NCBI RefSeq assembly: GCF_000402035.1
Contig: NC_021295.1
Location: forward strand, 245,693-309,692
DNA: 64,000 nt
Reading direction: 5' to 3'
Origin: Caballeronia insecticola
GTDB taxonomy: Bacteria; Pseudomonadota; Gammaproteobacteria; Burkholderiales; Burkholderiaceae
Shown here: piece after piece, positions 1 to 64,000 of the stretch
Layout of the letters: each line of letters starts with the position of its first letter
Numbering within the stretch: position 1 is the stretch's first letter
Program-made: the position numbers and the translations under genes
Notes under the pieces: model-generated
What the model was told of the DNA's origin: nothing
Database searches by the model: none
The model's input: only the letters and a program-made list of their open reading frames with translations

Positions 1-506
1 GCGATACGCCGCTGCAATTCATGATCGCGATCCAGATACTGCCCGCGCGCGTATCCGTGCATGGCGCAACAGCCGAGGAAACCCGCATGTTTGCCGGAGC
101 AGTTGTGATGACGCTGATCGAACGTGGCGCCGCGCGGCGGCAGGTTGTGCTCGCCGTAGCAATCGGGCATGTGCACCCCGCAGCGCAGGTCGGATTCCGT
201 CGCGCCGACCTTTTCGAGCATGCTCGTGACGGCATCGACGTGCACCGCTTCGCCGCCGTGGCTCGCACAGGTCAGCGCGAGTTCGGCAGCGGTGAATCCG
301 AAGTGATCCGGGCCGCCATCGCGGACGAAGGCGAGCGCCTGAAAGGGTTTGAGCGTGGAGCGCGAAAAGACGCTGGCGTAGGGATCGCCGGCATGGGCGA
401 GCAGCGAACCCGCTGCGTCGACGACGGCCACCGAACCCCAGTGGACGCGTTCGACATGCTTGTTGCGGCTGGCAACGGCGAGCGGAACATGGGCGGGAAG
501 CGTCAT
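1..506 (-). CDS. L-asparaginase II family protein, N-terminal part (cut by window edge)
   Basis: The reading frame starts at the ATG at 506 and runs off the left edge, giving 168 residues. The segment HNCSGKHAGFL near residue 145 matches the conserved NCSGKHAG block of the bacterial/plant-type asparaginase II family (PF06089), and the FSRSTLKPFQ and CASHGGE segments also fit that family. Members are thought to hydrolyse L-asparagine to aspartate and ammonia. The C-terminal half is not visible, so completeness cannot be judged. The start is the first ATG before a conserved beginning (MTLPAHVPLAVASRNKHVE). The neighbouring LysR gene at 607 is divergent, which suggests a regulator-target pair, although that is only positional. 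Confidence 0.85.
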   Translation of the reverse strand, partial: MTLPAHVPLAVASRNKHVERVHWGSVAVVDAAGSLLAHAGDPYASVFSRSTLKPFQALAFVRDGGPDHFGFTAAELALTCASHGGEAVHVDAVTSMLEKVGATESDLRCGVHMPDCYGEHNLPPRGATFDQRHHNCSGKHAGFLGCCAMHGYARGQYLDRDHELQRRI

Positions 507-606
507 TGGATTGAAAAAGTGAACTGGACAGAGCGAGTTTAATTATTGCAAAAAACTATGTTCCGGCGTAATTTGGAAAACCGTTTTGCACTGAGCGCAA
601 TACCAA

Positions 607-1635
607 ATGGCTCCGAAAAAGGTGGCGGATACCGGTCTGGATCATCTGGGCGCGATGCGTGCGCTGGTTCGCGTCGTCGAGCTGGGAAGCCTGTCGGCGG
701 CTGCGCGCGAACTCAAGCTCGCGACCTCGACCGTCGCGCGCAAGATCACGGCGCTGGAGGAAATGCTGGGTGTGCCGCTTCTGCATCGGTCGACGCATCA
801 TGTGGCGCTGACCGAAGCCGGCAGTCTCTATCATTCGCGCGCGGTCTCGATGATCGCGGATCTGGACGACACCTTGCGCGTCGTCGCCGAACTCGATGCC
901 GCGCCCAGTGGGCCACTCAAGCTGACGGCGCCGGTGGCGTTCGGCCGCCGCTATCTGGCGCCGCTGGTGGCGCCGTTTCTCGAACGCTATCCCGGCATTC
1001 AGCTCGATCTGCGCCTGACGGATAACCACAACGACATGGTCGCGGGCGGCTTCGACCTCGACATTCACGAAGGTGAGAACTACCTCGACAATCTGATCGT
1101 GCAGCCGATCTCCCGCAACGACAGCATCCTGTGCGCGACACCGGCTTACTTCGCGCGGCGCGGCCGGCCCGCGACGCCTGCCGATCTCGCTCAACACAAC
1201 TGCCTGCGCTATCTGCATCCCGAAGGCGATCCGCGCTGGCATCTGTCCAACGGAAAGGTCACGCAATCCGTCATGCCGCAGGGCAACCTGCAGTCGGACC
1301 ATTCGGAACTGCTGCTCGAAGCGACCTGCGCCGGGCTCGGCATCGCCGAATTCGAAATCTGGCTGGTTCGCGATCTGCTGGTCGACGGCAAGCTCGAATT
1401 AGCGCTGCCCGCTTACCGGCTGGAGAATGCGCTGACCGGCAAGATGATCTATATGGCCTATCTTCCCAATCGCCGGCTTTCGACCAAGGTGCGTGTGCTG
1501 CGTGAGTTTCTCGCGGAACGTCTTCAGGGCATTGGCGAATTGCCGGGCGACCGGGCTATCGCGGTTAACCGTGCGGCGATAAAGACTTCGAATGCGATCG
1601 GAGGAAAAGCGCATTTATCGCGCAGATCAGCATAG
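607..1635 (+). CDS. LysR-family transcriptional regulator
   Basis: A 342-residue protein with the LysR layout. An N-terminal winged helix-turn-helix lies around residues 15-75 (LGSLSAAARELKLATSTVAR, then an ALEEMLGVPLLHRS wing), followed by a substrate-binding effector domain from about residue 95. The last 25 residues after the usual end are basic and low in complexity, so the protein is somewhat long for the family (about 300). It belongs to the CrgA-like branch with short effector-domain loops. It is divergent from the asparaginase gene on its left and may control it. No ligand can be inferred. The ATG at 607 has no strong ribosome site. An internal ATG at 655 is an alternative but would remove part of the first helix. 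Confidence 0.88.
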   Translation: MAPKKVADTGLDHLGAMRALVRVVELGSLSAAARELKLATSTVARKITALEEMLGVPLLHRSTHHVALTEAGSLYHSRAVSMIADLDDTLRVVAELDAAPSGPLKLTAPVAFGRRYLAPLVAPFLERYPGIQLDLRLTDNHNDMVAGGFDLDIHEGENYLDNLIVQPISRNDSILCATPAYFARRGRPATPADLAQHNCLRYLHPEGDPRWHLSNGKVTQSVMPQGNLQSDHSELLLEATCAGLGIAEFEIWLVRDLLVDGKLELALPAYRLENALTGKMIYMAYLPNRRLSTKVRVLREFLAERLQGIGELPGDRAIAVNRAAIKTSNAIGGKAHLSRRSA

Positions 1636-1865
1636 CGTGTCGTCGGTGAAGGGATGCCTGCGTGGAACCGTGGACAGTGCGAGTGCATTTCATGCATAAA
1701 GACCTCACAAGAGGATGAAGCGAATCCAGCCTGGATGTCTTCGCTGGCCGCTCCGCGGCATTTGCCACCACCGGTCACCTGATGCCTGAGGTCTGTTTCC
1801 GTGCCACCTGTGACGCAACAGTCAGCAGGTAGCGTGACCCTGTGGCATCGCGCAGACGCGCCGGC

Positions 1866-3329
1866 TCACTGCGAGATCTGCTCCAGACTCAGGCCGCGCA
1901 CGCGCGGGCCGAATGCGACGATCGTGATGAACACGACCAGCATCGATCCGGCAATCAGCGCGAACACGCCTGGCACGCCGAGATGCCGCAGAAAGAACGC
2001 GATCAGGAAGCCCGACAACATCGCGCTGACGCGGCTGGCCGAGTAGACCATGCCGATGGCGCGTGCGCGGATGTGAGTCGGAAACAGCTCGGCCTGATAG
2101 GTCCGGTAGGAGAACGTCATGCAGTTCGCGGCCAGCGTCATCAACAGTCCCATCGCGACCACGATCACCGGATCGTGCTGCTGCGCGAAGACGATGCCGA
2201 GCACCGCCATGCTGGTCGCCGATCCGGCGATCAGCCATTTGCGCTCGATGCGATCGGCGACCAGCATGGCAAGCAGCGGACCGAGGGGACTCGCGATCGC
2301 GATGATGAACGAGTACATCAGGCTGTGCGTCAACGCGACGCCTTTTTCGGCGAGCAAGGTCGGGACCCAGCTCGCAAAGCCGTAGTATCCGATCGACTGA
2401 AAAAAGTTGGAGACGATCAACATGAGGGTGCGCTTGCGATACCGGGCATGCCACGGGCCGACTTCCTCGGGCGCGGTCTCGGGCCGGGCCGGCACGGCCG
2501 ACGCAACCACCGCGGGCAACGGCTTCCCGGTGACCCTCTCGATCTTCGCCTCGATCCGCGCCACGATGTGTTCGGCCTCCTGCCCGCGACCTTGCTGAAT
2601 CAGCCAGCGAGGACTCTCCGGCAATCCCAGCCGGACGATCCAGACGAGCACCGCGCCCGCGCAACCGATCCACACGACCCATCGCCAGCCGTCGAAGCCG
2701 AACGGCGCAATCGGCACCAGTTGCCATGATAGGAACGCGATCGTCGGAATAGAGGTGTACTGGATGGACTGCAGGAACGCGAAGGCTCGCCCGCGCATGC
2801 GCGCCGGGACGAATTCGGAGACGTAGGTATCGATCGTGACGAGTTCGGCGCCCACGCCGATGCCCGCGATCACGCGCCAGAACACGATCCACACCGCATC
2901 GGTCTGCACCGACATGATGGCCGCGGCGAACGTGTAGCAGAGCAGCGCGCCCACGAAGACTTTGCGCCGGCCTAGCCTGTCGGCGATGAACGCGACCCCG
3001 ATCGTGCCGATGAACAAGCCGAGAAAGAGCGCCGCGACGAACGCGCCGAGACCGTGCAGGTCGAAGATCGTCGCGGTCGTTTTGGCGAAGATGCCGGCTT
3101 TGACCAGCCCCGGACCGATATACGCGGTCAGGAACATGTCGTAGATCTCGAACCAGCCGCCGAGCGCCAGCATGCTGATGAGGAACCAGACCGGCCGGCT
3201 GGCCGGCAAGCGGTCGAGACGGTCGGATATCCCGCGGCCGACGGTGCGGCGCGTATCCGCGAGCGCCTCCTCGACATCGGTGGATGGGCTCATGCCGCGC
3301 GCGAGAGAAACGTCGATGGGTCCGTGCAT
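1866..3329 (-). CDS. MFS transporter, metabolite:H+ symporter type
   Basis: A 487-residue membrane protein with about twelve hydrophobic segments starting near residue 47. It carries the loop motif IADRLGRRKVFVGALL (the MFS A-motif) and GLPESPRWLIQQGR in the central loop, which is the sugar/metabolite-porter signature. A long cytoplasmic N-terminus precedes helix 1. The start is supported by GGAG twelve bases upstream. It is the last gene of a minus-strand operon with a dehydrogenase, an RraA-type aldolase, an amidohydrolase and a second MFS carrier, so uptake of the pathway substrate (an organic or aromatic acid) is the likely job. The exact substrate is not visible. Confidence 0.85.
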   Translation of the reverse strand: MHGPIDVSLARGMSPSTDVEEALADTRRTVGRGISDRLDRLPASRPVWFLISMLALGGWFEIYDMFLTAYIGPGLVKAGIFAKTTATIFDLHGLGAFVAALFLGLFIGTIGVAFIADRLGRRKVFVGALLCYTFAAAIMSVQTDAVWIVFWRVIAGIGVGAELVTIDTYVSEFVPARMRGRAFAFLQSIQYTSIPTIAFLSWQLVPIAPFGFDGWRWVVWIGCAGAVLVWIVRLGLPESPRWLIQQGRGQEAEHIVARIEAKIERVTGKPLPAVVASAVPARPETAPEEVGPWHARYRKRTLMLIVSNFFQSIGYYGFASWVPTLLAEKGVALTHSLMYSFIIAIASPLGPLLAMLVADRIERKWLIAGSATSMAVLGIVFAQQHDPVIVVAMGLLMTLAANCMTFSYRTYQAELFPTHIRARAIGMVYSASRVSAMLSGFLIAFFLRHLGVPGVFALIAGSMLVVFITIVAFGPRVRGLSLEQISQ

Positions 3330-3359
3330 GGGTTTGTCTCCGAATTGATTCTGCCGTGG

Positions 3360-4712
3360 CTAAGCGGGCTGCGCCCTTTTCCGCGCGACTCGACCGAGCG
3401 CGATGGCAAGACCCGCCGTCATGGCGAGTGCGATGGCCAGCGTGACCAGCCCGGCGGTGAACGACCCGGTCATTTCCTTGACGACGCCGACCATCGCGGG
3501 ACCCGCGAAGCCCGCGCAGTTGGCCACCGCGTTGATGAAGGCGATGCCGCCCGCCGCCGCCGCGCCCGAAAGGAACGTTGGCGGAATCGCCCAGAGCGCC
3601 GTGCGCGCGATGTTCACGCCGATCATCGCAATGGTGATCCCCACGAGCGCCACGCTGACCGACTCCGATACGGCCGACACCATGAAGCCCGCCGCGGCGA
3701 CCGCCGAACTCATGGTCAGGCTCGCCGCATAGTTGCGGCCCTTGTCCATCCGGCGCGCCGCGACCACCATCGCGAGGCCGGCGCACGCATAAGGAATGGT
3801 CGACAGCATGCCCGTCTGGAACATGCCGAGCCCTTCGCGGCGAATGATCTGCGGGAGCCACATGCCGATGCCCGTAATACCGATCGACAAGGTGAACAGC
3901 GCCACCGTCAGCAAGAGCACGCGCGGATCGGTCACGGCCGCGCGGAAGCTGCGCGTGCCGCCTGCCGTGACTTCGCTTTCCAGTTGACGGGCCAGCGCGC
4001 CGCGCTCCTCGCTGCTGAGCCACGTGGCATCCCGGGGTGAATCGGAGAGCGCCGCCCATGCCCAGATACCCAGCACGGCAGCCGGCAAGCCCTGAGCGAT
4101 GAAGAGCCATTGCCAGCCCGACAGACCCATGAAGGCGTCGATGCTCAGCAAGCCCCCCGAGAGCGGCCCGCCGATGACCGACGCGAGCGGAATGCCGAGC
4201 GTGAACCACGCGAGCACCCGTACGCGGTACGCGCGGGGAAACCACGAGGTCAGATAGAACGCGACACCGGGAAAGAAGCCTGCTTCAGCGACCCCGAGCA
4301 CCAGACGCAGCGCATAGAACGAGTGCGGGCCCGCGACGAATGCCGTGGCGGCCGAAAGCAAGCCCCACGTCACCATGATGCGCGACAGCCAGAGCCGCGC
4401 ACCGAAGCGATGCAAGGCCAGATTGCTCGGCACTTCGCAGACCGCGTAGCTAAGAAAGAAGAGTCCGGCGCCCCACCCGAACTGCGCCGGCGTGAGCCCG
4501 AGATCGTGGTTCATCGTCAATGCGGCGAAGCCTACGTTGATGCGGTCCAGATAGCTGAAGATATAGCCGAGCAACAAGACGGGCAGCAGGCGGATGGATG
4601 CCTTGCGCACCGCGCGCTCGCACAATAGGGCGTGTTGTTGCGCTTCTGCTGCCGGAACGCCGATGTCGGCGCATTCGGCCTGGGCAAGCGCATAAGGCGA
4701 AGTCGGCTTCAT
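3360..4712 (-). CDS. MFS transporter, anion:cation symporter (ACS) type
   Basis: A 450-residue protein with twelve predicted membrane helices. The segments LLGYIFSYLDRINVGFAALTMN, VCEVPSNLALHRFGARLW and RLVLGVAEAGFFPGVAFYL are hallmarks of the ACS family, which includes tartrate, phthalate and glucarate permeases. The initiator ATG is preceded by GGAGACAGG. It lies 30 bp upstream of the other MFS gene and 24 bp downstream of the amidohydrolase gene, so it belongs to the same operon. Two carriers of different MFS branches in one operon suggest either two related substrates or uptake of both substrate and intermediate. Substrate choice is inference only. Confidence 0.88.
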   Translation of the reverse strand: MKPTSPYALAQAECADIGVPAAEAQQHALLCERAVRKASIRLLPVLLLGYIFSYLDRINVGFAALTMNHDLGLTPAQFGWGAGLFFLSYAVCEVPSNLALHRFGARLWLSRIMVTWGLLSAATAFVAGPHSFYALRLVLGVAEAGFFPGVAFYLTSWFPRAYRVRVLAWFTLGIPLASVIGGPLSGGLLSIDAFMGLSGWQWLFIAQGLPAAVLGIWAWAALSDSPRDATWLSSEERGALARQLESEVTAGGTRSFRAAVTDPRVLLLTVALFTLSIGITGIGMWLPQIIRREGLGMFQTGMLSTIPYACAGLAMVVAARRMDKGRNYAASLTMSSAVAAAGFMVSAVSESVSVALVGITIAMIGVNIARTALWAIPPTFLSGAAAAGGIAFINAVANCAGFAGPAMVGVVKEMTGSFTAGLVTLAIALAMTAGLAIALGRVARKRAQPA

Positions 4713-4736
4713 CCTGTCTCCTGTCTGTGATTTCTT

Positions 4737-5606
4737 TTATGGCTGAAAGCGATAGAGGCGCGCGGCGTTATCGACGAGGATGCGGTGGCGCGTGGCCTCG
4801 TCCCGCGCCCATTCCAGCAGATGGTCGAGTTGCTCCGCGTCATCCGGCAGCGACTTCGCCGCGGGATGCGGCCAGTCGCTTCCCCATACGAGGCGATCGG
4901 CACGATGCTCGACCAGCGCGCGGCCGATCCGCACGATGCTGTCGCGCGTCGCTTCCGTGTCGAGATAGGCGGCACTGAGCTTCACCCACGACCGGCCGTT
5001 GTCCAGCAATGCGCACAATGTCCGGAACGCGGGCTGAGACGTGCCTTCGTTGAAGCGCAGACGCCCGAAGTGATCGATGGCGACATCGCACGGCAGGCGC
5101 GCGAGCGTCGGCGCGATCTCGGGCAGTTGCTCGGCGCCGACATGAATCTCCAGATGCCAGCCGCGTTCCGCAAGCGCGGGCGCCAATGACACCGCGTCAT
5201 TCAGCGCCGCTTCACCCGAGCGCACGAGATTGAAGCGCAGGCCCACGATGCCGCCCGCGTCGAGCTCGTTCATGCGCGTGTGACTCACGCCGCTCCCGAC
5301 AACGCCGATGCCTCTCGCCACGTTGCCGGAACGCGCGATTGCGTCCAGCACGCCGGCGTTGTCGTATCCGTAGGTCGAAGGTTGCACGAAGACGTTACGC
5401 GTCGTGCCGAGCCTGCGCCGCAGCGATCCGTAGTCCGAAAGCGCCGCCGCAGGCGGTTTCAGCGCCGCATCGGCCGCGACCGCATAGCGCGGCGAATAGA
5501 CATGCATGTGGCAATCGCACGCAAGCGCCGGCGGCTCGAGGCGCGGCGCCGCGGCTCCGGCGGAGAACGGCACGACGCCGGGCTGAGGTGCTTCTCGTAC
5601 GCTCAT
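4737..5606 (-). CDS. Amidohydrolase-2 family protein, 2-pyrone-4,6-dicarboxylate lactonase-like
   Basis: A 289-residue TIM-barrel hydrolase of the amidohydrolase-related family (PF04909). The metal-site start CDCHMHVY is at residues 29-36, and a later strand gives LVWGSDWPHP near residue 252. The YGSLRRRLGTTRNVFVQPS segment resembles LigI, which opens 2-pyrone-4,6-dicarboxylate in protocatechuate and gallate meta-cleavage. The gene begins 7 bp after the RraA-type gene and has a GAGG ribosome site overlapping that spacer, so the two are likely co-translated. The combination of lactonase-like and CHA-aldolase-like genes is reminiscent of the end of the 4,5-cleavage pathway, but the ring-cleavage and dehydrogenase genes are missing here, so the substrate remains open. 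Confidence 0.82.
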   Translation of the reverse strand: MSVREAPQPGVVPFSAGAAAPRLEPPALACDCHMHVYSPRYAVAADAALKPPAAALSDYGSLRRRLGTTRNVFVQPSTYGYDNAGVLDAIARSGNVARGIGVVGSGVSHTRMNELDAGGIVGLRFNLVRSGEAALNDAVSLAPALAERGWHLEIHVGAEQLPEIAPTLARLPCDVAIDHFGRLRFNEGTSQPAFRTLCALLDNGRSWVKLSAAYLDTEATRDSIVRIGRALVEHRADRLVWGSDWPHPAAKSLPDDAEQLDHLLEWARDEATRHRILVDNAARLYRFQP

Positions 5607-5613
5607 GGCGGCC

Positions 5614-6315
5614 TCAGACGGGACATCCCTTCTTGCGCAGCAACGCGTTGAAGCGCTCGGGGTCCGCCGTGCCGGCGAGGTTGGTCGCGCGAATACCGGC
5701 TTCCTTGTCGGCGTGGGCGCGTACCAGCGGCAGAAGCGCGTCGAGCTGACAGGCCGGGATCGCGATCACGCCATCCGCGTCGCCGAGCACGAGGTCGCCG
5801 GGCGTCACGACCATGCCCGCGCATGAAATCGGCACGTTGACTTCGCCCGGACCTTCCTTGCTCGGGCCGCGGAACGTATGGCCACGCGCGTAGACGGGAA
5901 TGACGCCTTCGGCCCACTCGGCGAGATCGCGAATCGCGCCATCGATCACGAATCCGCCAATCTTTTTCGTCAGCGCCGAGGTGCGCATCAGTCCGCCGAT
6001 CAGCGCCTGCGTGAGATCGCCGCCGCCATCGACGACGATCACATCGCCCGGCCCGGCCATTTCGATCGCCTTGTGAATCATCATGTTGTCGCCGGGGCGC
6101 ACGCGTACCGTGAGCGCCGGGCCGCACATCGTGAGCGACAGCGAGTGGTGATACGCGCTCAGACCCATCGCGCCGACGCTGCGGCCCATGCAGTCGCCGG
6201 CATGCGCGACCGGCACGGTACGGAAGGCCTCGACCTGGGCCGCGGACGGCACGCATGCGCGATCGCCGATAAAGAAACCCGCGGGCCAGCCGGCCCGATT
6301 CTGAACAGCGCTCAT
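5614..6315 (-). CDS. RraA-like protein, probable 4-hydroxy-4-methyl-2-oxoglutarate / CHA aldolase
   Basis: A 233-residue protein of the RraA fold (PF03737). The core GDVIVVDGGGDLTQALIGGLM is followed by GGFVIDGAIRD near residue 145, the conserved G-x-DG-x-x-RD site that binds divalent metal and substrate in HMG/CHA aldolases such as GalC/LigK. Those enzymes split 4-carboxy-4-hydroxy-2-oxoadipate to pyruvate and oxaloacetate. Its ATG overlaps the stop of the dehydrogenase gene by four bases (ATGA), indicating translational coupling. With the downstream lactonase-like gene this suggests a route ending in central keto acids. A role as an RNase E inhibitor is unlikely in this context. Confidence 0.82.
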   Translation of the reverse strand: MSAVQNRAGWPAGFFIGDRACVPSAAQVEAFRTVPVAHAGDCMGRSVGAMGLSAYHHSLSLTMCGPALTVRVRPGDNMMIHKAIEMAGPGDVIVVDGGGDLTQALIGGLMRTSALTKKIGGFVIDGAIRDLAEWAEGVIPVYARGHTFRGPSKEGPGEVNVPISCAGMVVTPGDLVLGDADGVIAIPACQLDALLPLVRAHADKEAGIRATNLAGTADPERFNALLRKKGCPV

Positions 6316-7304
6316 GCGATCACCTTCTTGTCGGAGAGGAGCACGTCGGGATTGACGCAGCTCGTTGAATTCGCGGACTCGCCGCGCAGGTAGCTCAGGC
6401 AGGCATCGACGGCCGAGGTCGCGACGGCATCGAGGGCATCGGGCGTCGAACCGCCGACATGCGGCGTCAGGACGACATTGCTCAGATGCGCGAGCGGATC
6501 GTCGGCGCCGAGCGGTTCATGCGCGAAGGTGTCGAGGCCGGCCGCGGCGAGCTTGCCGCGTTTCAACGCGTCGACGAGCGCGGCTTCGTCGATCAGTTCG
6601 CCGCGCGCGGTGTTGATGACGATCGAACCATCGGGCAACGCCTCGATCGCCGCTGCGTCGATCATCCCGCGCGTGTGCGCGTTGACCGGGCAGTGCAGAC
6701 TCAGCACGTTCGATTTCGTCAGGAGCGCCTGCACGGAATTTTCGACCGTGACATGGGCGCCGGCCGTGTCGCGATCGAGCGCCGGATCGAAGACGTGAAC
6801 CTTCATGCCGAGCGCATGGGCAATCTTCGCGACCTGGCGGCCGATCTGGCCGAAGCCAATCAGCCCGAGCGTGCGCCCGTGGAGCTGCATGCCGTCGCCG
6901 GTCCGCGTCCAGCGTCCGGCGCGCAGTTCGCGGTCGAAGTAAGCGACCTTGCGCGCGGCGCCGATCATCAGTCCGATCGTCAGTTCGGCGACCGACGAGG
7001 TGTTCGTGCCGGGCGTCGTGAACACCGGAATGCCGGCCGCCGTCGCGGCCTGGACATCGATGTTGGTCACGCCCACGCCGTGCTTGCAGATCACCCTGAG
7101 CGTGGCGCAGCTTTCGATGGCGGCTCCCGAGAGCAGAACAGTGCGGGAGATCACCGCGTCGATCGGCTGCGAGGCCAGAATGCGCTCGACCTCGTTCGCA
7201 TCCTGCGCATCCTGGATATAGAAGACCTCGCAGCCCGCGTCGGCCAGGGCACGCTGCCCTGCTGCCGCCAGCCTCGGCGCGGTAACGAGAAATCGGTACG
7301 TCAT
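6312..7304 (-). CDS. D-2-hydroxyacid dehydrogenase, phosphoglycerate dehydrogenase-like
   Basis: About 330 residues when read from the ATG at 7304, chosen because CGGAG lies just upstream and the protein then starts MTYRFLVTAPRL. A 16-residue longer form from 7352 is possible but less likely. The NAD-binding motif LGLIGFGQIGR lies near residue 145. Catalytic Arg (NTARGELID), Glu and His (LTPHVGGSTPDA) of the family are present. Members reduce 2-keto acids or oxidise D-2-hydroxy acids with NAD(H). It is the first gene of the operon and faces the LysR gene at 7433 across about 130 bp, so that regulator probably controls it. The substrate is not known. Confidence 0.88.
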   Translation of the reverse strand: MTYRFLVTAPRLAAAGQRALADAGCEVFYIQDAQDANEVERILASQPIDAVISRTVLLSGAAIESCATLRVICKHGVGVTNIDVQAATAAGIPVFTTPGTNTSSVAELTIGLMIGAARKVAYFDRELRAGRWTRTGDGMQLHGRTLGLIGFGQIGRQVAKIAHALGMKVHVFDPALDRDTAGAHVTVENSVQALLTKSNVLSLHCPVNAHTRGMIDAAAIEALPDGSIVINTARGELIDEAALVDALKRGKLAAAGLDTFAHEPLGADDPLAHLSNVVLTPHVGGSTPDALDAVATSAVDACLSYLRGESANSTSCVNPDVLLSDKKVIA

Positions 7305-7432
7305 GAGTGTCTCCGTGATCGGTGTGTCGCCATTGTTCTGCCACGGACTCATAATGTCTATTATCGAATATTCAACAAACGATTCCCGTGAGTTATGATT
7401 TGAATCAACCAGCGCTTTGACGGAGCCGCGGC

Positions 7433-8350
7433 GTGCTGATCAATCTGCAGATGCGCGACCTGATGTACTTTGCGAAAGTCGCCGAACTGGGCCACCTCGG
7501 GCGAGCCTCGCAGGAATTGCATATCACCCAGCCGGCGCTGTCCAAGTGCATCGACCGTCTGGAGACGACTTACGGCGCGGCCTTGTTCGAGCGCAGCGGC
7601 CGGGGCATCCGCCTGACTGACGCGGGCCGCCTGCTGCTCGAGCGCGCTCGCATGATCGAGCGGAGTCTCGACGAAACGCACAGGCAGATTTCATCGCTCG
7701 GAAAGGGGCTGGCGGGTCTCGTCAGAGTCGGCGCCGCCGCCACGATCGCGGAATTCGTCATGCCGGCGGTCTGTCGCGCCATGCTCGAAGAGGCGCCCGA
7801 AGTGGCCGTGGAATTGCAGATCGGCATGAACGACGTGCTGCACGAATCGTTGCGCAAGCGCCTGCTCGACGTCGTCGTCGGCCCGCTTGGGACACGCGAC
7901 GATGCGCTGACGGAAATTCCCATCGCGACGGATGAGGTGGTGGTTGCCGCGAGCGCGTCTCATCCGCTGGCGGGCGCGCATGCGTCACTTCAGGACATGT
8001 CCCGTTACGGATGGGTTTTACCGGCGCGCTCCGTCGCCACCCGCCAATGGCTCGAACGCGTGTTCCTGGCGCATCAGCTCCCACCTCCGCACGCGTCGAT
8101 CATGACGAGCTCGATTGCCGCGGTTCCCCGGCTGATCGCGCAAAGCGGGCTGCTCAGCTTCATTTCGCGACGCAATCTGACTGAGGGTCGCTTCACTCCG
8201 GAACTGGTCGAGGTCTTTAATCCGGAGACCACGATGATCCGGGAATTCGGCGTGGTGCATCTTGACGATGCCTATCTGTCTCCGGCGACCAAGCGTTTCA
8301 TCGAACTGGTAAAAGCCGTCGGACAGATGCAGGCGCCGGGCACGCGATAG
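7433..8350 (+). CDS. LysR-family transcriptional regulator, divergent from the dehydrogenase operon
   Basis: A 305-residue LysR protein. The helix-turn-helix is at about residues 18-60 (GHLGRASQELHITQPALSKC), followed by a long linker helix and a two-lobed effector domain. GTG at 7433 is used as start because CGGAG precedes it. The ATG six codons later (7451) is an alternative. The divergent placement against the five-gene operon at 1866-7304 is the classic arrangement in which the LysR protein binds the shared spacer and activates the operon in response to its substrate or an intermediate. Confidence 0.9.
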   Translation: MLINLQMRDLMYFAKVAELGHLGRASQELHITQPALSKCIDRLETTYGAALFERSGRGIRLTDAGRLLLERARMIERSLDETHRQISSLGKGLAGLVRVGAAATIAEFVMPAVCRAMLEEAPEVAVELQIGMNDVLHESLRKRLLDVVVGPLGTRDDALTEIPIATDEVVVAASASHPLAGAHASLQDMSRYGWVLPARSVATRQWLERVFLAHQLPPPHASIMTSSIAAVPRLIAQSGLLSFISRRNLTEGRFTPELVEVFNPETTMIREFGVVHLDDAYLSPATKRFIELVKAVGQMQAPGTR

Positions 8351-8629
8351 ATTGGCAGAAACCGTATTCAGATTTGGCGAGCGGGTCGAATCTCATGAAG
8401 CACGACTCGCTCTGATCACGCTAAGGCGATTTCTTGTTTTTCAGTGCTTCATTTGAATACAGTATGGCGAGACGATCGGTGGCATCAACCGTCGATGCCG
8501 ATGCCGCTCAATCGCGGAAGATCGACCCTCGCTCTTCCACGACAAAGCGTGGCGTAATACTGCGCGTCGGACGGACATGACCGGACACCTCTGCGTTCGT
8601 GATCTCGCCTACTGCACTTCAAGGGTCGT

Positions 8630-9145
8630 TCACCTCGGCGCGGGGTAGATAGGACCGATGTAATCACGCTTGCCCACGTCAACCCCGCCTTGACTCAGGA
8701 TGGCATAGGCGTTTCCGACGTGAAAATAAACGTTGGGAAAAACCACTTCGATGACGAACCTCTCCGAATCGATTGGCTCTGCGAGCCAGGCGAACTTGAT
8801 CATGCGATCGCTGACATCGGTGAGCGCCTGCCGCGTCACGCCGCGCGCGAACCCGACAATCTCGCGGATAAGCGCGCGCAATCCCGCGATATTCGTCTCT
8901 GATTCCGAAGAACGAAAACGCAGGCCGGTCAGCCCCGCGATGCCGCTTTCCAGATACGTGCAGGCGCTCTGAATCTGGAAGCTGAAAGGGGCCATGTCGG
9001 GGGCCAGTTGCCAGTTCATCAGCACTTCGACATCGAAGCCCTTCAACATGGCGTGACGCTCGGCCTTGGCCATCCACTGATCCATGCGCTCGATAGCCGA
9101 TGCACACTGTTCGATGATTTGACGATGCATGTGTTTCCGTACCAT
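8630..9145 (-). CDS. DUF1993 domain-containing protein
   Basis: A 171-residue soluble protein resembling DUF1993 (PF09351), a DinB-like four-helix family of unknown function. Visible matches are the LKGFDVEVLMNWQLAPDMAPFSFQIQ block near residue 35 and the VVFPNVYFHVGNAYAILSQGGVDVGKRDY C-terminus, where the His and the GVDVGK-Y end are typical. The start could be the first ATG at 9145 or the second Met five codons on, since there is no clear ribosome site for either. It lies in a short gap between other minus-strand genes and has no obvious functional partner. The 279 bp upstream of 8630 down to 8351 hold no gene. Confidence 0.8.
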   Translation of the reverse strand: MVRKHMHRQIIEQCASAIERMDQWMAKAERHAMLKGFDVEVLMNWQLAPDMAPFSFQIQSACTYLESGIAGLTGLRFRSSESETNIAGLRALIREIVGFARGVTRQALTDVSDRMIKFAWLAEPIDSERFVIEVVFPNVYFHVGNAYAILSQGGVDVGKRDYIGPIYPAPR

Positions 9146-9221
9146 TCAAGCAATGCAGATCGGCGTCCAGGCGACGTTGTTGTCGCCATCATGGCGCCGC
9201 GTCCGTAACGTCGTTGAAGCG

Positions 9222-10505
9222 CTAAACGAGCTGTGCAGCCGCGCGCCTCTCGCGACGGTTGATTCGTAACACGACAAACGACGCAACGATGCACAAACCT
9301 CCGGAAAGCATCGTCGTCACGGTGTAAGTTCCAAGGCTCGCTCGCAGCATGCCGGCGCCCAGGGTCGCAAACGCAGCGCCTAACTGATGTCCTGCCACGA
9401 TCCAGCCGAATACCACGGGTGCAGCTTCCTTCCCATATCGATCGGTGGTCAGCCGTACGGTCGGTGCGACCGTTGCAACCCAGTCAAGTCCGTAGAAGAC
9501 CGCAAACAACGGCAAGCCAAAAAAGTCGATGCCGAAGGCGTAAGGCAAATACATTAAGGACAATCCCCGCAAGCCGTAATACCAGAACAGCAGAACACGG
9601 GAATTGAAGCGGTCTGAAAGCCACCCGGAAAGCGTCGTTCCGATGAGATCAAACACCCCCATTGCGGCAAGCAACGATGCACCCTGCACCTCCGACATCC
9701 CATAGTCGCCGCACATTGCGATCAGATGCGTACCGACATAGCCATTCGTACTGGCGCCGCATATGAAGAAGCTCGCAAAGAGGAGCCAGAAATCCTTTGT
9801 TTTGCTCGCCGACATCAGAGTGCTGAACGCGATGGCGATGGGATTATTCGTCGTTTCATCGGAAGGCGCCGGAAAATCCGCGGATTCTCCGTATGTCTTT
9901 AGTCCGATGCTTTGGGGGCGCTCGGGTAGCAATAGAGCAACCAGCGGGATCACTGCCGCGGCGATACCTGCAACGACAAAGACGACCAGGCGCCAACCGA
10001 ACCGCTCGGAGATTGCCGCGAGCATGGGCAAAAACACCAGGCTGCCGGTTGCCGTACTCGCGGTCAGGAGACCCATTACGAGACCGCGGTGGGTCGTGAA
10101 CCAGCGATTGACGATGGTTGCCGACAATGTCAGCGCTGCCACGCCTGTCGCGCCACCGATCATCACGCCCCACAGGATGATCATCTGCCACGGGTGTGAC
10201 ATCATCGACGAGAGCCCGACACCTACGGCGATCGTCGTCAGTGCGGTAAGGATTGTCGGACGCACGCCAAAGCGCTGCATGGCAGCCGCGGCAAACGGAC
10301 CCATGAGTCCGTATAGCGCGATATCGATGGAGATGGCCAAGGAGATGGTCGTGCGGCTCCAGCCGAACTCGCGCTCAAGCGGCACCATCAACACGCTCGG
10401 CGTCGCCTGCGTGCCCGCAGCGACAAGAAGGACCAGAAATACGATTCCCACGGCTAACCAGGCGTAGTGAAAACGCTTTCCAACAATAGGTGCTGCCCCG
10501 TTCAT
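9222..10505 (-). CDS. MFS transporter, OFA/monocarboxylate-porter-like
   Basis: From the ATG at 10505 the protein is 427 residues with about twelve membrane helices. This start is preferred over a 38-codon-longer frame because GGAG stands five bases upstream and the extension is basic and non-membrane. The opening YAWLAVGIVFLVLLVAAG, the FGWSRTTISLAISI segment and the large fourth-fifth helix region resemble oxalate/formate and monocarboxylate porters. It is a single gene with no enzyme partner next to it. The leader upstream carries two short tandem duplications (10543-10605). The substrate is probably a small carboxylate, by inference only. Confidence 0.82.
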   Translation of the reverse strand: MNGAAPIVGKRFHYAWLAVGIVFLVLLVAAGTQATPSVLMVPLEREFGWSRTTISLAISIDIALYGLMGPFAAAAMQRFGVRPTILTALTTIAVGVGLSSMMSHPWQMIILWGVMIGGATGVAALTLSATIVNRWFTTHRGLVMGLLTASTATGSLVFLPMLAAISERFGWRLVVFVVAGIAAAVIPLVALLLPERPQSIGLKTYGESADFPAPSDETTNNPIAIAFSTLMSASKTKDFWLLFASFFICGASTNGYVGTHLIAMCGDYGMSEVQGASLLAAMGVFDLIGTTLSGWLSDRFNSRVLLFWYYGLRGLSLMYLPYAFGIDFFGLPLFAVFYGLDWVATVAPTVRLTTDRYGKEAAPVVFGWIVAGHQLGAAFATLGAGMLRASLGTYTVTTMLSGGLCIVASFVVLRINRRERRAAAQLV

Positions 10506-10542
10506 TTGTTCTCCGAGTGCGGACCTCACGCGCTTGCGCATC

Positions 10543-10605
10543 GACACATCGACACATCGATCTTTGCGCGGCGGCCAAAGAGACACGCTTGTGAGACACG
10601 CTTGT
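10543..10605. repeat. Two short tandem duplications in the leader of the MFS gene
   Basis: The octamer GACACATC occurs twice head to tail at 10543-10558, and the 13-mer GAGACACGCTTGT occurs twice head to tail at 10580-10605. Both are exact. They lie 38-100 bp upstream of the MFS start codon at 10505. Such repeats can expand or contract by slippage and may alter promoter or leader spacing. The rest of 10606-10963 (about 360 bp) shows no gene. Confidence 0.75.
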
Positions 10606-10963
10606 GACTCAACTGTCACAACAAGGTTGCGATGGTAGTCATCGGCTCAGCGCAGTGTCAAGCGTTCCCGCTCAATAAAGAGGGACTTGATTGTCTATCT
10701 ATTACGCATGACTTGTGGATTTCGCATATACTTCTGATGCAAAAATTCTGGCCTCCACGCGTCGCTCTCTCGCGCTGAGCATTTGGCGAACAAATCCAGG
10801 AATGCTGACCCGATTCGTCTCGTGTCACCCATGGAAGGTGGACAAGAACATGGTCAAGCGTGCCGCTTTCGGATGCGGTCAGGAACTTATGTGACGCGGG
10901 CCTGATTGGCGAGCGTCTGCAAGGCCTCAGCCGGTTTCCGGGTGAGGCTTACTTGACACGACT

Positions 10964-12013
10964 TCAGCCTTTGAGCCCTTCCTCAAGCTCGGCAAAGGCG
11001 TCGGCATGCGCTTCGAGCGCGCGGCTTACCTCGGGAAGCGCCCGACGAATCATCGGCCGTGCAGAACGGGGAAGCTCCGCGCACGCGAGTTCGATTTCGC
11101 CGCTCCTGTGCTCACCGAGCATCGCGAGCAACACGCACGCCTGCTGGATGTCCTTCTGTGACTTCACCAGCATGTTGGTACGCAAACGCGAGACGAGGAT
11201 CTTGTGGATCGCGAAGCGCGCGGGTTCCGGTACCCGCACCGGCACGGCTCCGTGTCTTGAGATCAACGTTCCCATATGAGACTGAGCAAGAAGGTAAGCG
11301 AGATAAGGCAGGCCGCTTGCGTGTGCGCTGAGTTCGGGCACAGCGACGATAGGAAACGTATTGTCCTTCGACGGCACGAGCAGATCGACGTGAAAACGCG
11401 TTCGGCCTGCCTGCTTGAACGACGTGGACGGGTCGGCTCGGTTGAACCCGGGCACAGGTACGAAGTCGATGCCCGTCTCTTTCAGGATATCGAGCAGACC
11501 TCCGGAGGGTATGCCTCGCAGTGCGAGCTGACGAGCGCGGGCGATATCGATGTCCTCGGTCTCATACGCCAGCGCCTTGATGCCGAGACTGTTGAGCAGC
11601 ACGGCATACGCGTGTGAACCCACGAGCACTGCACCCGCCTGAAAGAGTCCATGGTTATAAAGGACGGCCATGGTCGAGTACGTCTTGTTGTCGGCGACCT
11701 GAAAATTGAGCTTCGCGAGCTCGCGGATGCGCCCGATCAGGTCTTTTGCTTCATCGATCTGCAGTCGCACCGCTGTGACGTACTCCTCGGCCGCCGGTTC
11801 GCCCTTGGGCCCGCCCAGGCTCTCCTGCTGCCGCTTGCCTTCGGCGTTCATGAACTGGCGGGCGTAGTAGACGGCATCGCCACGCTTGTGTTCGATGATC
11901 GTTCCTGGCGCACCCACCAGCACCCGCGGCTGCGCCGCGCAAGCCTGCTCGATGTTCGCGTATTGGGAGTTGAACGCCTGATCGTGCCGCTGATAGATCG
12001 GAAAGCCATTCAT
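10964..12013 (-). CDS. GSU2403-family nucleotidyltransferase-fold protein
   Basis: A 349-residue protein. A nucleotidyltransferase core is visible: GSHAYAVLLNSLG at residues 132-144 (the GS loop) and EDIDIA at 153-158, giving the paired acidic metal ligands. The first 100 residues form a family-specific region with GTIIEHKRGDAVYYARQFM. This fits the GSU2403 family (PF12281), distant relatives of polymerase-beta-type toxins and AbiEii/MNT enzymes. No antitoxin-like or HTH gene is adjacent. Two identically spaced inverted repeats sit right at its start (12025-12096), so the gene is probably tightly repressed. Its biochemical target is unknown. There is no obvious Shine-Dalgarno at the ATG at 12013. 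Confidence 0.78.
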   Translation of the reverse strand: MNGFPIYQRHDQAFNSQYANIEQACAAQPRVLVGAPGTIIEHKRGDAVYYARQFMNAEGKRQQESLGGPKGEPAAEEYVTAVRLQIDEAKDLIGRIRELAKLNFQVADNKTYSTMAVLYNHGLFQAGAVLVGSHAYAVLLNSLGIKALAYETEDIDIARARQLALRGIPSGGLLDILKETGIDFVPVPGFNRADPSTSFKQAGRTRFHVDLLVPSKDNTFPIVAVPELSAHASGLPYLAYLLAQSHMGTLISRHGAVPVRVPEPARFAIHKILVSRLRTNMLVKSQKDIQQACVLLAMLGEHRSGEIELACAELPRSARPMIRRALPEVSRALEAHADAFAELEEGLKG

Positions 12014-12024
12014 GATCGGAAAGA

Positions 12025-12096
12025 TTGCAGTAGTTTTTTAGATTGTACTGCAAGAACTTTCGAAAAATTGCAGTAATTTTTGTGAAACTACTGCAA
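12025..12096 (-). promoter_or_regulatory. Two tandem inverted repeats, likely operator of the nucleotidyltransferase gene
   Basis: TTGCAGTA (12025-12032) pairs with TACTGCAA (12046-12053), and a second exact TTGCAGTA (12068-12075) pairs with TACTGCAA (12089-12096). Both units have 13-base spacers. The four half-sites start 21, 22 and 21 bp apart, about two helical turns each, all on one face of the DNA. The first unit begins 12 bp upstream of the start codon at 12013. The arrangement is that of a cooperative repressor operator. The binding protein is not known. Confidence 0.7.
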
Positions 12097-12466
12097 GGCG
12101 CCATTCAACCGACGCTGGCGACACACCATCCCAGCCACATGATTTGCTCAACCAGAAACAACAGACGGCGCAAAGGAGCATGGTATCGCTCCCTACGTCA
12201 TCGCCGAGCGCGTGCGACATGGCTGATGCAAAGACTCGTTGTATTCGTCCATGCCCAGTCGAGCGTCGCGCATCGGCACGCATCACTCATGCTGGGGAGA
12301 CGCCCATCCTCCGGCGGAAGAGCAGCGAAAGCTGGCGCCTTGCGGATCCAGTGGACCGATATCACGCATGCGCAGTCCGCCGCCTTTCAGCGCGCGCGGC
12401 TACGAGAATCGCAATGAGCGTATGCCCGGCAACCAGCGAGACATCGTGAGCGTTAGCGGTCGGGAC
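12097..12466. other. No gene recognised
   Basis: About 370 bp between the operator-like repeats and the end of the next LysR gene. Open frames here are short, lack family resemblance and have no ribosome sites. Nothing further was seen. Confidence 0.6.
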
Positions 12467-13387
12467 TCAGCGCCTTTTCTGCTTGCCGAATCGCGAGAGC
12501 GACTCCCTGAGACGCGGCGCGGCGAAGTCGATGAAATGCCGCAGCTTCACGGCCATCAGGTTCCTGGACACATGCACCAGATGGACGGGTACAGGATCGA
12601 TTTCGAATTGCGGCAGGAGGATTTCGAGTTGTCCGTTGCGCAGCGCCTCGTCGGCGTCGTGCTCGAACACATAGGTGATGCCCGCGCCGTCCGCTGCGGC
12701 GCTCACAGCGGCATCGGGCGACGTGACCTCGAGCCGGGGCTTCACCGCCAGCAGGTAGACCTTATGAGTCGATGGAAGCCGGAAGCGCCATGGCGACAGG
12801 AACGGGCTATTGAAGACGACGCACGGATACTTTACGAGTTCATCGGGCTCGCGCGGAGCCGTGTGTCTTGCGAGAAGGGCTGGACTCGCGCACACGATCG
12901 GGCGCAATGACCCGACGCGCGTGGCGATCATGTTGCTGTCCGCCAGTTCGCCAATGCGCACGGCGAGATCGGCATGCGAATCGATGAGGTCGATATTGCG
13001 GTCGGAAAGAAGCAGCCGCACGGTAATGTCCGGATACCGTTCCAGGAACTGGTTGATGACTGGCAAGACATGCAGGCGGCCTAGTTGCACGGGTGCGGTG
13101 ACGACCAGTTCGCCTCTGGCAGTGGCGAACTCACCGGTGGCTTCATGCTCCTGTTCACGCACGAGATCGAGAATGCGCCGCGCGGCCGCGACGTACGACA
13201 TGCCTGCGTCGGTCAGCGTTAGCTTGCGCGTGGTGCGTATGAGCAACCGGGTTCCGAGCATCTCCTCGAGGTCGGCGACCTTGCGCGTGAGCGTGCTGAC
13301 CGGAATCTTCAACTCACGAGCCGCTGCCGACAGGCTTCCCCTGTCCACAGCAGTCACTAGCATTCCCATGGCGTCTAGTCGGTCCAC
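12467..13387 (-). CDS. LysR-family transcriptional regulator
   Basis: A 306-residue LysR protein. The N-terminal helix-turn-helix reads GSLSAAARELKIPVSTLTRK at about residues 17-36, followed by the wing EEMLGTRLLIRTTRKLTLTD. The effector domain from about residue 92 starts GELVVTAPVQLGRLHVLPV, typical of the CrgA/DsdC-like branch that often acts on nearby genes. The ATG at 13387 is used. No divergently placed target is evident, because the next gene leftwards is the nucleotidyltransferase on the same strand and rightwards a small secreted protein. Its role is therefore open. Confidence 0.88.
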   Translation of the reverse strand: MDRLDAMGMLVTAVDRGSLSAAARELKIPVSTLTRKVADLEEMLGTRLLIRTTRKLTLTDAGMSYVAAARRILDLVREQEHEATGEFATARGELVVTAPVQLGRLHVLPVINQFLERYPDITVRLLLSDRNIDLIDSHADLAVRIGELADSNMIATRVGSLRPIVCASPALLARHTAPREPDELVKYPCVVFNSPFLSPWRFRLPSTHKVYLLAVKPRLEVTSPDAAVSAAADGAGITYVFEHDADEALRNGQLEILLPQFEIDPVPVHLVHVSRNLMAVKLRHFIDFAAPRLRESLSRFGKQKRR

Positions 13388-13758
13388 CGCGATTGCTCAC
13401 GCAGAATATCGTCGCATTATTGTAAGTGAAGTAGCCGGCAGAGACTCGGCTGCGTCCACGGGTGTTTCACTACCCGCCACATGCTTGATCAATGGAGCTC
13501 CGGTCAAGTCGCGGCGGTAGCTTGCGCGAACAATAGAAGGTCCCGAATTGCTTTGGAATCTTCACGCGCAAAAGCTGTCGCATAAGTCGAATCATTGAAG
13601 TGCCTCGATCCGCCCGACACGACGGCTATCTCGTCGACTGAATCCAGATGGGAAAAGTCGAGCCGATGCCGGATTGACGGCATTCAGGCCTTCTGCCGCC
13701 TGCAATCCCTGAGAAGTTATGTAGATGCGCCAGACGCTTAAACCGACCCCGACTGCCG

Positions 13759-13786
13759 CTCCAAGCACCCGAAGAGGTGCTTGGAG
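13759..13786 (-). terminator. Perfect 11-bp hairpin downstream of the DUF4148 gene
   Basis: CTCCAAGCACC (13759-13769) and GGTGCTTGGAG (13776-13786) form an exact inverted repeat with a six-base loop, 14 bp past the stop codon of the minus-strand gene at 13801. There is no U-run, so it may stabilise the 3' end or act with Rho rather than being a classical terminator. The rest of 13388-13800 holds no gene. Confidence 0.5.
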
Positions 13787-13800
13787 AACTACCATGACGC

Positions 13801-14109
13801 TCAAGGGCGGCTGACGTTAAGTGGACTGGGGGTAATCGCTCGTCCCGAACTGGAAGTATCACCGCTTACGCCACCTACGGCAGTCGCGCCCGCCTCTTCC
13901 CGCTGCGTTCTCAACCGCTCCTGCGCCGCAAGAATATTGCTCGGGTACGTCGCATGATCGCTCGATGGGTTGTAACCGGCTTGCTCCAACTGGACCAACT
14001 CCGCCTTTACTTCGGCACGAGTCAATCCACTGGCTTCATCGGCATGCGCAAGCGTGGGGGCAATTGCGGCAGAAGCGAAAACAAGAGTAGCAGTGATCGA
14101 TTTAAGCAT
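13801..14109 (-). CDS. DUF4148 domain-containing small exported protein
   Basis: A 102-residue protein with a clear signal peptide (residues 1-23, MLKSITATLVFASAAIAPTL then AHA-D). The mature part GLTRAEVKAELVQLEQAGYN is the DUF4148 core (PF13663), followed by the usual YPSNILAAQERLRTQ stretch and a low-complexity tail. This family is abundant and multicopy in Burkholderia and relatives. The proteins are predicted to be periplasmic and their function is unknown. The gene stands alone, with a strong hairpin after its stop codon. Confidence 0.88.
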   Translation of the reverse strand: MLKSITATLVFASAAIAPTLAHADEASGLTRAEVKAELVQLEQAGYNPSSDHATYPSNILAAQERLRTQREEAGATAVGGVSGDTSSSGRAITPSPLNVSRP

Positions 14110-15418
14110 TTGATTCTATGAGTCTATAACGGGTTGGGTCATCGAAGTCCTGGCAGCTCATCTGCCCTCGATTCGAATGAAGTTTAAGCGCGCAGGTTCT
14201 CGAGAAAAATCCGCGTTCGCCTAAAACAAAATTCTCAAAGATCGCAACAATCCAGTTTTCGATTTATTTGGCCAACAACAATCGCGCAGCTATCGGAGCG
14301 CGTGCTGACATTGCCTTCACCCGTGGACCTCTCATCGAGGGGCAGTGCGGATCTGCGCCACGCGAGTCTGCGTTCGTCCGTCATCCAGTGGAACATCACT
14401 GCCACACGAGATATACCGCTTGGTATGTTTCAGTGACGATGGGATTGGCTGATTGAGCGATCCTCCCCCTGCCCACACCTTGATTGAATATGTGCTTCTA
14501 CAATTTTAATTCGCGAGGGTTTTGCAATTGGCGTGCGACCATACGCCTCTCGACGATTCGATGAGACGACACCCAATCGGCGCCCCTCAAACCAACGAGA
14601 ATCATTTGTATTTGAAAGGAATTTGATTCATCAACTGTCCTGCTCTCTGGCGCTCTTGTCGTCGAGCAGAACCCGCCAGGTACGGCGCGTCAGGCCGAGT
14701 GCATGTGGCGGAAGCCAGACTCATTTCGATCAACGATCGCGCCTCGAACCGTACCGCTTGAAATGACCTTCGGCTCATAGGCGACGCGCTTCGTCGAGCG
14801 AGCCGTCATGGCAAAGACCGACCATCAACGATAACTACATTTCGTGAAGACAACCACCATAGCGATTCGGGTCGCATTTGCGCGCCCGTAACGATGTTGA
14901 CTAACAGTGCCGTACTCCTCACCGCGCTCTCCGCGATCGCCGGACTACCGATTTCAAGCTTTGCCCAGGGCACCGCTCAATTGAGCGATCGTTCCAAGGA
15001 AGCAGCCGGCGATTGCGGCCGGACACGGGGTCCGACTGATCGGACTGGGCAAGACAACCGATTTAAATGGCCTGGCCCTCGCGGCGCTCGCTGCCCTCAC
15101 GATCATTGCCACCCTGTGCGAACGGCCTGAATGAGCAGCCTGGAGGCGAGACTCCAATCATATGGTCCGGTCTGGGATTTATGCGGCATCTCGGACCAGG
15201 CCGCGCGCGGGCCCACCCGGATAGCCCCGCGAAGCATTTGAATCCTGCGCCATCGTATCGAGCAACGCGCAAAGCCTTTTCCTCGACGTCATGGACGGAT
15301 TGATCACACTCCGTCGAGCCTCATCGACAGGATTCACAGATTTGCACCCCGGACGCAAAAATCGGCCGCGATCAGGTGACGACTCCGCATCGCAGCCGAG
15401 ACCTGTCGACGCCTCAGA
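14110..15418. other. 1.3-kb stretch without a confident gene; possible remnant at 14894-15131
   Basis: Only short frames are present. At 14894 an ATG opens a signal-peptide-like sequence (MLTNSAVLLTALSAIAGLP, then SSFAQG) whose frame becomes arginine-rich and non-protein-like after about 40 codons. In another frame the stretch ending at about 15131 reads as a hydrophobic segment (LNGLALAALAALTIIATL) and a stop. This could be the two halves of a small exported or membrane gene broken by a frameshift, but it may be chance. Nothing else was seen. Confidence 0.35.
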
Positions 15419-17104
15419 CTAATGATCGACAGCTTGCGCTGCCATGATCCCCGTTTCCGAATTGAAGACCTGCAGTGCGAACGCATCGCGCTCGCGCCGG
15501 GCTCGCGCACTTTGATCCAATAGCGAGAAGATCCAGATGCCGGAGAACGCCAGCGGAACCGAAATCAGTGCCGCATTATCCAGCGCGACCAGGGCTTTCG
15601 AATGATGAAGCACATCGACCCACACCGCCTTCGAGAGAATCGTCAATAGAACCGAGGACACCAGTCCCAAAGCGCCACCGATGACGGCGCCACGGGTCGT
15701 CATGCCGCGCCAGAAAATCGACAAGGCCAGCACCGGGAAATTCGCGCTCGCCGCAACTGAAGCCACGAGACCGGTAAGAAAGGCGACGTTACTATTCTCG
15801 AAGATCACACCGAGTCCGATCGCGACTACGCTCAGTACCAGCGCGGCGATTCGCGAGATACGAATTTCCCGCTTTTCATCGCTGTTACCTCGCGCCAGCC
15901 AGCAGCCGTAAAGATCGTGAGAGATCGTAGCCGCGCCGGAGAGTGTCAGTCCGGCCACAACGGCGAGAATCGTCGCAAATGTCACCGCAGCAATGAACCC
16001 GTAGAACAGATTTCCGCCCAGCGCCTGCGCGAGTTTCACGGCGGCCATATTCGAACCGCCCATCAGATCCTGCGTCAGATTGAAACTGCCGTTCGCCGCG
16101 GTTCTGAAGAATTCCGGGTGGTCCGCCAGCAAAGCGATTGCAGAGAACCCGATGATAAAGGTCAGCAAGTAGAAGTAGCCGATGAAACCCGTTGCAACGA
16201 ACACGGACTTGCGTGCCTCCTTCGCGTTCGGAACAGTGAAGAATCGCATGAGGATATGAGGATATCCCGCGGTACCGAACATCAACGCGATGCCCAGCGA
16301 CAGCGCGTTCAGCGGATCCTTCAGCATTTTGCCCGGCCCCATGATGCTGAGCGCCGCCGGGTGCACGTCGACGGCTCGCCGAAACATCGCCTCCGGACTA
16401 AAACCGAACTGAGCGAGTGCGATGATCGACATGAAAGTTGCACCGCACAGCAACAACACGGCCTTGATGATCTGCACCCAGCTCGTAGCCGTCATGCCCC
16501 CGAAGAACACATAGACGACCATCAAGGCGCCGACGATACTCACGGCCATCCAGTACGGCAAGCCGAAAAGCAGCTGAATCAGCTTCCCCGCGCCCACCAT
16601 CTGCCCCACCATGTAAAAGATCACGATGATGAGCGACGTGCTTGCGGTCAAAAGTCGAATCGGGGCCTGCTCGAAACGATAAGCCACCACGTCGATAAAG
16701 GTGAATTTCCCGAGATTGCGCAAGGGCTCCGCAAGCAGGAACATCACAAACGGCCAGCCTACTAGAAAGCCGATGGAGTAAATGAGGCCATCGAAACCGA
16801 ACACGAACACCATTCCTGAAATACCCAGAAATGATGCCGCGGACATGAAATCGCCGGAGAGCGCGAGCCCGTTCTGAAAGCCGGAAAGACCGTTGCCTGC
16901 GCTATAGAAATCCCTGGCGGTCCTCGTTTTGCGGGCCGCCCAACGCGTTATGCCAAGTGTGACGAGTACAAACAGGACGAAGGTCCCGATTGCAACCGGA
17001 TTCAATACGGAACGCTCAGAGGTCAATCCCGAGATTCCAGCGGCATGCACCGGTCCGGTCAGGAGGATCACCGGTGCAAGCGATAAGAGACGAAAGTGCT
17101 TCAT
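15419..17104 (-). CDS. actP: ActP-type cation/acetate symporter (sodium:solute symporter family)
   Basis: A 561-residue membrane protein of the SSS family with about 13-14 helices and a cleavable-looking N-terminus (residues 1-21). The sequences DFYSAGNGLSGFQNGLALSGDFMSAASFLGI and AGLTLSGAATISHDLYG match ActP, which imports acetate and other short monocarboxylates with a cation. Its start lies 3 bp after the DUF485 gene stop, the usual yjcH-actP pair. It is downstream of, and on the same strand as, the dimethylformamidase operon, separated by about 330 bp. It may supply or recover a carboxylate product such as formate, acetate or pyruvate, but that is inference. Confidence 0.92.
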   Translation of the reverse strand: MKHFRLLSLAPVILLTGPVHAAGISGLTSERSVLNPVAIGTFVLFVLVTLGITRWAARKTRTARDFYSAGNGLSGFQNGLALSGDFMSAASFLGISGMVFVFGFDGLIYSIGFLVGWPFVMFLLAEPLRNLGKFTFIDVVAYRFEQAPIRLLTASTSLIIVIFYMVGQMVGAGKLIQLLFGLPYWMAVSIVGALMVVYVFFGGMTATSWVQIIKAVLLLCGATFMSIIALAQFGFSPEAMFRRAVDVHPAALSIMGPGKMLKDPLNALSLGIALMFGTAGYPHILMRFFTVPNAKEARKSVFVATGFIGYFYLLTFIIGFSAIALLADHPEFFRTAANGSFNLTQDLMGGSNMAAVKLAQALGGNLFYGFIAAVTFATILAVVAGLTLSGAATISHDLYGCWLARGNSDEKREIRISRIAALVLSVVAIGLGVIFENSNVAFLTGLVASVAASANFPVLALSIFWRGMTTRGAVIGGALGLVSSVLLTILSKAVWVDVLHHSKALVALDNAALISVPLAFSGIWIFSLLDQSARARRERDAFALQVFNSETGIMAAQAVDH

Positions 17105-17106
17105 CG

Positions 17107-17424
17107 TCAGTCTCCCCGTCCGGCAGAAACAAGCAGCGAGCTCATTGCGGGATCGAACGTACGATTCGCACGCAGCACATAAAATCCCGTCATGGCCACC
17201 GAGCCGATGACGATGCCGATGCCCACGACGATTCCAGTGCTGATGACTCCGCCCCTGAAAAACGGGCGCGCAAGCATATGCGGCGCGAGAGCGACCAGCA
17301 GAATGAAGCCGTAGTAGATCAGCGTCATCAGCGCCGTCATGGTCAGTCTGAACCGGCGACGCGATGCCACGAGCTTCCTGTACGTCGCACTGGCTTCCAT
17401 CTGATCGATGTCCGATTGTTGCAT
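17107..17424 (-). CDS. DUF485 (YjcH-like) membrane protein
   Basis: A 105-residue protein with two hydrophobic helices (about residues 34-54 and 66-88) and the conserved FRLTMTALMTLIYYGFILLVALAP stretch of DUF485 (PF04341). In Escherichia coli yjcH precedes actP in the acs operon, and the same order and near overlap are seen here. It is probably an accessory subunit or partner of the carrier. The start codon ATG has GGAGAG a few bases upstream. Confidence 0.9.
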   Translation of the reverse strand: MQQSDIDQMEASATYRKLVASRRRFRLTMTALMTLIYYGFILLVALAPHMLARPFFRGGVISTGIVVGIGIVIGSVAMTGFYVLRANRTFDPAMSSLLVSAGRGD

Positions 17425-17725
17425 TGCTCTCCTCCGAATGTGTCCAATAATGTCAATACGAATGTGGCCACCGCTGAATCGCTAAAGTTTCAACATCTCA
17501 AAAATCAACCTGCGCGCTTCGGAGAAGCGTAGTAGCGAGTCGTGCAGCACCGCTCACGCGCCTACCATCAGGCTTCGTTCAATTGCAAGTCAAAGCCTGG
17601 AATTGAACTCCGTCTTACCTTGCATTCCTAATTGTTTTCGAATGAGCAATCTTCTCTCGACCATCTCTCGTCAGTCGCTGATGCTTCCTGCAAACGCAAC
17701 AGCGACGGCGGTTACAGCGTCTTAC

Positions 17726-17745
17726 GCTCCCTCGACGGAGGGAGC
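17726..17745 (-). terminator. 8-bp hairpin after the last gene of the dimethylformamidase operon
   Basis: GCTCCCTC and GAGGGAGC form an exact inverted repeat with a four-base loop, beginning 8 bp after the stop codon at 17753. There is no U-run, so it may be a Rho-assisted end or a processing hairpin. Together with the 328-bp gap it suggests that the DUF485-actP pair has its own promoter. No gene was seen in 17425-17752. Confidence 0.5.
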
Positions 17746-17752
17746 ACGGATC

Positions 17753-18187
17753 TCAGACGAACAATGAGTCGGGAGCCTCGCCTTCCGGCCAGGCATTGAA
17801 GGTCGCCTCCCAGTAAACGCATTTCTCTTTCTGGATTTCGATGAACTCGATGCCGCGCCCCTTCATCGACTTGCCGGTCTTGCTGTCGGTCCACGAGGCC
17901 GTCCACGAGCAAATGATGGTGGACCCTACGACGCCACGGAGCGTCTTCTTGAGTTGGTAGCCCTTCTGGCGCGCCAGTCGGGCGAGAATGAAGGCCTTGA
18001 GGTCCGTCTTGCCTTGGATGCGCGGCAGATCCGCGAATTCCACGACGATGTCGTCGGCGAAGCCCTGCATGTAGTTGTCGATATCGCCGGTGTTCCATTG
18101 TTTCTGGTATCCGGCGAGCAGCGCTTCCGCCTGCGACCAGGTCATCTGTTCGGTCGCGTCGGTCTGCGGGGTGACAATAGCGTTCAT
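17753..18187 (-). CDS. NTF2/SnoaL-fold protein
   Basis: A 144-residue protein with the cone-shaped NTF2-like pattern: an N-terminal helix (EQMTWSQAEALLAGYQKQWNTGD), then DIVVEFADLPRIQGKTDLKAF, and strands ending in CVYWEATFNAW. The GKTDLKAFI stretch is the usual turn before the central sheet. An excellent ribosome site (AAGGAG, eight bases before ATG) is present. It follows the unknown 178-residue gene by 42 bp and is the last member of the operon. The family covers small isomerases, dehydratases and ligand-binding proteins, so a catalytic role on the amide or one of its products is possible but unproven. Confidence 0.82.
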   Translation of the reverse strand: MNAIVTPQTDATEQMTWSQAEALLAGYQKQWNTGDIDNYMQGFADDIVVEFADLPRIQGKTDLKAFILARLARQKGYQLKKTLRGVVGSTIICSWTASWTDSKTGKSMKGRGIEFIEIQKEKCVYWEATFNAWPEGEAPDSLFV

Positions 18188-18229
18188 AGATTCAACTCCT
18201 TATTTGCGTGGGTTTGTTCGCTTGGCAAC

Positions 18230-18766
18230 TCAAATGTCGCCATTGAAATGTTCTTGCAGGTAGCGATTGACCGCGGTCTCGGCGCTCACGCCATGGCCGA
18301 TTCTTTGCACGTTGCGAACCCAATGCTCGCGCTCGAACGCGATAAGCGGGATCTCCCACGTGCACGCGACCACGGCATTGGGATCTTTCGTGAATTCCGG
18401 GTTGGTGATGGATTCCGAGCGAAACAGAATCTGCTTCCACAACACGTCGTGGGACCACCAGTCAAGCAACAGCCAGTTGCCAAGGCGCCCTTGATGGAGC
18501 ACGGCGAAACCGGTCCTGTGCGAGTTCTTGCTGAGCAAAGGGTTGTTGGCGACTTGATCCCAGACAAGCTTCTTGGCCGCGTTCAATAGTCCGGCATCGA
18601 CAATCGGCTCGCCCTCGACGTACCTCGCATTGATGCCATAAAACTTGAAGGTCCAGCCATGAGCGGATTCGAGTTCGATGAAGCGGATCGGGCGGACGTC
18701 GTACGCATCCCTTTTCAGCCCGTAGTTGTCCGCTTGCTCTGCGATGGCTTCAACACCAAGACTCAT
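18230..18766 (-). CDS. Conserved hypothetical protein of the dimethylformamidase operon
   Basis: A 178-residue soluble protein that I do not recognise. It has no signal peptide or membrane helix and is rich in tryptophan (about nine, for example LGNWLLLDWWSHDVLW). It contains VRPIRFIELESAHGWTFKFYGINARY near the N-terminus and a helical end (AETAVNRYLQEHFNGDI). The start has AGGAGATAG before ATG. It lies between the DUF1330 and NTF2 genes on the same strand, so co-expression with the amide-degrading enzymes is likely. Being an unknown embedded in a catabolic operon, it is a good candidate for a missing step or a binding protein. Confidence 0.75.
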   Translation of the reverse strand: MSLGVEAIAEQADNYGLKRDAYDVRPIRFIELESAHGWTFKFYGINARYVEGEPIVDAGLLNAAKKLVWDQVANNPLLSKNSHRTGFAVLHQGRLGNWLLLDWWSHDVLWKQILFRSESITNPEFTKDPNAVVACTWEIPLIAFEREHWVRNVQRIGHGVSAETAVNRYLQEHFNGDI

Positions 18767-18924
18767 TTTCTATCTCCTGAATACGAAAACCGGCTTGCCT
18801 GAACTGATGGCGCAGCGCCGAATACCGGGCGAGCCGATCTCGCTTGATCAAAAAAGTATTTCCTTTCTATCTCTTGCTACATGCCTTTCAGGCCTTGCCC
18901 TGTCCCTGATCGGCTTCCCACCCG

Positions 18925-19218
18925 TCACTCCGCCACGCCTTCGACGATCGCGAGCTTGCGTCTGGCGTATTTCTCGATCACATCGATGGCCGGCCGATAT
19001 TCGGGCGAGTAATACCACTGGCGCGCACGCTCCACCGATTCGAACTCGACGATGATCAGCCGGTCGAAACTCCAGTCACCTTCGATGACCTCGGTCGCGC
19101 CACCGCGCACCAGGTACTTCCCGCCAAATGCATTGATCACCGGATAGGCGACTTCCCGATATTTCTCATAGGCTTCCTGATTGGTAATTTCGACATCGAC
19201 AAGCACGTAGGCCGCCAT
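18925..19218 (-). CDS. DUF1330 domain-containing protein
   Basis: Read from ATG at 19218 (97 residues) because TTGGAG stands nine bases upstream. A four-codon-longer start at 19230 is less likely. The sequence AAYVLVDVEITNQEAYEKY, GGKYLVRGGATEVIEGDW, RLIIVEFESVERARQWYYSPEY is diagnostic of DUF1330 (PF07045), a dimeric ferredoxin-like alpha/beta barrel fold. Relatives are often found in catabolic clusters, and a few are thought to be small isomerases or monooxygenase-like. It follows the large dimethylformamidase subunit by 81 bp on the same strand. Confidence 0.9.
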   Translation of the reverse strand: MAAYVLVDVEITNQEAYEKYREVAYPVINAFGGKYLVRGGATEVIEGDWSFDRLIIVEFESVERARQWYYSPEYRPAIDVIEKYARRKLAIVEGVAE

Positions 19219-19299
19219 GAGTTGCTCCAATGAACAGGTTCGTTTCTCGTTGCTTCAAGTTTTCCCTAGACGACTTCGGGTCGCTCGGCAACGCTTTCC

Positions 19300-21606
19300 T
19301 CAGCCAAGCGTTTCATCGATGAACCTGCTGGGCAGTTCATCCTTGAGGAACGCCCGCGTGACGTTCGACATCAAACGGGAGATGCTGTTGTCGAAGCCGT
19401 TGATCGGCAAGGCCTGACCGAATGAGATTGCGCCCGTTGCAAATACGGCGCCTCCCGCCTTCGTATCGAAGTACGTCATGTCGGCGCGGATCCGATAGTC
19501 GTATGTCCCGGTGAGACCTGGCTGCATATAGAAGATCTCGTCCTGAAAGACCACATAGTTGTCACTGTGCTCGCCGGACGACGCCAGAATGCGCGTATGA
19601 GGCGGCGTGCCCTTGCTCAGGTCGTACCGGTCGATCTCCAGACCGGCCGAACCCGAGTGCGCCAGACCGAAGTCGCCGAACAACTCCGTATCGATACCGT
19701 CGAAAACCCACGCAAAAGACGGGTCTCTGGCATCCGGCATCTTCGTGTACCCCTGCCCCGTCTCCCATCCCTCGGAAATGCTTCCGATGCCGAAGATCTT
19801 TTGCGGTGGTCGGTTGAGTTGCTTCCAGAGGCCGCCCTTGCGGCCGTTGAGCGCCAGATGATGTTCGCCTGGGCGGGCATTCCATGAGCGATGCCCCGCA
19901 TCGAGTTTGCGAACTTCCATCACGGCGGGATTGGCGGCGTCCAGCGTGACGCTCCAATAGAAGCCATTTCCGCCGAGATACATCAGACGTCCGCCTTCGC
20001 CGACATAGTCCTCGATGGCGTCGAGAACCTGCTCCGACACGTACTCCGGATGGCTTCCGGTCAACACGCACTTGTAGCGCTTCAGTGCGGACAACCCTTC
20101 CTTATGCAAGTCTTCGTCGGTGATGAGTTCCCAGTCGAGTCCGCTTTGTTCGAGCCAGGCCACGATGGAAAGGTCGGCGGGAAACTGCCATGGCGTTCCG
20201 ATCGATGACATGCGATATTTCGGCCGCATCGTGAAGAGCGGTCGCAGATACGATGAGTAACTGACGCCTCCTCCGTCCGCATAGACATCGTATGTCGCGT
20301 ACCCGAACTCCGGGTTCTCGTACATCTCGATATCGACGTCATCGGCGATGGGCGGCTGGCCCATCATCGGCTGGATGCCGGGCGCATCCAGAGACAGATG
20401 CTCGTTCGCGTAGGCGAGATAGCTTTGTGTCGGCACCAGCAAGCACAGCTTGGCGGTCGGAGTTTTGGCGCGCACGAAGAAGACGACGTACTCCTCGTTC
20501 ATTTTCTTGCCATCGTGGATACGAAGGCGGAATGCGTAGATGCCGCTCTTGATCCCGTCGGGAAGCGTGATTCGGCGCGTCACTTTCCACTTGCAGTCGA
20601 TCACCGCGTCAGCGTGGAATTCGATGCCGCCGTATTCCTCAGGCCCGGTATGAAAGGAGTCGTGCCGGCCGCTCCAGTTCCATCCTGTCTGTCCACGTAC
20701 AGGATAGTTCTGGCCATGAGCGTGAATGCCCATTGGACCTGTATCGACAACCATCTGGCCAATGCCGGAAACGCTATAGCCAGCGGAGGTGTTCCAGTAG
20801 ATGAACTTTTCCGTCGCGTTGGGCGCTTGTCCCTTGGCGAGGCTGGCGAGCGCATCTTCTCCCGCGCCATACCAGAGAACCCCGGGGCGATCGATCTTCC
20901 CGTGGAAATTTTCAGCCGTCCAGCGCTCGTCGTCCGGCAGGGAAACGTCGGCGCAGGCGATCAGGAACCGCGCGTCCGGGGTGCTGATCGGCGCGTTCAG
21001 CCTGACTTCGAATCGTGCGGGTGCACGGTCGGCAAAGGCGTTTGCGCTCAGGAGGCCGTTGTAGCGCGACACCACGTTTCGGCGATGCAGCGTCACGCGT
21101 CCGGATGCGGGGTCGACTGCAACGGCGACGAAGTACCAGGTTTTCGCGACCAGCGCGTCGTGATCCTGAACTTCGCCACTGGACGCTGAAGAACTCCACC
21201 GGAACGCAAGCTTTCCGTTTCCCCCGATCTCGAGACGATATCCCTGCCTCGATGTCGTGTCCCACCGGCCCAATATTGTCTGTGTGTCGCCGGTTGCGGG
21301 CAGCGTCGGATACACGAAGGCAAACAGGGTGAATGCCTGAAGTTCGTCGAGCTTGTTCGCTGAATCCGCGACCGACAGATACGAGCCGATTTGCGTCCGC
21401 TGCTGATGAACGTCCCACTCGCCATTGGCATCGCAATCGACTTCTCGTTCGATAAAGCCCGGTCCTGACGGATGCTCGTCACCGTGAATCAATCGAACGA
21501 GTTGTGCCTGAGCGGTGGTCGCGCCCGTCGCGCTCACGAATACGTCGAAGGCGTCGCCAGGGCGAACCGAGATCTTGTTCGCATAGCCAAAAATTTTGGT
21601 AGACAT
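19300..21606 (-). CDS. dmfA2: N,N-dimethylformamidase large (beta) subunit
   Basis: A 768-residue protein, very near the roughly 762 of known DMFase large subunits. An N-terminal all-beta part includes a concanavalin-like lectin domain (about residues 90-240, YRLEIGGNGKLAFRWSS). A C-terminal alpha/beta part carries CLLVPTQSYLAYANEHL and LTGSHPEYVSEQVLDAIEDY. Paracoccus DMFase is reported to hold mononuclear iron with two Tyr and one Glu. Tyr399, one of the Tyr residues near 439, and Glu521 here are the likely equivalents (mapping inferred). The enzyme hydrolyses DMF to dimethylamine and formate. The small subunit gene is 26 bp upstream. No dimethylamine dehydrogenase is nearby, so the real substrate may be another N-alkyl amide. 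Confidence 0.9.
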   Translation of the reverse strand: MSTKIFGYANKISVRPGDAFDVFVSATGATTAQAQLVRLIHGDEHPSGPGFIEREVDCDANGEWDVHQQRTQIGSYLSVADSANKLDELQAFTLFAFVYPTLPATGDTQTILGRWDTTSRQGYRLEIGGNGKLAFRWSSSASSGEVQDHDALVAKTWYFVAVAVDPASGRVTLHRRNVVSRYNGLLSANAFADRAPARFEVRLNAPISTPDARFLIACADVSLPDDERWTAENFHGKIDRPGVLWYGAGEDALASLAKGQAPNATEKFIYWNTSAGYSVSGIGQMVVDTGPMGIHAHGQNYPVRGQTGWNWSGRHDSFHTGPEEYGGIEFHADAVIDCKWKVTRRITLPDGIKSGIYAFRLRIHDGKKMNEEYVVFFVRAKTPTAKLCLLVPTQSYLAYANEHLSLDAPGIQPMMGQPPIADDVDIEMYENPEFGYATYDVYADGGGVSYSSYLRPLFTMRPKYRMSSIGTPWQFPADLSIVAWLEQSGLDWELITDEDLHKEGLSALKRYKCVLTGSHPEYVSEQVLDAIEDYVGEGGRLMYLGGNGFYWSVTLDAANPAVMEVRKLDAGHRSWNARPGEHHLALNGRKGGLWKQLNRPPQKIFGIGSISEGWETGQGYTKMPDARDPSFAWVFDGIDTELFGDFGLAHSGSAGLEIDRYDLSKGTPPHTRILASSGEHSDNYVVFQDEIFYMQPGLTGTYDYRIRADMTYFDTKAGGAVFATGAISFGQALPINGFDNSISRLMSNVTRAFLKDELPSRFIDETLG

Positions 21607-21632
21607 ACAGCGATTCCGTCAAAGTAATCGAG

Positions 21633-21992
21633 TTAAAGCTTGAGATCGACGATTCGGCGCAGAAAGGTCGCGTGATAGGCCTCGTCTGGCGATGCGTAGA
21701 TTTTCTGATCGACCGTCTTCGGCGCCACGCCTCTTTGGCCAGACAAGGTGATGATCTGATAAGCCTTGAACGGCTCTATCACGCGTATTGCATACTTGCC
21801 GGCGTGTGGTCCGTTGCTGAGAATGAACGCCAGCCGCGCCAGCGCGTCGCTTTGTTTGCCGAGCGGCTGGCGTCGATGCTCTTCGATCAGCTCCTCGCTG
21901 ATCAGACCGCGAGCACGCTCGCGCTGATTGGCGAGAAAGCGTTCGTAATAGAGCAGGTCGCGATTCTCGGACTGTGATCTGGAGAGTCCCAT
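21633..21992 (-). CDS. dmfA1: N,N-dimethylformamidase small (alpha) subunit
   Basis: A 119-residue helical, basic protein that matches DMFase small subunits (about 130 residues) in length and content: SENRDLLYYERFLANQRERARG, then LARLAFILSNGPHAGKYAIRVIEPFKAYQII. In the known enzyme it wraps the large subunit and is needed for activity. A GAGGCTCGA ribosome site precedes the ATG. It is followed after 26 bp by the large-subunit gene, the order seen in DMF-degrading Paracoccus and Alcaligenes. A hairpin lies between its start and the upstream aldolase gene (22039-22080). Confidence 0.9.
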   Translation of the reverse strand: MGLSRSQSENRDLLYYERFLANQRERARGLISEELIEEHRRQPLGKQSDALARLAFILSNGPHAGKYAIRVIEPFKAYQIITLSGQRGVAPKTVDQKIYASPDEAYHATFLRRIVDLKL

Positions 21993-22038
21993 TCGAGCCT
22001 CGGTTGGTTAGTCGGAAGAACGCTAAAGATTTCGAAGT

Positions 22039-22080
22039 CCGGACGCCGGTCCGGGCATGTTCGTTTATGGCGGCGTCCGG
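22039..22080 (-). other. Intercistronic 10-bp inverted repeat before dmfA1
   Basis: CCGGACGCCG (22039-22048) and CGGCGTCCGG (22071-22080) are perfect complements with a 22-base loop, lying between the aldolase stop at 22088 and the small-subunit start at 21992. A GC-rich stem here could shield the 3' end of the upstream message or partly terminate transcription, and so set the ratio of aldolases to amidohydrolase. There is no U-run. Confidence 0.5.
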
Positions 22081-22087
22081 TTGACAT

Positions 22088-22978
22088 TTAGCGCCGGGCT
22101 TCTTGCAACAGCTTTGTCAGCATCTCCCTTTCCTCTTGCGCAAGCGGTGCGAGCGGCGCGCGAGGTATTCCGACGTCGAGGCCGTCGAGTTGCAGACCCG
22201 CCTTGATCGTGGTGGGCAATCCGCCCTTCAGAATAAATTCGAGCACCGGAAGTTGACGGTAAAACAGCCTTCGCGCGCGATCCAGTTCGCCGGTCGCTAC
22301 CGCGTTGTAAAGATCGATCGTGAGCGTCGGAATCAGGTTCGGGGCGGCCGTGCACCAGCCGGCCGCTCCGGCCACGAAAGCCTCGAGCGCGAGCGGGTTG
22401 CTACCGTTGTAAAACGGGATTTCTCCGTTGGAGAGTTGGTGAAGCTTGTGCATCCGCTGAATGTCGCCGGTGCTCTCCTTCACCATCGTCACCGCGTCGA
22501 TCTCTTTCACCAGGCGCGAAATCAGAAGCGGACTCATGTCGATGCCGCTGGTCGCCGGGTTGTTGTAGACCATGATGGGAATACCCACAGCCTTGCCGAT
22601 AGCCGCGTAGTGTTCGAAGATCTCCTGCTCGCTCAGCTTCCAGTAGGAAATCGGCAGAACCATGACGGCATCCGCGCCTTGGGCCTCCGCGAATTTCGCG
22701 CGACGGATGGCGTTGCGTGTGGTCAGATCGGAGATACCCACAACGACAGGGACGCGCCTCGCAACCTGCTTGATGGAAGCTTCCGCCGCGCGGTCCCATT
22801 CATCATCCGACAGATAGGCGCTTTCCCCCGTGCTGCCCAGCGGCGCGATCGCATGAACGCCGCTTCCGACCAGTCTCTCGATCGACTGTGACAGCATTCC
22901 GACATCGATACCGCCCTCCACCGGATGGAACGGCGTGATCGGATAAGCGATGATTCCCTTGAATTTCTGCTCTGACAT
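22088..22978 (-). CDS. DapA/NanA-family class I aldolase (dihydrodipicolinate synthase-like)
   Basis: From ATG at 22978, which has GAGG before it, the protein has 296 residues and starts SEQKFKGIIAYPITPFHPV. Family landmarks are GSTGE at 48-52, Tyr138 in VYNNPATSG and the Schiff-base lysine Lys167 in VKEST. A longer frame from 23086 overlaps the upstream gene and is rejected. The family condenses or cleaves pyruvate-containing keto acids or dehydrates sugar acids. True DapA is normally encoded elsewhere and the context here is catabolic, so a retro-aldol or dehydratase step giving pyruvate is likelier than lysine synthesis. Confidence 0.88.
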   Translation of the reverse strand: MSEQKFKGIIAYPITPFHPVEGGIDVGMLSQSIERLVGSGVHAIAPLGSTGESAYLSDDEWDRAAEASIKQVARRVPVVVGISDLTTRNAIRRAKFAEAQGADAVMVLPISYWKLSEQEIFEHYAAIGKAVGIPIMVYNNPATSGIDMSPLLISRLVKEIDAVTMVKESTGDIQRMHKLHQLSNGEIPFYNGSNPLALEAFVAGAAGWCTAAPNLIPTLTIDLYNAVATGELDRARRLFYRQLPVLEFILKGGLPTTIKAGLQLDGLDVGIPRAPLAPLAQEEREMLTKLLQEARR

Positions 22979-23021
22979 GACAGCCTCGATCAGTGATGAG
23001 TTCGTTGATTTCCTGGCGCCT

Positions 23022-23804
23022 TTACTGCAGACACCCTTCGTGATGCGGAAGCGCTCTGCGGGCGAAGTAACCGAACGTGACCGCATCGCGCTTGGGCGTC
23101 GAGATCCAGTCGTGCGCCTCTTTGCCCAGTTCGGGCGCGATCGGTTTCATGTCGCCCGCGGCCATGGCCGTCAGTTGCATTCGCGCGGCGCGTTCCATCA
23201 GCAACGCGAGAACACACGCTTCCTCGACCGTCTTGCCGGTCACGAGCATGCCGTGATGAGCCAACAGGATGGCTCGCTTCTGGCCGAGCGCCCCTGAAAT
23301 GATCTCTCCCTCCTCGTTGCCGACCGGGATTCCGGGCCACCTTTCGAGGAAGGCGCAATCGTCGTAAAGGGGGCACAAATCCATGTGCGACACGACGAGC
23401 GGCACTTCGAGCGTCGATAACGCCGAAACAAAGCGTGGATGCGTGTGAATGATGCAGTTGACGTCCGGTCGCGCGCGATAGATCCACGTATGAAATCGAT
23501 TCGCCGGATTCGGCATTCCCTTTCCGTCGAGGGTCTTCAGATCCTGATTCACTTGAAGCAGGTTCGACGCGGTAATTTCATCGAACCCGTGTCCGAACGG
23601 CTGCGTATAGAAGGTCTCAGCTTCCGGCGCGCGCGCGGTGATCTGGCCCGCGAGTCCCGAATCATGCCCGCCATCGAACAGGATCCGGCAGGTCAGAGCC
23701 AATTTCTGCTTTTCACTCCATTGCTGTTCGGTCAACTCGCCGTTCATTTGCGCGAGCGCGCGGGCTACGAGTTCGGCCTTCGCGACATGCAATGTTTCTG
23801 GCAT
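23022..23804 (-). CDS. Class II aldolase/adducin family protein
   Basis: A protein of 260 residues from ATG at 23804, with GAGG upstream. The longer frame to 23978 overlaps the amidase gene and is rejected. Family features are GGHDSGLAGQITARAP (substrate/phosphate loop region), the zinc-binding His pair in CIIHTHPRF, and LLAHHGMLVTGKTVEEAC with the third His. Members cleave or epimerise sugar phosphates or hydroxy-keto acids, for example fuculose-1-phosphate aldolase. The absence of a sugar kinase nearby argues for a non-phosphorylated substrate. It is 43 bp upstream of the DapA-like gene, giving two different aldolase folds in one operon. Confidence 0.88.
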   Translation of the reverse strand: MPETLHVAKAELVARALAQMNGELTEQQWSEKQKLALTCRILFDGGHDSGLAGQITARAPEAETFYTQPFGHGFDEITASNLLQVNQDLKTLDGKGMPNPANRFHTWIYRARPDVNCIIHTHPRFVSALSTLEVPLVVSHMDLCPLYDDCAFLERWPGIPVGNEEGEIISGALGQKRAILLAHHGMLVTGKTVEEACVLALLMERAARMQLTAMAAGDMKPIAPELGKEAHDWISTPKRDAVTFGYFARRALPHHEGCLQ

Positions 23805-23862
23805 TTCCAAACCTCGTCTGTCAATTCGTGATTGCGCAATTAAGTCGGTCTGTGCGGCGCGC

Positions 23863-25314
23863 TCAAAGCGCCGGATGCCTCGATGACCACGGTGCGATCG
23901 CCTCAAACTCTCTCGCGACGGCAAAGATCGATACGTCGTCGAAGGGGCGGCCAATGATCTGCACCCCGGTGGGCACACCTGAACTGCTAAAGCCCGACGG
24001 CAAGGAAAACACCGGGCACTGGCTCAGCAGATTGAAGGGATAAGTGAGGGCCCAGTTCAGGAACGCGTCGACGCGCTTGCCATTGATCGTGAAATCGGCA
24101 TCGTCGTTCCGGTGCTCAGCCTTGATCGCGGGAACGGCAAGCGTGGGCGTGACCAGCACATCGTTGCGCGCGAGAATGGGCGAGAGGCGTTTCCACATAT
24201 TCGTGCGGACCATTTCCGTCTGCTTGACGCGAATCGCGCTATGCGCCAGCCCTTTGTGAATGAGCTTGCGCACGAACGGGTCCATTTTGTATTGCCATTC
24301 CGGAATATGATGATGGGCGAGCGTTGCCAGCAAACCCTCCCAGTGCGTGACCCAAGCGTCGTACACGAGGTCGCTCCAGCCGATTTCGACCGTTTCGACG
24401 ATTGCACCGGCGTCGGCCATTTTTTCCACGGCGATACGCGTGTTGTCCGCGACTTCCTTGTCGATTTCGAAGTAACCGAGGTCAGGCGAAAACGCCACGC
24501 GAACGCCCTTCATCGAACGCTGAACGGACGCCTTCGGAATCTTGACCTCGTCGCGCAAACTCGTGATGTCCTCGGGGTGTTGTCCGGACATCACATTGAG
24601 CATCAGCGCGGCATCGTCGACCGAGCGCGTCATCGGCCCGATGTGGATGATGGATTCGAACATGGTGTCGAGCAGGAAGCCGGGGACGCGTCCGAACGAG
24701 GGCTTGTACCCGACAATGCCGTTCATCGAAGCAGGCATGCGAATCGAGCCGCCGCCATCGTCGCCTTCCGCGAGTGTCGTCATGCCGGCTGCCACGGTCA
24801 CGCCGGCGCCGCCTGACGATCCGCCACTGCTGAAGTCCTGATTCCACGGATTGCGCGTGACGCCATACAGAGGGCTATGGCAATGCCCGCAATGCGCGAA
24901 TTCGGGCGTGGTGGTCCGGATATGCATGATCGCGCCCGCGTCGAGCAGGCGTTGCACCGCAGGCAGAGTCCGATCGGCAGGCACGCCTTCGAAAATGCGT
25001 GAACCCCACGTAGTGGTCACATCCTTGATCGGATGCAGCTCCTTGACGGCAAGCGGAATGCCCTCGAGCGGCCGCACCACCTGTCCCGACCGATAGCGCT
25101 TCTCCGCATCTTTCGCCTGCCCGAGCGCCTGCTCGTAGAACCGGTTCGTGATTGCGTTGACGCTCGGGTTCACCGCCTCGCAGCGCTCGATGACGGACTG
25201 CATGAGATCCACGGGAGAAAGGCTGCCATCCTTGAAACGATGGACGGCTTCCTCCGCGGTGATGTAGTGAAGTTCGGAACTCGATACCATCGTGGGCTTC
25301 AGAAGTGTGGACAT
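23863..25314 (-). CDS. Amidase (amidase signature family)
   Basis: A 483-residue enzyme of the Ser-cisSer-Lys amidase family (PF01425). Catalytic Lys91 is in PLAVKELHP, the cis-Ser is Ser167 in the glycine/serine loop SSGGSSGG, and the nucleophile Ser190 is in EGDDGGGSIRMPAS. It hydrolyses a carboxamide to acid and ammonia or amine. The AGGGGG ribosome site before ATG is strong. It lies 67 bp after the LivF-like gene and 58 bp before the class II aldolase gene. With the dimethylformamidase subunits downstream, the operon holds two unrelated amide hydrolases, which suggests a substrate with two amide bonds or sequential deamidation. Confidence 0.92.
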   Translation of the reverse strand: MSTLLKPTMVSSSELHYITAEEAVHRFKDGSLSPVDLMQSVIERCEAVNPSVNAITNRFYEQALGQAKDAEKRYRSGQVVRPLEGIPLAVKELHPIKDVTTTWGSRIFEGVPADRTLPAVQRLLDAGAIMHIRTTTPEFAHCGHCHSPLYGVTRNPWNQDFSSGGSSGGAGVTVAAGMTTLAEGDDGGGSIRMPASMNGIVGYKPSFGRVPGFLLDTMFESIIHIGPMTRSVDDAALMLNVMSGQHPEDITSLRDEVKIPKASVQRSMKGVRVAFSPDLGYFEIDKEVADNTRIAVEKMADAGAIVETVEIGWSDLVYDAWVTHWEGLLATLAHHHIPEWQYKMDPFVRKLIHKGLAHSAIRVKQTEMVRTNMWKRLSPILARNDVLVTPTLAVPAIKAEHRNDDADFTINGKRVDAFLNWALTYPFNLLSQCPVFSLPSGFSSSGVPTGVQIIGRPFDDVSIFAVAREFEAIAPWSSRHPAL

Positions 25315-25381
25315 GTATCCCCCTGGACTTGTTCGCGATAGTTAGGTTGGCGACGACCCGAGTGTCGGCGCGGTTCGACTT

Positions 25382-26113
25382 TCATACCCATGGCGACCTT
25401 ACGTCGCCCGATAATTCACGCTCCAGCTCGCGGATGTTCGCCGCACTGCTCATTGCGAACGCTCGCTTGAACCTTCCCGAATCCATGAGATACCCGCGTG
25501 TCGAGAGTCTCGCCGCGAAGCTCGCATCCTTTTCGAGCGTCAGCACCGCCAGCTTCGCGTCGCTCGACACCTGCTCGATCACCTCGACCATCTCATCGAG
25601 CAGTGGAGGCTGCACGCCTGCGGAAGGCTCGTCCAGAACCAGAAGCTTCGGCTCGCTCATCAGTTCACGCGCCAAGGCCAGCAGCTGCTGTTGCCCTTCA
25701 TCGAGCGAACCGCCGAGTTCCCTCAGGACCGGTTTCAGGGTCTTGAAGTAGGTCAGCTGAGTCTCCAGAACACTGGACGTCTGCGCACTGTCGAGCCGCG
25801 CTGCGTATGCACCGACCAACATGTTTTGCATGACCGTCAGTTGCGAGAACACCTGGCGGGCCTGAGAGACATACGCGATTCCCCTGCGGGCTCGTGCATG
25901 TGCTGCCTCCGCGGTGACCTCCACGCCCATGAAGCGAATATTTCCCCGCCTGCAGGGAAGCGCTCCGGTTATGGCCCGGGCCAGCGTCGTTTTCCCCGCA
26001 CTCGCCCGACCCAGCACCGCCACTCGCTCCCCGAAATCGATCTGAAGATTGATCCCGCTCAGAACCACGGCGTCTCCATACCCTGAACTCGCATTGCTCG
26101 CGCTGAATAACAT
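25382..26113 (-). CDS. Orphan LivF-like ABC transporter ATP-binding protein with atypical signature motif
   Basis: A 243-residue ABC ATPase of the branched-chain amino acid/amide (LivF) type. Walker A is at residues 35-42 (GRASAGKT) and Walker B with the following Glu at 156-163 (KLLVLDEPSAGVQPP). The signature, normally LSGGEQQ, reads LDEGQQQ at 137-143, so the Ser and first Gly are replaced by Asp and Glu. No permease, LivG or binding-protein gene is nearby, so it must work with a system encoded elsewhere, or is a remnant. It is the first gene of the operon, divergent from the MocR regulator. A GGGGAAAACGAG leader precedes ATG. Confidence 0.82.
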   Translation of the reverse strand: MLFSASNASSGYGDAVVLSGINLQIDFGERVAVLGRASAGKTTLARAITGALPCRRGNIRFMGVEVTAEAAHARARRGIAYVSQARQVFSQLTVMQNMLVGAYAARLDSAQTSSVLETQLTYFKTLKPVLRELGGSLDEGQQQLLALARELMSEPKLLVLDEPSAGVQPPLLDEMVEVIEQVSSDAKLAVLTLEKDASFAARLSTRGYLMDSGRFKRAFAMSSAANIRELERELSGDVRSPWV

Positions 26114-26275
26114 CTCGTTTTCCCCTGGATGCTTACGCGTCCGGACCCAGACATCGGTTCCTCGAGCAAACCAGCCGATGCTCCGGCCCGCTGCCCCGTC
26201 TTAAAGCCATCAAGACGCGCTCACATGGTGTGGCCGCGACGCATTCCGGGCGATCCACATATGTTTTTCGTGCGG

Positions 26276-26290
26276 TGGTATAGATGGTAT
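26276..26290. promoter_or_regulatory. Direct repeat TGGTAT, likely MocR operator
   Basis: TGGTAT occurs at 26276-26281 and again at 26285-26290, nine bp apart, in the 250-bp spacer between the LivF-like gene and the MocR gene. Read on the other strand these are ATACCA repeats, the same hexamer used by GabR, a well-studied MocR regulator, though with different spacing. They lie 76 bp upstream of the regulator start and 160 bp from the operon start. Confidence 0.45.
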
Positions 26291-26365
26291 GCTCCATGAG
26301 GATCCAAATCATCATCCAGTTTTTTTGATTTGACGGGTCCAGATTTTTTCGCGGAGGAAATTGAA

Positions 26366-27883
26366 ATGAGCGGAAGAAAGCACGCACTGCGGGCATGGGA
26401 TTGGACGATGTCGCCTGATCGTGACACTTCGCGTCCGCTCAATGTCCAGATCGGCAAGGGCCTCATCGACAAGATCCGGGCCGGTTTGCTTCCGCCTGGA
26501 ACGCCGTTGCCGGGCTCGCGCGAACTCGCCGCCATCCTGGGCGTGAATCGGAAAACGATCGTTCTGGTCTACGACGAACTCGCGGCGCAGGGGTGGCTGT
26601 CCACCGAAGGCCGTCGAGGCACCTTCGTATCGCCCGATCTTCCGCAGGTGCGAGGGCGGCTCGGCGACAATTCAGCCGCTATCTTCGAGGAGGCCTTGCC
26701 CAACCCCGCCTATCACGTCTATGGATCAACCGAGCCATTACCGGAGATGGCATCGGAAGGTGTGATCGACTTCACGGATGGCGTGCCCGACACGCGTCTG
26801 GTGCCGTTCGGCGCGCTCTCCAGCGCGTTTCGCATGGCTTTGCTCGAGTTTGCGCGCGGCAGTCAATTGGGCTACTCCGATCCCCGCGGTCTTTTCGAGC
26901 TAAGAAATACCTTGACCTCGATGTTGCGCATCGAGCGCGGCCTGAGGGCGGATCCCGAGAGCATTTGCGTGGTGCGCGGCAGCCAGATGGGCATTTATCT
27001 CGCGGCCCGCATACTGGTTCGCCCCGGCGACACGGTCGTGCTGGAACAACTCACCTATCCCCCGGCTCGCGATGCGTTTCGCGCATGCGGGGCGTCGGTC
27101 GTCAGCATCGACCAGGATGAGTTCGGCATGAGCGCGGAATCGCTCAGAAACGTTTGCAAGGCGCAACGTGTTCGGGCGATCTATCTCACGCCGCATCATC
27201 AGTTTCCAACCACGGTAACGATGCCGATAGAACGACGCATGGAATTGCTCAAGCTGGCGGAAGAATTCGGCTTTGTCATCATCGAGGACGACTACGACCA
27301 CGAGTTTCACTTCACGCACAACCCCATGCAACCCATGGCCGCACTCGACCGCCGCGGCACCGTGATCTATATCGGCTCGCTATCGAAGATACTCGCGCCG
27401 GGATTGCGTGTCGGCTACGTGGTCGCGCCCCCATCCATCATTCATCGCATCGCAAACGAGATCGTCCTGATCGACCGGCAAGGGAATTCCGTTACCGAAC
27501 GCGCGATTGCCGATCTCATGCAAAGCGGAGAACTGAGGCGCCACGTACGCCACGCAGCCAAGGTGTATCACGCGCGCTGTCATACGTCCGCCGCGCTCGT
27601 GAGCGAGTATTTGGGCCCGTTTGCGAGCGTCGATATTCCTGGCGGTGGCCTTGCCCTATGGGTCCGTAAGACTGACGATGTCGATATGGCGCAGTTGTAC
27701 GACGACGCGATTGCTCAGAAGGTGCGCATTCTGCCGGGCTCGAATTTCTCCGCTGAAGCGCGCAATGTGAAAGCCCTGAGACTCGGCTATGCGAGCCTGA
27801 ACGAAAAGGAAATGCAGACGGGCATGGCAAGACTCAAGTCGGCATTGTCGCGGCAGGTTCACCTCTACGGGTCGGCTGCCTAG
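26366..27883 (+). CDS. MocR-family (GntR/aminotransferase) transcriptional regulator
   Basis: A 505-residue protein from the ATG at 26366, chosen because GCGGAGG stands eight bases upstream; a frame opening at 26330 would add twelve residues. An N-terminal GntR winged helix (about residues 15-85, PGTPLPGSRELAAILGVNRK) is linked to a fold-type I aminotransferase-like domain. The latter has the PLP-binding Asp in IIEDDYDHEFHF and the Schiff-base Lys in YIGSLSKILAPGLRVGYV. Such regulators sense amines or amino acids through PLP. It is divergent from the dimethylformamidase operon and is its likely controller, perhaps responding to an amine released from the substrate. Confidence 0.9.
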   Translation: MSGRKHALRAWDWTMSPDRDTSRPLNVQIGKGLIDKIRAGLLPPGTPLPGSRELAAILGVNRKTIVLVYDELAAQGWLSTEGRRGTFVSPDLPQVRGRLGDNSAAIFEEALPNPAYHVYGSTEPLPEMASEGVIDFTDGVPDTRLVPFGALSSAFRMALLEFARGSQLGYSDPRGLFELRNTLTSMLRIERGLRADPESICVVRGSQMGIYLAARILVRPGDTVVLEQLTYPPARDAFRACGASVVSIDQDEFGMSAESLRNVCKAQRVRAIYLTPHHQFPTTVTMPIERRMELLKLAEEFGFVIIEDDYDHEFHFTHNPMQPMAALDRRGTVIYIGSLSKILAPGLRVGYVVAPPSIIHRIANEIVLIDRQGNSVTERAIADLMQSGELRRHVRHAAKVYHARCHTSAALVSEYLGPFASVDIPGGGLALWVRKTDDVDMAQLYDDAIAQKVRILPGSNFSAEARNVKALRLGYASLNEKEMQTGMARLKSALSRQVHLYGSAA

Positions 27884-27895
27884 CTCGATGCTGGT

Positions 27896-28303
27896 CTAGC
27901 CAGGCAACTGCCCTATCTGTCGCAACAAGGTGGCCAGGTCCCAGTAGTCGACATTACGCACGATTTTCCCGTCTTTGAACTCCATGACGGACACGCCCGC
28001 CACATCGATTGTCTTGCCGGACGGATCGACGTCGAGAAGTTTCCCGTCGTGCGTCCCGGTTGCTCGCCATACGACAGCTGCACGATCTGCGGACTGGATG
28101 GCAGGCGAATTCGCGGCAAACTCGACGTCAGGAAAAGCCGAGAAGAAGCTGGACGCAAAATCCTTGAGCTCGTCTTTGCCGTTCATCTGAGCCTTGAGTG
28201 GCTCGTCACGATAGGCGACATCATCGGAAAACAGCGTCATCAACGTTGGCAGATCATGAGACCAGCCTGCCAGAAATCGATCGATCGTTGCACTCCAATC
28301 CAT
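27896..28303 (-). CDS. NTF2/SnoaL-fold protein (ester cyclase-like)
   Basis: A 135-residue protein from ATG at 28303, where GGAG lies seven bases upstream. The longer frame to 28474 is not supported. The pattern MDWSATIDRFLAGWSHDLPTL, LFSDDVAYRDEPLKAQMNG, then VEFAANSPAIQSADRAAVVWRATG and VAGVSVMEFKDGKIVRNVDYWD is typical of SnoaL-like NTF2 proteins, which include polyketide cyclases and limonene-epoxide-hydrolase relatives. It is convergent with the MocR gene, so probably separate from the operon, and its leader faces the YghU-like gene at 28683. Substrate unknown. Confidence 0.82.
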   Translation of the reverse strand: MDWSATIDRFLAGWSHDLPTLMTLFSDDVAYRDEPLKAQMNGKDELKDFASSFFSAFPDVEFAANSPAIQSADRAAVVWRATGTHDGKLLDVDPSGKTIDVAGVSVMEFKDGKIVRNVDYWDLATLLRQIGQLPG

Positions 28304-28682
28304 TAGCGTTCTCCATATCCTGAAAGGGACGCGCAATACGACGTCGCTTGAGCGTGCCGGGTCGCCCCGCTGATGTTCGATTCTGCTCAGTGACGAATCG
28401 AACTCTGCTAACACTTCGCGCTTTGGTGACTTGGAGAATGAACTCCTTGACAAGCTTTGGCAAGGCTTTGACAAAGCCAGCTCTCACTCAATTTAAAACC
28501 CGGATCTCGTTCGAAAAAACTGTGTAGATACACTCGTTTCTTAAGCGGTACACGCGCAGAGCACACAAGGAGGCGATTCGCTATCATCCAGATTTTACTT
28601 GTCCTGCGATGGCTTCTTGTCCTAAAGGGCTCGATCGCAGCAACAAGGTGGTCTTCGCCCCAATCGCAAGAAGGAGCCTGAA

Positions 28683-29525
28683 ATGAGCGAACCGGAATCC
28701 TACGTGCCGCCCAAAGTCTGGGTCTGGGATAAGCCCAATGGAGGCGCCTTCGCAAACATCAATCGTCCGACGGCTGGAGCGACCCATGACCGGCCGCTAC
28801 CGCGCGGCGAGCATGCGCTGCAGGTCTATTCCATGGGCACCGGCAATGGACGTAAAGTGACGATCATGCTGGAGGAGTTACTCGCGGCGGGCATCACTGC
28901 CGCGGAGTATGACGCCTGGATGATCGATATCAGTGCAGGAGATCAATTCGGTTCGGGCTTCGTCGACTTGAATCCCAATTCCAAGATTGCGGGAATGATC
29001 GACTATAGCGGTCCTCATCCCATCAAGCTGTTCGAAACGGGCGCCATTCTGTTGCATCTTGCTGAAAAGTTCGGCCAGTTCATGCCTGCCGATCCCGTCG
29101 GTCGCGGCGAATGCCTCTCATGGCTCTTCTGGCAAACCGGCAGCGCGCCGTTTCTACCCGGTGGTTTAGGGCACTTTTATAAATTCGCGCCGGTGAAACT
29201 CGAGTATCCGATCAACCGCTACGCCATGGAAGTCAAACGGCAACTCGATGTGCTGGACCGACGCCTGGCCGAGCGCGCTTTCATACTCGGCGAAGACTAT
29301 ACGATTGCTGATATCGCGATCTTTCCCTGGTACGGTGGAATCTTTCTCGACTGGGGCTATGGACTCGCCGAATTCCTGGGCAGCCACGAATACCCTCACG
29401 TCGAGCGCTGGGCCAGGCGCATAGAACAGCGTCCGGCGGTCCAGCGCGGAATACGCGTCAATCGCACGGGTGACACGCCACCCGGACTGATTCGCGAGCG
29501 CCACGCGGCATCCGATCTCGACTAG
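28683..29525 (+). CDS. yghU: Glutathione S-transferase family, YghU-type disulfide-bond oxidoreductase
   Basis: A 280-residue protein. The start MSEPESYVPPKVWVWDKPNGGAFANINRPT with a HDRPLPRGEHALQVYSMGTGNG thioredoxin-like domain is typical of YghU/YfcG-type GSTs, which use two glutathiones for disulfide-bond reduction instead of conjugation. The C-terminal helical domain includes the N-capping motif ILGEDYTIADIAIFPW. A ribosome site (AAGGAG) precedes the ATG. The length is near the E. coli protein (288). It overlaps the end of the convergent TetR gene by 4 bp. Probably a cytosolic oxidative-stress enzyme. Confidence 0.88.
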   Translation: MSEPESYVPPKVWVWDKPNGGAFANINRPTAGATHDRPLPRGEHALQVYSMGTGNGRKVTIMLEELLAAGITAAEYDAWMIDISAGDQFGSGFVDLNPNSKIAGMIDYSGPHPIKLFETGAILLHLAEKFGQFMPADPVGRGECLSWLFWQTGSAPFLPGGLGHFYKFAPVKLEYPINRYAMEVKRQLDVLDRRLAERAFILGEDYTIADIAIFPWYGGIFLDWGYGLAEFLGSHEYPHVERWARRIEQRPAVQRGIRVNRTGDTPPGLIRERHAASDLD

Positions 29526-30136
29526 CTCGGTTTCGTCAGATGACTCCGTGTCGGCCACGCGGCCATGGCGATCTGGACCATCTTCTCGAGTTTTTCATAC
29601 GAAGCACCGTCGCGGCACTGGATACCGATGCCTTGAACGATCGCGAGATAGAAACGACTCAGGCTCTCGGGCTCCGCCGAGTCCGGCAATTCGCGATCGA
29701 TGACAGCCATTTCGAGTCGCTTGCGGATCATCTCGAGCCAGTCGCGCCGCGCGTTCCTGATCGCTACGGCAACGGCCTCCGGCATGTCCTCATCGATCGC
29801 GGCAGATGTGACCATGCAGCCGATCGGATGTGCCTTGCGATTGGTGAGTTCTTTCGCCGTCGCAAGCAGAACCGCCTGGATCGCGTCCCTTGCCGGAAGC
29901 GAGCCTTTCAGATGCCCCCAAAGCAGGCTTTCAGTGATCTGCATGTAGAGACCGAGCGACTCGACATAAAGATCTTCCTTGCTGCCGAATGCGCCATACA
30001 GACTCGGCATGCCGATTCCCAGCGCCTCGCTCAGGTCCCTCAACGACGTCGCATTGAAGCCCTTACGCCAGAACACCAGCATGGCCGCAGACAGCGCCTT
30101 GTCCCGGTCGAACTCTCTGGGGCGTCCTCGCACCAT
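29522..30136 (-). CDS. TetR-family transcriptional regulator
   Basis: About 204 residues from ATG at 30136 (a start five codons earlier at 30151 is possible). The N-terminal HTH is standard: VRGRPREFDRDKALSAAMLVFWRKGFNATSLRDLSEALGI then GMPSLYGAFGSKEDLYVESL. The C-terminal ligand domain is helical and not diagnostic. It faces the SDR gene at 30349 across 210 bp, in which an inverted pair of 14-bp sites is seen (30164-30232), so it most likely represses that gene and itself. Confidence 0.9.
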   Translation of the reverse strand: MVRGRPREFDRDKALSAAMLVFWRKGFNATSLRDLSEALGIGMPSLYGAFGSKEDLYVESLGLYMQITESLLWGHLKGSLPARDAIQAVLLATAKELTNRKAHPIGCMVTSAAIDEDMPEAVAVAIRNARRDWLEMIRKRLEMAVIDRELPDSAEPESLSRFYLAIVQGIGIQCRDGASYEKLEKMVQIAMAAWPTRSHLTKPS

Positions 30137-30163
30137 GATCCACCTCTTCACAAAAGACTATTT

Positions 30164-30232
30164 CTGTAGTGTACGTTAGAAAATGCTTGACCGCGACAAT
30201 CGTCCCTCCTATATTTGCAACGTTCGCTACAG
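30164..30232. promoter_or_regulatory. Inverted pair of 14-bp sites between the TetR and SDR genes
   Basis: CTGTAGTGTACGTT at 30164-30177 and AACGTTCGCTACAG at 30219-30232 match as inverted copies in 12 of 14 positions, 55 bp apart. One lies 28 bp from the TetR start and the other 117 bp from the SDR start. This is the expected layout for a TetR-type operator pair controlling divergent promoters. Confidence 0.55.
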
Positions 30233-30348
30233 AATTAGATGTGACGCGGGATCCAGGCGGTTTCTGCCAAAGAACTGTAGCGAGGCATGCATTGAGACGT
30301 CTTCCGAACTTCTAACCGAACCTGCTTCATTCTTTCAAAGGAAACATC

Positions 30349-31218
30349 ATGTCCAAGACGATCCTTATCACCGGCACTTCGAATGGCTTCGGCAATGACA
30401 TTGCAACGACTTTGGCCGCCGCAGGTCATCGCGTTTTCGCGACAATGCGGGACGTGAACGGCCGTCATCGCGAAGCCGCACAAAAACTCAACGAGAAAGG
30501 TATCGAAACGCTCGAACTTGACGTGACGGACGATGCAAGCGTTGACGCGGCCTTCAAGGCGTTGTTCGCGAAGACCAATGGCAAGCTCGACGTGCTGATC
30601 AACAACGCAGGCGTCGCGGCCGGCGGACTTCAGGAAACGTTCACGCCTGAACAAACGCGTGCCATGTTCGACGTCAATGTGTTCGGTATTCAGCGCGTGA
30701 CCCGCGCGGCCCTTCCGAACATGCATAAGGCTAAAAGCGGCCTGATCGTCAACATCGGCTCGATTCTGGGTCGCGTGACCTTGCCGTTTTTCGCCCTGTA
30801 TGGCGCGTCGAAGCATGCCGTGGAAGCGCTGACGGAAGGCTATCGCTATGAGCTCTCACAACAGGGCATCGACGTCGTGCTGGTTCAGCCGGGTCCGTAT
30901 CCGACCAAGCTCTACACCGCCATTCAGAAACCGGCGGATCTTGGCCGGGCAGACAATTATGGCGATGTCGCAAAAATGCCGGCTGCGTTCGAAGAATTCC
31001 TGGGCGGACTTTTCAGCTCGGAGCAAGCGCCTGACCCGCACGACGTTGCAAAGACCATCGTCGCGCTGATCGAAAAGCCCGCCGGTCAGCGCCCGAACCG
31101 CGCCATCGTCGGACTGGACTTCGGCGCCGACGCCGCGAACACCGCCATTCAGCCGATTCAAGCGAAGCTGGTTGCGGACATCGGCATGAATCAGCTCACG
31201 GTGCTGAAGACCAGCTAA
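30349..31218 (+). CDS. Short-chain dehydrogenase/reductase (SDR) family oxidoreductase
   Basis: A 289-residue classical SDR. The cofactor site reads TGTSNGFGNDIA at residues 8-19 (TGxxxGxG), the structural motif is NNAG near residue 85, and the catalytic Ser...YGASK has Tyr at about 149 and Lys at 153. AAAGGAAACATC before ATG is a good ribosome site. It is under likely control of the divergent TetR gene at 29522. A perfect 13-bp hairpin follows the stop codon, so it is probably a single-gene transcript. Substrate unknown; some relatives reduce reactive carbonyls. Confidence 0.92.
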   Translation: MSKTILITGTSNGFGNDIATTLAAAGHRVFATMRDVNGRHREAAQKLNEKGIETLELDVTDDASVDAAFKALFAKTNGKLDVLINNAGVAAGGLQETFTPEQTRAMFDVNVFGIQRVTRAALPNMHKAKSGLIVNIGSILGRVTLPFFALYGASKHAVEALTEGYRYELSQQGIDVVLVQPGPYPTKLYTAIQKPADLGRADNYGDVAKMPAAFEEFLGGLFSSEQAPDPHDVAKTIVALIEKPAGQRPNRAIVGLDFGADAANTAIQPIQAKLVADIGMNQLTVLKTS

Positions 31219-31238
31219 TCCGTGTCTTGATGTGGAGG

Positions 31239-31273
31239 CTCATCAGAACCCTGATCAATCGGGTTCTGATGAG
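31239..31273 (+). terminator. Perfect 13-bp hairpin after the SDR gene
   Basis: CTCATCAGAACCC (31239-31251) and GGGTTCTGATGAG (31261-31273) are exact complements with a nine-base loop, 20 bp past the SDR stop. No long U-run follows. The remaining spacer to 31541 shows no gene. Confidence 0.6.
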
Positions 31274-31541
31274 ACGTTGAACCCTTGTGCGCGCACGGAC
31301 TTAGACGAAAGAAACCTCGGCGACGCGGGCAGCTGGGAGCAGCGTAATCTCGATGATTCAGTGAAAAGGGATGTCCCCGCTCTTTACGTCTGGCGTATGT
31401 TCATACGCTTACGCTACAATCAGCGTGACTGTTCCCGACGGCTTCTTTTCGAGAGCAGTACCGTTCTCCGGAGCGGCGCCAAGAGGCGCCCGCCTCCACT
31501 CCTGACTGACCCCGAGATTTCAATTGGTTTTGAGCCCCGCA

Positions 31542-32144
31542 ATGGACACGTTTCAGGCAATCCGCGAGCGTCGAGCGATCAAGAGCTTCGACGCCACGCA
31601 TCGCTTTAGCCAGCAGGAAGAAGATCTTCTGATCGACATGGCCACTCAGGCCCCCTCCTCCTTCAACATCCAGCATTGGCGACTCGTCAACGTCAAGGAC
31701 ACAGAGCTGCGCGCCAGAATCCGGGCGGCAGCAGTCGACCAGCCTCAGGTCACGGATGCATCGTTGCTATACGTCATTTGCGCCGATGTGAAGGCATGGC
31801 AGAAGGAACCGAACCGCTACTATCGGAACGCTCCGCAGGAAGTGCAGAACCTGCTGGTCCCGTGGATGAAAGACTTCTACGAGTACAACGAGCAGTTGCA
31901 GAGAGACGAAGCCGTACGATCGGCGAGTTTCATTGCGCACACGATGATGTTGTCCGCAAAAGCGATGGGCTACGACTCCTGTCCCTTGATCGGCTTCAAC
32001 CCGATCGAGGTCGCCAGGCTCATTAATCTCCCGGACAACCACATCATCGCGATGATGCTTGCCATCGGTAAGGGCACGAATCTTCCGTGGCCGAAACCAG
32101 GCTACGTCGATCGAAAGGAAATTCTGTTCGAGAACAGCTTCTGA
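31542..32144 (+). CDS. Nitroreductase family FMN-dependent oxidoreductase
   Basis: About 200 residues from the ATG at 31542 (MDTFQAIRERRAIKSFD). A TTG six codons earlier is an unlikely alternative. The RRAIKSF start, TQAPSSFNIQHWRLVNV and the end CPLIGFNPIEVARLINLP with MMLAIGKG are conserved FMN-binding elements of the NfsB/NfnB-like nitroreductase fold. The enzyme reduces nitroaromatics or quinones with NAD(P)H. It lies between the SDR gene and a convergent TetR gene and could belong to the same detoxification neighbourhood. No strong ribosome site is visible. Confidence 0.88.
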   Translation: MDTFQAIRERRAIKSFDATHRFSQQEEDLLIDMATQAPSSFNIQHWRLVNVKDTELRARIRAAAVDQPQVTDASLLYVICADVKAWQKEPNRYYRNAPQEVQNLLVPWMKDFYEYNEQLQRDEAVRSASFIAHTMMLSAKAMGYDSCPLIGFNPIEVARLINLPDNHIIAMMLAIGKGTNLPWPKPGYVDRKEILFENSF

Positions 32145-32237
32145 GTCGGGCATCGCGCAAAGACCCGCTTGTACATTGTGGTGCGCTCCCCAGACAGCAT
32201 CCGTCTCGGAGCGCACGACGTCAAACGCTACATGCCT

Positions 32238-32963
32238 CTAGCAAGAACGCGCGCTGTCTTGCGGAATTCGCTCGGATCCCGGCTCGACCGGCCTGCTGGT
32301 TTTGCTGGACGAAGCAAGTCCCTGGTTCTTTTCCGGATGGTTGCAGGCCTGCGAAATAAGCTGGCGAGCCACCAGCGGCGCCGCCATGACCGGGCCACCA
32401 CCCGCGCCATAGGTCTGACTCGACGCGTATATGCCCTCGATCAGAAGGGCTAGCGCATTAGCCAGCGCGTACGGCTCTTGCACACCGGCTTGAGTGCAGA
32501 GCTCGGCCAGTCGCGTGATCAAGCGCATCTTGTGTTCGAGCGCCACGGCCCTTGCCGGATGCGAAGGGTTCGGGAATTCCGTCGATACGTTCACGAACGG
32601 ACAACCCCGAAAGCACGCCTGCGACGCTCGCCGCGCCAGATCCTCGATGTACTGCTGGATTTGCCTGGCCGGCTCGCCGGGGTGCTTGCCGATGCTCTCC
32701 TCAAGCCGTTCGAATACACGCTCGTTACGCATATCGAGGTAAGCAAGCATTAAATCGTCCTTCGACGAAAACTGACGATAGAGGCTCATCTTGTTCACGC
32801 CGGCACGCTCGACAATGGCGTCAATTCCCACAGACCGCACCCCTTCCTCATAAAACAGATCGTCCGCGGCGAGCAGCAAATGCTGCCTTGCATCGATCCC
32901 GGCTGTCGGTGCGCGGCGGCTGGACGCGGGTTCGCCCTGGATTGAAGAAGCTCGATGGCCCAT
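32238..32963 (-). CDS. TetR-family transcriptional regulator of the efflux gene row
   Basis: A 241-residue TetR protein with the N-terminal HTH at about residues 28-75 (QHLLLAADDLFYEEGVRSVGIDAIVERAG then NKMSLYRQFSSKDDLMLAYL). The C-terminal domain has the C-F-R-GCPFVNVSTEF element of a common TetR subgroup that senses hydrophobic or electrophilic ligands. It faces a row of three exporter genes across 305 bp, and two GATC-centred inverted repeats sit in that spacer over a good promoter (32990-33046). It is therefore a probable local repressor of multidrug export. Confidence 0.9.
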   Translation of the reverse strand: MGHRASSIQGEPASSRRAPTAGIDARQHLLLAADDLFYEEGVRSVGIDAIVERAGVNKMSLYRQFSSKDDLMLAYLDMRNERVFERLEESIGKHPGEPARQIQQYIEDLARRASQACFRGCPFVNVSTEFPNPSHPARAVALEHKMRLITRLAELCTQAGVQEPYALANALALLIEGIYASSQTYGAGGGPVMAAPLVARQLISQACNHPEKNQGLASSSKTSRPVEPGSERIPQDSARSC

Positions 32964-32989
32964 CGATACCTATCCAAGAAAGTCATTGC

Positions 32990-33046
32990 TTGACATGTTA
33001 CAGATCGGTAACTAACATCGCAACCTGAATGTGACTGATCCGTCAC
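32990..33046 (+). promoter_or_regulatory. Sigma-70-like promoter with two TetR-type operators
   Basis: TTGACA (32990-32995) and TAACAT (33013-33018) are separated by 17 bp, a good plus-strand promoter. GTTAC-AGATCG-GTAAC (32997-33012) lies inside the spacer between the two boxes, and a second similar repeat GTGAC-TGATCC-GTCAC (33031-33046) lies just downstream. Their centres are 34 bp apart and both share a GATC core. A repressor bound here would block transcription of the exporter genes at 33269-37603. Confidence 0.65.
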
Positions 33047-33268
33047 ATCTGTGTAGATACGCAGTATCCCTTATTAGCGGACATGCAGTGCCCAAGACCG
33101 ACTACCTCTCAAACAGCGCGATTCATACACACCATGAATGATTAGCAAGAACACGTTCTGGTCGAGGCCGAATCAGCGCATTCGACAATAGCGCCTGAGA
33201 TCGCTTCAGAGCCCGGGAAGGCGCCTTCGACATCGACCTCAGGCCGCCTGACGGGCAAGAAGCTCGGC

Positions 33269-34744
33269 TTGCTGCTCTGTTGCTCTGGCGCGCCCTTTCT
33301 CATCATGCTGGACTCCAACATCGTTGCGGTGTCGCTTCCGGCAATCGCCCGCAACCTGCACGGTGAGTTTGCCGATGTCGAATGGGTGGTAAGTGCCTAT
33401 ATTCTTCCATTCGCTGCATTGCTTGTCCCTGCTGGCGCGCTCGCCGACATGCTGGGTCGCAAGCGAGTCCTGCTGATCGGGTTATCCGTCTTCACGCTCG
33501 CCTCCGCGCTCTGCGGACTCGCGCCCAATCTGCCCGTGCTCAACACCGCCCGTGCCTTGCAGGCAGTCGGCGCGGCCTTGCAACTGAGTTCCTCGATGGC
33601 CGTCATCACTCACGGATTCGCGCCCGACGAGCGACGCCGTGTCTATGCCATATGGGGCACCGTCCTCGGCTTTGCTCCTTCGCTCGGACCCGTGGTCGGA
33701 GGCCTGGTGACCTTTTACTTCGGTTGGCGATGGGCGTTCCTGATCAATCTTCCGATTGGTGCCGTTCTGATCGCACTCGTATTTTCATCCGTCGATGAAT
33801 CCCGCGATCCTCACGCCCAGCGCCTCGACATTCCCGGGATCGTGCTTTTCGGCACTGGCCTGTTCAGCATCGTCTGGGCGCTGATCGGCGCCAACAATGC
33901 AGGATGGGGAAGTGCAACAACGTTGGCAAAACTCGCGGTTGGAGCCGCTTTACTTTACGGATTCGTCCTTGTCGAACGGAACCACCCACGCCCGATGCTC
34001 GACCTGTCGCTCTTTCGTGACAAGACGTTCGTTGGCGCGGCAGTCGCGATGCTGGGCTACGCTGCATCTGCACAAGTCATGATGACGCTGTTGCCGCTCT
34101 ACCTGCAGGATTCGCTTGGGCAATCTCCTGCGACTGCGGGTCTGGCGATGATTCCTTTTGCTCTTCCCCTGCTTATCGGCCCAAGCGTCGGCGGCAAGCT
34201 CGCGCATCACATGACCAGCCGCGCGATTCTGACAATGGCGCTCGTCATGGTCTCGTCAGGCGACGCGCTGATCGCCCTCGCGATCTTCAACGGATTCGGA
34301 TATTCGCTCGTGGTAGTGGGCATGGCGATCACCGGGTCGGGTGCCGGACTCTTGAACAGCGAGACAGCGAAAGCGCAGATCAGTGCGGTTCCGCCTGAAC
34401 GCGCGGGTATGGCGTCCGGAATCGCAAGCGCCACGCGTTTTGTCGGAATCATCTTTGGCCTTGCCGGATTGGGCGCCGTGCTCGCGGAAGTGGCCGAGTC
34501 CAATCTGCGCCGGTTCGGCCAGTCAGCCATTTCGGGTCAAACAATCGATTGGCACGCGCTGAGTCAGAAAATCGTGGGCGGAGACGCGGCAGGCGCGATA
34601 TCGTCTTTGCCGCTTCGAGTTCATGAAATCGCTGAGCATGCAGTTCATTCAAGCGTGACTCATGGCTTTGGCGCGGCACTATCGGCTGGAGCGGTCATTG
34701 CGTTGTGCTCTGGCCTTTTTAGCTGGCGCCTGCTGCGCAGGTGA
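33269..34744 (+). CDS. MFS drug exporter, DHA2 (14-helix) family
   Basis: A 491-residue membrane protein with about 14 helices. Motif C-like and D-like features of the DHA2 family are visible: APFLIMLDSNIVAVSLPAIARNL in helix 1, GALADMLGRKRVLLIG (motif A), LGFAPSLGPVVGGLVTFYFGWRW (motif C). The start is uncertain. The TTG at 33269 is only the first possible start in the open frame. The frame is open from 33146 and encodes a plausible N-terminus, and an ATG at 33134 lies upstream in the same frame but is followed by TAG at codon 4. The gene heads the exporter row under the TetR promoter. Confidence 0.85.
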   Translation: MLLCCSGAPFLIMLDSNIVAVSLPAIARNLHGEFADVEWVVSAYILPFAALLVPAGALADMLGRKRVLLIGLSVFTLASALCGLAPNLPVLNTARALQAVGAALQLSSSMAVITHGFAPDERRRVYAIWGTVLGFAPSLGPVVGGLVTFYFGWRWAFLINLPIGAVLIALVFSSVDESRDPHAQRLDIPGIVLFGTGLFSIVWALIGANNAGWGSATTLAKLAVGAALLYGFVLVERNHPRPMLDLSLFRDKTFVGAAVAMLGYAASAQVMMTLLPLYLQDSLGQSPATAGLAMIPFALPLLIGPSVGGKLAHHMTSRAILTMALVMVSSGDALIALAIFNGFGYSLVVVGMAITGSGAGLLNSETAKAQISAVPPERAGMASGIASATRFVGIIFGLAGLGAVLAEVAESNLRRFGQSAISGQTIDWHALSQKIVGGDAAGAISSLPLRVHEIAEHAVHSSVTHGFGAALSAGAVIALCSGLFSWRLLRR

Positions 34745-34879
34745 ATCGGTCCGTTGTCGCCGCTTCATTCCAACCGGAGATACCAGATTGCCATTTCACT
34801 TACTGGCCCGCAATGAAAACGAGCAACTGGAACCGGCCAGCACGCATAACACCGAACCGCCTTCAATCGAGGCCAGACG

Positions 34880-36292
34880 ATGAACGCCAGCACGGCTCAA
34901 CGCGTTCATCCGTCCGGACTTGCCCATTCGCGAATTGAGGCAATGCTGGAGGCGCCCATCGCCCCGCTCCTGATTCGCATGGCAGGGCCAAACATGCTCA
35001 TGATGCTGGCCCAGTCGTCGACTGGACTCGTAGAGACATGGTTTCTCGCGAAACTCGGAACCGATGTGCTCGCCGGCGTCGCCGTGGTCGTCCCCTTGCT
35101 GATGCTGATGCAAAACATGTCGCACGGATCGATGGGCGGCGGAATCGCTTCAGCCGTTGCCCGCGCGTTGGGAGCGAAGCACGCTGCGCTGCTGGACGAA
35201 CTGGCGCGTCACGCTTTGGCGATGAACATCGCTATCGGCGCGCTCTTTTCGATTTGCCTGCTTTCCATCGGACGTCCTCTGTACCAGGAACTCGGTGCGC
35301 ACGGAAACGCGCTCGAGGCCGCAACCAGCTATGGGCGCATCCTGTTTGCGGGACTTCCATTCATGTGGGCCATGAATGCCTTTGCAGGCGTGATCCGCGG
35401 AACGGGCAACATGGCCGTGCCGGGTGCGGTGATCTGCGGTGGTGCGGTGCTGCTCGTGCCTCTGTCGCCTTGCCTCATATTCGGTCTGGGTCCGCTGCCG
35501 CAGCTTGGTGTCGCGGGTGGAGCCTTCGCGCTGGACATCTATTATGCGGTGGGCACGCTGATCCTCGGCGCGTATTGCGTCAGCGGCCGCAACCCGGCGC
35601 GCCTGGTTCCAGGCAAGCTGCGCTGGGGTCCGATGCGAGACATTCTGACGGTTGGCGCCTTCGCATGCATCAATCCCGTTCTGACCAATACCTTGATGGC
35701 GGTGACCGGAGCAGCGGTAGGAGCCACTGCGGGCACCGCCGCGCTCGCGGGTTATGCCACTGCTACCCGCCTCGAGTATCTGCTGGTTCCACTGGCCTTC
35801 GGCCTGGGCGCCCCCATCGTCGCGCTGGTGGGAGCGAACCTCGGAGCCGGCCAACACCAGCGTGCCTTGAGAATCGCGTTCGTCGGCGGCCTGCTCGGAT
35901 TCGCGGTGACGGAATGCATAGGCATTTGCGCAGCGTTGTGGCCAAGAGCCTGGCTTGGTTTGTTCGGAACCAGCGAACCGATGTTGCAAACCGGCGCGAC
36001 GTGTTTGCGCATCCTCGGGCCATTTTATGGTTTCTTCGGACTCGGGCTGTCCCTTTACTTCGCGGCACAGGGTGCCGGCCGCTTGAAGTGGCCCCTCGCC
36101 GCAAGCGCGGTTCGCCTCGCGCTCTATGCCGGCGTCGGGGCCTGCGCATTGCGAGTCACGCACTCGCTTCCCTGTTTCTTCGCTTTCGGCGCCGCCGCGA
36201 TGCTTGCATATGGCGGGATCAATCTTTGGTCGGTCACGACGGGCCGCTGGCTTGGACGAATGAGCGCCACATCGAAGCTGCGGGATTCTTAG
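34880..36292 (+). CDS. MATE family efflux transporter
   Basis: A 470-residue protein with twelve membrane segments. The MATE (PF01554) features are visible: a start in which IAPLLIRMAGPNMLMMLAQ leads into helix 1, VETWFLAKLGTDVLAG after it, GVIRGTGNMAVPGAV between helices 4 and 5, and the repeat half ILTVGAFACINPVLTN. It would export cationic drugs or metabolites with Na+ or H+. A GAGG ribosome site precedes the ATG. It lies 135 bp after the DHA2 exporter and 96 bp before a third exporter, all on the plus strand. Confidence 0.9.
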   Translation: MNASTAQRVHPSGLAHSRIEAMLEAPIAPLLIRMAGPNMLMMLAQSSTGLVETWFLAKLGTDVLAGVAVVVPLLMLMQNMSHGSMGGGIASAVARALGAKHAALLDELARHALAMNIAIGALFSICLLSIGRPLYQELGAHGNALEAATSYGRILFAGLPFMWAMNAFAGVIRGTGNMAVPGAVICGGAVLLVPLSPCLIFGLGPLPQLGVAGGAFALDIYYAVGTLILGAYCVSGRNPARLVPGKLRWGPMRDILTVGAFACINPVLTNTLMAVTGAAVGATAGTAALAGYATATRLEYLLVPLAFGLGAPIVALVGANLGAGQHQRALRIAFVGGLLGFAVTECIGICAALWPRAWLGLFGTSEPMLQTGATCLRILGPFYGFFGLGLSLYFAAQGAGRLKWPLAASAVRLALYAGVGACALRVTHSLPCFFAFGAAAMLAYGGINLWSVTTGRWLGRMSATSKLRDS

Positions 36293-36388
36293 CGCCAGGC
36301 CGGAATCACATTGCGCCGCGGACGGCCTCTCCGGCGAATCCGCTTTACATTGCCCATAATCACGGCTATTGCAACGCGAGCGATAGAA

Positions 36389-37603
36389 ATGCGAATGACC
36401 GCTGCCTCCCGACTGACGACATCGACGCGCTCGTTTTTTTTCGTGGCCGCAGCGTTCTCGATCATCATGATCGGCGCCACACTGCCCACCTCGATCTATC
36501 GTTTCTACGAACAACGCTACGCGTTTCCTCCGACCACGATCACGGTCATTTTCGCCTGTTACGCGTTAGGCGCACTTGCAGCGCTTCTGATTGCAGGGAA
36601 CTGGTCAGATCAACTCGGCCGGCGCAGCATGTTGCTGTGGGGACTGGTCGCATCTGCCGCGTCAGGTGTCGAATTTCTCGTGGCCGACGGACTGCCGGCG
36701 CTCATGCTCGGCCGAGTGTTGTCCGGGATCTCGGCAGGCATCTTTACGGGCACCGCGACCGTCGCGGTAATCGAGCAGGCTCCCCAGAAATGGCAGCGAC
36801 AAGCGACGTTCGCCGCTACCGCGTCCAACGTGCTTGGATTGGGGCTGGGACCCGTCTTGAGCGGTGTTTTAGTGGATTTGTGCCCGTGGCCGACGCGCCT
36901 GTCGTTCGCCGTTCATTTGGCGCTCGTAGTCTTGGGAATGTTCTTCATCATCCGGGCACCCGAGACGGCGAAACTCCCTGATCGAGCGCATCTGCGCATG
37001 CAATGCATATCGTTACCGCCCGAAGTTCGCACGATATTCGTACCGGCGGCGCTCGCCGGCTTCTCGGGTTTTGTCGTGCTGGGATTCTTTACGGCAGTGT
37101 CGCCTCAACTCGCTCGTACCTTGCTCGGATTCAAGAGCGGCGCGGCGATCGGCGGCACGATCTTCTTGTTCTTCGTATTCTCGGCACTGGGTCAGGCGGC
37201 TCCGGCACACATCCCCTTCCGCGTCCGGCTCGCGATAGGATGTGGTGGACTTATCCTCGGGCTCGTGTGCATGGCCGCATGCGTTCAGTGGACCTCGCCC
37301 TTCCTGCTTTTCATGGGCGTGATCCTTGCGGGGATGGGCCAAGGCGTCAGCTTCCGCGCGAGCTTGAGCGAACTTGCCTCGAAGAGTCCCCTTCAACAGC
37401 GCGCCGGTGTGATCTCGAGCTTCTTTGTGGTGCTCTTTGTCGCCCTTTCGATACCTGTCATTGCGGTCGGATTCGTGATCCAGCACGAAGGCATCAGACT
37501 CGCCACATTACTCTTTGCGTGGCTCACGACCGCCGTCGTGGTTGTCGCGCTCGCGATGCTATTGCGACGTGAGGGCGAGCAACCCTCGAGAGGAATCGTT
37601 TGA
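36389..37603 (+). CDS. MFS transporter
   Basis: About 404 residues from the ATG at 36389; the frame is open upstream to 36311 but that part is not membrane-like. About twelve helices are predicted. Motif A reads GNWSDQLGRRSMLLWG, and PTSIYRFYEQRYAFPPTTITVIFACYALG is the first helix pair. It is the last of three consecutive exporter genes. No strong ribosome site is seen. A carrier for a toxic compound or sugar export is likely, but the specificity cannot be read. Confidence 0.85.
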   Translation: MRMTAASRLTTSTRSFFFVAAAFSIIMIGATLPTSIYRFYEQRYAFPPTTITVIFACYALGALAALLIAGNWSDQLGRRSMLLWGLVASAASGVEFLVADGLPALMLGRVLSGISAGIFTGTATVAVIEQAPQKWQRQATFAATASNVLGLGLGPVLSGVLVDLCPWPTRLSFAVHLALVVLGMFFIIRAPETAKLPDRAHLRMQCISLPPEVRTIFVPAALAGFSGFVVLGFFTAVSPQLARTLLGFKSGAAIGGTIFLFFVFSALGQAAPAHIPFRVRLAIGCGGLILGLVCMAACVQWTSPFLLFMGVILAGMGQGVSFRASLSELASKSPLQQRAGVISSFFVVLFVALSIPVIAVGFVIQHEGIRLATLLFAWLTTAVVVVALAMLLRREGEQPSRGIV

Positions 37604-37633
37604 GGTTCGCAAGCGGCCAGATCGAAGCGATCT

Positions 37634-37807
37634 TTAGCGAATCCAAATCGATCCGGGCTGACCCGAGATCATGCTGACACTGCCGGCCCTGATCTGCGGT
37701 GTCTCGGCTCGCGCTTTCATATAGGCGAAGTACGCCGCGCTGGCAACGAGAATGAGCGCGAGGCGCTTCAGGGTTCTCTGAATCAACTCTTTGCGGGTGT
37801 CTTTCAT
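37634..37807 (-). CDS. Small membrane-anchored protein, hypothetical
   Basis: A 57-residue frame from ATG at 37807 (MKDTRKELIQRTLKRL, then ALILVASAAYFAYMKA, a single membrane helix at about 14-32, and a short polar tail). The positive-inside start and single helix look like a genuine small bitopic protein, but there is no strong ribosome site and I recognise no family. An 18-residue longer form from 37861 is less likely. It is convergent with the MFS gene. Confidence 0.4.
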   Translation of the reverse strand: MKDTRKELIQRTLKRLALILVASAAYFAYMKARAETPQIRAGSVSMISGQPGSIWIR

Positions 37808-38301
37808 CGGTTTGATTAGTGTAATCCAACGGATTGATCGATATGAATGTCGGAATTCCACACCTTTTCTGATGGCCAGACAATTAGACGAAAGTATCGG
37901 CTTTCATCGTGTCGGCCACCGTACCCTATTTACGTGCTCTGAAGATATCTACGGATATGTAATCAGGCTCGCGCGACATCCGGTCGCTCAGGACGATTAA
38001 ATCAGGCGCTTGGACTACAGTTCTATCGGCATTCTTCGTCGATTTGCAACTGTCATTTCATCCTTCACACATAGAAAACGGCGACCTACGTCCTAAACTT
38101 GAACCCAGAGTTTGAGCGTCCTGTCGCCGAGTCATGGTTGATATCAACGGCTCACGCGAACCGGTAGACGCATCAGATGTCCTTAAACCTTCGCTAAAGC
38201 TGGCTTGTCGGTTCGAAAGCACGCTGCGCGGTCTGACATGGATTGCAAGAACATCGTACCGTCACTGGTTCGATCGCTCGAGCATCTGATCGGGTTTTCA
38301 A
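37808..38301. other. No gene recognised
   Basis: About 490 bp with only short, unconvincing frames, AT-richer than the surroundings. It separates the efflux region from the small-gene region on the right. Confidence 0.55.
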
Positions 38302-38760
38302 ATGTTACGCACATTGATAAGCGTTGTCGCAGCGATCGCCTTGATCGCCCTTTACCTTGCGCCTTCTATAATTGCCGATGTTCAAGGCAGGAAGGACGCT
38401 TTCCTTCTCACGGTCGTCAATATTCTTCTCGGTTGGACCGTGATCGGCTGGTTCGGTGTGTTTTTCTGGGCACGCCATCCGGTTACCGATAAGCGGCTTA
38501 GGAACTTCGCGAAGCGGGCCGCGCGTGCGACCGCAAAAGCAACCATTGACGCTCTCGTGCTGCGGGTTGGAAGCGGCGCGGGCACTATCGGGCGATTGGG
38601 CCATCGGCTGGTGCCGATCGCAACACGCGTCGCCGTCCGAACGAACCAATCGGGCAGGGGCTCGGCCCTATCGCAAATCAATGAGATCGCGGGTACGTTC
38701 GCACCGGTTGCTCGCGGCTCGAAACCAATCATGTCGGGAACGGTGCATCGAGGAAACTAG
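38302..38760 (+). CDS. Superinfection-immunity (Imm) domain membrane protein
   Basis: A 152-residue protein. Two helices at about residues 5-24 (LISVVAAIALIALYLAPSII) and 35-56 (FLLTVVNILLGWTVIGWFGVFFWA) match the PF14373 family named after phage T4 Imm, which blocks DNA entry of related phages. The NILLGWTVIGW segment is the most characteristic. A basic C-terminal 90 residues follows, longer than the T4 protein (83 residues). It is probably a bacterial membrane protein with this domain and not prophage remains, since no other phage genes are near. Its role is unproven. Confidence 0.75.
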   Translation: MLRTLISVVAAIALIALYLAPSIIADVQGRKDAFLLTVVNILLGWTVIGWFGVFFWARHPVTDKRLRNFAKRAARATAKATIDALVLRVGSGAGTIGRLGHRLVPIATRVAVRTNQSGRGSALSQINEIAGTFAPVARGSKPIMSGTVHRGN

Positions 38761-38814
38761 TTCGGTGCCGCGACCGCTTGTGCTCAATCACCAATACACT
38801 CCAGGAGTTCGACC

Positions 38815-39018
38815 ATGAACATGCCACTCAATGAAATTCAGATCCATTCGCTCGCTTTCTACCTCTGGGAGAATGACGGCAGTCCTGCGGGGCAGGCACA
38901 CAAGTACTGGGAAAAGGCTTTGAAGCAACTCGAAGGCAAGACTATTCATTCAGGGAATGGAAAGGTCGGCGGGAGAGCCACCGCACTGTCGGAGGAAGAC
39001 ACGACTTGCGAGGCTTGA
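38815..39018 (+). CDS. DUF2934 domain-containing protein
   Basis: A 67-residue protein carrying IHSLAFYLWENDGSPAGQAHKYWEKA, the DUF2934 (PF11154) core (A-Y-LWE-x-G-P-G-A-x-x-HW). It follows the Imm-domain gene by 55 bp on the same strand and has AGGAG a few bases before ATG. The family is short, acidic to neutral, often found in proteobacterial stress or plasmid regions, and of unknown function. Confidence 0.82.
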   Translation: MNMPLNEIQIHSLAFYLWENDGSPAGQAHKYWEKALKQLEGKTIHSGNGKVGGRATALSEEDTTCEA

Positions 39019-39475
39019 GCCAGAACTTCCCAATCGTGCACGTATTGGGTTTCCCTGGACGCTTTGGGAGGCGAGTTCCCGCTGCCTAACTGCTCCATAT
39101 CTGAATCGCAGCAAATGTACGCCCGACTCGCCGGTTTTCCGTTCTCGTATGTAGTCTTTTGAACGGCAACCGTACGTCCATGGGTTCAGTTGAGGAAGAA
39201 CTTTTCCTGGACCTTGACTGGGTCTCAGTCGATAGAACCGCATGTGAAATCAGATCGGGGGAGGAACGTCTCGGCGCCCTGTCCGCGCACAATTTCAGCC
39301 GGCTGTTCACAAACGGTGTGCAAAGAAGAACTCACCAGACTACATTCCTCTCGTGAAGTGAATGTGATCTTCTTCCCGAAGCGAGACGCAATAACGACGC
39401 GACCGAATAAACCTCGATAGACTTGAGGTAGTGTGTCGGACAAGCAAATCGATATCCGCAACAGAAGCAAGCGAG
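39019..39475. other. No gene recognised
   Basis: About 460 bp without a supportable coding frame or clear hairpin with a U-run. Confidence 0.5.
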
Positions 39476-39778
39476 ATGGAGAGTGTGCATCGCTACCCTT
39501 CTCGAACCGCGCTCGTGTTGAGCGTCGCGGCTTGCTCATGTTGCGTCTTTTCGACTGCCGCTCAATCTTGGGAAGTCGCGCCGCAAGCAAACGCCAGCGC
39601 GGCAGCTGCGGTTGTCGTGAGTCCGGTTTCTCAAACCGTGATCCTGGGGATCAGCGGTTCAACATCGGCAATGCGAAAAAGCGCGTGGCCGGCGCTAGTG
39701 GATTCGCTGTGCGAAGCTATGAAACTGGCTGCGGAGAACGATGATCGGGTGCTGATCGAGGAGATCGGGCGGCACTAG
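39476..39778 (+). CDS. Possible small exported protein, hypothetical
   Basis: A frame of 100 residues from the ATG at 39476: MESVHRYPSRTALVLSVAAC then SCCVFSTAAQS, which resembles a signal peptide with a Cys-rich end, followed by an alanine-rich linker and a helical C-terminus (PALVDSLCEAMKLAAENDD). I recognise no family. The open frame runs back to 39431 with no better start. Another frame overlaps it (39433-39744), so the call is tentative. Confidence 0.35.
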   Translation: MESVHRYPSRTALVLSVAACSCCVFSTAAQSWEVAPQANASAAAAVVVSPVSQTVILGISGSTSAMRKSAWPALVDSLCEAMKLAAENDDRVLIEEIGRH

Positions 39779-39892
39779 CTCCCACAGATGGCTGCATAGC
39801 GCTTGCTCCCGCCCCGTCATAGAGGCTATGAACCAGCAACAGCGCGGGCATGAGGCATTATCCCGGCAAACGAAGCCACACCCGCGACTCCC

Positions 39893-40165
39893 TTATCGGG
39901 CTGGCGCAGAAATGGTCACCGAGTATTGTCGACCAAGGCTTACGCCCCCCTTCGGCCCGATACCGTAATCGCCGAAACGGCGGTTCTGCTGTGCGAGAGC
40001 GAGAGGTTGGAGCTTCTGTTCAGCAGAGGAGGGATAGCCTATCCCTTCTTGCGTCAGTTGCGCTCTTACGTCCGGGCTTGCCGATGGCTGAGTCGATTGT
40101 GCGAACGAAGGCGAGGAGACTATTGCCATCACGACTGCAGTGACAAGCGCACTAATGGATTTCAT
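39893..40165 (-). CDS. Small exported protein, DUF4148-like
   Basis: A 90-residue protein with a clear signal peptide (MKSISALVTAVVMAIVSSPS, then FAQS) and a short mature part with DVRAQLTQEGIGYPSSAEQKLQPLALAQQN, which is weakly like the small DUF4148-type proteins common in Burkholderia. A GAGAGG ribosome site is found before the ATG. It is the second such gene in the window. No function can be assigned. Confidence 0.65.
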   Translation of the reverse strand: MKSISALVTAVVMAIVSSPSFAQSTQPSASPDVRAQLTQEGIGYPSSAEQKLQPLALAQQNRRFGDYGIGPKGGVSLGRQYSVTISAPAR

Positions 40166-40375
40166 GACTGCCTCTCTGATCGATTGACTAGCGTTATCCG
40201 AGCGGTGATCGCTCAGCGAAGTCTAGGCTCGATACCGATGCAGATCGATATTGAATCAAACAAGGCACAATTGTCATCTCACGTCCCCTGAACACGGATG
40301 GATTCACCATGTCCAGGCGGCGAGCCTGCTTTCGATATCAGCCGACAGCGAACCTGCCCTCCTGGCTGTCTCGCC

Positions 40376-41071
40376 TCAGATGAAGTCCGTCGATGACTTT
40401 ACCTCGACCAGATGTTCGCTGATATCGACGACGCTGGCGCGGATAACGACCTCCTTGATAGTGTCCTTCTTTCCGCGCATCTTCTGCCACGTCGTGTATT
40501 CGGTTCCCGCAAGCTTCGTGAATGTCTGAAGACCCCTACGCGCGGGCCGTCGGATGGTCGAGCCCGAGTTGATCGCTGAGATTTCGCATTGCTCGAAGTG
40601 TGCCGAGACCAAACCAAGCGTATCAACAACCATGACGGCGCGATTCACCCCCCGGCGCGAGGTAGCCTGCAGGTGGCTACAGAGATGCTTCACATCAGGC
40701 CAGAAAAAGACTCGTCGGCTCAGAATGTCCAGCCAGGAACCAACCGTGAGTCCGTCATCGAGGCATGACTCCAGAGCCTTTTCGCTCAGAGGAATGTTAT
40801 CGGAGATCGTAGCGCGTCCGTGCACCGGATGCTCGATCGTCATATCGGTGCGTCGAATCTTTCCATAAACATCATTTCGACTTTCCTCCGACAATTCGAA
40901 AAGATGTACGAGATCTCTCGTCGTGAGCAAGCCGTGCTTCCTGATACCTGCAAGCGCTTCCGGTCGCGTCGAGTGAAACAGAACAGGGTGCTTCCTCGCA
41001 ATTTCCTGAGGTGACATTCGATGCACTATCCTTGAATCTACGATATCCCGAATCAGTTGCCGATCGGACAA
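40376..41071 (-). CDS. DUF7002 family protein (ADP-ribosyltransferase-like N-terminus)
   Basis: A 231-residue soluble protein. LFHSTRPEALAGIRKHGLLTTRDLVHLFE at residues 31-59 has the H-x-T-...-I-x-x-x-GL pattern seen at the start of DarT-like and RNA 2'-phosphotransferase/ART-fold domains. HPVHGRATISDNIPLSEKAL and a VFFWPDVKHL stretch, with INSGST near residue 176, are typical of the DUF7002 family. The fold suggests NAD-dependent ADP-ribosyl transfer, but this is not shown. No antitoxin-like partner (macrodomain) is adjacent. The 290 bp between it and the next frame are empty. The start codon has no clear ribosome site. Confidence 0.7.
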   Translation of the reverse strand: MSDRQLIRDIVDSRIVHRMSPQEIARKHPVLFHSTRPEALAGIRKHGLLTTRDLVHLFELSEESRNDVYGKIRRTDMTIEHPVHGRATISDNIPLSEKALESCLDDGLTVGSWLDILSRRVFFWPDVKHLCSHLQATSRRGVNRAVMVVDTLGLVSAHFEQCEISAINSGSTIRRPARRGLQTFTKLAGTEYTTWQKMRGKKDTIKEVVIRASVVDISEHLVEVKSSTDFI

Positions 41072-41362
41072 GCGTCGGAAGTTTCCACGATCACGAGACT
41101 TGCGAGGCGCTCAAGATCGGAATTCGGTTTCGACCTGATGGTCATTTCCGCAAGGTCTTCACGACAATTCTCTATCGCCACACATTCTAGTCTTTAGCGT
41201 GATGCGTGGATCTCTATTAGGCGTGTGATTGTACGCCACAATCATCAAGATCGCGGGTTCCCCCGGAAGCATCATAGAGACTGGGCCAACGCCTGCTCTC
41301 GTATCGTCCTTGCGTCTGTCCACCCAGGTCAACCGTTGAGCAGGCTCGTCGCTCTCCAGCGA

Positions 41363-41698
41363 TCAGCATGCGAGCCAGCGGTCGAGCCGGCGCCTTGCGG
41401 CGGACTTTCGAAGCGCCGTGAACGGAATTCGGATTTCGTTGAGCTCGAGGTCGCGGCGATCGATCGCTCGCAGTGTCGCTCTGAGCCGCTCTATCGCCAA
41501 AAATGGTCGTCCTCTGCCGGCGTAACTTCGTGCCAGATTCAAGCCATGCATGAGTTCCGGAGATCGATCCAGGCCCGACTCCAGAGCGCTCGCGAGGTTC
41601 AGTACCTGGCGCACGTAGTAGTGCGTTTCCCGCTCGCCCGCGAGACGCGCACGCCGTTGAATGCCTTCGACCAGTGCCAGCGCGTTGCCGAGTATCAT
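41363..41698 (-). CDS. Hypothetical helical protein
   Basis: A 111-residue frame from ATG at 41698 with regular amphipathic helices (MILGNALALVEGIQRRARLA, HYYVRQVLNLASALESGL, LMHGLNLARSYAGRGR) and a basic end. I recognise no family. The helical periodicity and lack of odd codons make it more gene-like than the frames around it, but the start lacks a strong ribosome site. Confidence 0.35.
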   Translation of the reverse strand: MILGNALALVEGIQRRARLAGERETHYYVRQVLNLASALESGLDRSPELMHGLNLARSYAGRGRPFLAIERLRATLRAIDRRDLELNEIRIPFTALRKSAARRRLDRWLAC

Positions 41699-42079
41699 CG
41701 CGTCACTCCCACGGTTAAGAGTGCATCAAATCGGAACGACAGCAAGCGTGGCCGGGAGATCGGACCCGATCAGCCTTCCCGGCGATCGAACACGTCCAGA
41801 AGCCTTTGCCTGGTGGCGGGAACGGTCGTCTGACTTGTCACGGCGGCGATTTCGGTCTGCGTGTTCTCGCCGTGGTTATCCGTGACGCTCATGCCACCGG
41901 AATTGTCGATTTCCCAGGCGAGGCGCTCCCGGTCTCTTCGCTTCGACCATCGCTTTAACGTACGGCTGATTGAGCGGCTTCCGAGCACGGATCGATCCCC
42001 TGATTCTTCCGGCAGGATGAGACGGTTCCGGACTGCGCGGTGCGCGATTTGTTCACAGGCCGGGCCTCGGTTCGCGCGC
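41699..42079. other. No confident gene; a long minus-strand frame overlaps the DUF3331 gene
   Basis: A minus-strand frame from 42255 to 41770 covers most of this stretch and the end of the DUF3331 gene in another frame. Its C-terminal half (SRTLKRWSKRRDRERLAWEI and later) reads more like protein than the start. It may be a small real gene with an internal start, or chance. No family was recognised. Confidence 0.3.
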
Positions 42080-42574
42080 TCAAGCCTGTTCCGGGATGCA
42101 GGCACTGTGCGTCGCTTCAGCGAGAACACCGTCCTCCCGGACTTCCGCGCGGATCGGGCCTCGTTCGAGCTGTTCCATCGCCGCAGCGAGGATCGAGAAT
42201 GTCGCGTTCCTTGGGTTACGTCCCCGCAACCGAGGACGATAGACTCGGTCGCCACGCTGAATGCTTGCGCCAGTCAAAGCGCAGACCGTCTTACGGCGCG
42301 AAACCTGCAGTATCCATTGCTGGTCCCCGTACCTGCCCAATGTCGCATCGCGCCAGCATAGCGAGACTTCCTTCGACGAGGACCGCTCGAGGATCGATAC
42401 GAGCGCTGACGGCGAAGTGTCGCGCTCGCGCGTTCGCAGCGTCGGTATATCCAGCACTCGATGCGGGGCGGAGCATCCACCTGCATCGCGGCTCGTTTCG
42501 CCGTTGAAATCACTCGACGAGACCTGCGCAAGCAGCTTTAATGTCTGCTCCCATGCACTGAATTGAGCTTCCAT
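42080..42574 (-). CDS. DUF3331 domain-containing protein
   Basis: A 164-residue protein from ATG at 42574, preceded by GGAGACTCGA. The core VSLCWRDATLGRYGDQQWILQ, RRKTVCALTGASIQRGDRVYRPRL is diagnostic of DUF3331 (PF11811), which looks like a short zinc-free treble-clef-like module and occurs almost only in Burkholderia and relatives, often in several copies. It has unknown function. The frame continues upstream to 42595 but the ribosome site fixes the start. Confidence 0.82.
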   Translation of the reverse strand: MEAQFSAWEQTLKLLAQVSSSDFNGETSRDAGGCSAPHRVLDIPTLRTRERDTSPSALVSILERSSSKEVSLCWRDATLGRYGDQQWILQVSRRKTVCALTGASIQRGDRVYRPRLRGRNPRNATFSILAAAMEQLERGPIRAEVREDGVLAEATHSACIPEQA

Positions 42575-43050
42575 TCGAGTCTCCGTTGACCTCATGTGGG
42601 GAGTCGATCGACAACAACGGCGTGCGCTCGAAGCTGCTCATTCGAACGTGCGATGCGAGCGCCCGACTTTCATCGGGCGTCGAGGATCCGGCCAGATGTG
42701 CTCTGCTGGCGTGATCGATTCCGTCCTCTCGCGCGGGTGTCGGCGTGCGGGGTATCACCCGCGTATTCGCCGGCGACAGCATCAATCGCGACGATGCAGT
42801 CTGGCACGGCCCCGTCCTTCCCACAATTAGACCAAGGTAGCGGATTCGGGCGTTCCGGCACCGGAAGCCATACGCACGTCTGCGGATTCGTCGCCGCCAA
42901 CACGCAGTCGTGTACGCGAGTGTCCAAGTCTTTGCGAGCAAAGCGCGGAGTTCGATGCTTTGCACTCCGGCCGCGTAATGCATCCCTTCTGAATTATCGG
43001 TATCATCCAGATTAAGTGTTATCCGTTCATTTCGGGGACTGGGAGCGATC
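42575..43050. other. No confident gene
   Basis: About 475 bp containing only mutually overlapping short frames on both strands. A minus-strand 85-codon frame (42670-42927) is rich in Cys, Trp and Pro but lacks any family match. A GGGAG ribosome site of the next gene lies at its right end. Confidence 0.45.
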
Positions 43051-43614
43051 GTGCCGTACTCTTACAAAGTGATGTCTTCGCCCGTTGGCAAGTTGACGCT
43101 CGTCGCGCGTGAAGCCGCGTTGGCGGCGATCCTTTGGGAGCGAGAGCGCCCCGGCCGCGTGCGACTTGGAGAAATGGTCGAGTCTGGCGACGACCGATTC
43201 CTCGGAACCGTGGAGAGCCAGCTGAACGAGTATTTCGCCGGCCAGCGGGACCGATTCGACGTGCCCTTGCACTTCGAGGGAACGGAGTTTCAAAGGGCCG
43301 TCTGGACCGCCCTGCTGCAAATCCCGTATGGCGAAACGAGAACGTACGGTGAAATCGCTAGCCAGATTCGTCGACCAACGGCCGTACGCGCCGTCGGTGC
43401 TGCGAACGGTCGCAATCCAATTTCGATTATTGCGCCATGCCATCGGGTTATCGGCGCATCGGGAGAACTGACCGGATTCGCGGGTGGTCTGCCGGCGAAA
43501 GAAACGCTTCTGTCACTGGAAGGCGCACGCTGGGGCTCTGCAAGACACGCGGCTCATTCCGTCACGAATCCGCAGGGCCAGACTGGCGCCCTGCAATTGC
43601 CGCTTCTTCCCTAG
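43051..43614 (+). CDS. ogt: Methylated-DNA--protein-cysteine methyltransferase (Ogt)
   Basis: A 187-residue protein starting at GTG 43051 (GGGAG upstream). The DNA-binding helix RAVWTALLQIPYGETRTYGEIA and the active-site IIAPCHRVIGASGELTGFAGG contain the methyl-acceptor Cys and the conserved Tyr/Arg features. It removes methyl from O6-methylguanine by suicide transfer. An N-terminal half of about 85 residues is present, making it Ogt-like. The next gene, a thiolase, follows after 38 bp on the same strand. Confidence 0.94.
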   Translation: MPYSYKVMSSPVGKLTLVAREAALAAILWERERPGRVRLGEMVESGDDRFLGTVESQLNEYFAGQRDRFDVPLHFEGTEFQRAVWTALLQIPYGETRTYGEIASQIRRPTAVRAVGAANGRNPISIIAPCHRVIGASGELTGFAGGLPAKETLLSLEGARWGSARHAAHSVTNPQGQTGALQLPLLP

Positions 43615-43652
43615 CGAACTCCAAACTCTGTCGCTCAATCAAAGGAGCTTTG

Positions 43653-44837
43653 ATGAATGTACGTGAAATAGTCATCGCGCATCCGGTCCGAACGCCTATC
43701 GGCGCTTTTGGCGGCTCGCTCAAGGATGTTCCGGCCGTTCAGCTCGGTGCGACCGTCATACGCGAAACACTGAAGCGTGCTGCGCTCGATCCGTCGAGCG
43801 TCGCATCGGTGGTGATGGGCAATGTCATCCAGGCTGGGAACAAGATGAATCCGGCGCGGCAGGCGTCGATTGGCGGCGGCCTTCCGGTGTCGGTTCCGGC
43901 ATTGACGGTGAATCGCGTCTGCGGATCGGGCGCCCAGGCGATCGTTTCCGCGGCTCATGAAATTGCGCTGGGATTCGGCGACGTTGCGGTCGCGGGCGGC
44001 ATGGAGAACATGGACCGTGCGCCCTACTTGCTTCCGAGCGGCCGTTGGGGCCAGAGAATGGGCAACGCGGAGATCTTCGACAGCGTGATGCGCGACGGTC
44101 TCGGTGATGCCTTCTCGGATAAGGCGTCTGGCTGGCACACCGAAGACCTCGTGAAAGAGGCAGGGCTGACGCGGGCCGATCTCGACGAGTGGGCGGCCCG
44201 CTCCCAGCAGCGATTCGCCGCTGCGCGTGAACGGGGTCTGTTCGACGCGGAGTTGGTTGCAGTCGAAGTTCCCGGCAAGAAAGGGCCGATCGAGTTTGTG
44301 CGCGATGAGCAACCGCGGCCGGAGACGTCTGTCGAGACGCTCTCGAAACTTCGCCCGGCCTTCCGTCCGGACGGCGCCATCACGGCAGGGAATGCTCCCG
44401 GTATCAATACCGGCGCGTCGGCAATGCTCGTTGCAGGTCGGGACTACGCCGAGCAGCACGGTATCGAGGCCAGTGCGAGGCTGGCCGGATTCGGCGTCGC
44501 GGCCGTCGAGCCCGGTATGTTCGGCCTGGGACCGGTGCCGGCCGTTCCGATCGCGCTCCAGCGCGCAGGCTGGCAACTGAGCGACATCGAACGAATCGAG
44601 ATCAACGAGGCATTTGCCGCGGTGCCGCTCGCAATCGCGAAGAAACTTGGACTGCCGCACGACATGATCAATGTGGAGGGAGGAGCGGTCGCTCACGGCC
44701 ACCCGATCGGCGCGACCGGTGCGGTCCTTGTCACGCGTCTGATTCATTCGATGCGGCGGGACGGCCTCAAGCGCGGCGTGGTCACGCTTTGCATCGGCGG
44801 CGGTCAAGGCATCGCGCTCGCCTTGGAGATGCTTTGA
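43653..44837 (+). CDS. Acetyl-CoA C-acetyltransferase (thiolase)
   Basis: A 394-residue thiolase. The start at 43653 is fixed by AAAGGAG and by MNVREIVIAHPVRTPIGAFGG; the longer frame to 43437 overlaps ogt and is wrong. Acyl-accepting Cys90 is in NRVCGSGAQA, INEAFAAVPLAIA and GGAVAHGHPIGATGA carry the Asn/His site, and the second Cys is in VTLCIGGGQGIALA. It catalyses condensation or cleavage of acetoacetyl-CoA in fatty-acid, PHB or ketone metabolism. It stands alone after ogt with a hairpin (44875-44913) beyond its end. Confidence 0.94.
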   Translation: MNVREIVIAHPVRTPIGAFGGSLKDVPAVQLGATVIRETLKRAALDPSSVASVVMGNVIQAGNKMNPARQASIGGGLPVSVPALTVNRVCGSGAQAIVSAAHEIALGFGDVAVAGGMENMDRAPYLLPSGRWGQRMGNAEIFDSVMRDGLGDAFSDKASGWHTEDLVKEAGLTRADLDEWAARSQQRFAAARERGLFDAELVAVEVPGKKGPIEFVRDEQPRPETSVETLSKLRPAFRPDGAITAGNAPGINTGASAMLVAGRDYAEQHGIEASARLAGFGVAAVEPGMFGLGPVPAVPIALQRAGWQLSDIERIEINEAFAAVPLAIAKKLGLPHDMINVEGGAVAHGHPIGATGAVLVTRLIHSMRRDGLKRGVVTLCIGGGQGIALALEML

Positions 44838-44874
44838 GTTTGCGAGACAGAGTCGTCAAGGCCGCATAGGGCAG

Positions 44875-44913
44875 ACGTTATCGCCACGACACGGTGTGCC
44901 TTGGCAATAACGT
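44875..44913. terminator. Imperfect 11-bp hairpin between convergent genes
   Basis: ACGTTATCGCC (44875-44885) pairs with GGCAATAACGT (44903-44913) except for one mismatch, with a 17-base loop. It lies between the thiolase stop and the end of the minus-strand LysR remnant, so it could serve both strands. There is no U-run. Confidence 0.45.
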
Positions 44914-45017
44914 CGGATCCGGTCCGTGACCGCTCGTCGGTCGTGTTCGCATTTGAAGTGACCAAGGGCCGAATGCCCGGTCATGCCGGAAGCTGGCGCG
45001 CCGCGGTGGCGAACAGA

Positions 45018-45960
45018 CTACTGCCGAGCTTTCGCCGGTTCAACGGATCCGACATCGAATCTGGCTGCCTGCGCGGCCAGGGCCCGAACAAAGACTTGAG
45101 CGAAGTCGCTTGCCGGACGTAGTTTCGATTGAAGCAACGAGACGGGTCGCAACGGAAATTTGTATAGCTGAATCGTCTCGATGCCGCGCGATTCGTATGC
45201 CGACGCGGTCAGGCTATCGACGATCCCGACCGCTCCTGTACTAAGCACGATCTCGCACGCCAGCGCGGACGTGGATACGCTACAGACCACATCCCGATTC
45301 AAGCCGCTCATGTTCAAGGCGTCTTTCACGATCGGGCTGGTATTCATTGAATCCACCATCACGACGGGCCTGCCCCGCAGGTCCGCCAGTTTCAGGCTTT
45401 GTTCCCGATAGACCGTCATTCTGTCTGATCACGCACTGGAGTCTCGATCGGAGCAGCACCGTGCTCTCGACTTGCCGCATTTCGCGAAAGGGATAGCACA
45501 GCCCAAGGTCTATCTGTTGAGATTCCGCCAGATCCATGATGCGCCAGGTATTCTCGACCTTGACGTCCACGTAGATGTTCGAATGCGTCTGTCTGAACGC
45601 GCCTATCGTTGCAGGGAGTAGCGCCTGTGCGAGAGCGGGGACAGCGCAAACAACCAGCCTTCCGGCAACGCCCGACCTGAGCCGCGTCGCGAGTTCATTC
45701 AACGAAGCCAGGCCTGCCCTGGTTCGCTCCACTTCCTCGACCAGCAGCATCGCCTCCACCGTGGGAACGAGTCCTCGGCCTTCCTTCTTGAACAGCTGTA
45801 CGCCAAGGCTTTCCTCCAGCGCACGAATCTGCTTGGTTACGGCCGGCTGCGAGATGTGCAATGCGGCGGCGGCATCCGTCAGGGTCCGCGCCCTCAGGAC
45901 ATGAAACAGTAGCTCCGCGTGGTGATAGTTCAGAATCGCTCGGCTCACGCGCCCTCCCAT
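45018..45960 (-). pseudogene. LysR-family regulator, frameshifted
   Basis: The N-terminal part is open from 45960 to 45280 and encodes a LysR HTH (AAALHISQPAVTKQIRALEE) and the first lobe of the effector domain up to LQCVIRQND. After about 45415 that frame turns into non-LysR sequence, while the frame of 45419-45018 continues with REQSLKLADLRGRPVVMVDS and the rest of the second lobe. Joining the two gives a LysR protein of about 314 residues, and the whole span is 943 bp, which is one base too many (or two too few) for a single frame. It is therefore a broken gene or a base error. It is divergent from the M28 peptidase gene and was probably its regulator. Confidence 0.82.
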
Positions 45961-46059
45961 AGACGGAAGTTATATATCAGCGACCAGAATATATTGGTTC
46001 TCGCGTTTTCGACGGGTTCTACTGTCGGCACGACTCGCGGATGAGAAGGGGGCAGCGCG

Positions 46060-47349
46060 ATGGGCCGGGACGCTTCGTACGTCAGTTCAACAGAGACAGG
46101 CAAGGTGGAAAACCGCTACCACGCTCTCCATGAAGACTTCGCACGGCTGTGCGACTTCGGCGGCCGGCTGCTCGGCAGCGAGAGCGAGCGGGCAGCGATC
46201 GCCTGGGTGCACGACAAACTCTCCGAAATTGGCGGCCGAGTCGAGAGTTTCCCCCTTTTGGTGCCTATCTGGCGCCCGGTGCGGTCGCGCGTGACCATTG
46301 ACGATACCGGTGAAGAATTCGATTGCCAGCCCATGCTCCGGACCGTTTCCACGCCCGCCGGGGGGCTGGGCGGTGCGCTGCTCGACCTGGGACGCGGTCG
46401 ACCTGAAGACTACGCGTTCATCGGGAACGCAGTTCGGGGAAAGATCGTGATGATCGAGCACGAGTATCCTTTTTCTTCGACTCACGTGCACCGTCGGGAA
46501 AAGATCAGGCTCGCGATCCGTCACGGCGCGAAAGCCGTGCTCATGCGAAACCCCGGCGACAGTGGGGGCCTTCTTTCCGGCTCCTCGGATACAGCCGATG
46601 GCTACAAGCCGATCCCATGCGGATATATTTCCGAAGAGTGCGCGACCCGGCTCCAGATGCAGCGCTCCGGTGACGCGCGCGTGCGGATCGTTCTGGAAGG
46701 AGCCGAGACCGACGCCGCCACATGCATCCCCTCGCTACTCGTCGGCGATCCCGCCAATCCACGGATCGTGCTCAGCGCCCACGTCGACGGCCATCCGTTT
46801 GGCGAGAGCGCCCTGGATAACGCGTCCGGCGTGGCCGTCGCACTCGCTGCAACGAGGTGCCTTGCGCCCATGTTCCTTGAACATCGTGCGTACGCGTTGC
46901 AGACCATCATCTTCACCGCCGAAGAATGGTCCTTGTTTGGCTCGAAGCGATATGTGCATGAACTGTCTGAGCCTGACCGACGAAACATCAGACTAAACAT
47001 CAATCTGGATACGGTGGCCGGTTCGCCGAATCTGACGGCCCTGACCAGCAACTTTCCTCGCCTGGAGCCGCTCGTGGCGCAGGCGTCGCAGGCCTGCGAT
47101 ATCAAGGTAGACACGCATCCGACGCTGATGGCGAACTCCGACCACTACAGCTTCGCCCGGTCCGGGATACCTGCATTCCGGCTTCTCGCGGGATTCAACG
47201 AACCGGAGTCGCGCGTGCGGCACATTCTTTCCGGAAGCGATACGCGGGACAAGGTGAAGCCGCGAGAGCTCGAACGCTCACTCAGGTTCGTTTGCAGTTT
47301 CATCGAAACTGCTGCAAGCCGCCCCGACATGCTCGAAAATCTCGTTTGA
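46060..47349 (+). CDS. M28-family zinc peptidase/aminoacylase-like
   Basis: A 429-residue protein without signal peptide. The double-zinc site of family M28 is clear: first His in VLSAHVDGHPFG, bridging Asp in ALDNASGV, general base Glu pair in FTAEEWSLFG, Asp in INLDTVAG and final His in MANSDHYSFA. A PA-like domain insertion occupies about residues 90-210 (GNAVRGKIVMIEHE). It is an aminopeptidase or, given its cytosolic form, a deacylase of N-acyl amino acids or peptides. The MHS carrier gene starts 10 bp downstream, so the pair takes up and cleaves one substrate. A frameshifted LysR gene is divergent. Confidence 0.88.
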   Translation: MGRDASYVSSTETGKVENRYHALHEDFARLCDFGGRLLGSESERAAIAWVHDKLSEIGGRVESFPLLVPIWRPVRSRVTIDDTGEEFDCQPMLRTVSTPAGGLGGALLDLGRGRPEDYAFIGNAVRGKIVMIEHEYPFSSTHVHRREKIRLAIRHGAKAVLMRNPGDSGGLLSGSSDTADGYKPIPCGYISEECATRLQMQRSGDARVRIVLEGAETDAATCIPSLLVGDPANPRIVLSAHVDGHPFGESALDNASGVAVALAATRCLAPMFLEHRAYALQTIIFTAEEWSLFGSKRYVHELSEPDRRNIRLNINLDTVAGSPNLTALTSNFPRLEPLVAQASQACDIKVDTHPTLMANSDHYSFARSGIPAFRLLAGFNEPESRVRHILSGSDTRDKVKPRELERSLRFVCSFIETAASRPDMLENLV

Positions 47350-47358
47350 CGCGGATAT

Positions 47359-48741
47359 ATGGAAGCGCAAAACTTGATCGCGAATGACGAAGGATCTTCG
47401 TCCAGCACCACTGCCAGGTCGTCGCGGCCCGGTTGGTCTGACGCGCGCACTGGTGTGCCTTCTGGAACATCGTCACGCACAGTCGTCTTTGCAGCGTCGA
47501 TAGGGAATGCGCTCGAGTGGTACGACCTCATCATTTATGGCGTGCTTGCCATTCCTATCTCGAAGGTTTTCTTCCCTGCCCATAGCGAACTCGTGTCGCT
47601 GCTGATCGCCCTGGCCACCTTCGGGGCGTCTTTTCTCATGCGACCCATCGGCGCCCTGTGCCTGGGCTCATATGCCGACCGCCATGGGCGAAAAGCCGGC
47701 ATGAGGTTGACCATCCTCATCATGGGCTGTGGAACACTCGCGATCGCCGTCGCGCCCACTTATGCCGTCGCTGGGCTCGCCGCTCCCGTGATCATCGTCT
47801 GCGCGAAGTTTCTGCAAGGTTTCTCCGCGGGCGGCGAGTTTGGCACCTCCGTCAGCTTTCTCGTCGAACATGCCCCGGAGAATCGTCGTGGATTGTTTGC
47901 CAGCTTCCAGATCGTTGGCGTGGGCCTGGCCGCGACGTTAGCCTCGCTGGTCGGCTTTGGTTCGAACCGGCTTTTTACTCCCGCCGAGATCATGGAGTGG
48001 GCATGGCGAATCCCTTTCCTTCTTGGTCTGACGATTCTTCCCATCGCCTGGTTCATTCGGAGGAAGGTAAGCGAAACGCCGGTGTTTGAAACGATCGCAA
48101 ACGAAGGCCCACGCGGGAGCCCCTTGAGGGAATCGCTCAGCGCCAGCAAGCTACGCATCGTGAGTGCGATTGGCCTGTACTGTCTGGCGGCATCGACCAA
48201 CTACCTTCTGGGCGTCTATATTCCGACATATGCCACGCGCGAGCTAGGCATTTCTGCCGCCTCGGCATTCTGGGGTACATTGGGATTCTCTCTGGTGCAG
48301 GTCTTCATGGCGCCAGTATTCGGTGCGCTATCCGACATCGTGGGACGAAGAATTCTCATCGCGACAGGACTGGTCCTCGTGGCGGCGGCCGTGATTCCGG
48401 CATTTCAGATCATGCTGCACTTTCGAAGCGCGGCCTCGCTTATCGCATGCATGGCTTGCCTCGGAATCCTTGTCACGCTCTTTCAGGCGCCCGTGCCAGC
48501 ATTCCTTTCCGAACTGTTTCCCACACGAACTCGAACGACCGGACTTGCGGTTATTCATAACCTCAATTTCACGGTATTCGGAGGGTTTGCGCCGCTCTTG
48601 ATGACACTCCTCATCGCAGCAACGGCCGATCGTCTCGTTCCAGCCTATTACGTGCTGATCACGGCCGCGCTCGCCGTATGTGGTCTGCGGAATCTCGTGG
48701 CGAGTAAAAGAAGAGAGGCACGGCTGAACGGCGCCGTTTAA
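47359..48741 (+). CDS. MFS transporter, metabolite:H+ symporter (MHS) family
   Basis: A 460-residue carrier. ASIGNALEWYDLIIYGVLAIPIS is the MHS first-helix signature (proline/betaine, citrate and ketoglutarate permease branch), followed by MRPIGALCLGSYADRHGRKAGM (motif A) and FLQGFSAGGEFGTSVSFLVEHAPENRRG in the fourth-fifth helices. Twelve helices are expected. The first 35 residues are polar and cytoplasmic. It follows the M28 peptidase gene by 10 bp, so it likely imports its substrate. No binding protein is present, in line with the MHS type. Confidence 0.9.
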   Translation: MEAQNLIANDEGSSSSTTARSSRPGWSDARTGVPSGTSSRTVVFAASIGNALEWYDLIIYGVLAIPISKVFFPAHSELVSLLIALATFGASFLMRPIGALCLGSYADRHGRKAGMRLTILIMGCGTLAIAVAPTYAVAGLAAPVIIVCAKFLQGFSAGGEFGTSVSFLVEHAPENRRGLFASFQIVGVGLAATLASLVGFGSNRLFTPAEIMEWAWRIPFLLGLTILPIAWFIRRKVSETPVFETIANEGPRGSPLRESLSASKLRIVSAIGLYCLAASTNYLLGVYIPTYATRELGISAASAFWGTLGFSLVQVFMAPVFGALSDIVGRRILIATGLVLVAAAVIPAFQIMLHFRSAASLIACMACLGILVTLFQAPVPAFLSELFPTRTRTTGLAVIHNLNFTVFGGFAPLLMTLLIAATADRLVPAYYVLITAALAVCGLRNLVASKRREARLNGAV

Positions 48742-48896
48742 GCAGGAAGCGTGGTGATCTGAGCCGATCGCTCACGCGACAAAACCACGCCTGGGCCCGG
48801 CATGGTTGGCAGGCCAGCACTGGCGCGCGATGTGTCTGGATTTTCTACGGTCGTTCGCCGAGAGAGACAGGATTGATCTTTAACTGGAGGCTTACC

Positions 48897-49220
48897 ATGC
48901 TTCACATCGTTATCGGCAGTTATCTACAGAATTCTTCGAATCTACACGAGCGTCTCCATGAGCATCGGCATTTCATGGAATCCAATCATCGGACGGGCTC
49001 GTTCTTGCTGTCCGGCTCGATATCGACGTTCAATGGAAGCGTTATCATTGCTCAGACCTCGACCCGCGAAGAATTGATGCAGATCATCGAACAGGATCCG
49101 CTTCAGAAGGACGGTCTGGTTGGATACGAGGTCATCGGCTTTGCCCTCGACACTGCGGCGTTGGCTGTCACCGAGGAGCTATTCCTTGGCGGCAAGGCCG
49201 TATCACGGCTTTTTGCGTGA
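48897..49220 (+). CDS. YciI-like protein
   Basis: A 107-residue protein from ATG at 48897, chosen because CTGGAGG stands six bases upstream (the frame is open to 48873). It shows the YciI/YCII dimeric ferredoxin-like pattern (PF03795): a start LHIVIGSYLQNSSNLHERLHEHRHFMESNH with the conserved His-Asp-like site (HEHRHFM), GSFLLSGSISTFNGSVIIAQTSTREELMQIIEQDPLQKDGLVGYEVIGF. The family is linked to small hydrolase- or dehalogenase-like catalysis. It may belong to the preceding peptidase/carrier unit, from which it is separated by about 155 bp. Confidence 0.85.
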   Translation: MLHIVIGSYLQNSSNLHERLHEHRHFMESNHRTGSFLLSGSISTFNGSVIIAQTSTREELMQIIEQDPLQKDGLVGYEVIGFALDTAALAVTEELFLGGKAVSRLFA

Positions 49221-49276
49221 AGCCGCTTAGCGTCGGACTAACGGGAGCGCCGTTGGATCAGCCGCCGATGATCGAC

Positions 49277-49298
49277 TCCTCATCGAACCGGATGAGGA
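49277..49298. terminator. 8-bp hairpin between convergent yciI-like and trxA genes
   Basis: TCCTCATC (49277-49284) and GATGAGGA (49291-49298) form an exact stem with a six-base loop, about 30 bp from the trxA stop and 57 bp from the yciI-like stop. No U-run on either strand. Confidence 0.45.
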
Positions 49299-49326
49299 AG
49301 ACGTAGCGGCTGTCTGTCGTGTCAAC

Positions 49327-49653
49327 TCACAAGTTATTGTCTAGAAACGCCATCAGTTGCGACTTGGACAAGGCACCGACCTTTTGTGCTGCGATACCGC
49401 CGTTCTTGAAAAGAATCAACGTAGGGATGCCGCGCACGCCGAACCTCGCCGGGGTCGATTGATTGTCGTCGACGTTGATCTTTGCGACCTGCAGGCGGTC
49501 GCCGTAGTCTTTCGAAACTTCCTCGAGTACCGGCGCAATCATCTTGCACGGACCGCACCATTCTGCCCAGAAATCCAGGAGAACTGGTTTATCCGATTGC
49601 GTTACGTCCTGTTCGAATGAACTGTCGCTGATGTATTTGATTGATGCGCTCAT
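49327..49653 (-). CDS. trxA: Thioredoxin
   Basis: A 108-residue protein with the active site WCGPC at residues 32-36, the buried Asp in LLDFWAEW and the cis-Pro of GIPTLILF. It is the normal length for TrxA. The ribosome site AGAGGAAGC lies inside the end of the upstream short frame, and the ATG overlaps its stop (ATGA). It reduces protein disulfides using NADPH via thioredoxin reductase. A glutaredoxin gene is upstream, so this is a thiol-redox cassette, probably a second thioredoxin besides the housekeeping one. Confidence 0.95.
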   Translation of the reverse strand: MSASIKYISDSSFEQDVTQSDKPVLLDFWAEWCGPCKMIAPVLEEVSKDYGDRLQVAKINVDDNQSTPARFGVRGIPTLILFKNGGIAAQKVGALSKSQLMAFLDNNL

Positions 49654-49874
49654 CTTTTAGCTTCCTCTGATAGATTAGGGCCGGATACTCCGAAGCCGCG
49701 CGTGAAGTCGCCGTCGAAGGCTTCTCGTCGCGAGGTCCGGAGACTGCCGTACAGCGACCCGCAGCCTCGGCTTGTGATTTCCGAGCGAATGACTCTCGCT
49801 TTGAGAACGTTCTCCTGCGAGCGCAAGCGCACCCGCAATTCCATCGTCGTTCGGGAGATTTTTTCGACGCTCAC
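49650..49874 (-). CDS. Short frame between grxC and trxA, hypothetical
   Basis: A 74-residue frame that starts at GTG 49874, overlapping the grxC stop (GTGA), and ends with a TGA overlapping the trxA start (ATGA). The sequence is basic and begins SVEKISRTTMELRVRLRSQE. No family was recognised. Exact overlap at both ends is the pattern of translational coupling, which favours a real gene, but coding character is weak and it may only be a spacer read-through. Confidence 0.4.
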   Translation of the reverse strand: MSVEKISRTTMELRVRLRSQENVLKARVIRSEITSRGCGSLYGSLRTSRREAFDGDFTRGFGVSGPNLSEEAKR

Positions 49875-50134
49875 GCTTTCTCGTCGAGCAGCGCAAGCAA
49901 TCCTCCCTCGCGATCCAGTGCAACCAGATCGTCGAAGCCACCCACGTGAGTATCTTCGACATAAATCTGGGGAACGGTGCGGCGGCCGGTGCGCTGGACC
50001 ATTAATGCTCGCTGTTCGCGGTCGGTATCGACCATGATCTTTTCGATCACGTCGACACCGCGCGAGCGCAGGAGACGCTCCGCTCGATCACAGAACGGGC
50101 AGACCTGCTGGCTGTACATCGTAACCTTGGCCAT
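49871..50134 (-). CDS. grxC: Glutaredoxin 3
   Basis: An 87-residue glutaredoxin with the dithiol active site CPFC at residues 12-15, TVPQIYVEDTHVGGFDDLVAL with the cis-Pro and glutathione-binding residues, typical of GrxC. The ATG is preceded by AAGGAGAACCC. It catalyses reduction of disulfides and mixed disulfides with glutathione. It is the first gene of a three-frame unit ending in trxA, and its stop overlaps the start of the middle frame. Confidence 0.94.
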   Translation of the reverse strand: MAKVTMYSQQVCPFCDRAERLLRSRGVDVIEKIMVDTDREQRALMVQRTGRRTVPQIYVEDTHVGGFDDLVALDREGGLLALLDEKA

Positions 50135-50184
50135 GGGTTCTCCTTAGCTACGGACATCCGCCGCAACTGCGGCACGGATACCGA

Positions 50185-50493
50185 TCACTGACGCGCTTTG
50201 TACATCGGTACGGAGTAGCTGCTGACAACCACTTCGCGGGGTGAGCGCGCCTGGTTCGAACGACTGCCGCTCGCCCAGTTCGTTTCGCCGATACCACCAA
50301 CGTCACCGCCACTCTGCACACTCTTTGCGCTGCGATCAAAAGGCGATTCCTCTTGACTCGATATGCGTTGAGCCACGTTGGCCGAGGTCGCGCCGTGCGT
50401 GTCGGCATGCGCCGAATGGGCGGATATCACCAGTGCGGCGACCGCGCCTGCTGCCACGATCACGAGCTTACGGATCAGAAAAGCGTTCTTCAT
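50185..50493 (-). CDS. Small exported protein, hypothetical
   Basis: A 102-residue protein from the ATG at 50493 (AGGTGTATTCCC upstream); the frame to 50679 is a non-coding extension. It has a signal peptide MKNAFLIRKLVIVAAGAVAALVIS, then AHSAHADTH with an Ala-x-Ala cleavage site, and a short polar mature part ending SSYSVPMYKARQ. The family could not be named, but it is like the small DUF4148-type secreted proteins of this genus. It lies 50 bp downstream of the start of grxC's leader on the same strand. Confidence 0.65.
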   Translation of the reverse strand: MKNAFLIRKLVIVAAGAVAALVISAHSAHADTHGATSANVAQRISSQEESPFDRSAKSVQSGGDVGGIGETNWASGSRSNQARSPREVVVSSYSVPMYKARQ

Positions 50494-50731
50494 GGGAATA
50501 CACCTTGATTGATTGGCATCGACACAGGCCGATTCGTCGCTTGGACCTTCGAACCACGAAGATCGCCTCGTGATGCGAAGACATCTCAATCCCCGTCGCC
50601 CGACAACGCGGACTCGATCGAACAAATCCAAACGGACTCGCTTGATCTTGACGATACAGACCTGTCTGTTTTGCGTCAAGCAACGCGAATGCTAAAATAG
50701 AATTGTCAGAAATTAGGGGAGCCGGTCCAGC

Positions 50732-51331
50732 ATGACGAGAAGCGCGAAGAGCCCCGACCAGGCGATCTCGGAGGTAAGAGAACGAATTCTCGACACGGCC
50801 TCGAGTCTGTTCTATCGACTGGGCGTGCGAGCGGTGGGTGTCGACCTCGTCGTTGAACAAGCCGGCGTCGCCAAGACCAGCCTTTATCGCTATTTTCGTA
50901 CCAAGGATGATCTGGTCGCGGCCTTCCTGGAACGGGAAGACCGGGTTTTCTGGGAAAAATGGGAAGCCGTTGCGAAACGATTCGCGGGCGACCCGGCAGG
51001 CGAATTGCACGCGCAACTAGCTTGGATAGGAACGCGCGCAGGGGTATCGAGTTTCAGAGGCTGCGCTCAGTTGAACGTAGCGGCGGAATTCCCCGAGTTG
51101 GATCATCCGGCGCGAAGGGTTGCAACTTCGCACAAGCGCGAGTTGCGCAGCCGGTTGCACAGAATTTCCGAAGAGCTCAACGCAACGTCACCCGATCTGC
51201 TCGCAGGACAGCTTGCGGTGCTCATTAATGGAGCACTTGTGAGTTCGCAGATCTTCGAGAAGGGCGAATCAGTTTCGTTGCTTCAGCACGCCGCGACCGC
51301 CTTGATCCAGGCCAATACTGAACGTTTTTGA
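50732..51331 (+). CDS. TetR-family transcriptional regulator
   Basis: A 199-residue TetR protein. The HTH region at about residues 13-60 reads SEVRERILDTASSLFYRLGVRAVGVDLVVEQAG then AKTSLYRYFRTKDDLVAAFL. The C-terminal RGCAQLNVAAEFPELDHPAR segment (the GC-x-x-x-N-x-x-x-EF pattern) is the same subgroup as the TetR protein at 32238-32963. A likely -10 box (TAAAAT) lies upstream at about 50692. Its target is not obvious; candidates are the exported protein at 50185 or the candidate small RNA just downstream. Confidence 0.88.
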   Translation: MTRSAKSPDQAISEVRERILDTASSLFYRLGVRAVGVDLVVEQAGVAKTSLYRYFRTKDDLVAAFLEREDRVFWEKWEAVAKRFAGDPAGELHAQLAWIGTRAGVSSFRGCAQLNVAAEFPELDHPARRVATSHKRELRSRLHRISEELNATSPDLLAGQLAVLINGALVSSQIFEKGESVSLLQHAATALIQANTERF

Positions 51332-51440
51332 CGTTGCAAACTCCGCCGCGCTAACTGATCTGCCCGAACTCGCTAACCGGTACACTGGCGTCGAATTCCA
51401 TCTGTCGCGATCCGGCTCCTCTCTCAACACCTAAGTGCAA

Positions 51441-51469
51441 TTGTTCTAACCTGCGACTTGTGGTGTAGT
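51441..51469 (+). promoter_or_regulatory. Sigma-70-like promoter for the candidate small RNA
   Basis: TTGTTC (51441-51446) and TGTAGT (51464-51469) are spaced by exactly 17 bp. Transcription would start at about 51476, just before the first hairpin of the candidate RNA. Confidence 0.4.
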
Positions 51470-51475
51470 TGGATT

Positions 51476-51580
51476 TCCTTCGCACCCCGGCGAAGGGTTG
51501 GCGACTCGAGAGGATATCCTCCCTCCCTCCACTCCTCCTCTCGCAAGCCGGGGCATGGACAATTCCGTGCCCTTTTTTTC
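51476..51580 (+). ncRNA. Candidate trans-acting small RNA with C-rich anti-Shine-Dalgarno loop
   Basis: Between the TetR gene and the AtoE gene. An outer stem CCCCGGC (51485-51491) / GCCGGGG (51547-51553) encloses an inner stem CGAGAGGA (51507-51514) / TCCTCTCG (51536-51543), whose loop is a run of CCTCC-CTCC-CTCC, complementary to ribosome-binding sites. A U-rich terminator follows. The outer stem shares the GGG at 51551-51553 with the terminator stem, so the two cannot form together. C-rich-loop small RNAs of the CcsR/alpha-r14 kind are known in proteobacteria. The match here is by feature, not by family. Alternatively it is an attenuator with no close downstream gene. Confidence 0.5.
51551..51579 (+). 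terminator. Rho-independent terminator
   Basis: GGGCATGG (51551-51558), loop ACAATT, CCGTGCCC (51565-51572) with one G-T pair, followed by seven T (51573-51579). This is the clearest plus-strand terminator in the window and ends the candidate small RNA. The 470 bp from here to 52050 show no gene. Confidence 0.8.
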
Positions 51581-52050
51581 TTGACCGGAATACTTGTTCA
51601 CGGACACTGAGCCGGTGCGAAACAGTCACTTAACAATCGGTCGAACTGAATCGGTCGATCGCATCCGGTTCTTCTCGATACTCGCGAGCGCGCTCGTGCG
51701 CGTACTCGTCATGCGGGCAAGGCAAAGCCGCGCTCTCGTATTTGATCCGGCGCCCTCCCGTGAGGTCGAATTTCGTTCGTGTGCCGAAATATGATGTTCA
51801 AACTAGTGCATATCCGGAAGAGGCCTGTTCACGGCGCGGACGGAATGACGCTGAGTCCGCGCCCCGTCATTCGGCAATTCAGTGCAGGAATCATGGCGTG
51901 CTTGACAATCCAAGATTACGCCTGCACGCTTCATAAGGTACCTTGCCGGCAGACTTGAGAAGGCGCGGCCGTCGCAACGATCACGATCCAACATTCTGAC
52001 AAAACAGCATCACCTGCGTTGAATTGGGAAATCATCAGGGCGAGGCTCCT

Positions 52051-53505
52051 ATGCTTAGAACCCGCGTCGAGTCCGACGAGGCAGTTGCCCAGCGTGAAGG
52101 ATTGATCCGGCGCTCGTCGCAGCTTATGGTGAACTGGGCCGAGAGATGGTTCCCCGACACCTACGTGTTCGTGGTTTGCATCTGCATCGTCGTCGCGATC
52201 GGTGCGACGCTGCATACGGGACAGCCGATCGCTGTGAGCAGGGCCTTCGGCGATGGATTCTGGAGCATTATCCCGTTCACCATGCAAATGACGTTCGTCG
52301 TCATCGGGGGCTACGTCGTCGCGATGTCGCCCCCGGCCGACGCCCTGCTCCGTCGTCTCGCTCGCATTCCGAGGACGTCTCGCGGTGCCATCGTCTTTGT
52401 TGCCTCCCTGAGCATCCTAATGTCGCTCATCAATTGGGGGGTCAGCCTGATATTCTCCGGCCTGCTCGTGCGCGAAATCGCGCGCCGAGAGGGCTTCACG
52501 CTCGATTATCGGGCCGCGGGTGCGGCCGCCTATCTCGGCTTGGGGTGTACCTTCACGCTCGGGTTGAGTTCTTCTCCCGCACAATTGCAAGCGAACGCCT
52601 CGAGCCTTCCCCCGGACTTACGCGCAATCTCCGGCGTAATCGGCTTCAATGAAACAATCCTGACCTGGCAGAATGCCGTGGTTCTTTTGACTGTCATGGC
52701 GGTATCTTTAGCCATCAGCTTTTGGACCGCGCCATCCCGGCGCACAAGCGTCACCGCTGAGGAACTGGGCGTCGATCTCCGAATCGACTCGCGTGCCGAC
52801 ACCCAGAGCAATCGGCCGGGGGATCGGCTTGAGTTCAGCCCCGTGTTGACGATTGCAGTGGCCATCTTGATGTCGGGATGGGTCTGGAACGCCTTCGCAA
52901 GCGGAAGTCCATTCGCCGTTCTATCCCAGTTGAACACCTACAACCTGCTATTTCTGATGTTGGGGCTGCTTCTACACTGGCGTCCACGAAGCTTTCTCGA
53001 ATCGTTCCGTCAAGCGGTGCCCGCAGCGAGCGGCATACTGCTTCAGTTTCCATTTTATGGCGGCATCGGTTATATGCTGACCAAGGTGGTGAATGCTCAT
53101 GGAAGCAGTGCGTCCGATGCCATTGCCCACTGCTTCATCGGCCTCACCGACAACACCGGCATATTTTCCATTTTAGTGGGCGTCTATTCCGCGGTGTTGG
53201 GGTTCTTCGTTCCATCGGCAGGTGGCAAATGGCTCATCGAAGCCCCTTACATCATGAGCGCGGCAAATCAGACCCATGCGCATCTCGGATGGACCGTCAT
53301 GGTCTACAACATTACCGAGACCCTCCCGAGCCTCATCAATCCCTTCTGGATGCTCCCGCTACTTGGCATTCTGAAGTTGAAGCCCAAGGATATCGTCGGA
53401 TACACGACGATCCAGTTTCTGATTCATGCGCCGCTTGTCATTCTGGTAGCCGCAGCTCTGATGCTCACGTTCACCTATCACGCCCCTGTACTCCCGCCGC
53501 ACTAG
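52051..53505 (+). CDS. Short-chain fatty acid transporter, AtoE family
   Basis: A 484-residue membrane protein from ATG at 52051 (GAGG upstream; the frame to 52024 is open). It has about twelve hydrophobic segments. The AtoE family (PF02667) features include WAERWFPDTYVFVVCICIVVAIGATL, LINWGVSLIFSGLLVREIARR and FVPSAGGKWLIEAPYIMSAAN near residue 390. It is thought to import short-chain fatty acids such as acetoacetate or butyrate. No ato genes flank it; the thiolase at 43653 is 8 kb away. Confidence 0.9.
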   Translation: MLRTRVESDEAVAQREGLIRRSSQLMVNWAERWFPDTYVFVVCICIVVAIGATLHTGQPIAVSRAFGDGFWSIIPFTMQMTFVVIGGYVVAMSPPADALLRRLARIPRTSRGAIVFVASLSILMSLINWGVSLIFSGLLVREIARREGFTLDYRAAGAAAYLGLGCTFTLGLSSSPAQLQANASSLPPDLRAISGVIGFNETILTWQNAVVLLTVMAVSLAISFWTAPSRRTSVTAEELGVDLRIDSRADTQSNRPGDRLEFSPVLTIAVAILMSGWVWNAFASGSPFAVLSQLNTYNLLFLMLGLLLHWRPRSFLESFRQAVPAASGILLQFPFYGGIGYMLTKVVNAHGSSASDAIAHCFIGLTDNTGIFSILVGVYSAVLGFFVPSAGGKWLIEAPYIMSAANQTHAHLGWTVMVYNITETLPSLINPFWMLPLLGILKLKPKDIVGYTTIQFLIHAPLVILVAAALMLTFTYHAPVLPPH

Positions 53506-53687
53506 GGCGGAGTCTAGTCGATCCGTCGAGGGCATTGCCTCCGAAGCTCAGACCGTGTTCGAAAGCCGCGGCATCTGTGATGCCCACAGGCAATAAGCTG
53601 GTGCGATGCGAGATCTGCCGCGCGAAGAATGCGCATGGTGGCCGACAGTAACTCGAGTCTTGTTCGACTCGGGACGCGTCCGGAGAA

Positions 53688-54338
53688 CTACTTCGCGAGC
53701 CTCGCAATCGAGGGGCGCTCGAGCATCCTCTTATGCCACTTCCGGAGCGAGGACAGTTCCGGGGAAATGTCAGTTTGGGTCTGTTCGGCAAACCGCAGCC
53801 CGGCTACGAGCGTGATGTCTGCGAGCGAGAATTCCGATCCCGCCACATAAGGTGAATTCGCCAGAACTCCGTCGAAATACCTCATCCCGACGATTGCGCG
53901 CTCGCGTTCGAACGAGCCCCATTCGGTTCTGCCCTTCCACATCGGCCGTTTGTGTGCCTCAAGCAAGGGCCCCCCGCCCGGCGTTCCGTAGTGGAAGTAA
54001 TTCCCGATGGCATACAGAATCTCTCGCTCGGCGCGTTTGTGCATCATGTGTATGACGCCCATCTCCTTTGGCATCCTACCGGTAAGAGTTGGCTTGCCGT
54101 CAAGATAGTCGAGATAGGTAACAATCGCTGACACCTCGGACAGGAACGTTCCGTCATCCAATTGCAGGACCGGCACCGTGCCCTCAGGATTCATTGCCAG
54201 GAAAGCAGGCTGTTTATGTTCCGCCGCCGCGAGATCTACAGGCACGAATTCCACTTGATCCGACAATCGCTTCTCTTCCAGCGCGATCCTTACCCGAAGT
54301 GGATTGGGTGCGCCGTGTACGTCAAATATTCGCATCAT
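53688..54338 (-). CDS. Glutathione S-transferase family protein
   Basis: A 216-residue GST (start at 54338 or the Met next to it). The N-terminal thioredoxin-like domain reads MRIFDVHGAPNPLRVRIALEEK and NPEGTVPVLQLDDGTFLSEVSAIVTYLD, with the glutathione-binding cis-Pro and SE motif. The C-terminal helical domain has YVAGSEFSLADITLVAG. It resembles general proteobacterial GSTs acting on xenobiotics. It is on the minus strand and convergent with the AtoE gene. No strong ribosome site. Confidence 0.9.
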   Translation of the reverse strand: MMRIFDVHGAPNPLRVRIALEEKRLSDQVEFVPVDLAAAEHKQPAFLAMNPEGTVPVLQLDDGTFLSEVSAIVTYLDYLDGKPTLTGRMPKEMGVIHMMHKRAEREILYAIGNYFHYGTPGGGPLLEAHKRPMWKGRTEWGSFERERAIVGMRYFDGVLANSPYVAGSEFSLADITLVAGLRFAEQTQTDISPELSSLRKWHKRMLERPSIARLAK

Positions 54339-54964
54339 ATAACCAGACCTGTGAACATGAGCGTCGGTCTCCGTACCTCAAAGAAGAGCGTCACCCTGAA
54401 ATCGTACTCGTTCCCGCTGATTGAGATTATATGTGTAAGCCAGATCATGCGCTGCCATGCCTGATCGATGACATTCGAACAGATGCCTCTGCGCAGGGTG
54501 ACGGAACAGAGGCTGCACGTGCAGCGTTGCCGTCGATGATCCGAATAGTCCCGTCAGCCTGGACAAGATCATGACAAGTTCAGAGATGCGAGGGCGACGT
54601 AGTCGGATCGCTGAACAAGAACGGATGGGTTCCCATACGGATAGCCGGCTCACAGACCAACTGTTCGTGGCCTTTCGTCGATGCAAGGGGGAAAAAGTCG
54701 TCTCGCCTACGTGCGCATCAAACAGCATGTGTTCGTTGCGTTTCGTCGATCCGGAGCGACAAGGGAATTATGCAGGGTCTGACGACACGACGCGAATACC
54801 ACCACGAAATCGGCATGCGTAGCCAGCGAAGATGTGGTCGCTCTAACCGCGCATCCCCCTGTCAGAACGTCTGACTGAACTACACGGGAGTCGTTGAAAA
54901 CCTCTAAGCGTCCTCGATGCCAATGCGTCATGAAAGCATTCAATTGCATTCGAGCGACCATTCA
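54339..54964. other. No gene recognised
   Basis: About 625 bp with only short shadows on both strands and no clear hairpin or repeat. Confidence 0.5.
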
Positions 54965-55324
54965 TCATTCCGACGATGCGTCGATCAAAAATTTGGCTCT
55001 ATCTTTGGCATCCCTGATCCAGACCGGCGGTCGCGCATGACCACTCCAGGTTGCTCCAGTTTTTGGATCGCGATACTTCGGCGGCAGCTTGCCTTTCGAT
55101 GAACCCGCAGCTTTGGAATTGCGGCGGGTGGCTTTTATGGCATCTGGTTCCTTCCCGGCGCTTGAACTCTTCATGTCGGCCCGGAGGTCTTCGACAGAAA
55201 TGCCGTGCTTATCCATCATTCTCTTGATACTCTGGATGACGGACGTCGACTGCTTGCGCCGTAGTTCATCGGCTTTCTTCTGCAAGTTGGCGATGCGCTG
55301 TTCAATCTGGAATAACGTAGCCAT
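54965..55324 (-). CDS. H-NS family DNA-binding protein
   Basis: A 119-residue H-NS-type protein from ATG at 55324 (AGGAACACT upstream). The N-terminal coiled coil spans about residues 3-50 (LFQIEQRIANLQKKADEL), then a linker, and the DNA-binding domain at 83-114 (YRDPKTGATWSGHARPPVWI). The usual G-R-G-R-A-P minor-groove loop reads G-H-A-R-P-P, so affinity may differ from normal. The frame is open in phase from 55582 with no stop, giving an 86-residue extension that also looks protein-like, so a longer form (205 residues) is possible. It lies downstream of polB on the same strand. Confidence 0.85.
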   Translation of the reverse strand: MATLFQIEQRIANLQKKADELRRKQSTSVIQSIKRMMDKHGISVEDLRADMKSSSAGKEPDAIKATRRNSKAAGSSKGKLPPKYRDPKTGATWSGHARPPVWIRDAKDRAKFLIDASSE

Positions 55325-55587
55325 AGTGTTCCTGATCCACAGGGGATCGACGTTTTTTACGATGGACTTGTCGCCAGCTACATTGCATTCCGTAACCACC
55401 GACGCTAGGCGAACTATATCGTTTTGGTCGAACAAAGAGAAGCAGGCGCCCTTCGGGATTCGATCCAGCCGCCGCTGCACGGGCACTCCGGAAAGCCGCT
55501 GCGACTGAACTACGACTGAAAGCTCAGATGGTTGTTCGGCGAGTTCCAATATCGGTGACGTCTGCGCCACGCCGGTCGTCACACTAT

Positions 55588-57963
55588 TCAGAAAAGGCTA
55601 GCCTGCTCACTGATCAGGTTCTCGAACGATTCGCCGACAAACGGAAGGATTGCGTCAGCGACCGGTTGCAACTGCCTGACGATGTAGTGTTCATAATCGA
55701 TCGGCGCAGTCAGTCTTTCGAGTGGCTCGGGGCCGTTGCGAGTGACGAAATATCGGATCCATCCGCCGCTTTGATATTGCAGCGGCCGCTGCTGCTTCTC
55801 GTTGAACTCGTCCGCCAGGCGCGCGGCGCGCACTTGCGGAGGAACATGCCGAACGTAGCTGTTCAGGTTCTGCCGTAGCCGCTTGCGATAGATCATCAAG
55901 TCGTCGAGCTTACCGGCTCTCGTTTCGCGCACGTACGTCTGCACGAAGTCCCGGTAAGGCTCTCCCTTGAAAATCTTCATGTACAGTTCACGCTGGAAGC
56001 GCTGCGCGAGCGGGGTCCAGTCGCTTCTCGCGGTCTCCAGGCCGCGAAAGACCATCGTATCGATGCCTTCCTTCGATCGCGCCAACCCGGCATATCGCTT
56101 CTTGCTGCCGAGTTCCGCTCCTCTGATCGTCGGCATGAAAAAGCGTTGGTAGTAAGCATCGAACTCGATTTCCAGGAAGCTTTCGAGCCTGAGCTTTCCG
56201 GCGAGATGATGTTCCCACCATCGATTGATCGCCGTCACGAGTCGGCTTGCCACCTCGTCGGCCTGGTCCACCGTGTGCTCACGCTTCAGCCAAACGAAGA
56301 TCGAGTCGGTGTCGCCGTAAATGACGTCGTAACCCTCCCTCTCGACCAACTCTTTCGTCCTGTGCATGATTTCGTGTCCGCGCAGCGTGACTGAGGACAC
56401 CAATGGCGGGTTAAAGAATTTGCAATCAGGTGAGCCCAACACTCCGCAGAACGAGTTCATCAGCAGCTTGAGTGCCTGCGAGAGCGGTTCATTCGAGGCG
56501 CGCTTTGCCGCATCGCGGCGTTTCCACAACTGATCGACGATGTCCGGCAGGCTGCCTTTCTTTCTTGAGAAAAAGACGCCGCGCATACCGGGCACGACCG
56601 CCGCGTTGTCCACCTCGATTTCAGCCTCTACAAGCCCGACCGGGTCGATCAGGAACGTTCGAATGATGGATGCGTACAGGCTCTTGAAGTCGAGCACCAG
56701 CACGGAGTCGTAGAGTCCCGGACGTGAATCCATGACGAATCCTCCGGGATACGACGAGCCGCCCGGAATCTGTCCGACGTTGGGAGCGACGTAGCCGTCG
56801 CGATGCATACGCGGGAGGTAGTGGTGATTGAACGCGGCGATTGAACCTCCGAAACGATCGGCTTGCAGCCCCGTTACGTTCGCCCGTTCCACAAGAAAGT
56901 CCATGAGACCGGTCTTCGCGAATATCCTCGTCACCAACTCGCAGTCTTTGAGGTTGTAGCGCGCGAGCGCGGTCTTGTCTTCGTGAAAGCGCCTTTCGAT
57001 TTCCTCCATCCGGCCGTAGACATCGGAGACCTCTTTTCCCTCTTGCAGGAGTTGCTGCGCCACGGCCTCCAGAGCGAATGAGGGAAACGTCCACAGCGCA
57101 GCCTTGAGCGCCTCGATGCCGTCTATCACCAGGCGCCCTGCCGTGGGCGCAAAGAAGTAACCTTCCTTTGTGCCGTGCTTGCGCCACTCGATCTTTCCAC
57201 CGCCGCGACCAAGCAGTAGCGGAATGTTCAGGTTGTCGGCGTGCCGCTGTAATACGCGAAGGTCAAACTGGATCACGTTCCAGCCAATGACGATGTCCGG
57301 GTCGAAACGGGCGAACCAATCGTTCAAGCGCGCCAGGATCTCGCGTTGGCTCTTGCAGTAGTGCAACTCGAAATCGACCGCGGATGTCTCGCCTGTCGGA
57401 TCGCCCAGCATGAAGACTTGTCGTTGCCCGCAACCTTCGAGCGCGACGGAGTAGAGATCGCCTGCGGGGCTCGTCTCGATGTCCAGCGACACCATTGAAA
57501 GCGATGGTCGATAGTCCCCTTCGGGCCGCAGCCGGCAGTCGTTGATGACGCTTCCATTGTCGACGCCGCCGTCGATCACTACGGAAGACGTGATGAATCG
57601 CTCCATCAGATATCGTTCGGGCGGACGAATATCGGCTTCATAGAGCGGGATACCCTTTTCCTTCAGATCTTTCTCCAACCCTATCAGCGCCCGGTATTGG
57701 GGACTGTAGACGCCAACCACCTTGCGCTGCTCGAAATCCTTGAGGTCGAGCGACTGCACCACCATCCCGGGAATTCGCGCGCTCGCCGAGGATATCTGCT
57801 CCAGAAATTCGGCGGGAGCGAATGCGACCGAACGCTGCGCCGTCAGCGTGACCATGCGCGGACCTATCTCGGTTGCCATCCAGAACTGGATTTCCGTACC
57901 CGTTGGTGTATCTCGCCAGTTCCGCGTGAGGATGAAGCCCTTGATTGGTTCAGACCGCTCCAC
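55588..57963 (-). CDS. polB: DNA polymerase II (family B) with altered motifs A and B
   Basis: A 791-residue family B polymerase, very near E. coli Pol II (783). The proofreading exonuclease is intact: Exo I SLDIETS (Asp161, Glu163), Exo II IGWNVIQFD and Exo III YNLKDCELV. Motif C is YGDTDSIFVW (549-558). Two normally near-invariant residues differ. Motif A reads DFKSLYASII, with Ala431 in place of the usual Pro, and motif B reads LMNSFCGVLG, with Cys506 in place of the usual Tyr. Each is one base from the standard codon. Catalytic Asp residues remain. Pol II acts in DNA damage tolerance. It sits alone with an H-NS gene downstream; the chromosomal housekeeping copy may be elsewhere. Confidence 0.93.
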   Translation of the reverse strand: MERSEPIKGFILTRNWRDTPTGTEIQFWMATEIGPRMVTLTAQRSVAFAPAEFLEQISSASARIPGMVVQSLDLKDFEQRKVVGVYSPQYRALIGLEKDLKEKGIPLYEADIRPPERYLMERFITSSVVIDGGVDNGSVINDCRLRPEGDYRPSLSMVSLDIETSPAGDLYSVALEGCGQRQVFMLGDPTGETSAVDFELHYCKSQREILARLNDWFARFDPDIVIGWNVIQFDLRVLQRHADNLNIPLLLGRGGGKIEWRKHGTKEGYFFAPTAGRLVIDGIEALKAALWTFPSFALEAVAQQLLQEGKEVSDVYGRMEEIERRFHEDKTALARYNLKDCELVTRIFAKTGLMDFLVERANVTGLQADRFGGSIAAFNHHYLPRMHRDGYVAPNVGQIPGGSSYPGGFVMDSRPGLYDSVLVLDFKSLYASIIRTFLIDPVGLVEAEIEVDNAAVVPGMRGVFFSRKKGSLPDIVDQLWKRRDAAKRASNEPLSQALKLLMNSFCGVLGSPDCKFFNPPLVSSVTLRGHEIMHRTKELVEREGYDVIYGDTDSIFVWLKREHTVDQADEVASRLVTAINRWWEHHLAGKLRLESFLEIEFDAYYQRFFMPTIRGAELGSKKRYAGLARSKEGIDTMVFRGLETARSDWTPLAQRFQRELYMKIFKGEPYRDFVQTYVRETRAGKLDDLMIYRKRLRQNLNSYVRHVPPQVRAARLADEFNEKQQRPLQYQSGGWIRYFVTRNGPEPLERLTAPIDYEHYIVRQLQPVADAILPFVGESFENLISEQASLF

Positions 57964-58047
57964 GCTCAGTCCTCGTATCTCTGGTGACTTGCGATGCCCG
58001 TTCGGCAGAGCACGTTGCGGCGCTCGATCTCCGGAACGTGTCCCCTT

Positions 58048-59058
58048 TCAAAGCGCCAACTCATCCAGTCTGTCTTGCATCATGACGCTTCGAAATGACG
58101 TCTTCCGCCCCTTCTCATTGTCCGGAAACGTTCCAGCGCTTCCTTGCCCCATCAGGAGCGGACACTGCGCAAAGAGATCCGCGGCCCAATCGAGGAACAC
58201 TCGCACCTTGGGTGCCAAATGCTTGTTGTGCGGAAATATCGCCGAGACGCTGCGAGAATGCGGCTTGAACTGTGGAAGAACTTCCACCAGGGCGCCGGAC
58301 GCCATGTGTGCGTGCGCGATGTATCGAGGCGCCTGAACGATTCCAAGGCCGTGAACGCCCGCCAGGACGTACGCCTCCGCATCGTTGAAGCCAAGCCGGC
58401 CGTTCATCCTCACTTCAGTTGGTTCGCCTTTCTCCTCGAAACTGAAATTGAGCGTTCGTCCCGTCCGATTCGAGAAGTAGTGCACCGAGGCGTGGCTATC
58501 CAGCTCGGCGAGCGTCCGAGGCGTACCGTGCCTCTTGAGGTAGGCCGGGCTAGCCAACGTTACGAGTTCGAGTGCACCGAGCCTCCTCACGCCCAGGCTG
58601 GAATCCGGCAAGACCCCTACGCGAATTGCGCAATCGACGCCCTCCTCGACGAGGTCGATCTGATTGTTGCTCAGGCCGATCATCAGTTCCAGGTCAGGGT
58701 ACATCGACCGAAACTGCGATAGCTGAGGCAGAACGACGAATCGTCCAAGCGAGCCTGGCATCTCGACATGCAGTCTGCCAAGCGGCCGCTTGCCATGCCC
58801 CGTCAATGCATGCTCGCTTTCCTCGATTTCGGCTAGCACCTGAGCACAGCGTTTGTAAAATTCAGCACCCTCATCCGTGAGCTTCAATCGACGTGTCGTA
58901 CGATGCAGAAGTCGGACATCGAGTCTTGCTTCGAGCCTCTGGACGATGATCGTCGCAGTGGCAGGCGTCATCTCCATCGCTTCTGCCGCGCGAGAGAAGC
59001 TGTTCATTTCCACTATCTTCGTGAAAACTTCCATCTCTTTCAGCTTGTCCAATTGCAC
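58048..59058 (-). CDS. LysR-family transcriptional regulator
   Basis: A 336-residue LysR protein starting at GTG 59058, or at the Met eight codons later. The HTH is VEMNSFSRAAEAMEMTPATATIIVQRLEARL, and the linker and effector domain (GRLHVEMPGSLGRFVVLPQ) are of the CrgA-like branch. The last 35 residues are polar and go beyond the normal end. It is divergent from the long non-coding stretch before the glycosylase gene. No target is evident. Confidence 0.88.
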   Translation of the reverse strand: MQLDKLKEMEVFTKIVEMNSFSRAAEAMEMTPATATIIVQRLEARLDVRLLHRTTRRLKLTDEGAEFYKRCAQVLAEIEESEHALTGHGKRPLGRLHVEMPGSLGRFVVLPQLSQFRSMYPDLELMIGLSNNQIDLVEEGVDCAIRVGVLPDSSLGVRRLGALELVTLASPAYLKRHGTPRTLAELDSHASVHYFSNRTGRTLNFSFEEKGEPTEVRMNGRLGFNDAEAYVLAGVHGLGIVQAPRYIAHAHMASGALVEVLPQFKPHSRSVSAIFPHNKHLAPKVRVFLDWAADLFAQCPLLMGQGSAGTFPDNEKGRKTSFRSVMMQDRLDELAL

Positions 59059-59931
59059 ACCCCTACGCGCGTGAAGTCCGATTCAGAACCCGTTCTCCTG
59101 ACGGTCAAGGCATGCCAGAGGCGGGCTGTTCCGATGGAGTCGACCAGAGCTTGGATTATAGACATGCTCTTAAACGATGTCTTTTCCCGTCACTTGCACG
59201 AGGAATTGCCGACGGCAGACAGGCGGGCGGTTTCGATCCGCTGAAACTGTGTCGCTACACGGTATGAGTTTCGGTGTTCGCTACAGGAACGGCTTAGCGA
59301 ACATTATTTTCCGCAATAAAAAAGACAATTTAGATTCAGCGCGTTTTTCTTGACGAACCAGACGTGTAGAGTTTCAACCTCGTTCAGGTTCTTCAAACGG
59401 CTCTGTGAAGAACTCGCGGACGCGGGACGTTCGAGGTGAACCGAGTCATACGCGATCGCTGGCTCTTTCGCGTTTATGTCAGGAGCGACGTGGTTGTTGA
59501 GTAGATGCACACATCGCCTGACAGCTTTTGAACCTCGGACATGCTCATGTCGGTAGCTCGCCACCGCGACGCAGGCGAAGGAAACGCATTCGTCCGAACC
59601 GCGATGAGCGTTGCGTGGTGTAGTTATCATTTCTTCCTTTCGTATCGCTGGCAACCTCGAGCCCCCGCCGCATCACGAAAGCTGCTTTGGGCGAAAGGGG
59701 AACCTGTTTCGCGTTTCGCCTGATGATCTCTCAGGCCTTGGTATTTCCCTCTAACCAAGGTTTTCACGCCGGCTCACGCCGGCGTCTTTTTGTTCCGAAG
59801 CTCAGCTGGGAAACGCTCTTTGATCGATGATCTGGCTCCTCGGCAGGCCTGCTACAGTCGGGCGCAGGCCGGCGCGAATTTGCGTCTTTACGCCAAGCAC
59901 CTCAACTGCGCAGCTTTCTTGTGACTACGCC
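59059..59931. other. Long stretch without a gene; contains hairpins and a terminator
   Basis: About 870 bp, the second longest gap in the window. Only short frames are found. The right half carries a CTCTCAGGC stretch at about 59729 and two hairpins ending in a U-run (59736-59791). A plus-strand non-coding transcript ending there is possible. No promoter was clearly seen. Confidence 0.5.
59736..59791 (+). terminator. Double hairpin with U-run, rho-independent terminator
   Basis: CCTTGGT (59736-59742) pairs with ACCAAGG (59754-59760), then ACGCCGGC (59766-59773) pairs exactly with GCCGGCGT (59778-59785) around a TCAC loop, followed by CTTTTT. The second hairpin is a textbook terminator on the plus strand. 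No coding gene ends just upstream, which hints at an untranslated RNA. Confidence 0.65.
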
Positions 59932-60576
59932 ATGAATAAGATCGATACATCAGCGGACCAGGGTGGTTTGGTCGTGGGTCAGGACGGTCTCGCTCGACCC
60001 GCCTGGGCGGTCGAGGGCATGATGCGGACGTACTACGACACTGAGTGGGGCATGCCCGTACGAGACGAGCGCGGTTTGTTCGAAAGAGTTTCGCTGGAGG
60101 TGTTCCAGTCAGGTTTGTCATGGTCGACGATACTGCATAAGCGCGAGGCTTTTCGCGCGGCGTTCGATCATTTCGATCCGGATCTCGTCTCGACGTACAG
60201 CGACGCCGACATGGATCGACTCATGGCGAACAGCGGGATTATTCGCAACCTGTCCAAGATTCGCGCGACGATTGGAAATGCGAAGGCTACCGTCATGCTT
60301 CGCGAGCGTGGGGGTCTGTCCGACCTGGTCTGGTCCTTCAAGCCCTCCGCGACACCAGCCCCGGCGCGCTTTAGCGACATACCCACGTCTTCCGACGAAT
60401 CCATTGCGATGAGCAAGGCGCTCCGTGGTCATGGATTCAAGTTCGTGGGGCCGACGAACATGTTCGCCCTGATGGAGGCCATTGGAATGGTCGACACACA
60501 CCTCGTTGGAAGCCATCGTCGCGGCAGTTCAGGCGTGTGGGTCGTGGCGAAGTCGAGGAGCGGCAGCGCGCGGTGA
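59932..60576 (+). CDS. DNA-3-methyladenine glycosylase I-like (TAG family)
   Basis: About 214 residues from ATG at 59932 (an upstream extension to 59827 is not protein-like). The TAG fold is clear: YYDTEWGMPVRDERGLFERVSLEVFQSGLSWSTILHKREAFRAAFDHFDP, with the conserved Glu of LE before the GLSW motif, and FKFVGPTNMFALMEAIGMVDTHL. The usual zinc-snap ligands, a Cys near the N-terminus and a Cys/His pair near the end, are absent: the start has no Cys, and the end reads HLVGSHRRGSSG. It would excise 3-methyladenine or act on a related lesion. No strong ribosome site. Confidence 0.85.
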   Translation: MNKIDTSADQGGLVVGQDGLARPAWAVEGMMRTYYDTEWGMPVRDERGLFERVSLEVFQSGLSWSTILHKREAFRAAFDHFDPDLVSTYSDADMDRLMANSGIIRNLSKIRATIGNAKATVMLRERGGLSDLVWSFKPSATPAPARFSDIPTSSDESIAMSKALRGHGFKFVGPTNMFALMEAIGMVDTHLVGSHRRGSSGVWVVAKSRSGSAR

Positions 60577-60773
60577 CGCTGGGGACATTCCGCTATGACG
60601 CACGGGCCTAGGTTCGCCGTATGGCGGAAAGCGGGCGCGGGCTGACCGGTCGAAGCGTCATTTGAAGAAGTCCGCTCTCGCCGACGAAAGGACCGGAGCG
60701 GTCAAACGGCTCGAATAGTGCATCCGTCGAGGCACACGGGGAGGAGTCGCTCACGCAACATTAAAGGGCAGCA

Positions 60774-61949
60774 ATGAATCATATCTGCATCATATGTGGT
60801 CGCGCCGGCGTATCGCTCAAAGATATTCTTCCTGCAACGCTGGCGCCTCCAGGCAATGGCACGGCGATCTACTGCGACGAGCATGTCGCTGCCTATTCGA
60901 GCCTGATTGACCACTTTTCGAGTCAACTCGATGTACTCAACGCTCTCGCCGGCGTTCGCCCCTTTCCCATCACGCGCCACGCGCGGGAGCAGGTCGTGCG
61001 CGGAGCGCTTGCATTGAGTACCAGGATGGGAAGCGCCGAGGGATTACGCGCGATTGCCTATGTCCTGCAGACATATTTCGCGCGTTACTTCGGTGAGATC
61101 GCGCGGAGCGCCGCGCTCGACGAGCTAAAGCACTACACGCTTGGCGAGACGCGCGGGGTCTTTGTCTGGTGGGACACGGAGTTGCCCGCGGACTATCCGC
61201 ACAACGCCTTCAGCTTCGGCCACCGGATTGCCGTGGGTGTCGATCCGGACTCTGGTCAGATTTTCGGGCGCTTATCGCTCTTTTCGACGTTTCATTTCGC
61301 GGCGACGCTCGGAATCGTATCTTCGGTCGAAGATCGCCCGAAAGGAGCCGTGATGGTCGACATCGATCCGCTGACAGATCTTTCGATGCACAGTGTCTTT
61401 CAGTCGACGATCAATCCGATCGGATTGATTCCGCAAAAGCCAGTCGATCACTCGGAGACGCATGCACAGAGCGTCGTATCGGAACGATCGGTGATGAGCC
61501 TTGCCCGACTGATCGCCAACATGTATGACTTCAGAGCACGCCGGACGGCATCCAGGCTCGTGGAGGGCTTATCCGAGGCGCGAGCAAATTCCGCGTCTCT
61601 CGATGGGTGCTTTTCCGGGCTGCATGGAGAATTGACGCAGCACGCCTTCCATCTGCTGCAGCACGCCATCGACCTCTTTGTGACCGCGCCCGAGATCGCG
61701 CCCATCGAAGACGTCGTCCGCGCACTAGTCCTGACCGAGGGCGAAACGATGGAGCAGCTGTCGCCCCACGCAAAGGTATCGGTGCATCTTGCCCGGGACG
61801 CGATCGTCACGAAACTTGCAGAAGATTTTATCGATGATCGACTCACCTCGGAAAGAGCATTTTCGCTCATCGCGGGTGACGCGGGTGTGGCCGCCATTAT
61901 CGAGTTGATGCTGGTGCCCGTGGTGAGGCGCTTCACCGAGTTGATCTGA
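60774..61949 (+). CDS. Hypothetical protein with HNH-like Cys motif
   Basis: A 391-residue soluble protein. Its start (CIICGRAGVSLKDILPATL, then a CDEH at residues 34-37) has the spacing of HNH-type endonuclease entries (C-x2-C, EH-x-x-P, C-x-x-C/H). The catalytic EH position reads Lys-Asp and the second Cys pair has become C-x-x-H, so it is probably not an active nuclease. The middle (about 110-230) has TLGETRGVFVWWDTELPADYPHN and IFGRLSLFSTFHFAATLGI; the end is helical. I recognise no wider family. It is a single gene on the plus strand, 197 bp after the glycosylase gene. Confidence 0.7.
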   Translation: MNHICIICGRAGVSLKDILPATLAPPGNGTAIYCDEHVAAYSSLIDHFSSQLDVLNALAGVRPFPITRHAREQVVRGALALSTRMGSAEGLRAIAYVLQTYFARYFGEIARSAALDELKHYTLGETRGVFVWWDTELPADYPHNAFSFGHRIAVGVDPDSGQIFGRLSLFSTFHFAATLGIVSSVEDRPKGAVMVDIDPLTDLSMHSVFQSTINPIGLIPQKPVDHSETHAQSVVSERSVMSLARLIANMYDFRARRTASRLVEGLSEARANSASLDGCFSGLHGELTQHAFHLLQHAIDLFVTAPEIAPIEDVVRALVLTEGETMEQLSPHAKVSVHLARDAIVTKLAEDFIDDRLTSERAFSLIAGDAGVAAIIELMLVPVVRRFTELI

Positions 61950-62258
61950 AGCCGTTTCTGCTGTCTGCGCGGCTTTGAGCTTCGGTGTCGTGCTCATGTT
62001 CGTCGACGAAGCAGGTTCGTCCCGGAGCTTTTAGTCGAGACTGCGGGGATCCGCTGCACGTGCGGTCCGACGGCCCGGTTTGATTTGAAGACATAGTCCG
62101 TGCATGCAGAGATTTGCTTTCATTAGGTGAGGCTGAATGCGCGAGACCGGTAGTTGCGTTTAGATTCGGACTTGAGGCTCGCTAAATTCCAACGCATCTC
62201 TTGCCGTGCAACGTCCTCCCGGGCATCGGCCAAAGCATGAAGTCAGAGGCGATAGCGC

Positions 62259-62296
62259 AAAAAAAGGCCGACGAAAGATGAACTTCCATCAGCCTT
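62259..62296 (-). terminator. Strong rho-independent terminator of the two-domain H-NS gene
   Basis: On the minus strand a 14-bp stem (three G-U pairs, five-base loop) at 62264-62296 is followed by seven U (62259-62265 region). It lies about 57 bp past the stop at 62353. The rest of 61950-62352 has no gene. Confidence 0.8.
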
Positions 62297-62352
62297 TCCG
62301 TTTGATGCAAACCGCTGTTCTCGACAAAGCACCTGCGCGTCAATCTCAACAC

Positions 62353-63378
62353 TCAGGCAGCTGTGTCAATCGTCGAACCGTCAGGTGCTTGCGAGGTGTC
62401 GCTCTCGACCGGTGCGCTCGATTCTGCATCGGCCTTAGAAACGACGTTCCTTCCGGCCGCCTTCTTTGACGCCGCGCCAGTAGCCCGCGACTTTTTAGCC
62501 GCCGTTTTCGTCGTTGCCGTTTTCGTCGTTGCCTTTTTCGCCGCTGCTTTCTTTGCCAAGGGCTTCGTCGACGCAACCTTCCTGGAAGCCTTTCTCGCCA
62601 CCGTTGCGTCGTCGGCAACGGCCGGAATCGCAGTTTCTTCAGACGCGGACGTCGACCTCACCGGCTTCTTCGCAGCGCGGGCCTTTTTCGATGCGAGAGG
62701 ACCTTGCTTGGCCGCTGCCTTCTTCGTCGCGCTTTTTGCAGGAGCCTTCTTCCCTGCCACCGCTTTCACCGCGCCCTTCTTGGCGCTCGTTTTTTCTGCG
62801 CTTGCCTTCTGCGCGCCGCGCGTCTTGTTCTGCGAGGCACGGGCCTCCACTTTGTCGGTGCCAGACGCTTCGCCCGATATTTGCGCGATCAGGAATCTGG
62901 TCCGATCCTTTACCGTTGCAAGCCACGCGGGGGCACGCCCTCGCCCGCTCCATTCGGCGCCGCTCTTCGGATCACGGTACTTCGCGGGTTGGGGACCCCG
63001 CGGCTGGTTTCCCGGCTTGGCCGACGCGCGCACCGCTGGCGACGACGAGGGCACGGCGCCATCGACGCGGAACTTGTCCCTGTTCTTGGCGCTAGCAATC
63101 CAGGCCGGTGCGCGGCCGTGACCTGTCCAGGTCGCGCCGGTCTTCGGATCGCGATATTTCGCAATGGATGTGCCGCCGGTTGATTTAGGGCGAACATGCA
63201 CGCCTCGACCGCGCTGACCTTTTCCAGTCGCGGCCGTGATGTCTGCAATGCTGATTCCGTGGTCTTTCATCATGCTGCGGATTCTGGCAATGATGGTCGA
63301 CGATTGTCTCGCCGCGATTGCCTCCGCTTGCGCCTGAAGCTTGGCAATTCGCGATTGAATCCCCTTAAGAGTCGCCAT
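62353..63378 (-). CDS. H-NS family protein with two DNA-binding domains and histone H1-like tail
   Basis: A 341-residue protein from ATG at 63378. An H-NS coiled coil is at about residues 3-48, a first DNA-binding domain at 75-104 (YRDPKTGATWTGHGRAPAWI), and a second at 134-163 (YRDPKSGAEWSGRGRAPAWL). A 150-residue Lys/Ala-rich tail (about 190-312, KKAAAKK and KTATTKTA repeats) resembles histone H1/HctB or AlgP tails. The end is acidic. Normal H-NS of this group is about 100 residues. The tail DNA has a 15-base tandem repeat (62501-62530). It is a likely nucleoid protein binding several sites at once. Confidence 0.88.
   Translation of the reverse strand: MATLKGIQSRIAKLQAQAEAIAARQSSTIIARIRSMMKDHGISIADITAATGKGQRGRGVHVRPKSTGGTSIAKYRDPKTGATWTGHGRAPAWIASAKNRDKFRVDGAVPSSSPAVRASAKPGNQPRGPQPAKYRDPKSGAEWSGRGRAPAWLATVKDRTRFLIAQISGEASGTDKVEARASQNKTRGAQKASAEKTSAKKGAVKAVAGKKAPAKSATKKAAAKQGPLASKKARAAKKPVRSTSASEETAIPAVADDATVARKASRKVASTKPLAKKAAAKKATTKTATTKTAAKKSRATGAASKKAAGRNVVSKADAESSAPVESDTSQAPDGSTIDTAA
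62501..62545. repeat. 15-base tandem repeat in the H-NS tail coding region
   Basis: GCCGTTTTCGTCGTT occurs at 62501-62515 and 62516-62530, followed by a diverged copy at 62531-62545. It encodes the Thr-Lys-Thr-Ala-Thr part of the Lys/Ala tail. Its length can change by slippage in steps of five residues. Confidence 0.75.
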
Positions 63379-64000
63379 CTTTATCTCCTGGTCGCATAAC
63401 AATGCAGGCACTATGCCACACGATTGTTCGCGAATGCCACAACTCGATTGCGTTCCGCGAAAAAAGCTGTCGACGCCTTCTTTGAATCGAGGTCACTCGA
63501 GCGGATAAGTAAAACCGCAGCTTCTTGAGCCGGAGTTTTAAGGATATCAATAGACCATGAAGGTCCGATATCGCGAGAGTCAGCGTCTTCGTGCAACAGA
63601 GCCAATCTAAGGCACCGCCAATGCGCAACGTTGTTGGAAGGGCCTGACACGAACTTGATCTGCGTTACGCAGGCGAGATGTGCGAGATGAATTACTTCGA
63701 AAGCCAGCTTCAGCGCCTCAATACGCCGAAGCTGAACTCCAGCGCGATTTCACCTTGAACGCTTAGACCTGTTGCCTTCCGAAGCGCCTCACAAACGTCC
63801 CGCGCATGCTCGTTGATCGCGGCTCCAAGTAAGGTAGTCACCGATGCCGTAATGAGAAGACGAAAACGATGCACGTACATCGCTTTGTGAAATTCCCTCG
63901 GCCGATATCGAGATCGAACTCGTTTATCCTGCCGGACGCATTGCGCGAGGTTACGAGGTCATGGAAGCTTCCTGCGCTCACCCTGACGTCGATCCGAAGT
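63379..64000. other. Right end: only short frames, possibly a broken minus-strand gene
   Basis: A minus-strand frame of 56 codons (63880-63710) starting MYVHRFRLLITASVTTLLGA stops at 63710, and a second frame overlapping it in another phase (about 63742-63411) continues with protein-like sequence (LKLAFEVIHLAHLACVTQIK, then KFVSGPSNN). They may be two halves of one gene with a frameshift. From about 63890 a plus-strand frame with IELVYPAGRIARGYEV runs off the window. None can be named. Confidence 0.3.

Follow-up and report, generated by a model that had tools for sequence, protein, structure and literature searches.

An oxime dioxygenase-type gene and its DapA-like partner lie within a row of amide hydrolase genes in Caballeronia insecticola

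Fe(II) oxime dioxygenases of the POD (pyruvic oxime dioxygenase) family use the same three histidines as class II aldolases, and substrates may differ among PODs (excerpt of PMC5216522). In the POD of Alcaligenes faecalis (AfPOD) the residues Gln53, Phe103, His104 and Glu164 are reported to be completely conserved in PODs, Tyr233 is important for activity, and Glu164 and Tyr233 occupy the positions of the catalytic residues Glu73 and Tyr113 of FucA; another paper is cited there for the POD activity of recombinant proteins from this monophyletic group (passages of PMC11841055). The same organism has a PODh which works at 5.5% of the POD rate (section of PMC8629993), and pyruvic oxime is stated to arise without an enzyme (parts of PMC8629993 and PMC11160463). 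A DapA-type protein of Pseudomonas aeruginosa, PA0223, has a solved structure (3na8) and is described as devoid of dihydrodipicolinate synthase (DHDPS) activity (excerpt of PMC3281039). For N,N-dimethylformamidase (DMFase) the residues Y440, E521, E657 and N547 have been named, with two tyrosines and one glutamate as iron ligands (passage of PMC7686228).

We analysed a window, that is, a stretch of 64,000 nucleotides, in which nine minus-strand genes follow each other from 26113 to 17753 with gaps of 26–158 bp between neighbours. All of them are present as open frames, and this gene row was correctly recognized in the first-pass annotation, including the divergent MocR gene. The row starts with an UrtE/LivF-like ABC ATPase (25382–26113, minus strand as for all genes of the row; PF00005, 93 bits), for which UrtE is the best NCBIfam model with 197 bits, under its cut-off of 286. 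The ATPase gene has no membrane partners adjoining, and outside its own record its closest relatives are found in Burkholderia sp. THE68 (64% identity) and in P. caribensis MBA4 (61%, named UrtE). It might be thought to be a remnant of the importers seen with DMFase relatives, which we do not favour as it is only 22–35% identical to those and closer to UrtE. It is followed by an amidase-signature hydrolase (23863–25314; PF01425, 320 bits) with a best NCBIfam score of 396, under the cut-off of 506; its nearest PDB relative is the aryl acylamidase 4yj6 (209 bits). Then come the POD-family gene, the DapA-like gene and the two DMFase-type genes, which are described below, and at the end of the row there are three small genes.

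The first of these small genes codes for a DUF1330 protein (18925–19230; PF07045, 105 bits) and the last for a SnoaL/NTF2-like protein (17753–18187; PF12680, 36.7 bits). Between them lies the gene of a nearly orphan 178-aa protein (18230–18766), for which Pfam gave nothing at E-values up to 1. A protein search yielded three relatives besides itself (77%, 69%, and 47% identity, the first from P. bengalensis) and there are weak matches of 24–30% on five plasmid records; the structure model has a mean pLDDT of 45.7, too poor for a structure search. The genes for a DUF485 protein, the partner of a symporter (17107–17424, minus strand; PF04341, 90 bits), and, 2 bp away, for an ActP-type monocarboxylate symporter (15419–17104, minus strand; NF006903, 857 bits with a cut-off of 750) lie downstream as annotated before, but are set apart from the row by a larger gap of 328 bp. 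The divergent regulator (26366–27883, plus strand) consists of a GntR head (PF00392) and a PLP aminotransferase body (PF00155) and has two possible ATG starts, 26366 and 26408. A consensus scan returned promoter- and terminator-like sites more rarely than in shuffled sequence.

The product of 23022–23804, which has a class II aldolase fold and had been called a class II aldolase, is probably an Fe(II) dioxygenase of the POD family. It shares 48% identity with AfPOD (8il8, 249 bits), the E-value against PDB sequences being 4.4e-73; the published POD threshold, E below 1e-60 to AfPOD, was set for KEGG and is here applied to the PDB search. PRK07090 scores 467 bits (cut-off 261). The histidine triad His119/121/183 of AfPOD as well as Gln53, Phe103, His104, and Glu164 are all kept, and the POD-type N-terminal stretch with K8 and M19 is conserved. 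At the position of Tyr233 the window protein has a tryptophan, and the sequence GHD is found where AfPOD has its EQE loop. Both features occur in all 46 rows of the POD clade of the window (duplicates included); the other 15 rows have Y or F. That the glutamate is retained and the tyrosine replaced by tryptophan speaks against an aldolase chemistry of the FucA type and also for an altered POD.

The DapA-fold protein encoded next to it (22088–22978) is of the PA0223 type (421 bits to 3na8) and scores 182 bits with the DapA model TIGR00674, under the cut-off of 206. The motifs KES and YNNP are kept in all eight aligned proteins, so that the Schiff-base lysine and the active-site tyrosine of DHDPS are present; here we take the KES lysine to be the Schiff-base residue as in DHDPS and assign the role of YNNP on the same assumption. 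The protein is probably a Schiff-base enzyme. The window protein reads YNNPATSG and lacks Arg138 of DHDPS, in which the motif at this site is presumably YNVPxRTG and the arginine would bind the aldehyde partner. In a figure legend of PMC3281039 Arg138 is among the residues that vary when PA1010 is compared with its homologues. Our literature search found nothing joining pyruvic oxime with dihydrodipicolinate synthase, and the DapA1 of P. pseudoalcaligenes was set aside, as PMC6989483, in the part available, concerns a different DapA role.

When 398 genomes of the window's family were surveyed, with up to six candidates scored per genome, the DapA gene was located directly downstream of the POD gene on the same strand, with a gap of 49–130 bp, in 43 of 43 genomes including that of the window. 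These paired genomes are not independent, since 37 of them belong to one genus, and 21 of the 64 POD places at 60% identity or more lack the DapA gene. Pairing was seen in both further genomes of a phylum sample, and in a plasmid collection POD lies beside DapA (at least 50% identity) in 10 of 14 records and is missing there in the other four. The pair together with a regulator sits between ruvA and ruvB in one locus (L138) and also occurs on three Rhodococcus plasmids, which would be expected of a module that is self-contained. MocR genes 41–53% identical to that of the window are divergent from the pair in L094, L134, and L135/L107 (the last two from one genome); in 28 of the 30 best family loci an XRE-type regulator adjoins POD instead. 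A MOSC gene follows the pair in 23 of these 30 loci, all 23 in one genus, and also in L093 and in L144, which belongs to another genus; in L091 the POD gene and in L158 the DapA gene has one nearby, and there the MOSC and YiiM_3-alpha domains were confirmed. In contrast to these relatives, BLAST with the L091 and L158 proteins found no MOSC gene in the window. Those MOSC proteins that have been studied in vitro act as reductases of N-oxygenated compounds, and the substrates reduced by mARC include oximes, hydroxylamines, and hydroxamic acids (excerpt of the review PMC10637980). The POD–DapA pair may already be covered by a paper of 2023 that deals with the structure of POD genes (doi 10.1007/s10482-023-01862-9) and is cited in PMC11841055.

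None of the 24 POD neighbourhoods inspected contains a DMFase match. The gene-order comparison did not show the nine-gene set in other genomes, and a conserved nine-gene operon was discarded as there is no second copy among the loci read. The recurrent core elsewhere is the POD–DapA pair, and the earlier view of an operon built around DMFase is not supported. The same is true for the two aldolases said to cleave a carbon skeleton, as one of them belongs to the Fe(II) oxime dioxygenase family and the other is its regular partner. What is left of that interpretation is a DMFase-type enzyme of two subunits, whose genes are closely packed with that of another amide hydrolase.

The identification of the DMFase-type enzyme itself is beyond chance. 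The large subunit (19300–21606; LamG and DMFA2_C) matches 6lvb_A over residues 5–759 with 575 bits and PF20254 with 301 bits, and the free-standing small subunit (21633–21992) matches 6lvb_B with 32.6 bits (E 7e-7), so that the large and small subunit domains of this family are both present. In the alignment to 6lvb_A the equivalents of the iron ligands Y399, Y440, and E521 and of the catalytic residues N547 and E657 lie in invariant columns; for the second tyrosine ligand we assume the number 399. In a quick tree the protein is nested, apart from L152 and L153, in a 60-row clade (SH-aLRT 100) most of whose members have the small subunit as part of a fusion with a Liv-type permease; in 51 of the 63 loci having the small-subunit domain, at least 250 residues encoded in one frame with it come before it. 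The known DMFases are found elsewhere in this tree, so that the window protein does not group with the characterised enzymes as we would ask of a true dimethylformamidase. As it falls outside the branch of the enzymes from Paracoccus and from Methylobacterium DM1, which presumably degrades DMF, the substrate need not be DMF, and in this respect the first-pass annotation was right to consider other amides.

Many relatives of this DMFase sit beside ABC importers, which agrees in part with the case, named beforehand as contradicting the operon, that the enzyme stands alone in relatives: none of 84 loci (L003–L086) has a comparable POD or DapA. In an alignment scan, of which the best 80 of 586 DMFase-relative loci were taken, no POD or DapA at a level like that of the window was found, the matches to row genes being Ald2 with 30% in L060, DapA with 28% in L073, and DUF1330 with 41% in L072. 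A scan of genome contigs with the DMFase as single protein found no relative. A P. bengalensis contig carries a relative of the window DMFase, a locus outside those returned by the scans.

Thus, we tentatively suggest, at somewhat less than even confidence, that the row is a composite operon in which amide or hydroxamate hydrolases have been recruited to a module leading from oximes or hydroxylamines to nitrite; every reaction and substrate as well as the co-transcription are inferred. Its core would be the recurrent module of a POD-family Fe(II) dioxygenase and a PA0223-type DapA protein, together with a MocR regulator such as accompanies the module in some other genomes. Around this core lie the amidase gene upstream and the two-subunit DMFase-type hydrolase with the three small genes downstream. 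The hydrolases would cut an amide or a hydroxamate of the N-acyl or N-formyl hydroxylamine type and so release a short carboxylic acid together with a nitrogenous fragment which carries N-OH or would be converted to it. With its lysine as Schiff base to pyruvate the DapA protein may form or present a keto-acid oxime, which the POD protein would oxidise by means of O2, yielding nitrite besides the keto acid, and nitrite might be passed to a NirB-type reductase; the genome has a NirB match of 1130 bits, over the cut-off. Given the 24 POD neighbourhoods without DMFase, amide hydrolysis is tied to the module by a single gene order, possibly joined by that of P. bengalensis. An oxime-forming enzyme may also not be needed, as pyruvic oxime forms without one (parts of PMC8629993 and PMC11160463). 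A more specific version makes pyruvate the carrier: DapA would join hydroxylamine or an N-OH amine to pyruvate, POD would release nitrite and give pyruvate back, a YiiM-type MOSC protein would be a reductive safety valve where present, and the DMFase-type iron hydrolase and the amidase would feed this cycle from hydroxamic acids or N-formyl-N-hydroxy compounds, which would amount to a hydroxamate-to-nitrite pathway. This version we regard as doubtful.

Alternatively, two functions might simply lie side by side, the pair serving general hydroxylamine or oxime defence or salvage and the amidase, DMFase, DUF1330, and SnoaL proteins an unrelated amide pathway sharing a promoter or the neighbourhood. 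We consider this rather unlikely, but to be taken seriously, as the pair occurs at many places without these neighbours, the DMFase relatives elsewhere have no comparable pair, and among the 15 close relatives of the UrtE-like ATPase listed at E ≤ 1e-70 there is none from the P. bengalensis contig of the DMFase relative. However, the pair is not at an edge of the row but has row genes on both sides, lying 58 bp past the amidase gene and 95 bp ahead of the small-subunit gene, and P. bengalensis has relatives of both the DMFase and the 178-aa protein, apparently on one contig, so that some genes of the row seem to have stayed with each other. The original proposal that the two hydrolases split a larger N-substituted amide and that two true aldolases cut its carbon skeleton to keto acids appears unlikely to us. 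Both proteins do keep aldolase folds, the three histidines are common to class II aldolases (excerpt of PMC5216522), and the DapA protein retains the KES lysine; but the supposed class II enzyme is 48% identical to an oxime dioxygenase of proven activity and has the residues that are described as invariant among PODs, its tryptophan replaces the tyrosine matching Tyr113 of FucA while the glutamate is kept (passage of PMC11841055), and MOSC genes are neighbours in relatives.

A further reading holds that the module senses and degrades a PLP-reactive aminooxy or hydroxylamine toxin of competitors, in which the PLP of MocR would serve as the sensor, while the acyl or hydroxamate part would be opened by the amide hydrolases. 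Hydroxylamines react with PLP to oximes, MocR-type regulators have an aminotransferase-like body, and the pair recurs on plasmids. Nevertheless, PLP sensing would not be general, as the XRE-type regulator takes this place in nearly all of the best family loci, and we think this reading very improbable.

The composite operon which we prefer bears on the handling of hydroxylamine and oximes in heterotrophic nitrifiers, where pyruvic oxime is usually taken as forming spontaneously. A regular partner enzyme beside POD, from Rhodococcus to Burkholderia genomes, makes an enzymatic oxime route testable and offers a possible role for an uncharacterised DapA type with a solved structure. In addition, the database name aldolase would be corrected for the POD-family protein, and, if the proposal is true, the range of the iron amidohydrolase family would be extended to N-OH compounds by the DMFase-type hydrolase of this row.

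Compared with DmfA1A2 of Paracoccus, the window enzyme has the same two subunits, the LamG and DMFA2_C architecture, the iron ligands, and the catalytic residues, but it is only ∼40% identical to the DMFases of P. aminophilus and Methylobacterium DM1 and lies on a different branch. The plasmid loci of these two carry a LuxR-type regulator, and the other neighbours found in the window are not annotated in the stretches read, in which several genes are only called hypothetical. The N-acetyl-(R)-beta-phenylalanine acylase 8huy belongs to the same large-subunit family (351 bits) and is more distant than DMFase; going by its PDB name it is a member with a larger amide substrate, so that family membership leaves the substrate unfixed. 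Our literature search found nothing for beta-phenylalanine acylase or AJ110349. In P. aeruginosa the protein of structure 3na8 is PA0223 itself, the name PA0224 occurs once in the POD paper (PMC5216522), and the proteins PA0223 and PA0224 were both raised in one mutant (part of PMC10247376); unlike in the window, no link to a DMFase or an amidase appears in the excerpts of PMC3281039 and PMC10247376. The pod and podh clusters of A. faecalis contain GST-type and transporter genes (section of PMC8629993). The POD of A. faecalis and the window protein are thus alike in sequence, histidine triad, invariant active-site residues, and N-terminal stretch, and they differ in the tryptophan for Tyr233, in the GHD loop, and in the DapA partner present in the window.

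The nine genes of the row lie together on the minus strand of the window from position 26113 to 17753, as the first-pass annotation had claimed, and are separated by intergenic gaps of 26 to 158 bp; the DUF485 and ActP genes beyond the row are set off by 328 bp and the MocR gene is divergent. A simple promoter and terminator scan gave fewer sites than shuffled sequences (2 against a mean of 4.4 and 5 against 12.8). The MocR protein (26366–27883) passes the cut-off of the NCBIfam model for the pyridoxine regulator PdxR (349.5 bits, cut-off 320), and no pyridoxine genes were noticed beside its gene; the model may be too broad for this protein. A second SnoaL-like gene (27896–28474), whose product is weakly similar to the SnoaL protein of the row, and a glutathione-S-transferase-like gene (28683–29525) adjoin the MocR gene.

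The protein previously taken for a class II aldolase reaches 467 bits with the NCBIfam model PRK07090, whose cut-off is 261. The three PDB entries that match it best, 8ix6, 8il8 and 8iqa, are labelled just 'Aldolase'. According to PMC11841055, 8IL8 is the pyruvic oxime dioxygenase (POD) of Alcaligenes faecalis (AfPOD), a non-heme Fe(II) enzyme. The window protein is 48% identical to AfPOD over 238 aligned columns and keeps its residues His119, His121, His183, Gln53, Phe103, His104, Glu164, Phe69, Ala51, Met19, and Glu229. By this identity and the residues conserved in PODs it belongs to the POD family instead. Proteins of the DapA fold, to which the product of the next gene belongs, bind pyruvate as a Schiff base. 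The best PDB match of this product is 3na8 (421 bits), that is PA0223 from Pseudomonas aeruginosa, for which PMC3281039 reports absence of dihydrodipicolinate synthase activity; the window protein scores below the DapA equivalog cut-off.

The genes that recur elsewhere are POD and DapA, in some genomes together with MocR. When 398 genomes of the window's family, probably the Burkholderiaceae, were searched (E ≤ 1e-75, up to six candidates scored per genome and search), POD-family matches were found at 89 places in 82 genomes, 64 of them with at least 60% identity and 25 with at most 52%. DapA was matched once in each of 43 genomes from 4 of the 25 genera, always as the next gene after a POD place, in the same orientation and 49–130 bp away. 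Of the 64 high-identity places, 43 are paired with DapA, and of the 25 others none; as 37 of the 43 paired genomes come from one genus, they are not independent. In a phylum sample of 398 genomes DapA was found in three, the window's own genome counted, and POD adjoins it in both others. Among plasmids, 14 records carry DapA at 50% identity or more; POD is beside it in 10, in one (L089) in reversed order with POD after DapA, and in three of the remaining four a cupin gene is directly upstream of DapA. As cupins are often iron enzymes, they may replace POD. Such a small cupin gene takes the place of POD directly upstream of a PA0223-type DapA in the neighbourhoods L092, L158, and L159, from Cyanobacteriota, Bacteroidota, and Alphaproteobacteria.

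The surroundings of the pair vary. On three Rhodococcus plasmids the pair and an annotated XRE regulator are the only shared genes, in a genome of the window's own genus (L138) the pair and an XRE-type regulator lie between ruvA and ruvB, and in Acinetobacter (L094) the pair and a MocR gene are found beside a Mg-chelatase-type gene. A MocR gene divergent from POD is present in L094, L134, and L135 (41, 52, and 49% identity to the window's MocR). Among the 30 top-ranking family loci, which are about 3.8 kb long and include the window's own, BLAST detected DapA and an XRE-type regulator in 28 loci each; a MOSC gene was detected in 23, which all belong to a single genus. On our reading of two sequences this regulator would also have a cupin half. 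A second gene, with a GntR/MocR-like stretch, adjoins it in 22 of the 30 loci (L109–L112, L114–L131; 31–37% to a Hymenobacter MocR). The MOSC genes of the 23 loci just mentioned (among L102–L131) follow POD–DapA, as do those of L093, L144, and L145; in vitro, MOSC proteins reduce N-oxygenated compounds, as stated in PMC10637980. A glutamine-amidotransferase-like gene accompanies POD and MOSC in L091, and a similar gene accompanies POD and DapA in L156.

The first-pass annotation regarded the operon as built around the N,N-dimethylformamidase (DMFase). This view is not supported, since POD and DapA recur and none of 24 POD neighbourhoods has a match above 60 bits to either DMFase subunit; the same is true for the amidase. 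Outside these 24 loci, Pantoea plasmid L090 has a weak amidase match (27%) beside POD, and there both genes lie at the edge of an apparent peptide-product cluster (ThiF, ATP-grasp, TauD, MFS). Local to the window are the amidase and the UrtE-like ATPase upstream of the pair, and likewise the genes that come after it, those for DMFase, DUF1330, the 178-aa protein, and SnoaL.

The identification of the DMFase itself was correct: the large subunit gives 575 bits to Paracoccus DMFase 6lvb_A (residues 5–759) and 351 bits to 8huy, an N-acetyl-(R)-beta-phenylalanine acylase, and for the small subunit 6lvb_B is the counterpart (E 7e-7). Counted along the 6lvb_A alignment, the iron ligands Tyr399 (399 being, we assume, the number of one ligand tyrosine), Tyr440, and Glu521 are conserved, as are the catalytic residues Asn547 and Glu657, and all five form invariant columns in an alignment of 16 sequences; their roles are taken from PMC7686228. 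Among the best 120 of 1567 relatives of the large subunit the nearest are from P. bengalensis (85%) and a metagenome (one protein, 82%), followed by proteins at 55–56%. Of 58 genomes of the window's genus, four carry a relative at E ≤ 1e-30; one of these is the window's own genome, and the relatives in the remaining three are 33–36% identical.

In relatives from Agrobacterium and Aminobacter the genes of a complete Liv-type ABC importer precede that of the large subunit. In 63 of 84 loci (L003–L086) the small subunit is matched on the same strand as the large one; in 51 it is preceded by at least 250 residues of the same open frame, in 8 it stands alone, and 4 are intermediate. Such long proteins, with the small subunit as C-terminus, occur in L003, L004, L005, and part of L007–L059 (e.g., L012:8318–9955, L027:8330–9988, L003:10278–11936), and all eight scanned of the 51 (517–562 aa) have the Liv-type permease domain PF02653 ahead of it. 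The fused protein seems to be an importer with a hydrolase subunit on its tail. Permease fusions range from Pelagibacter to Actinomycetota.

We suggest that MOSC, POD, and DapA point to N-OH chemistry, as MOSC reduces N-oxygenated compounds, POD oxidises an oxime, and the DapA fold binds pyruvate. Thus, the row is best read as hydrolysis of amides or hydroxamates linked to an oxime-to-nitrite module, with putative activities: hydrolysis would lead to an oxime and this to nitrite, which the product of the NirB-type reductase gene in the window's genome could use. The link between hydrolases and module is based on the order of the genes in the window and possibly in P. bengalensis, where relatives of both the DMFase and the 178-aa protein lie on contigs of equal length, possibly one contig; among the matches listed for the UrtE-like ATPase (15 at E ≤ 1e-70) none comes from a contig of that length.

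In the literature searched, pyruvic oxime and dihydrodipicolinate synthase did not occur together in any paper, and none of the papers listed by a looser search mentions an oxime dioxygenase. The most relevant work, a study of the structure of POD genes (Tsujino et al. 2023), lay outside this search, and the pair may already have been published there. With respect to known DMFases, a quick tree of 91 large subunits unites the window, P. bengalensis, and metagenome proteins on a long stem (1.09) and nests them in a mostly fused clade (support 99 in a 38-row and 100 in a 60-row set), the Paracoccus and Methylobacterium DM1 proteins being placed elsewhere. Therefore, the window's DMFase is outside the branch of the known DMFases, and its free small subunit may have split off from a permease. 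Compared with AfPOD, the window protein has Trp for Tyr233, Gly-His-Asp for Glu45-Gln46-Glu47, and Arg for Ile239. In a POD tree of 61 rows (55 different) with three groups, Trp and Gly-His-Asp are found in all 46 rows of the window's group, to which the DapA neighbour is confined, and the other groups have Tyr or Phe. By the residues that PMC11841055 gives as completely conserved, the protein is a POD, with a changed active-site rim, and because of this change its oxime may differ from that of AfPOD. For P. aeruginosa, PMC5216522 notes a report of nitrite formation with acetaldoxime and none with pyruvic oxime.
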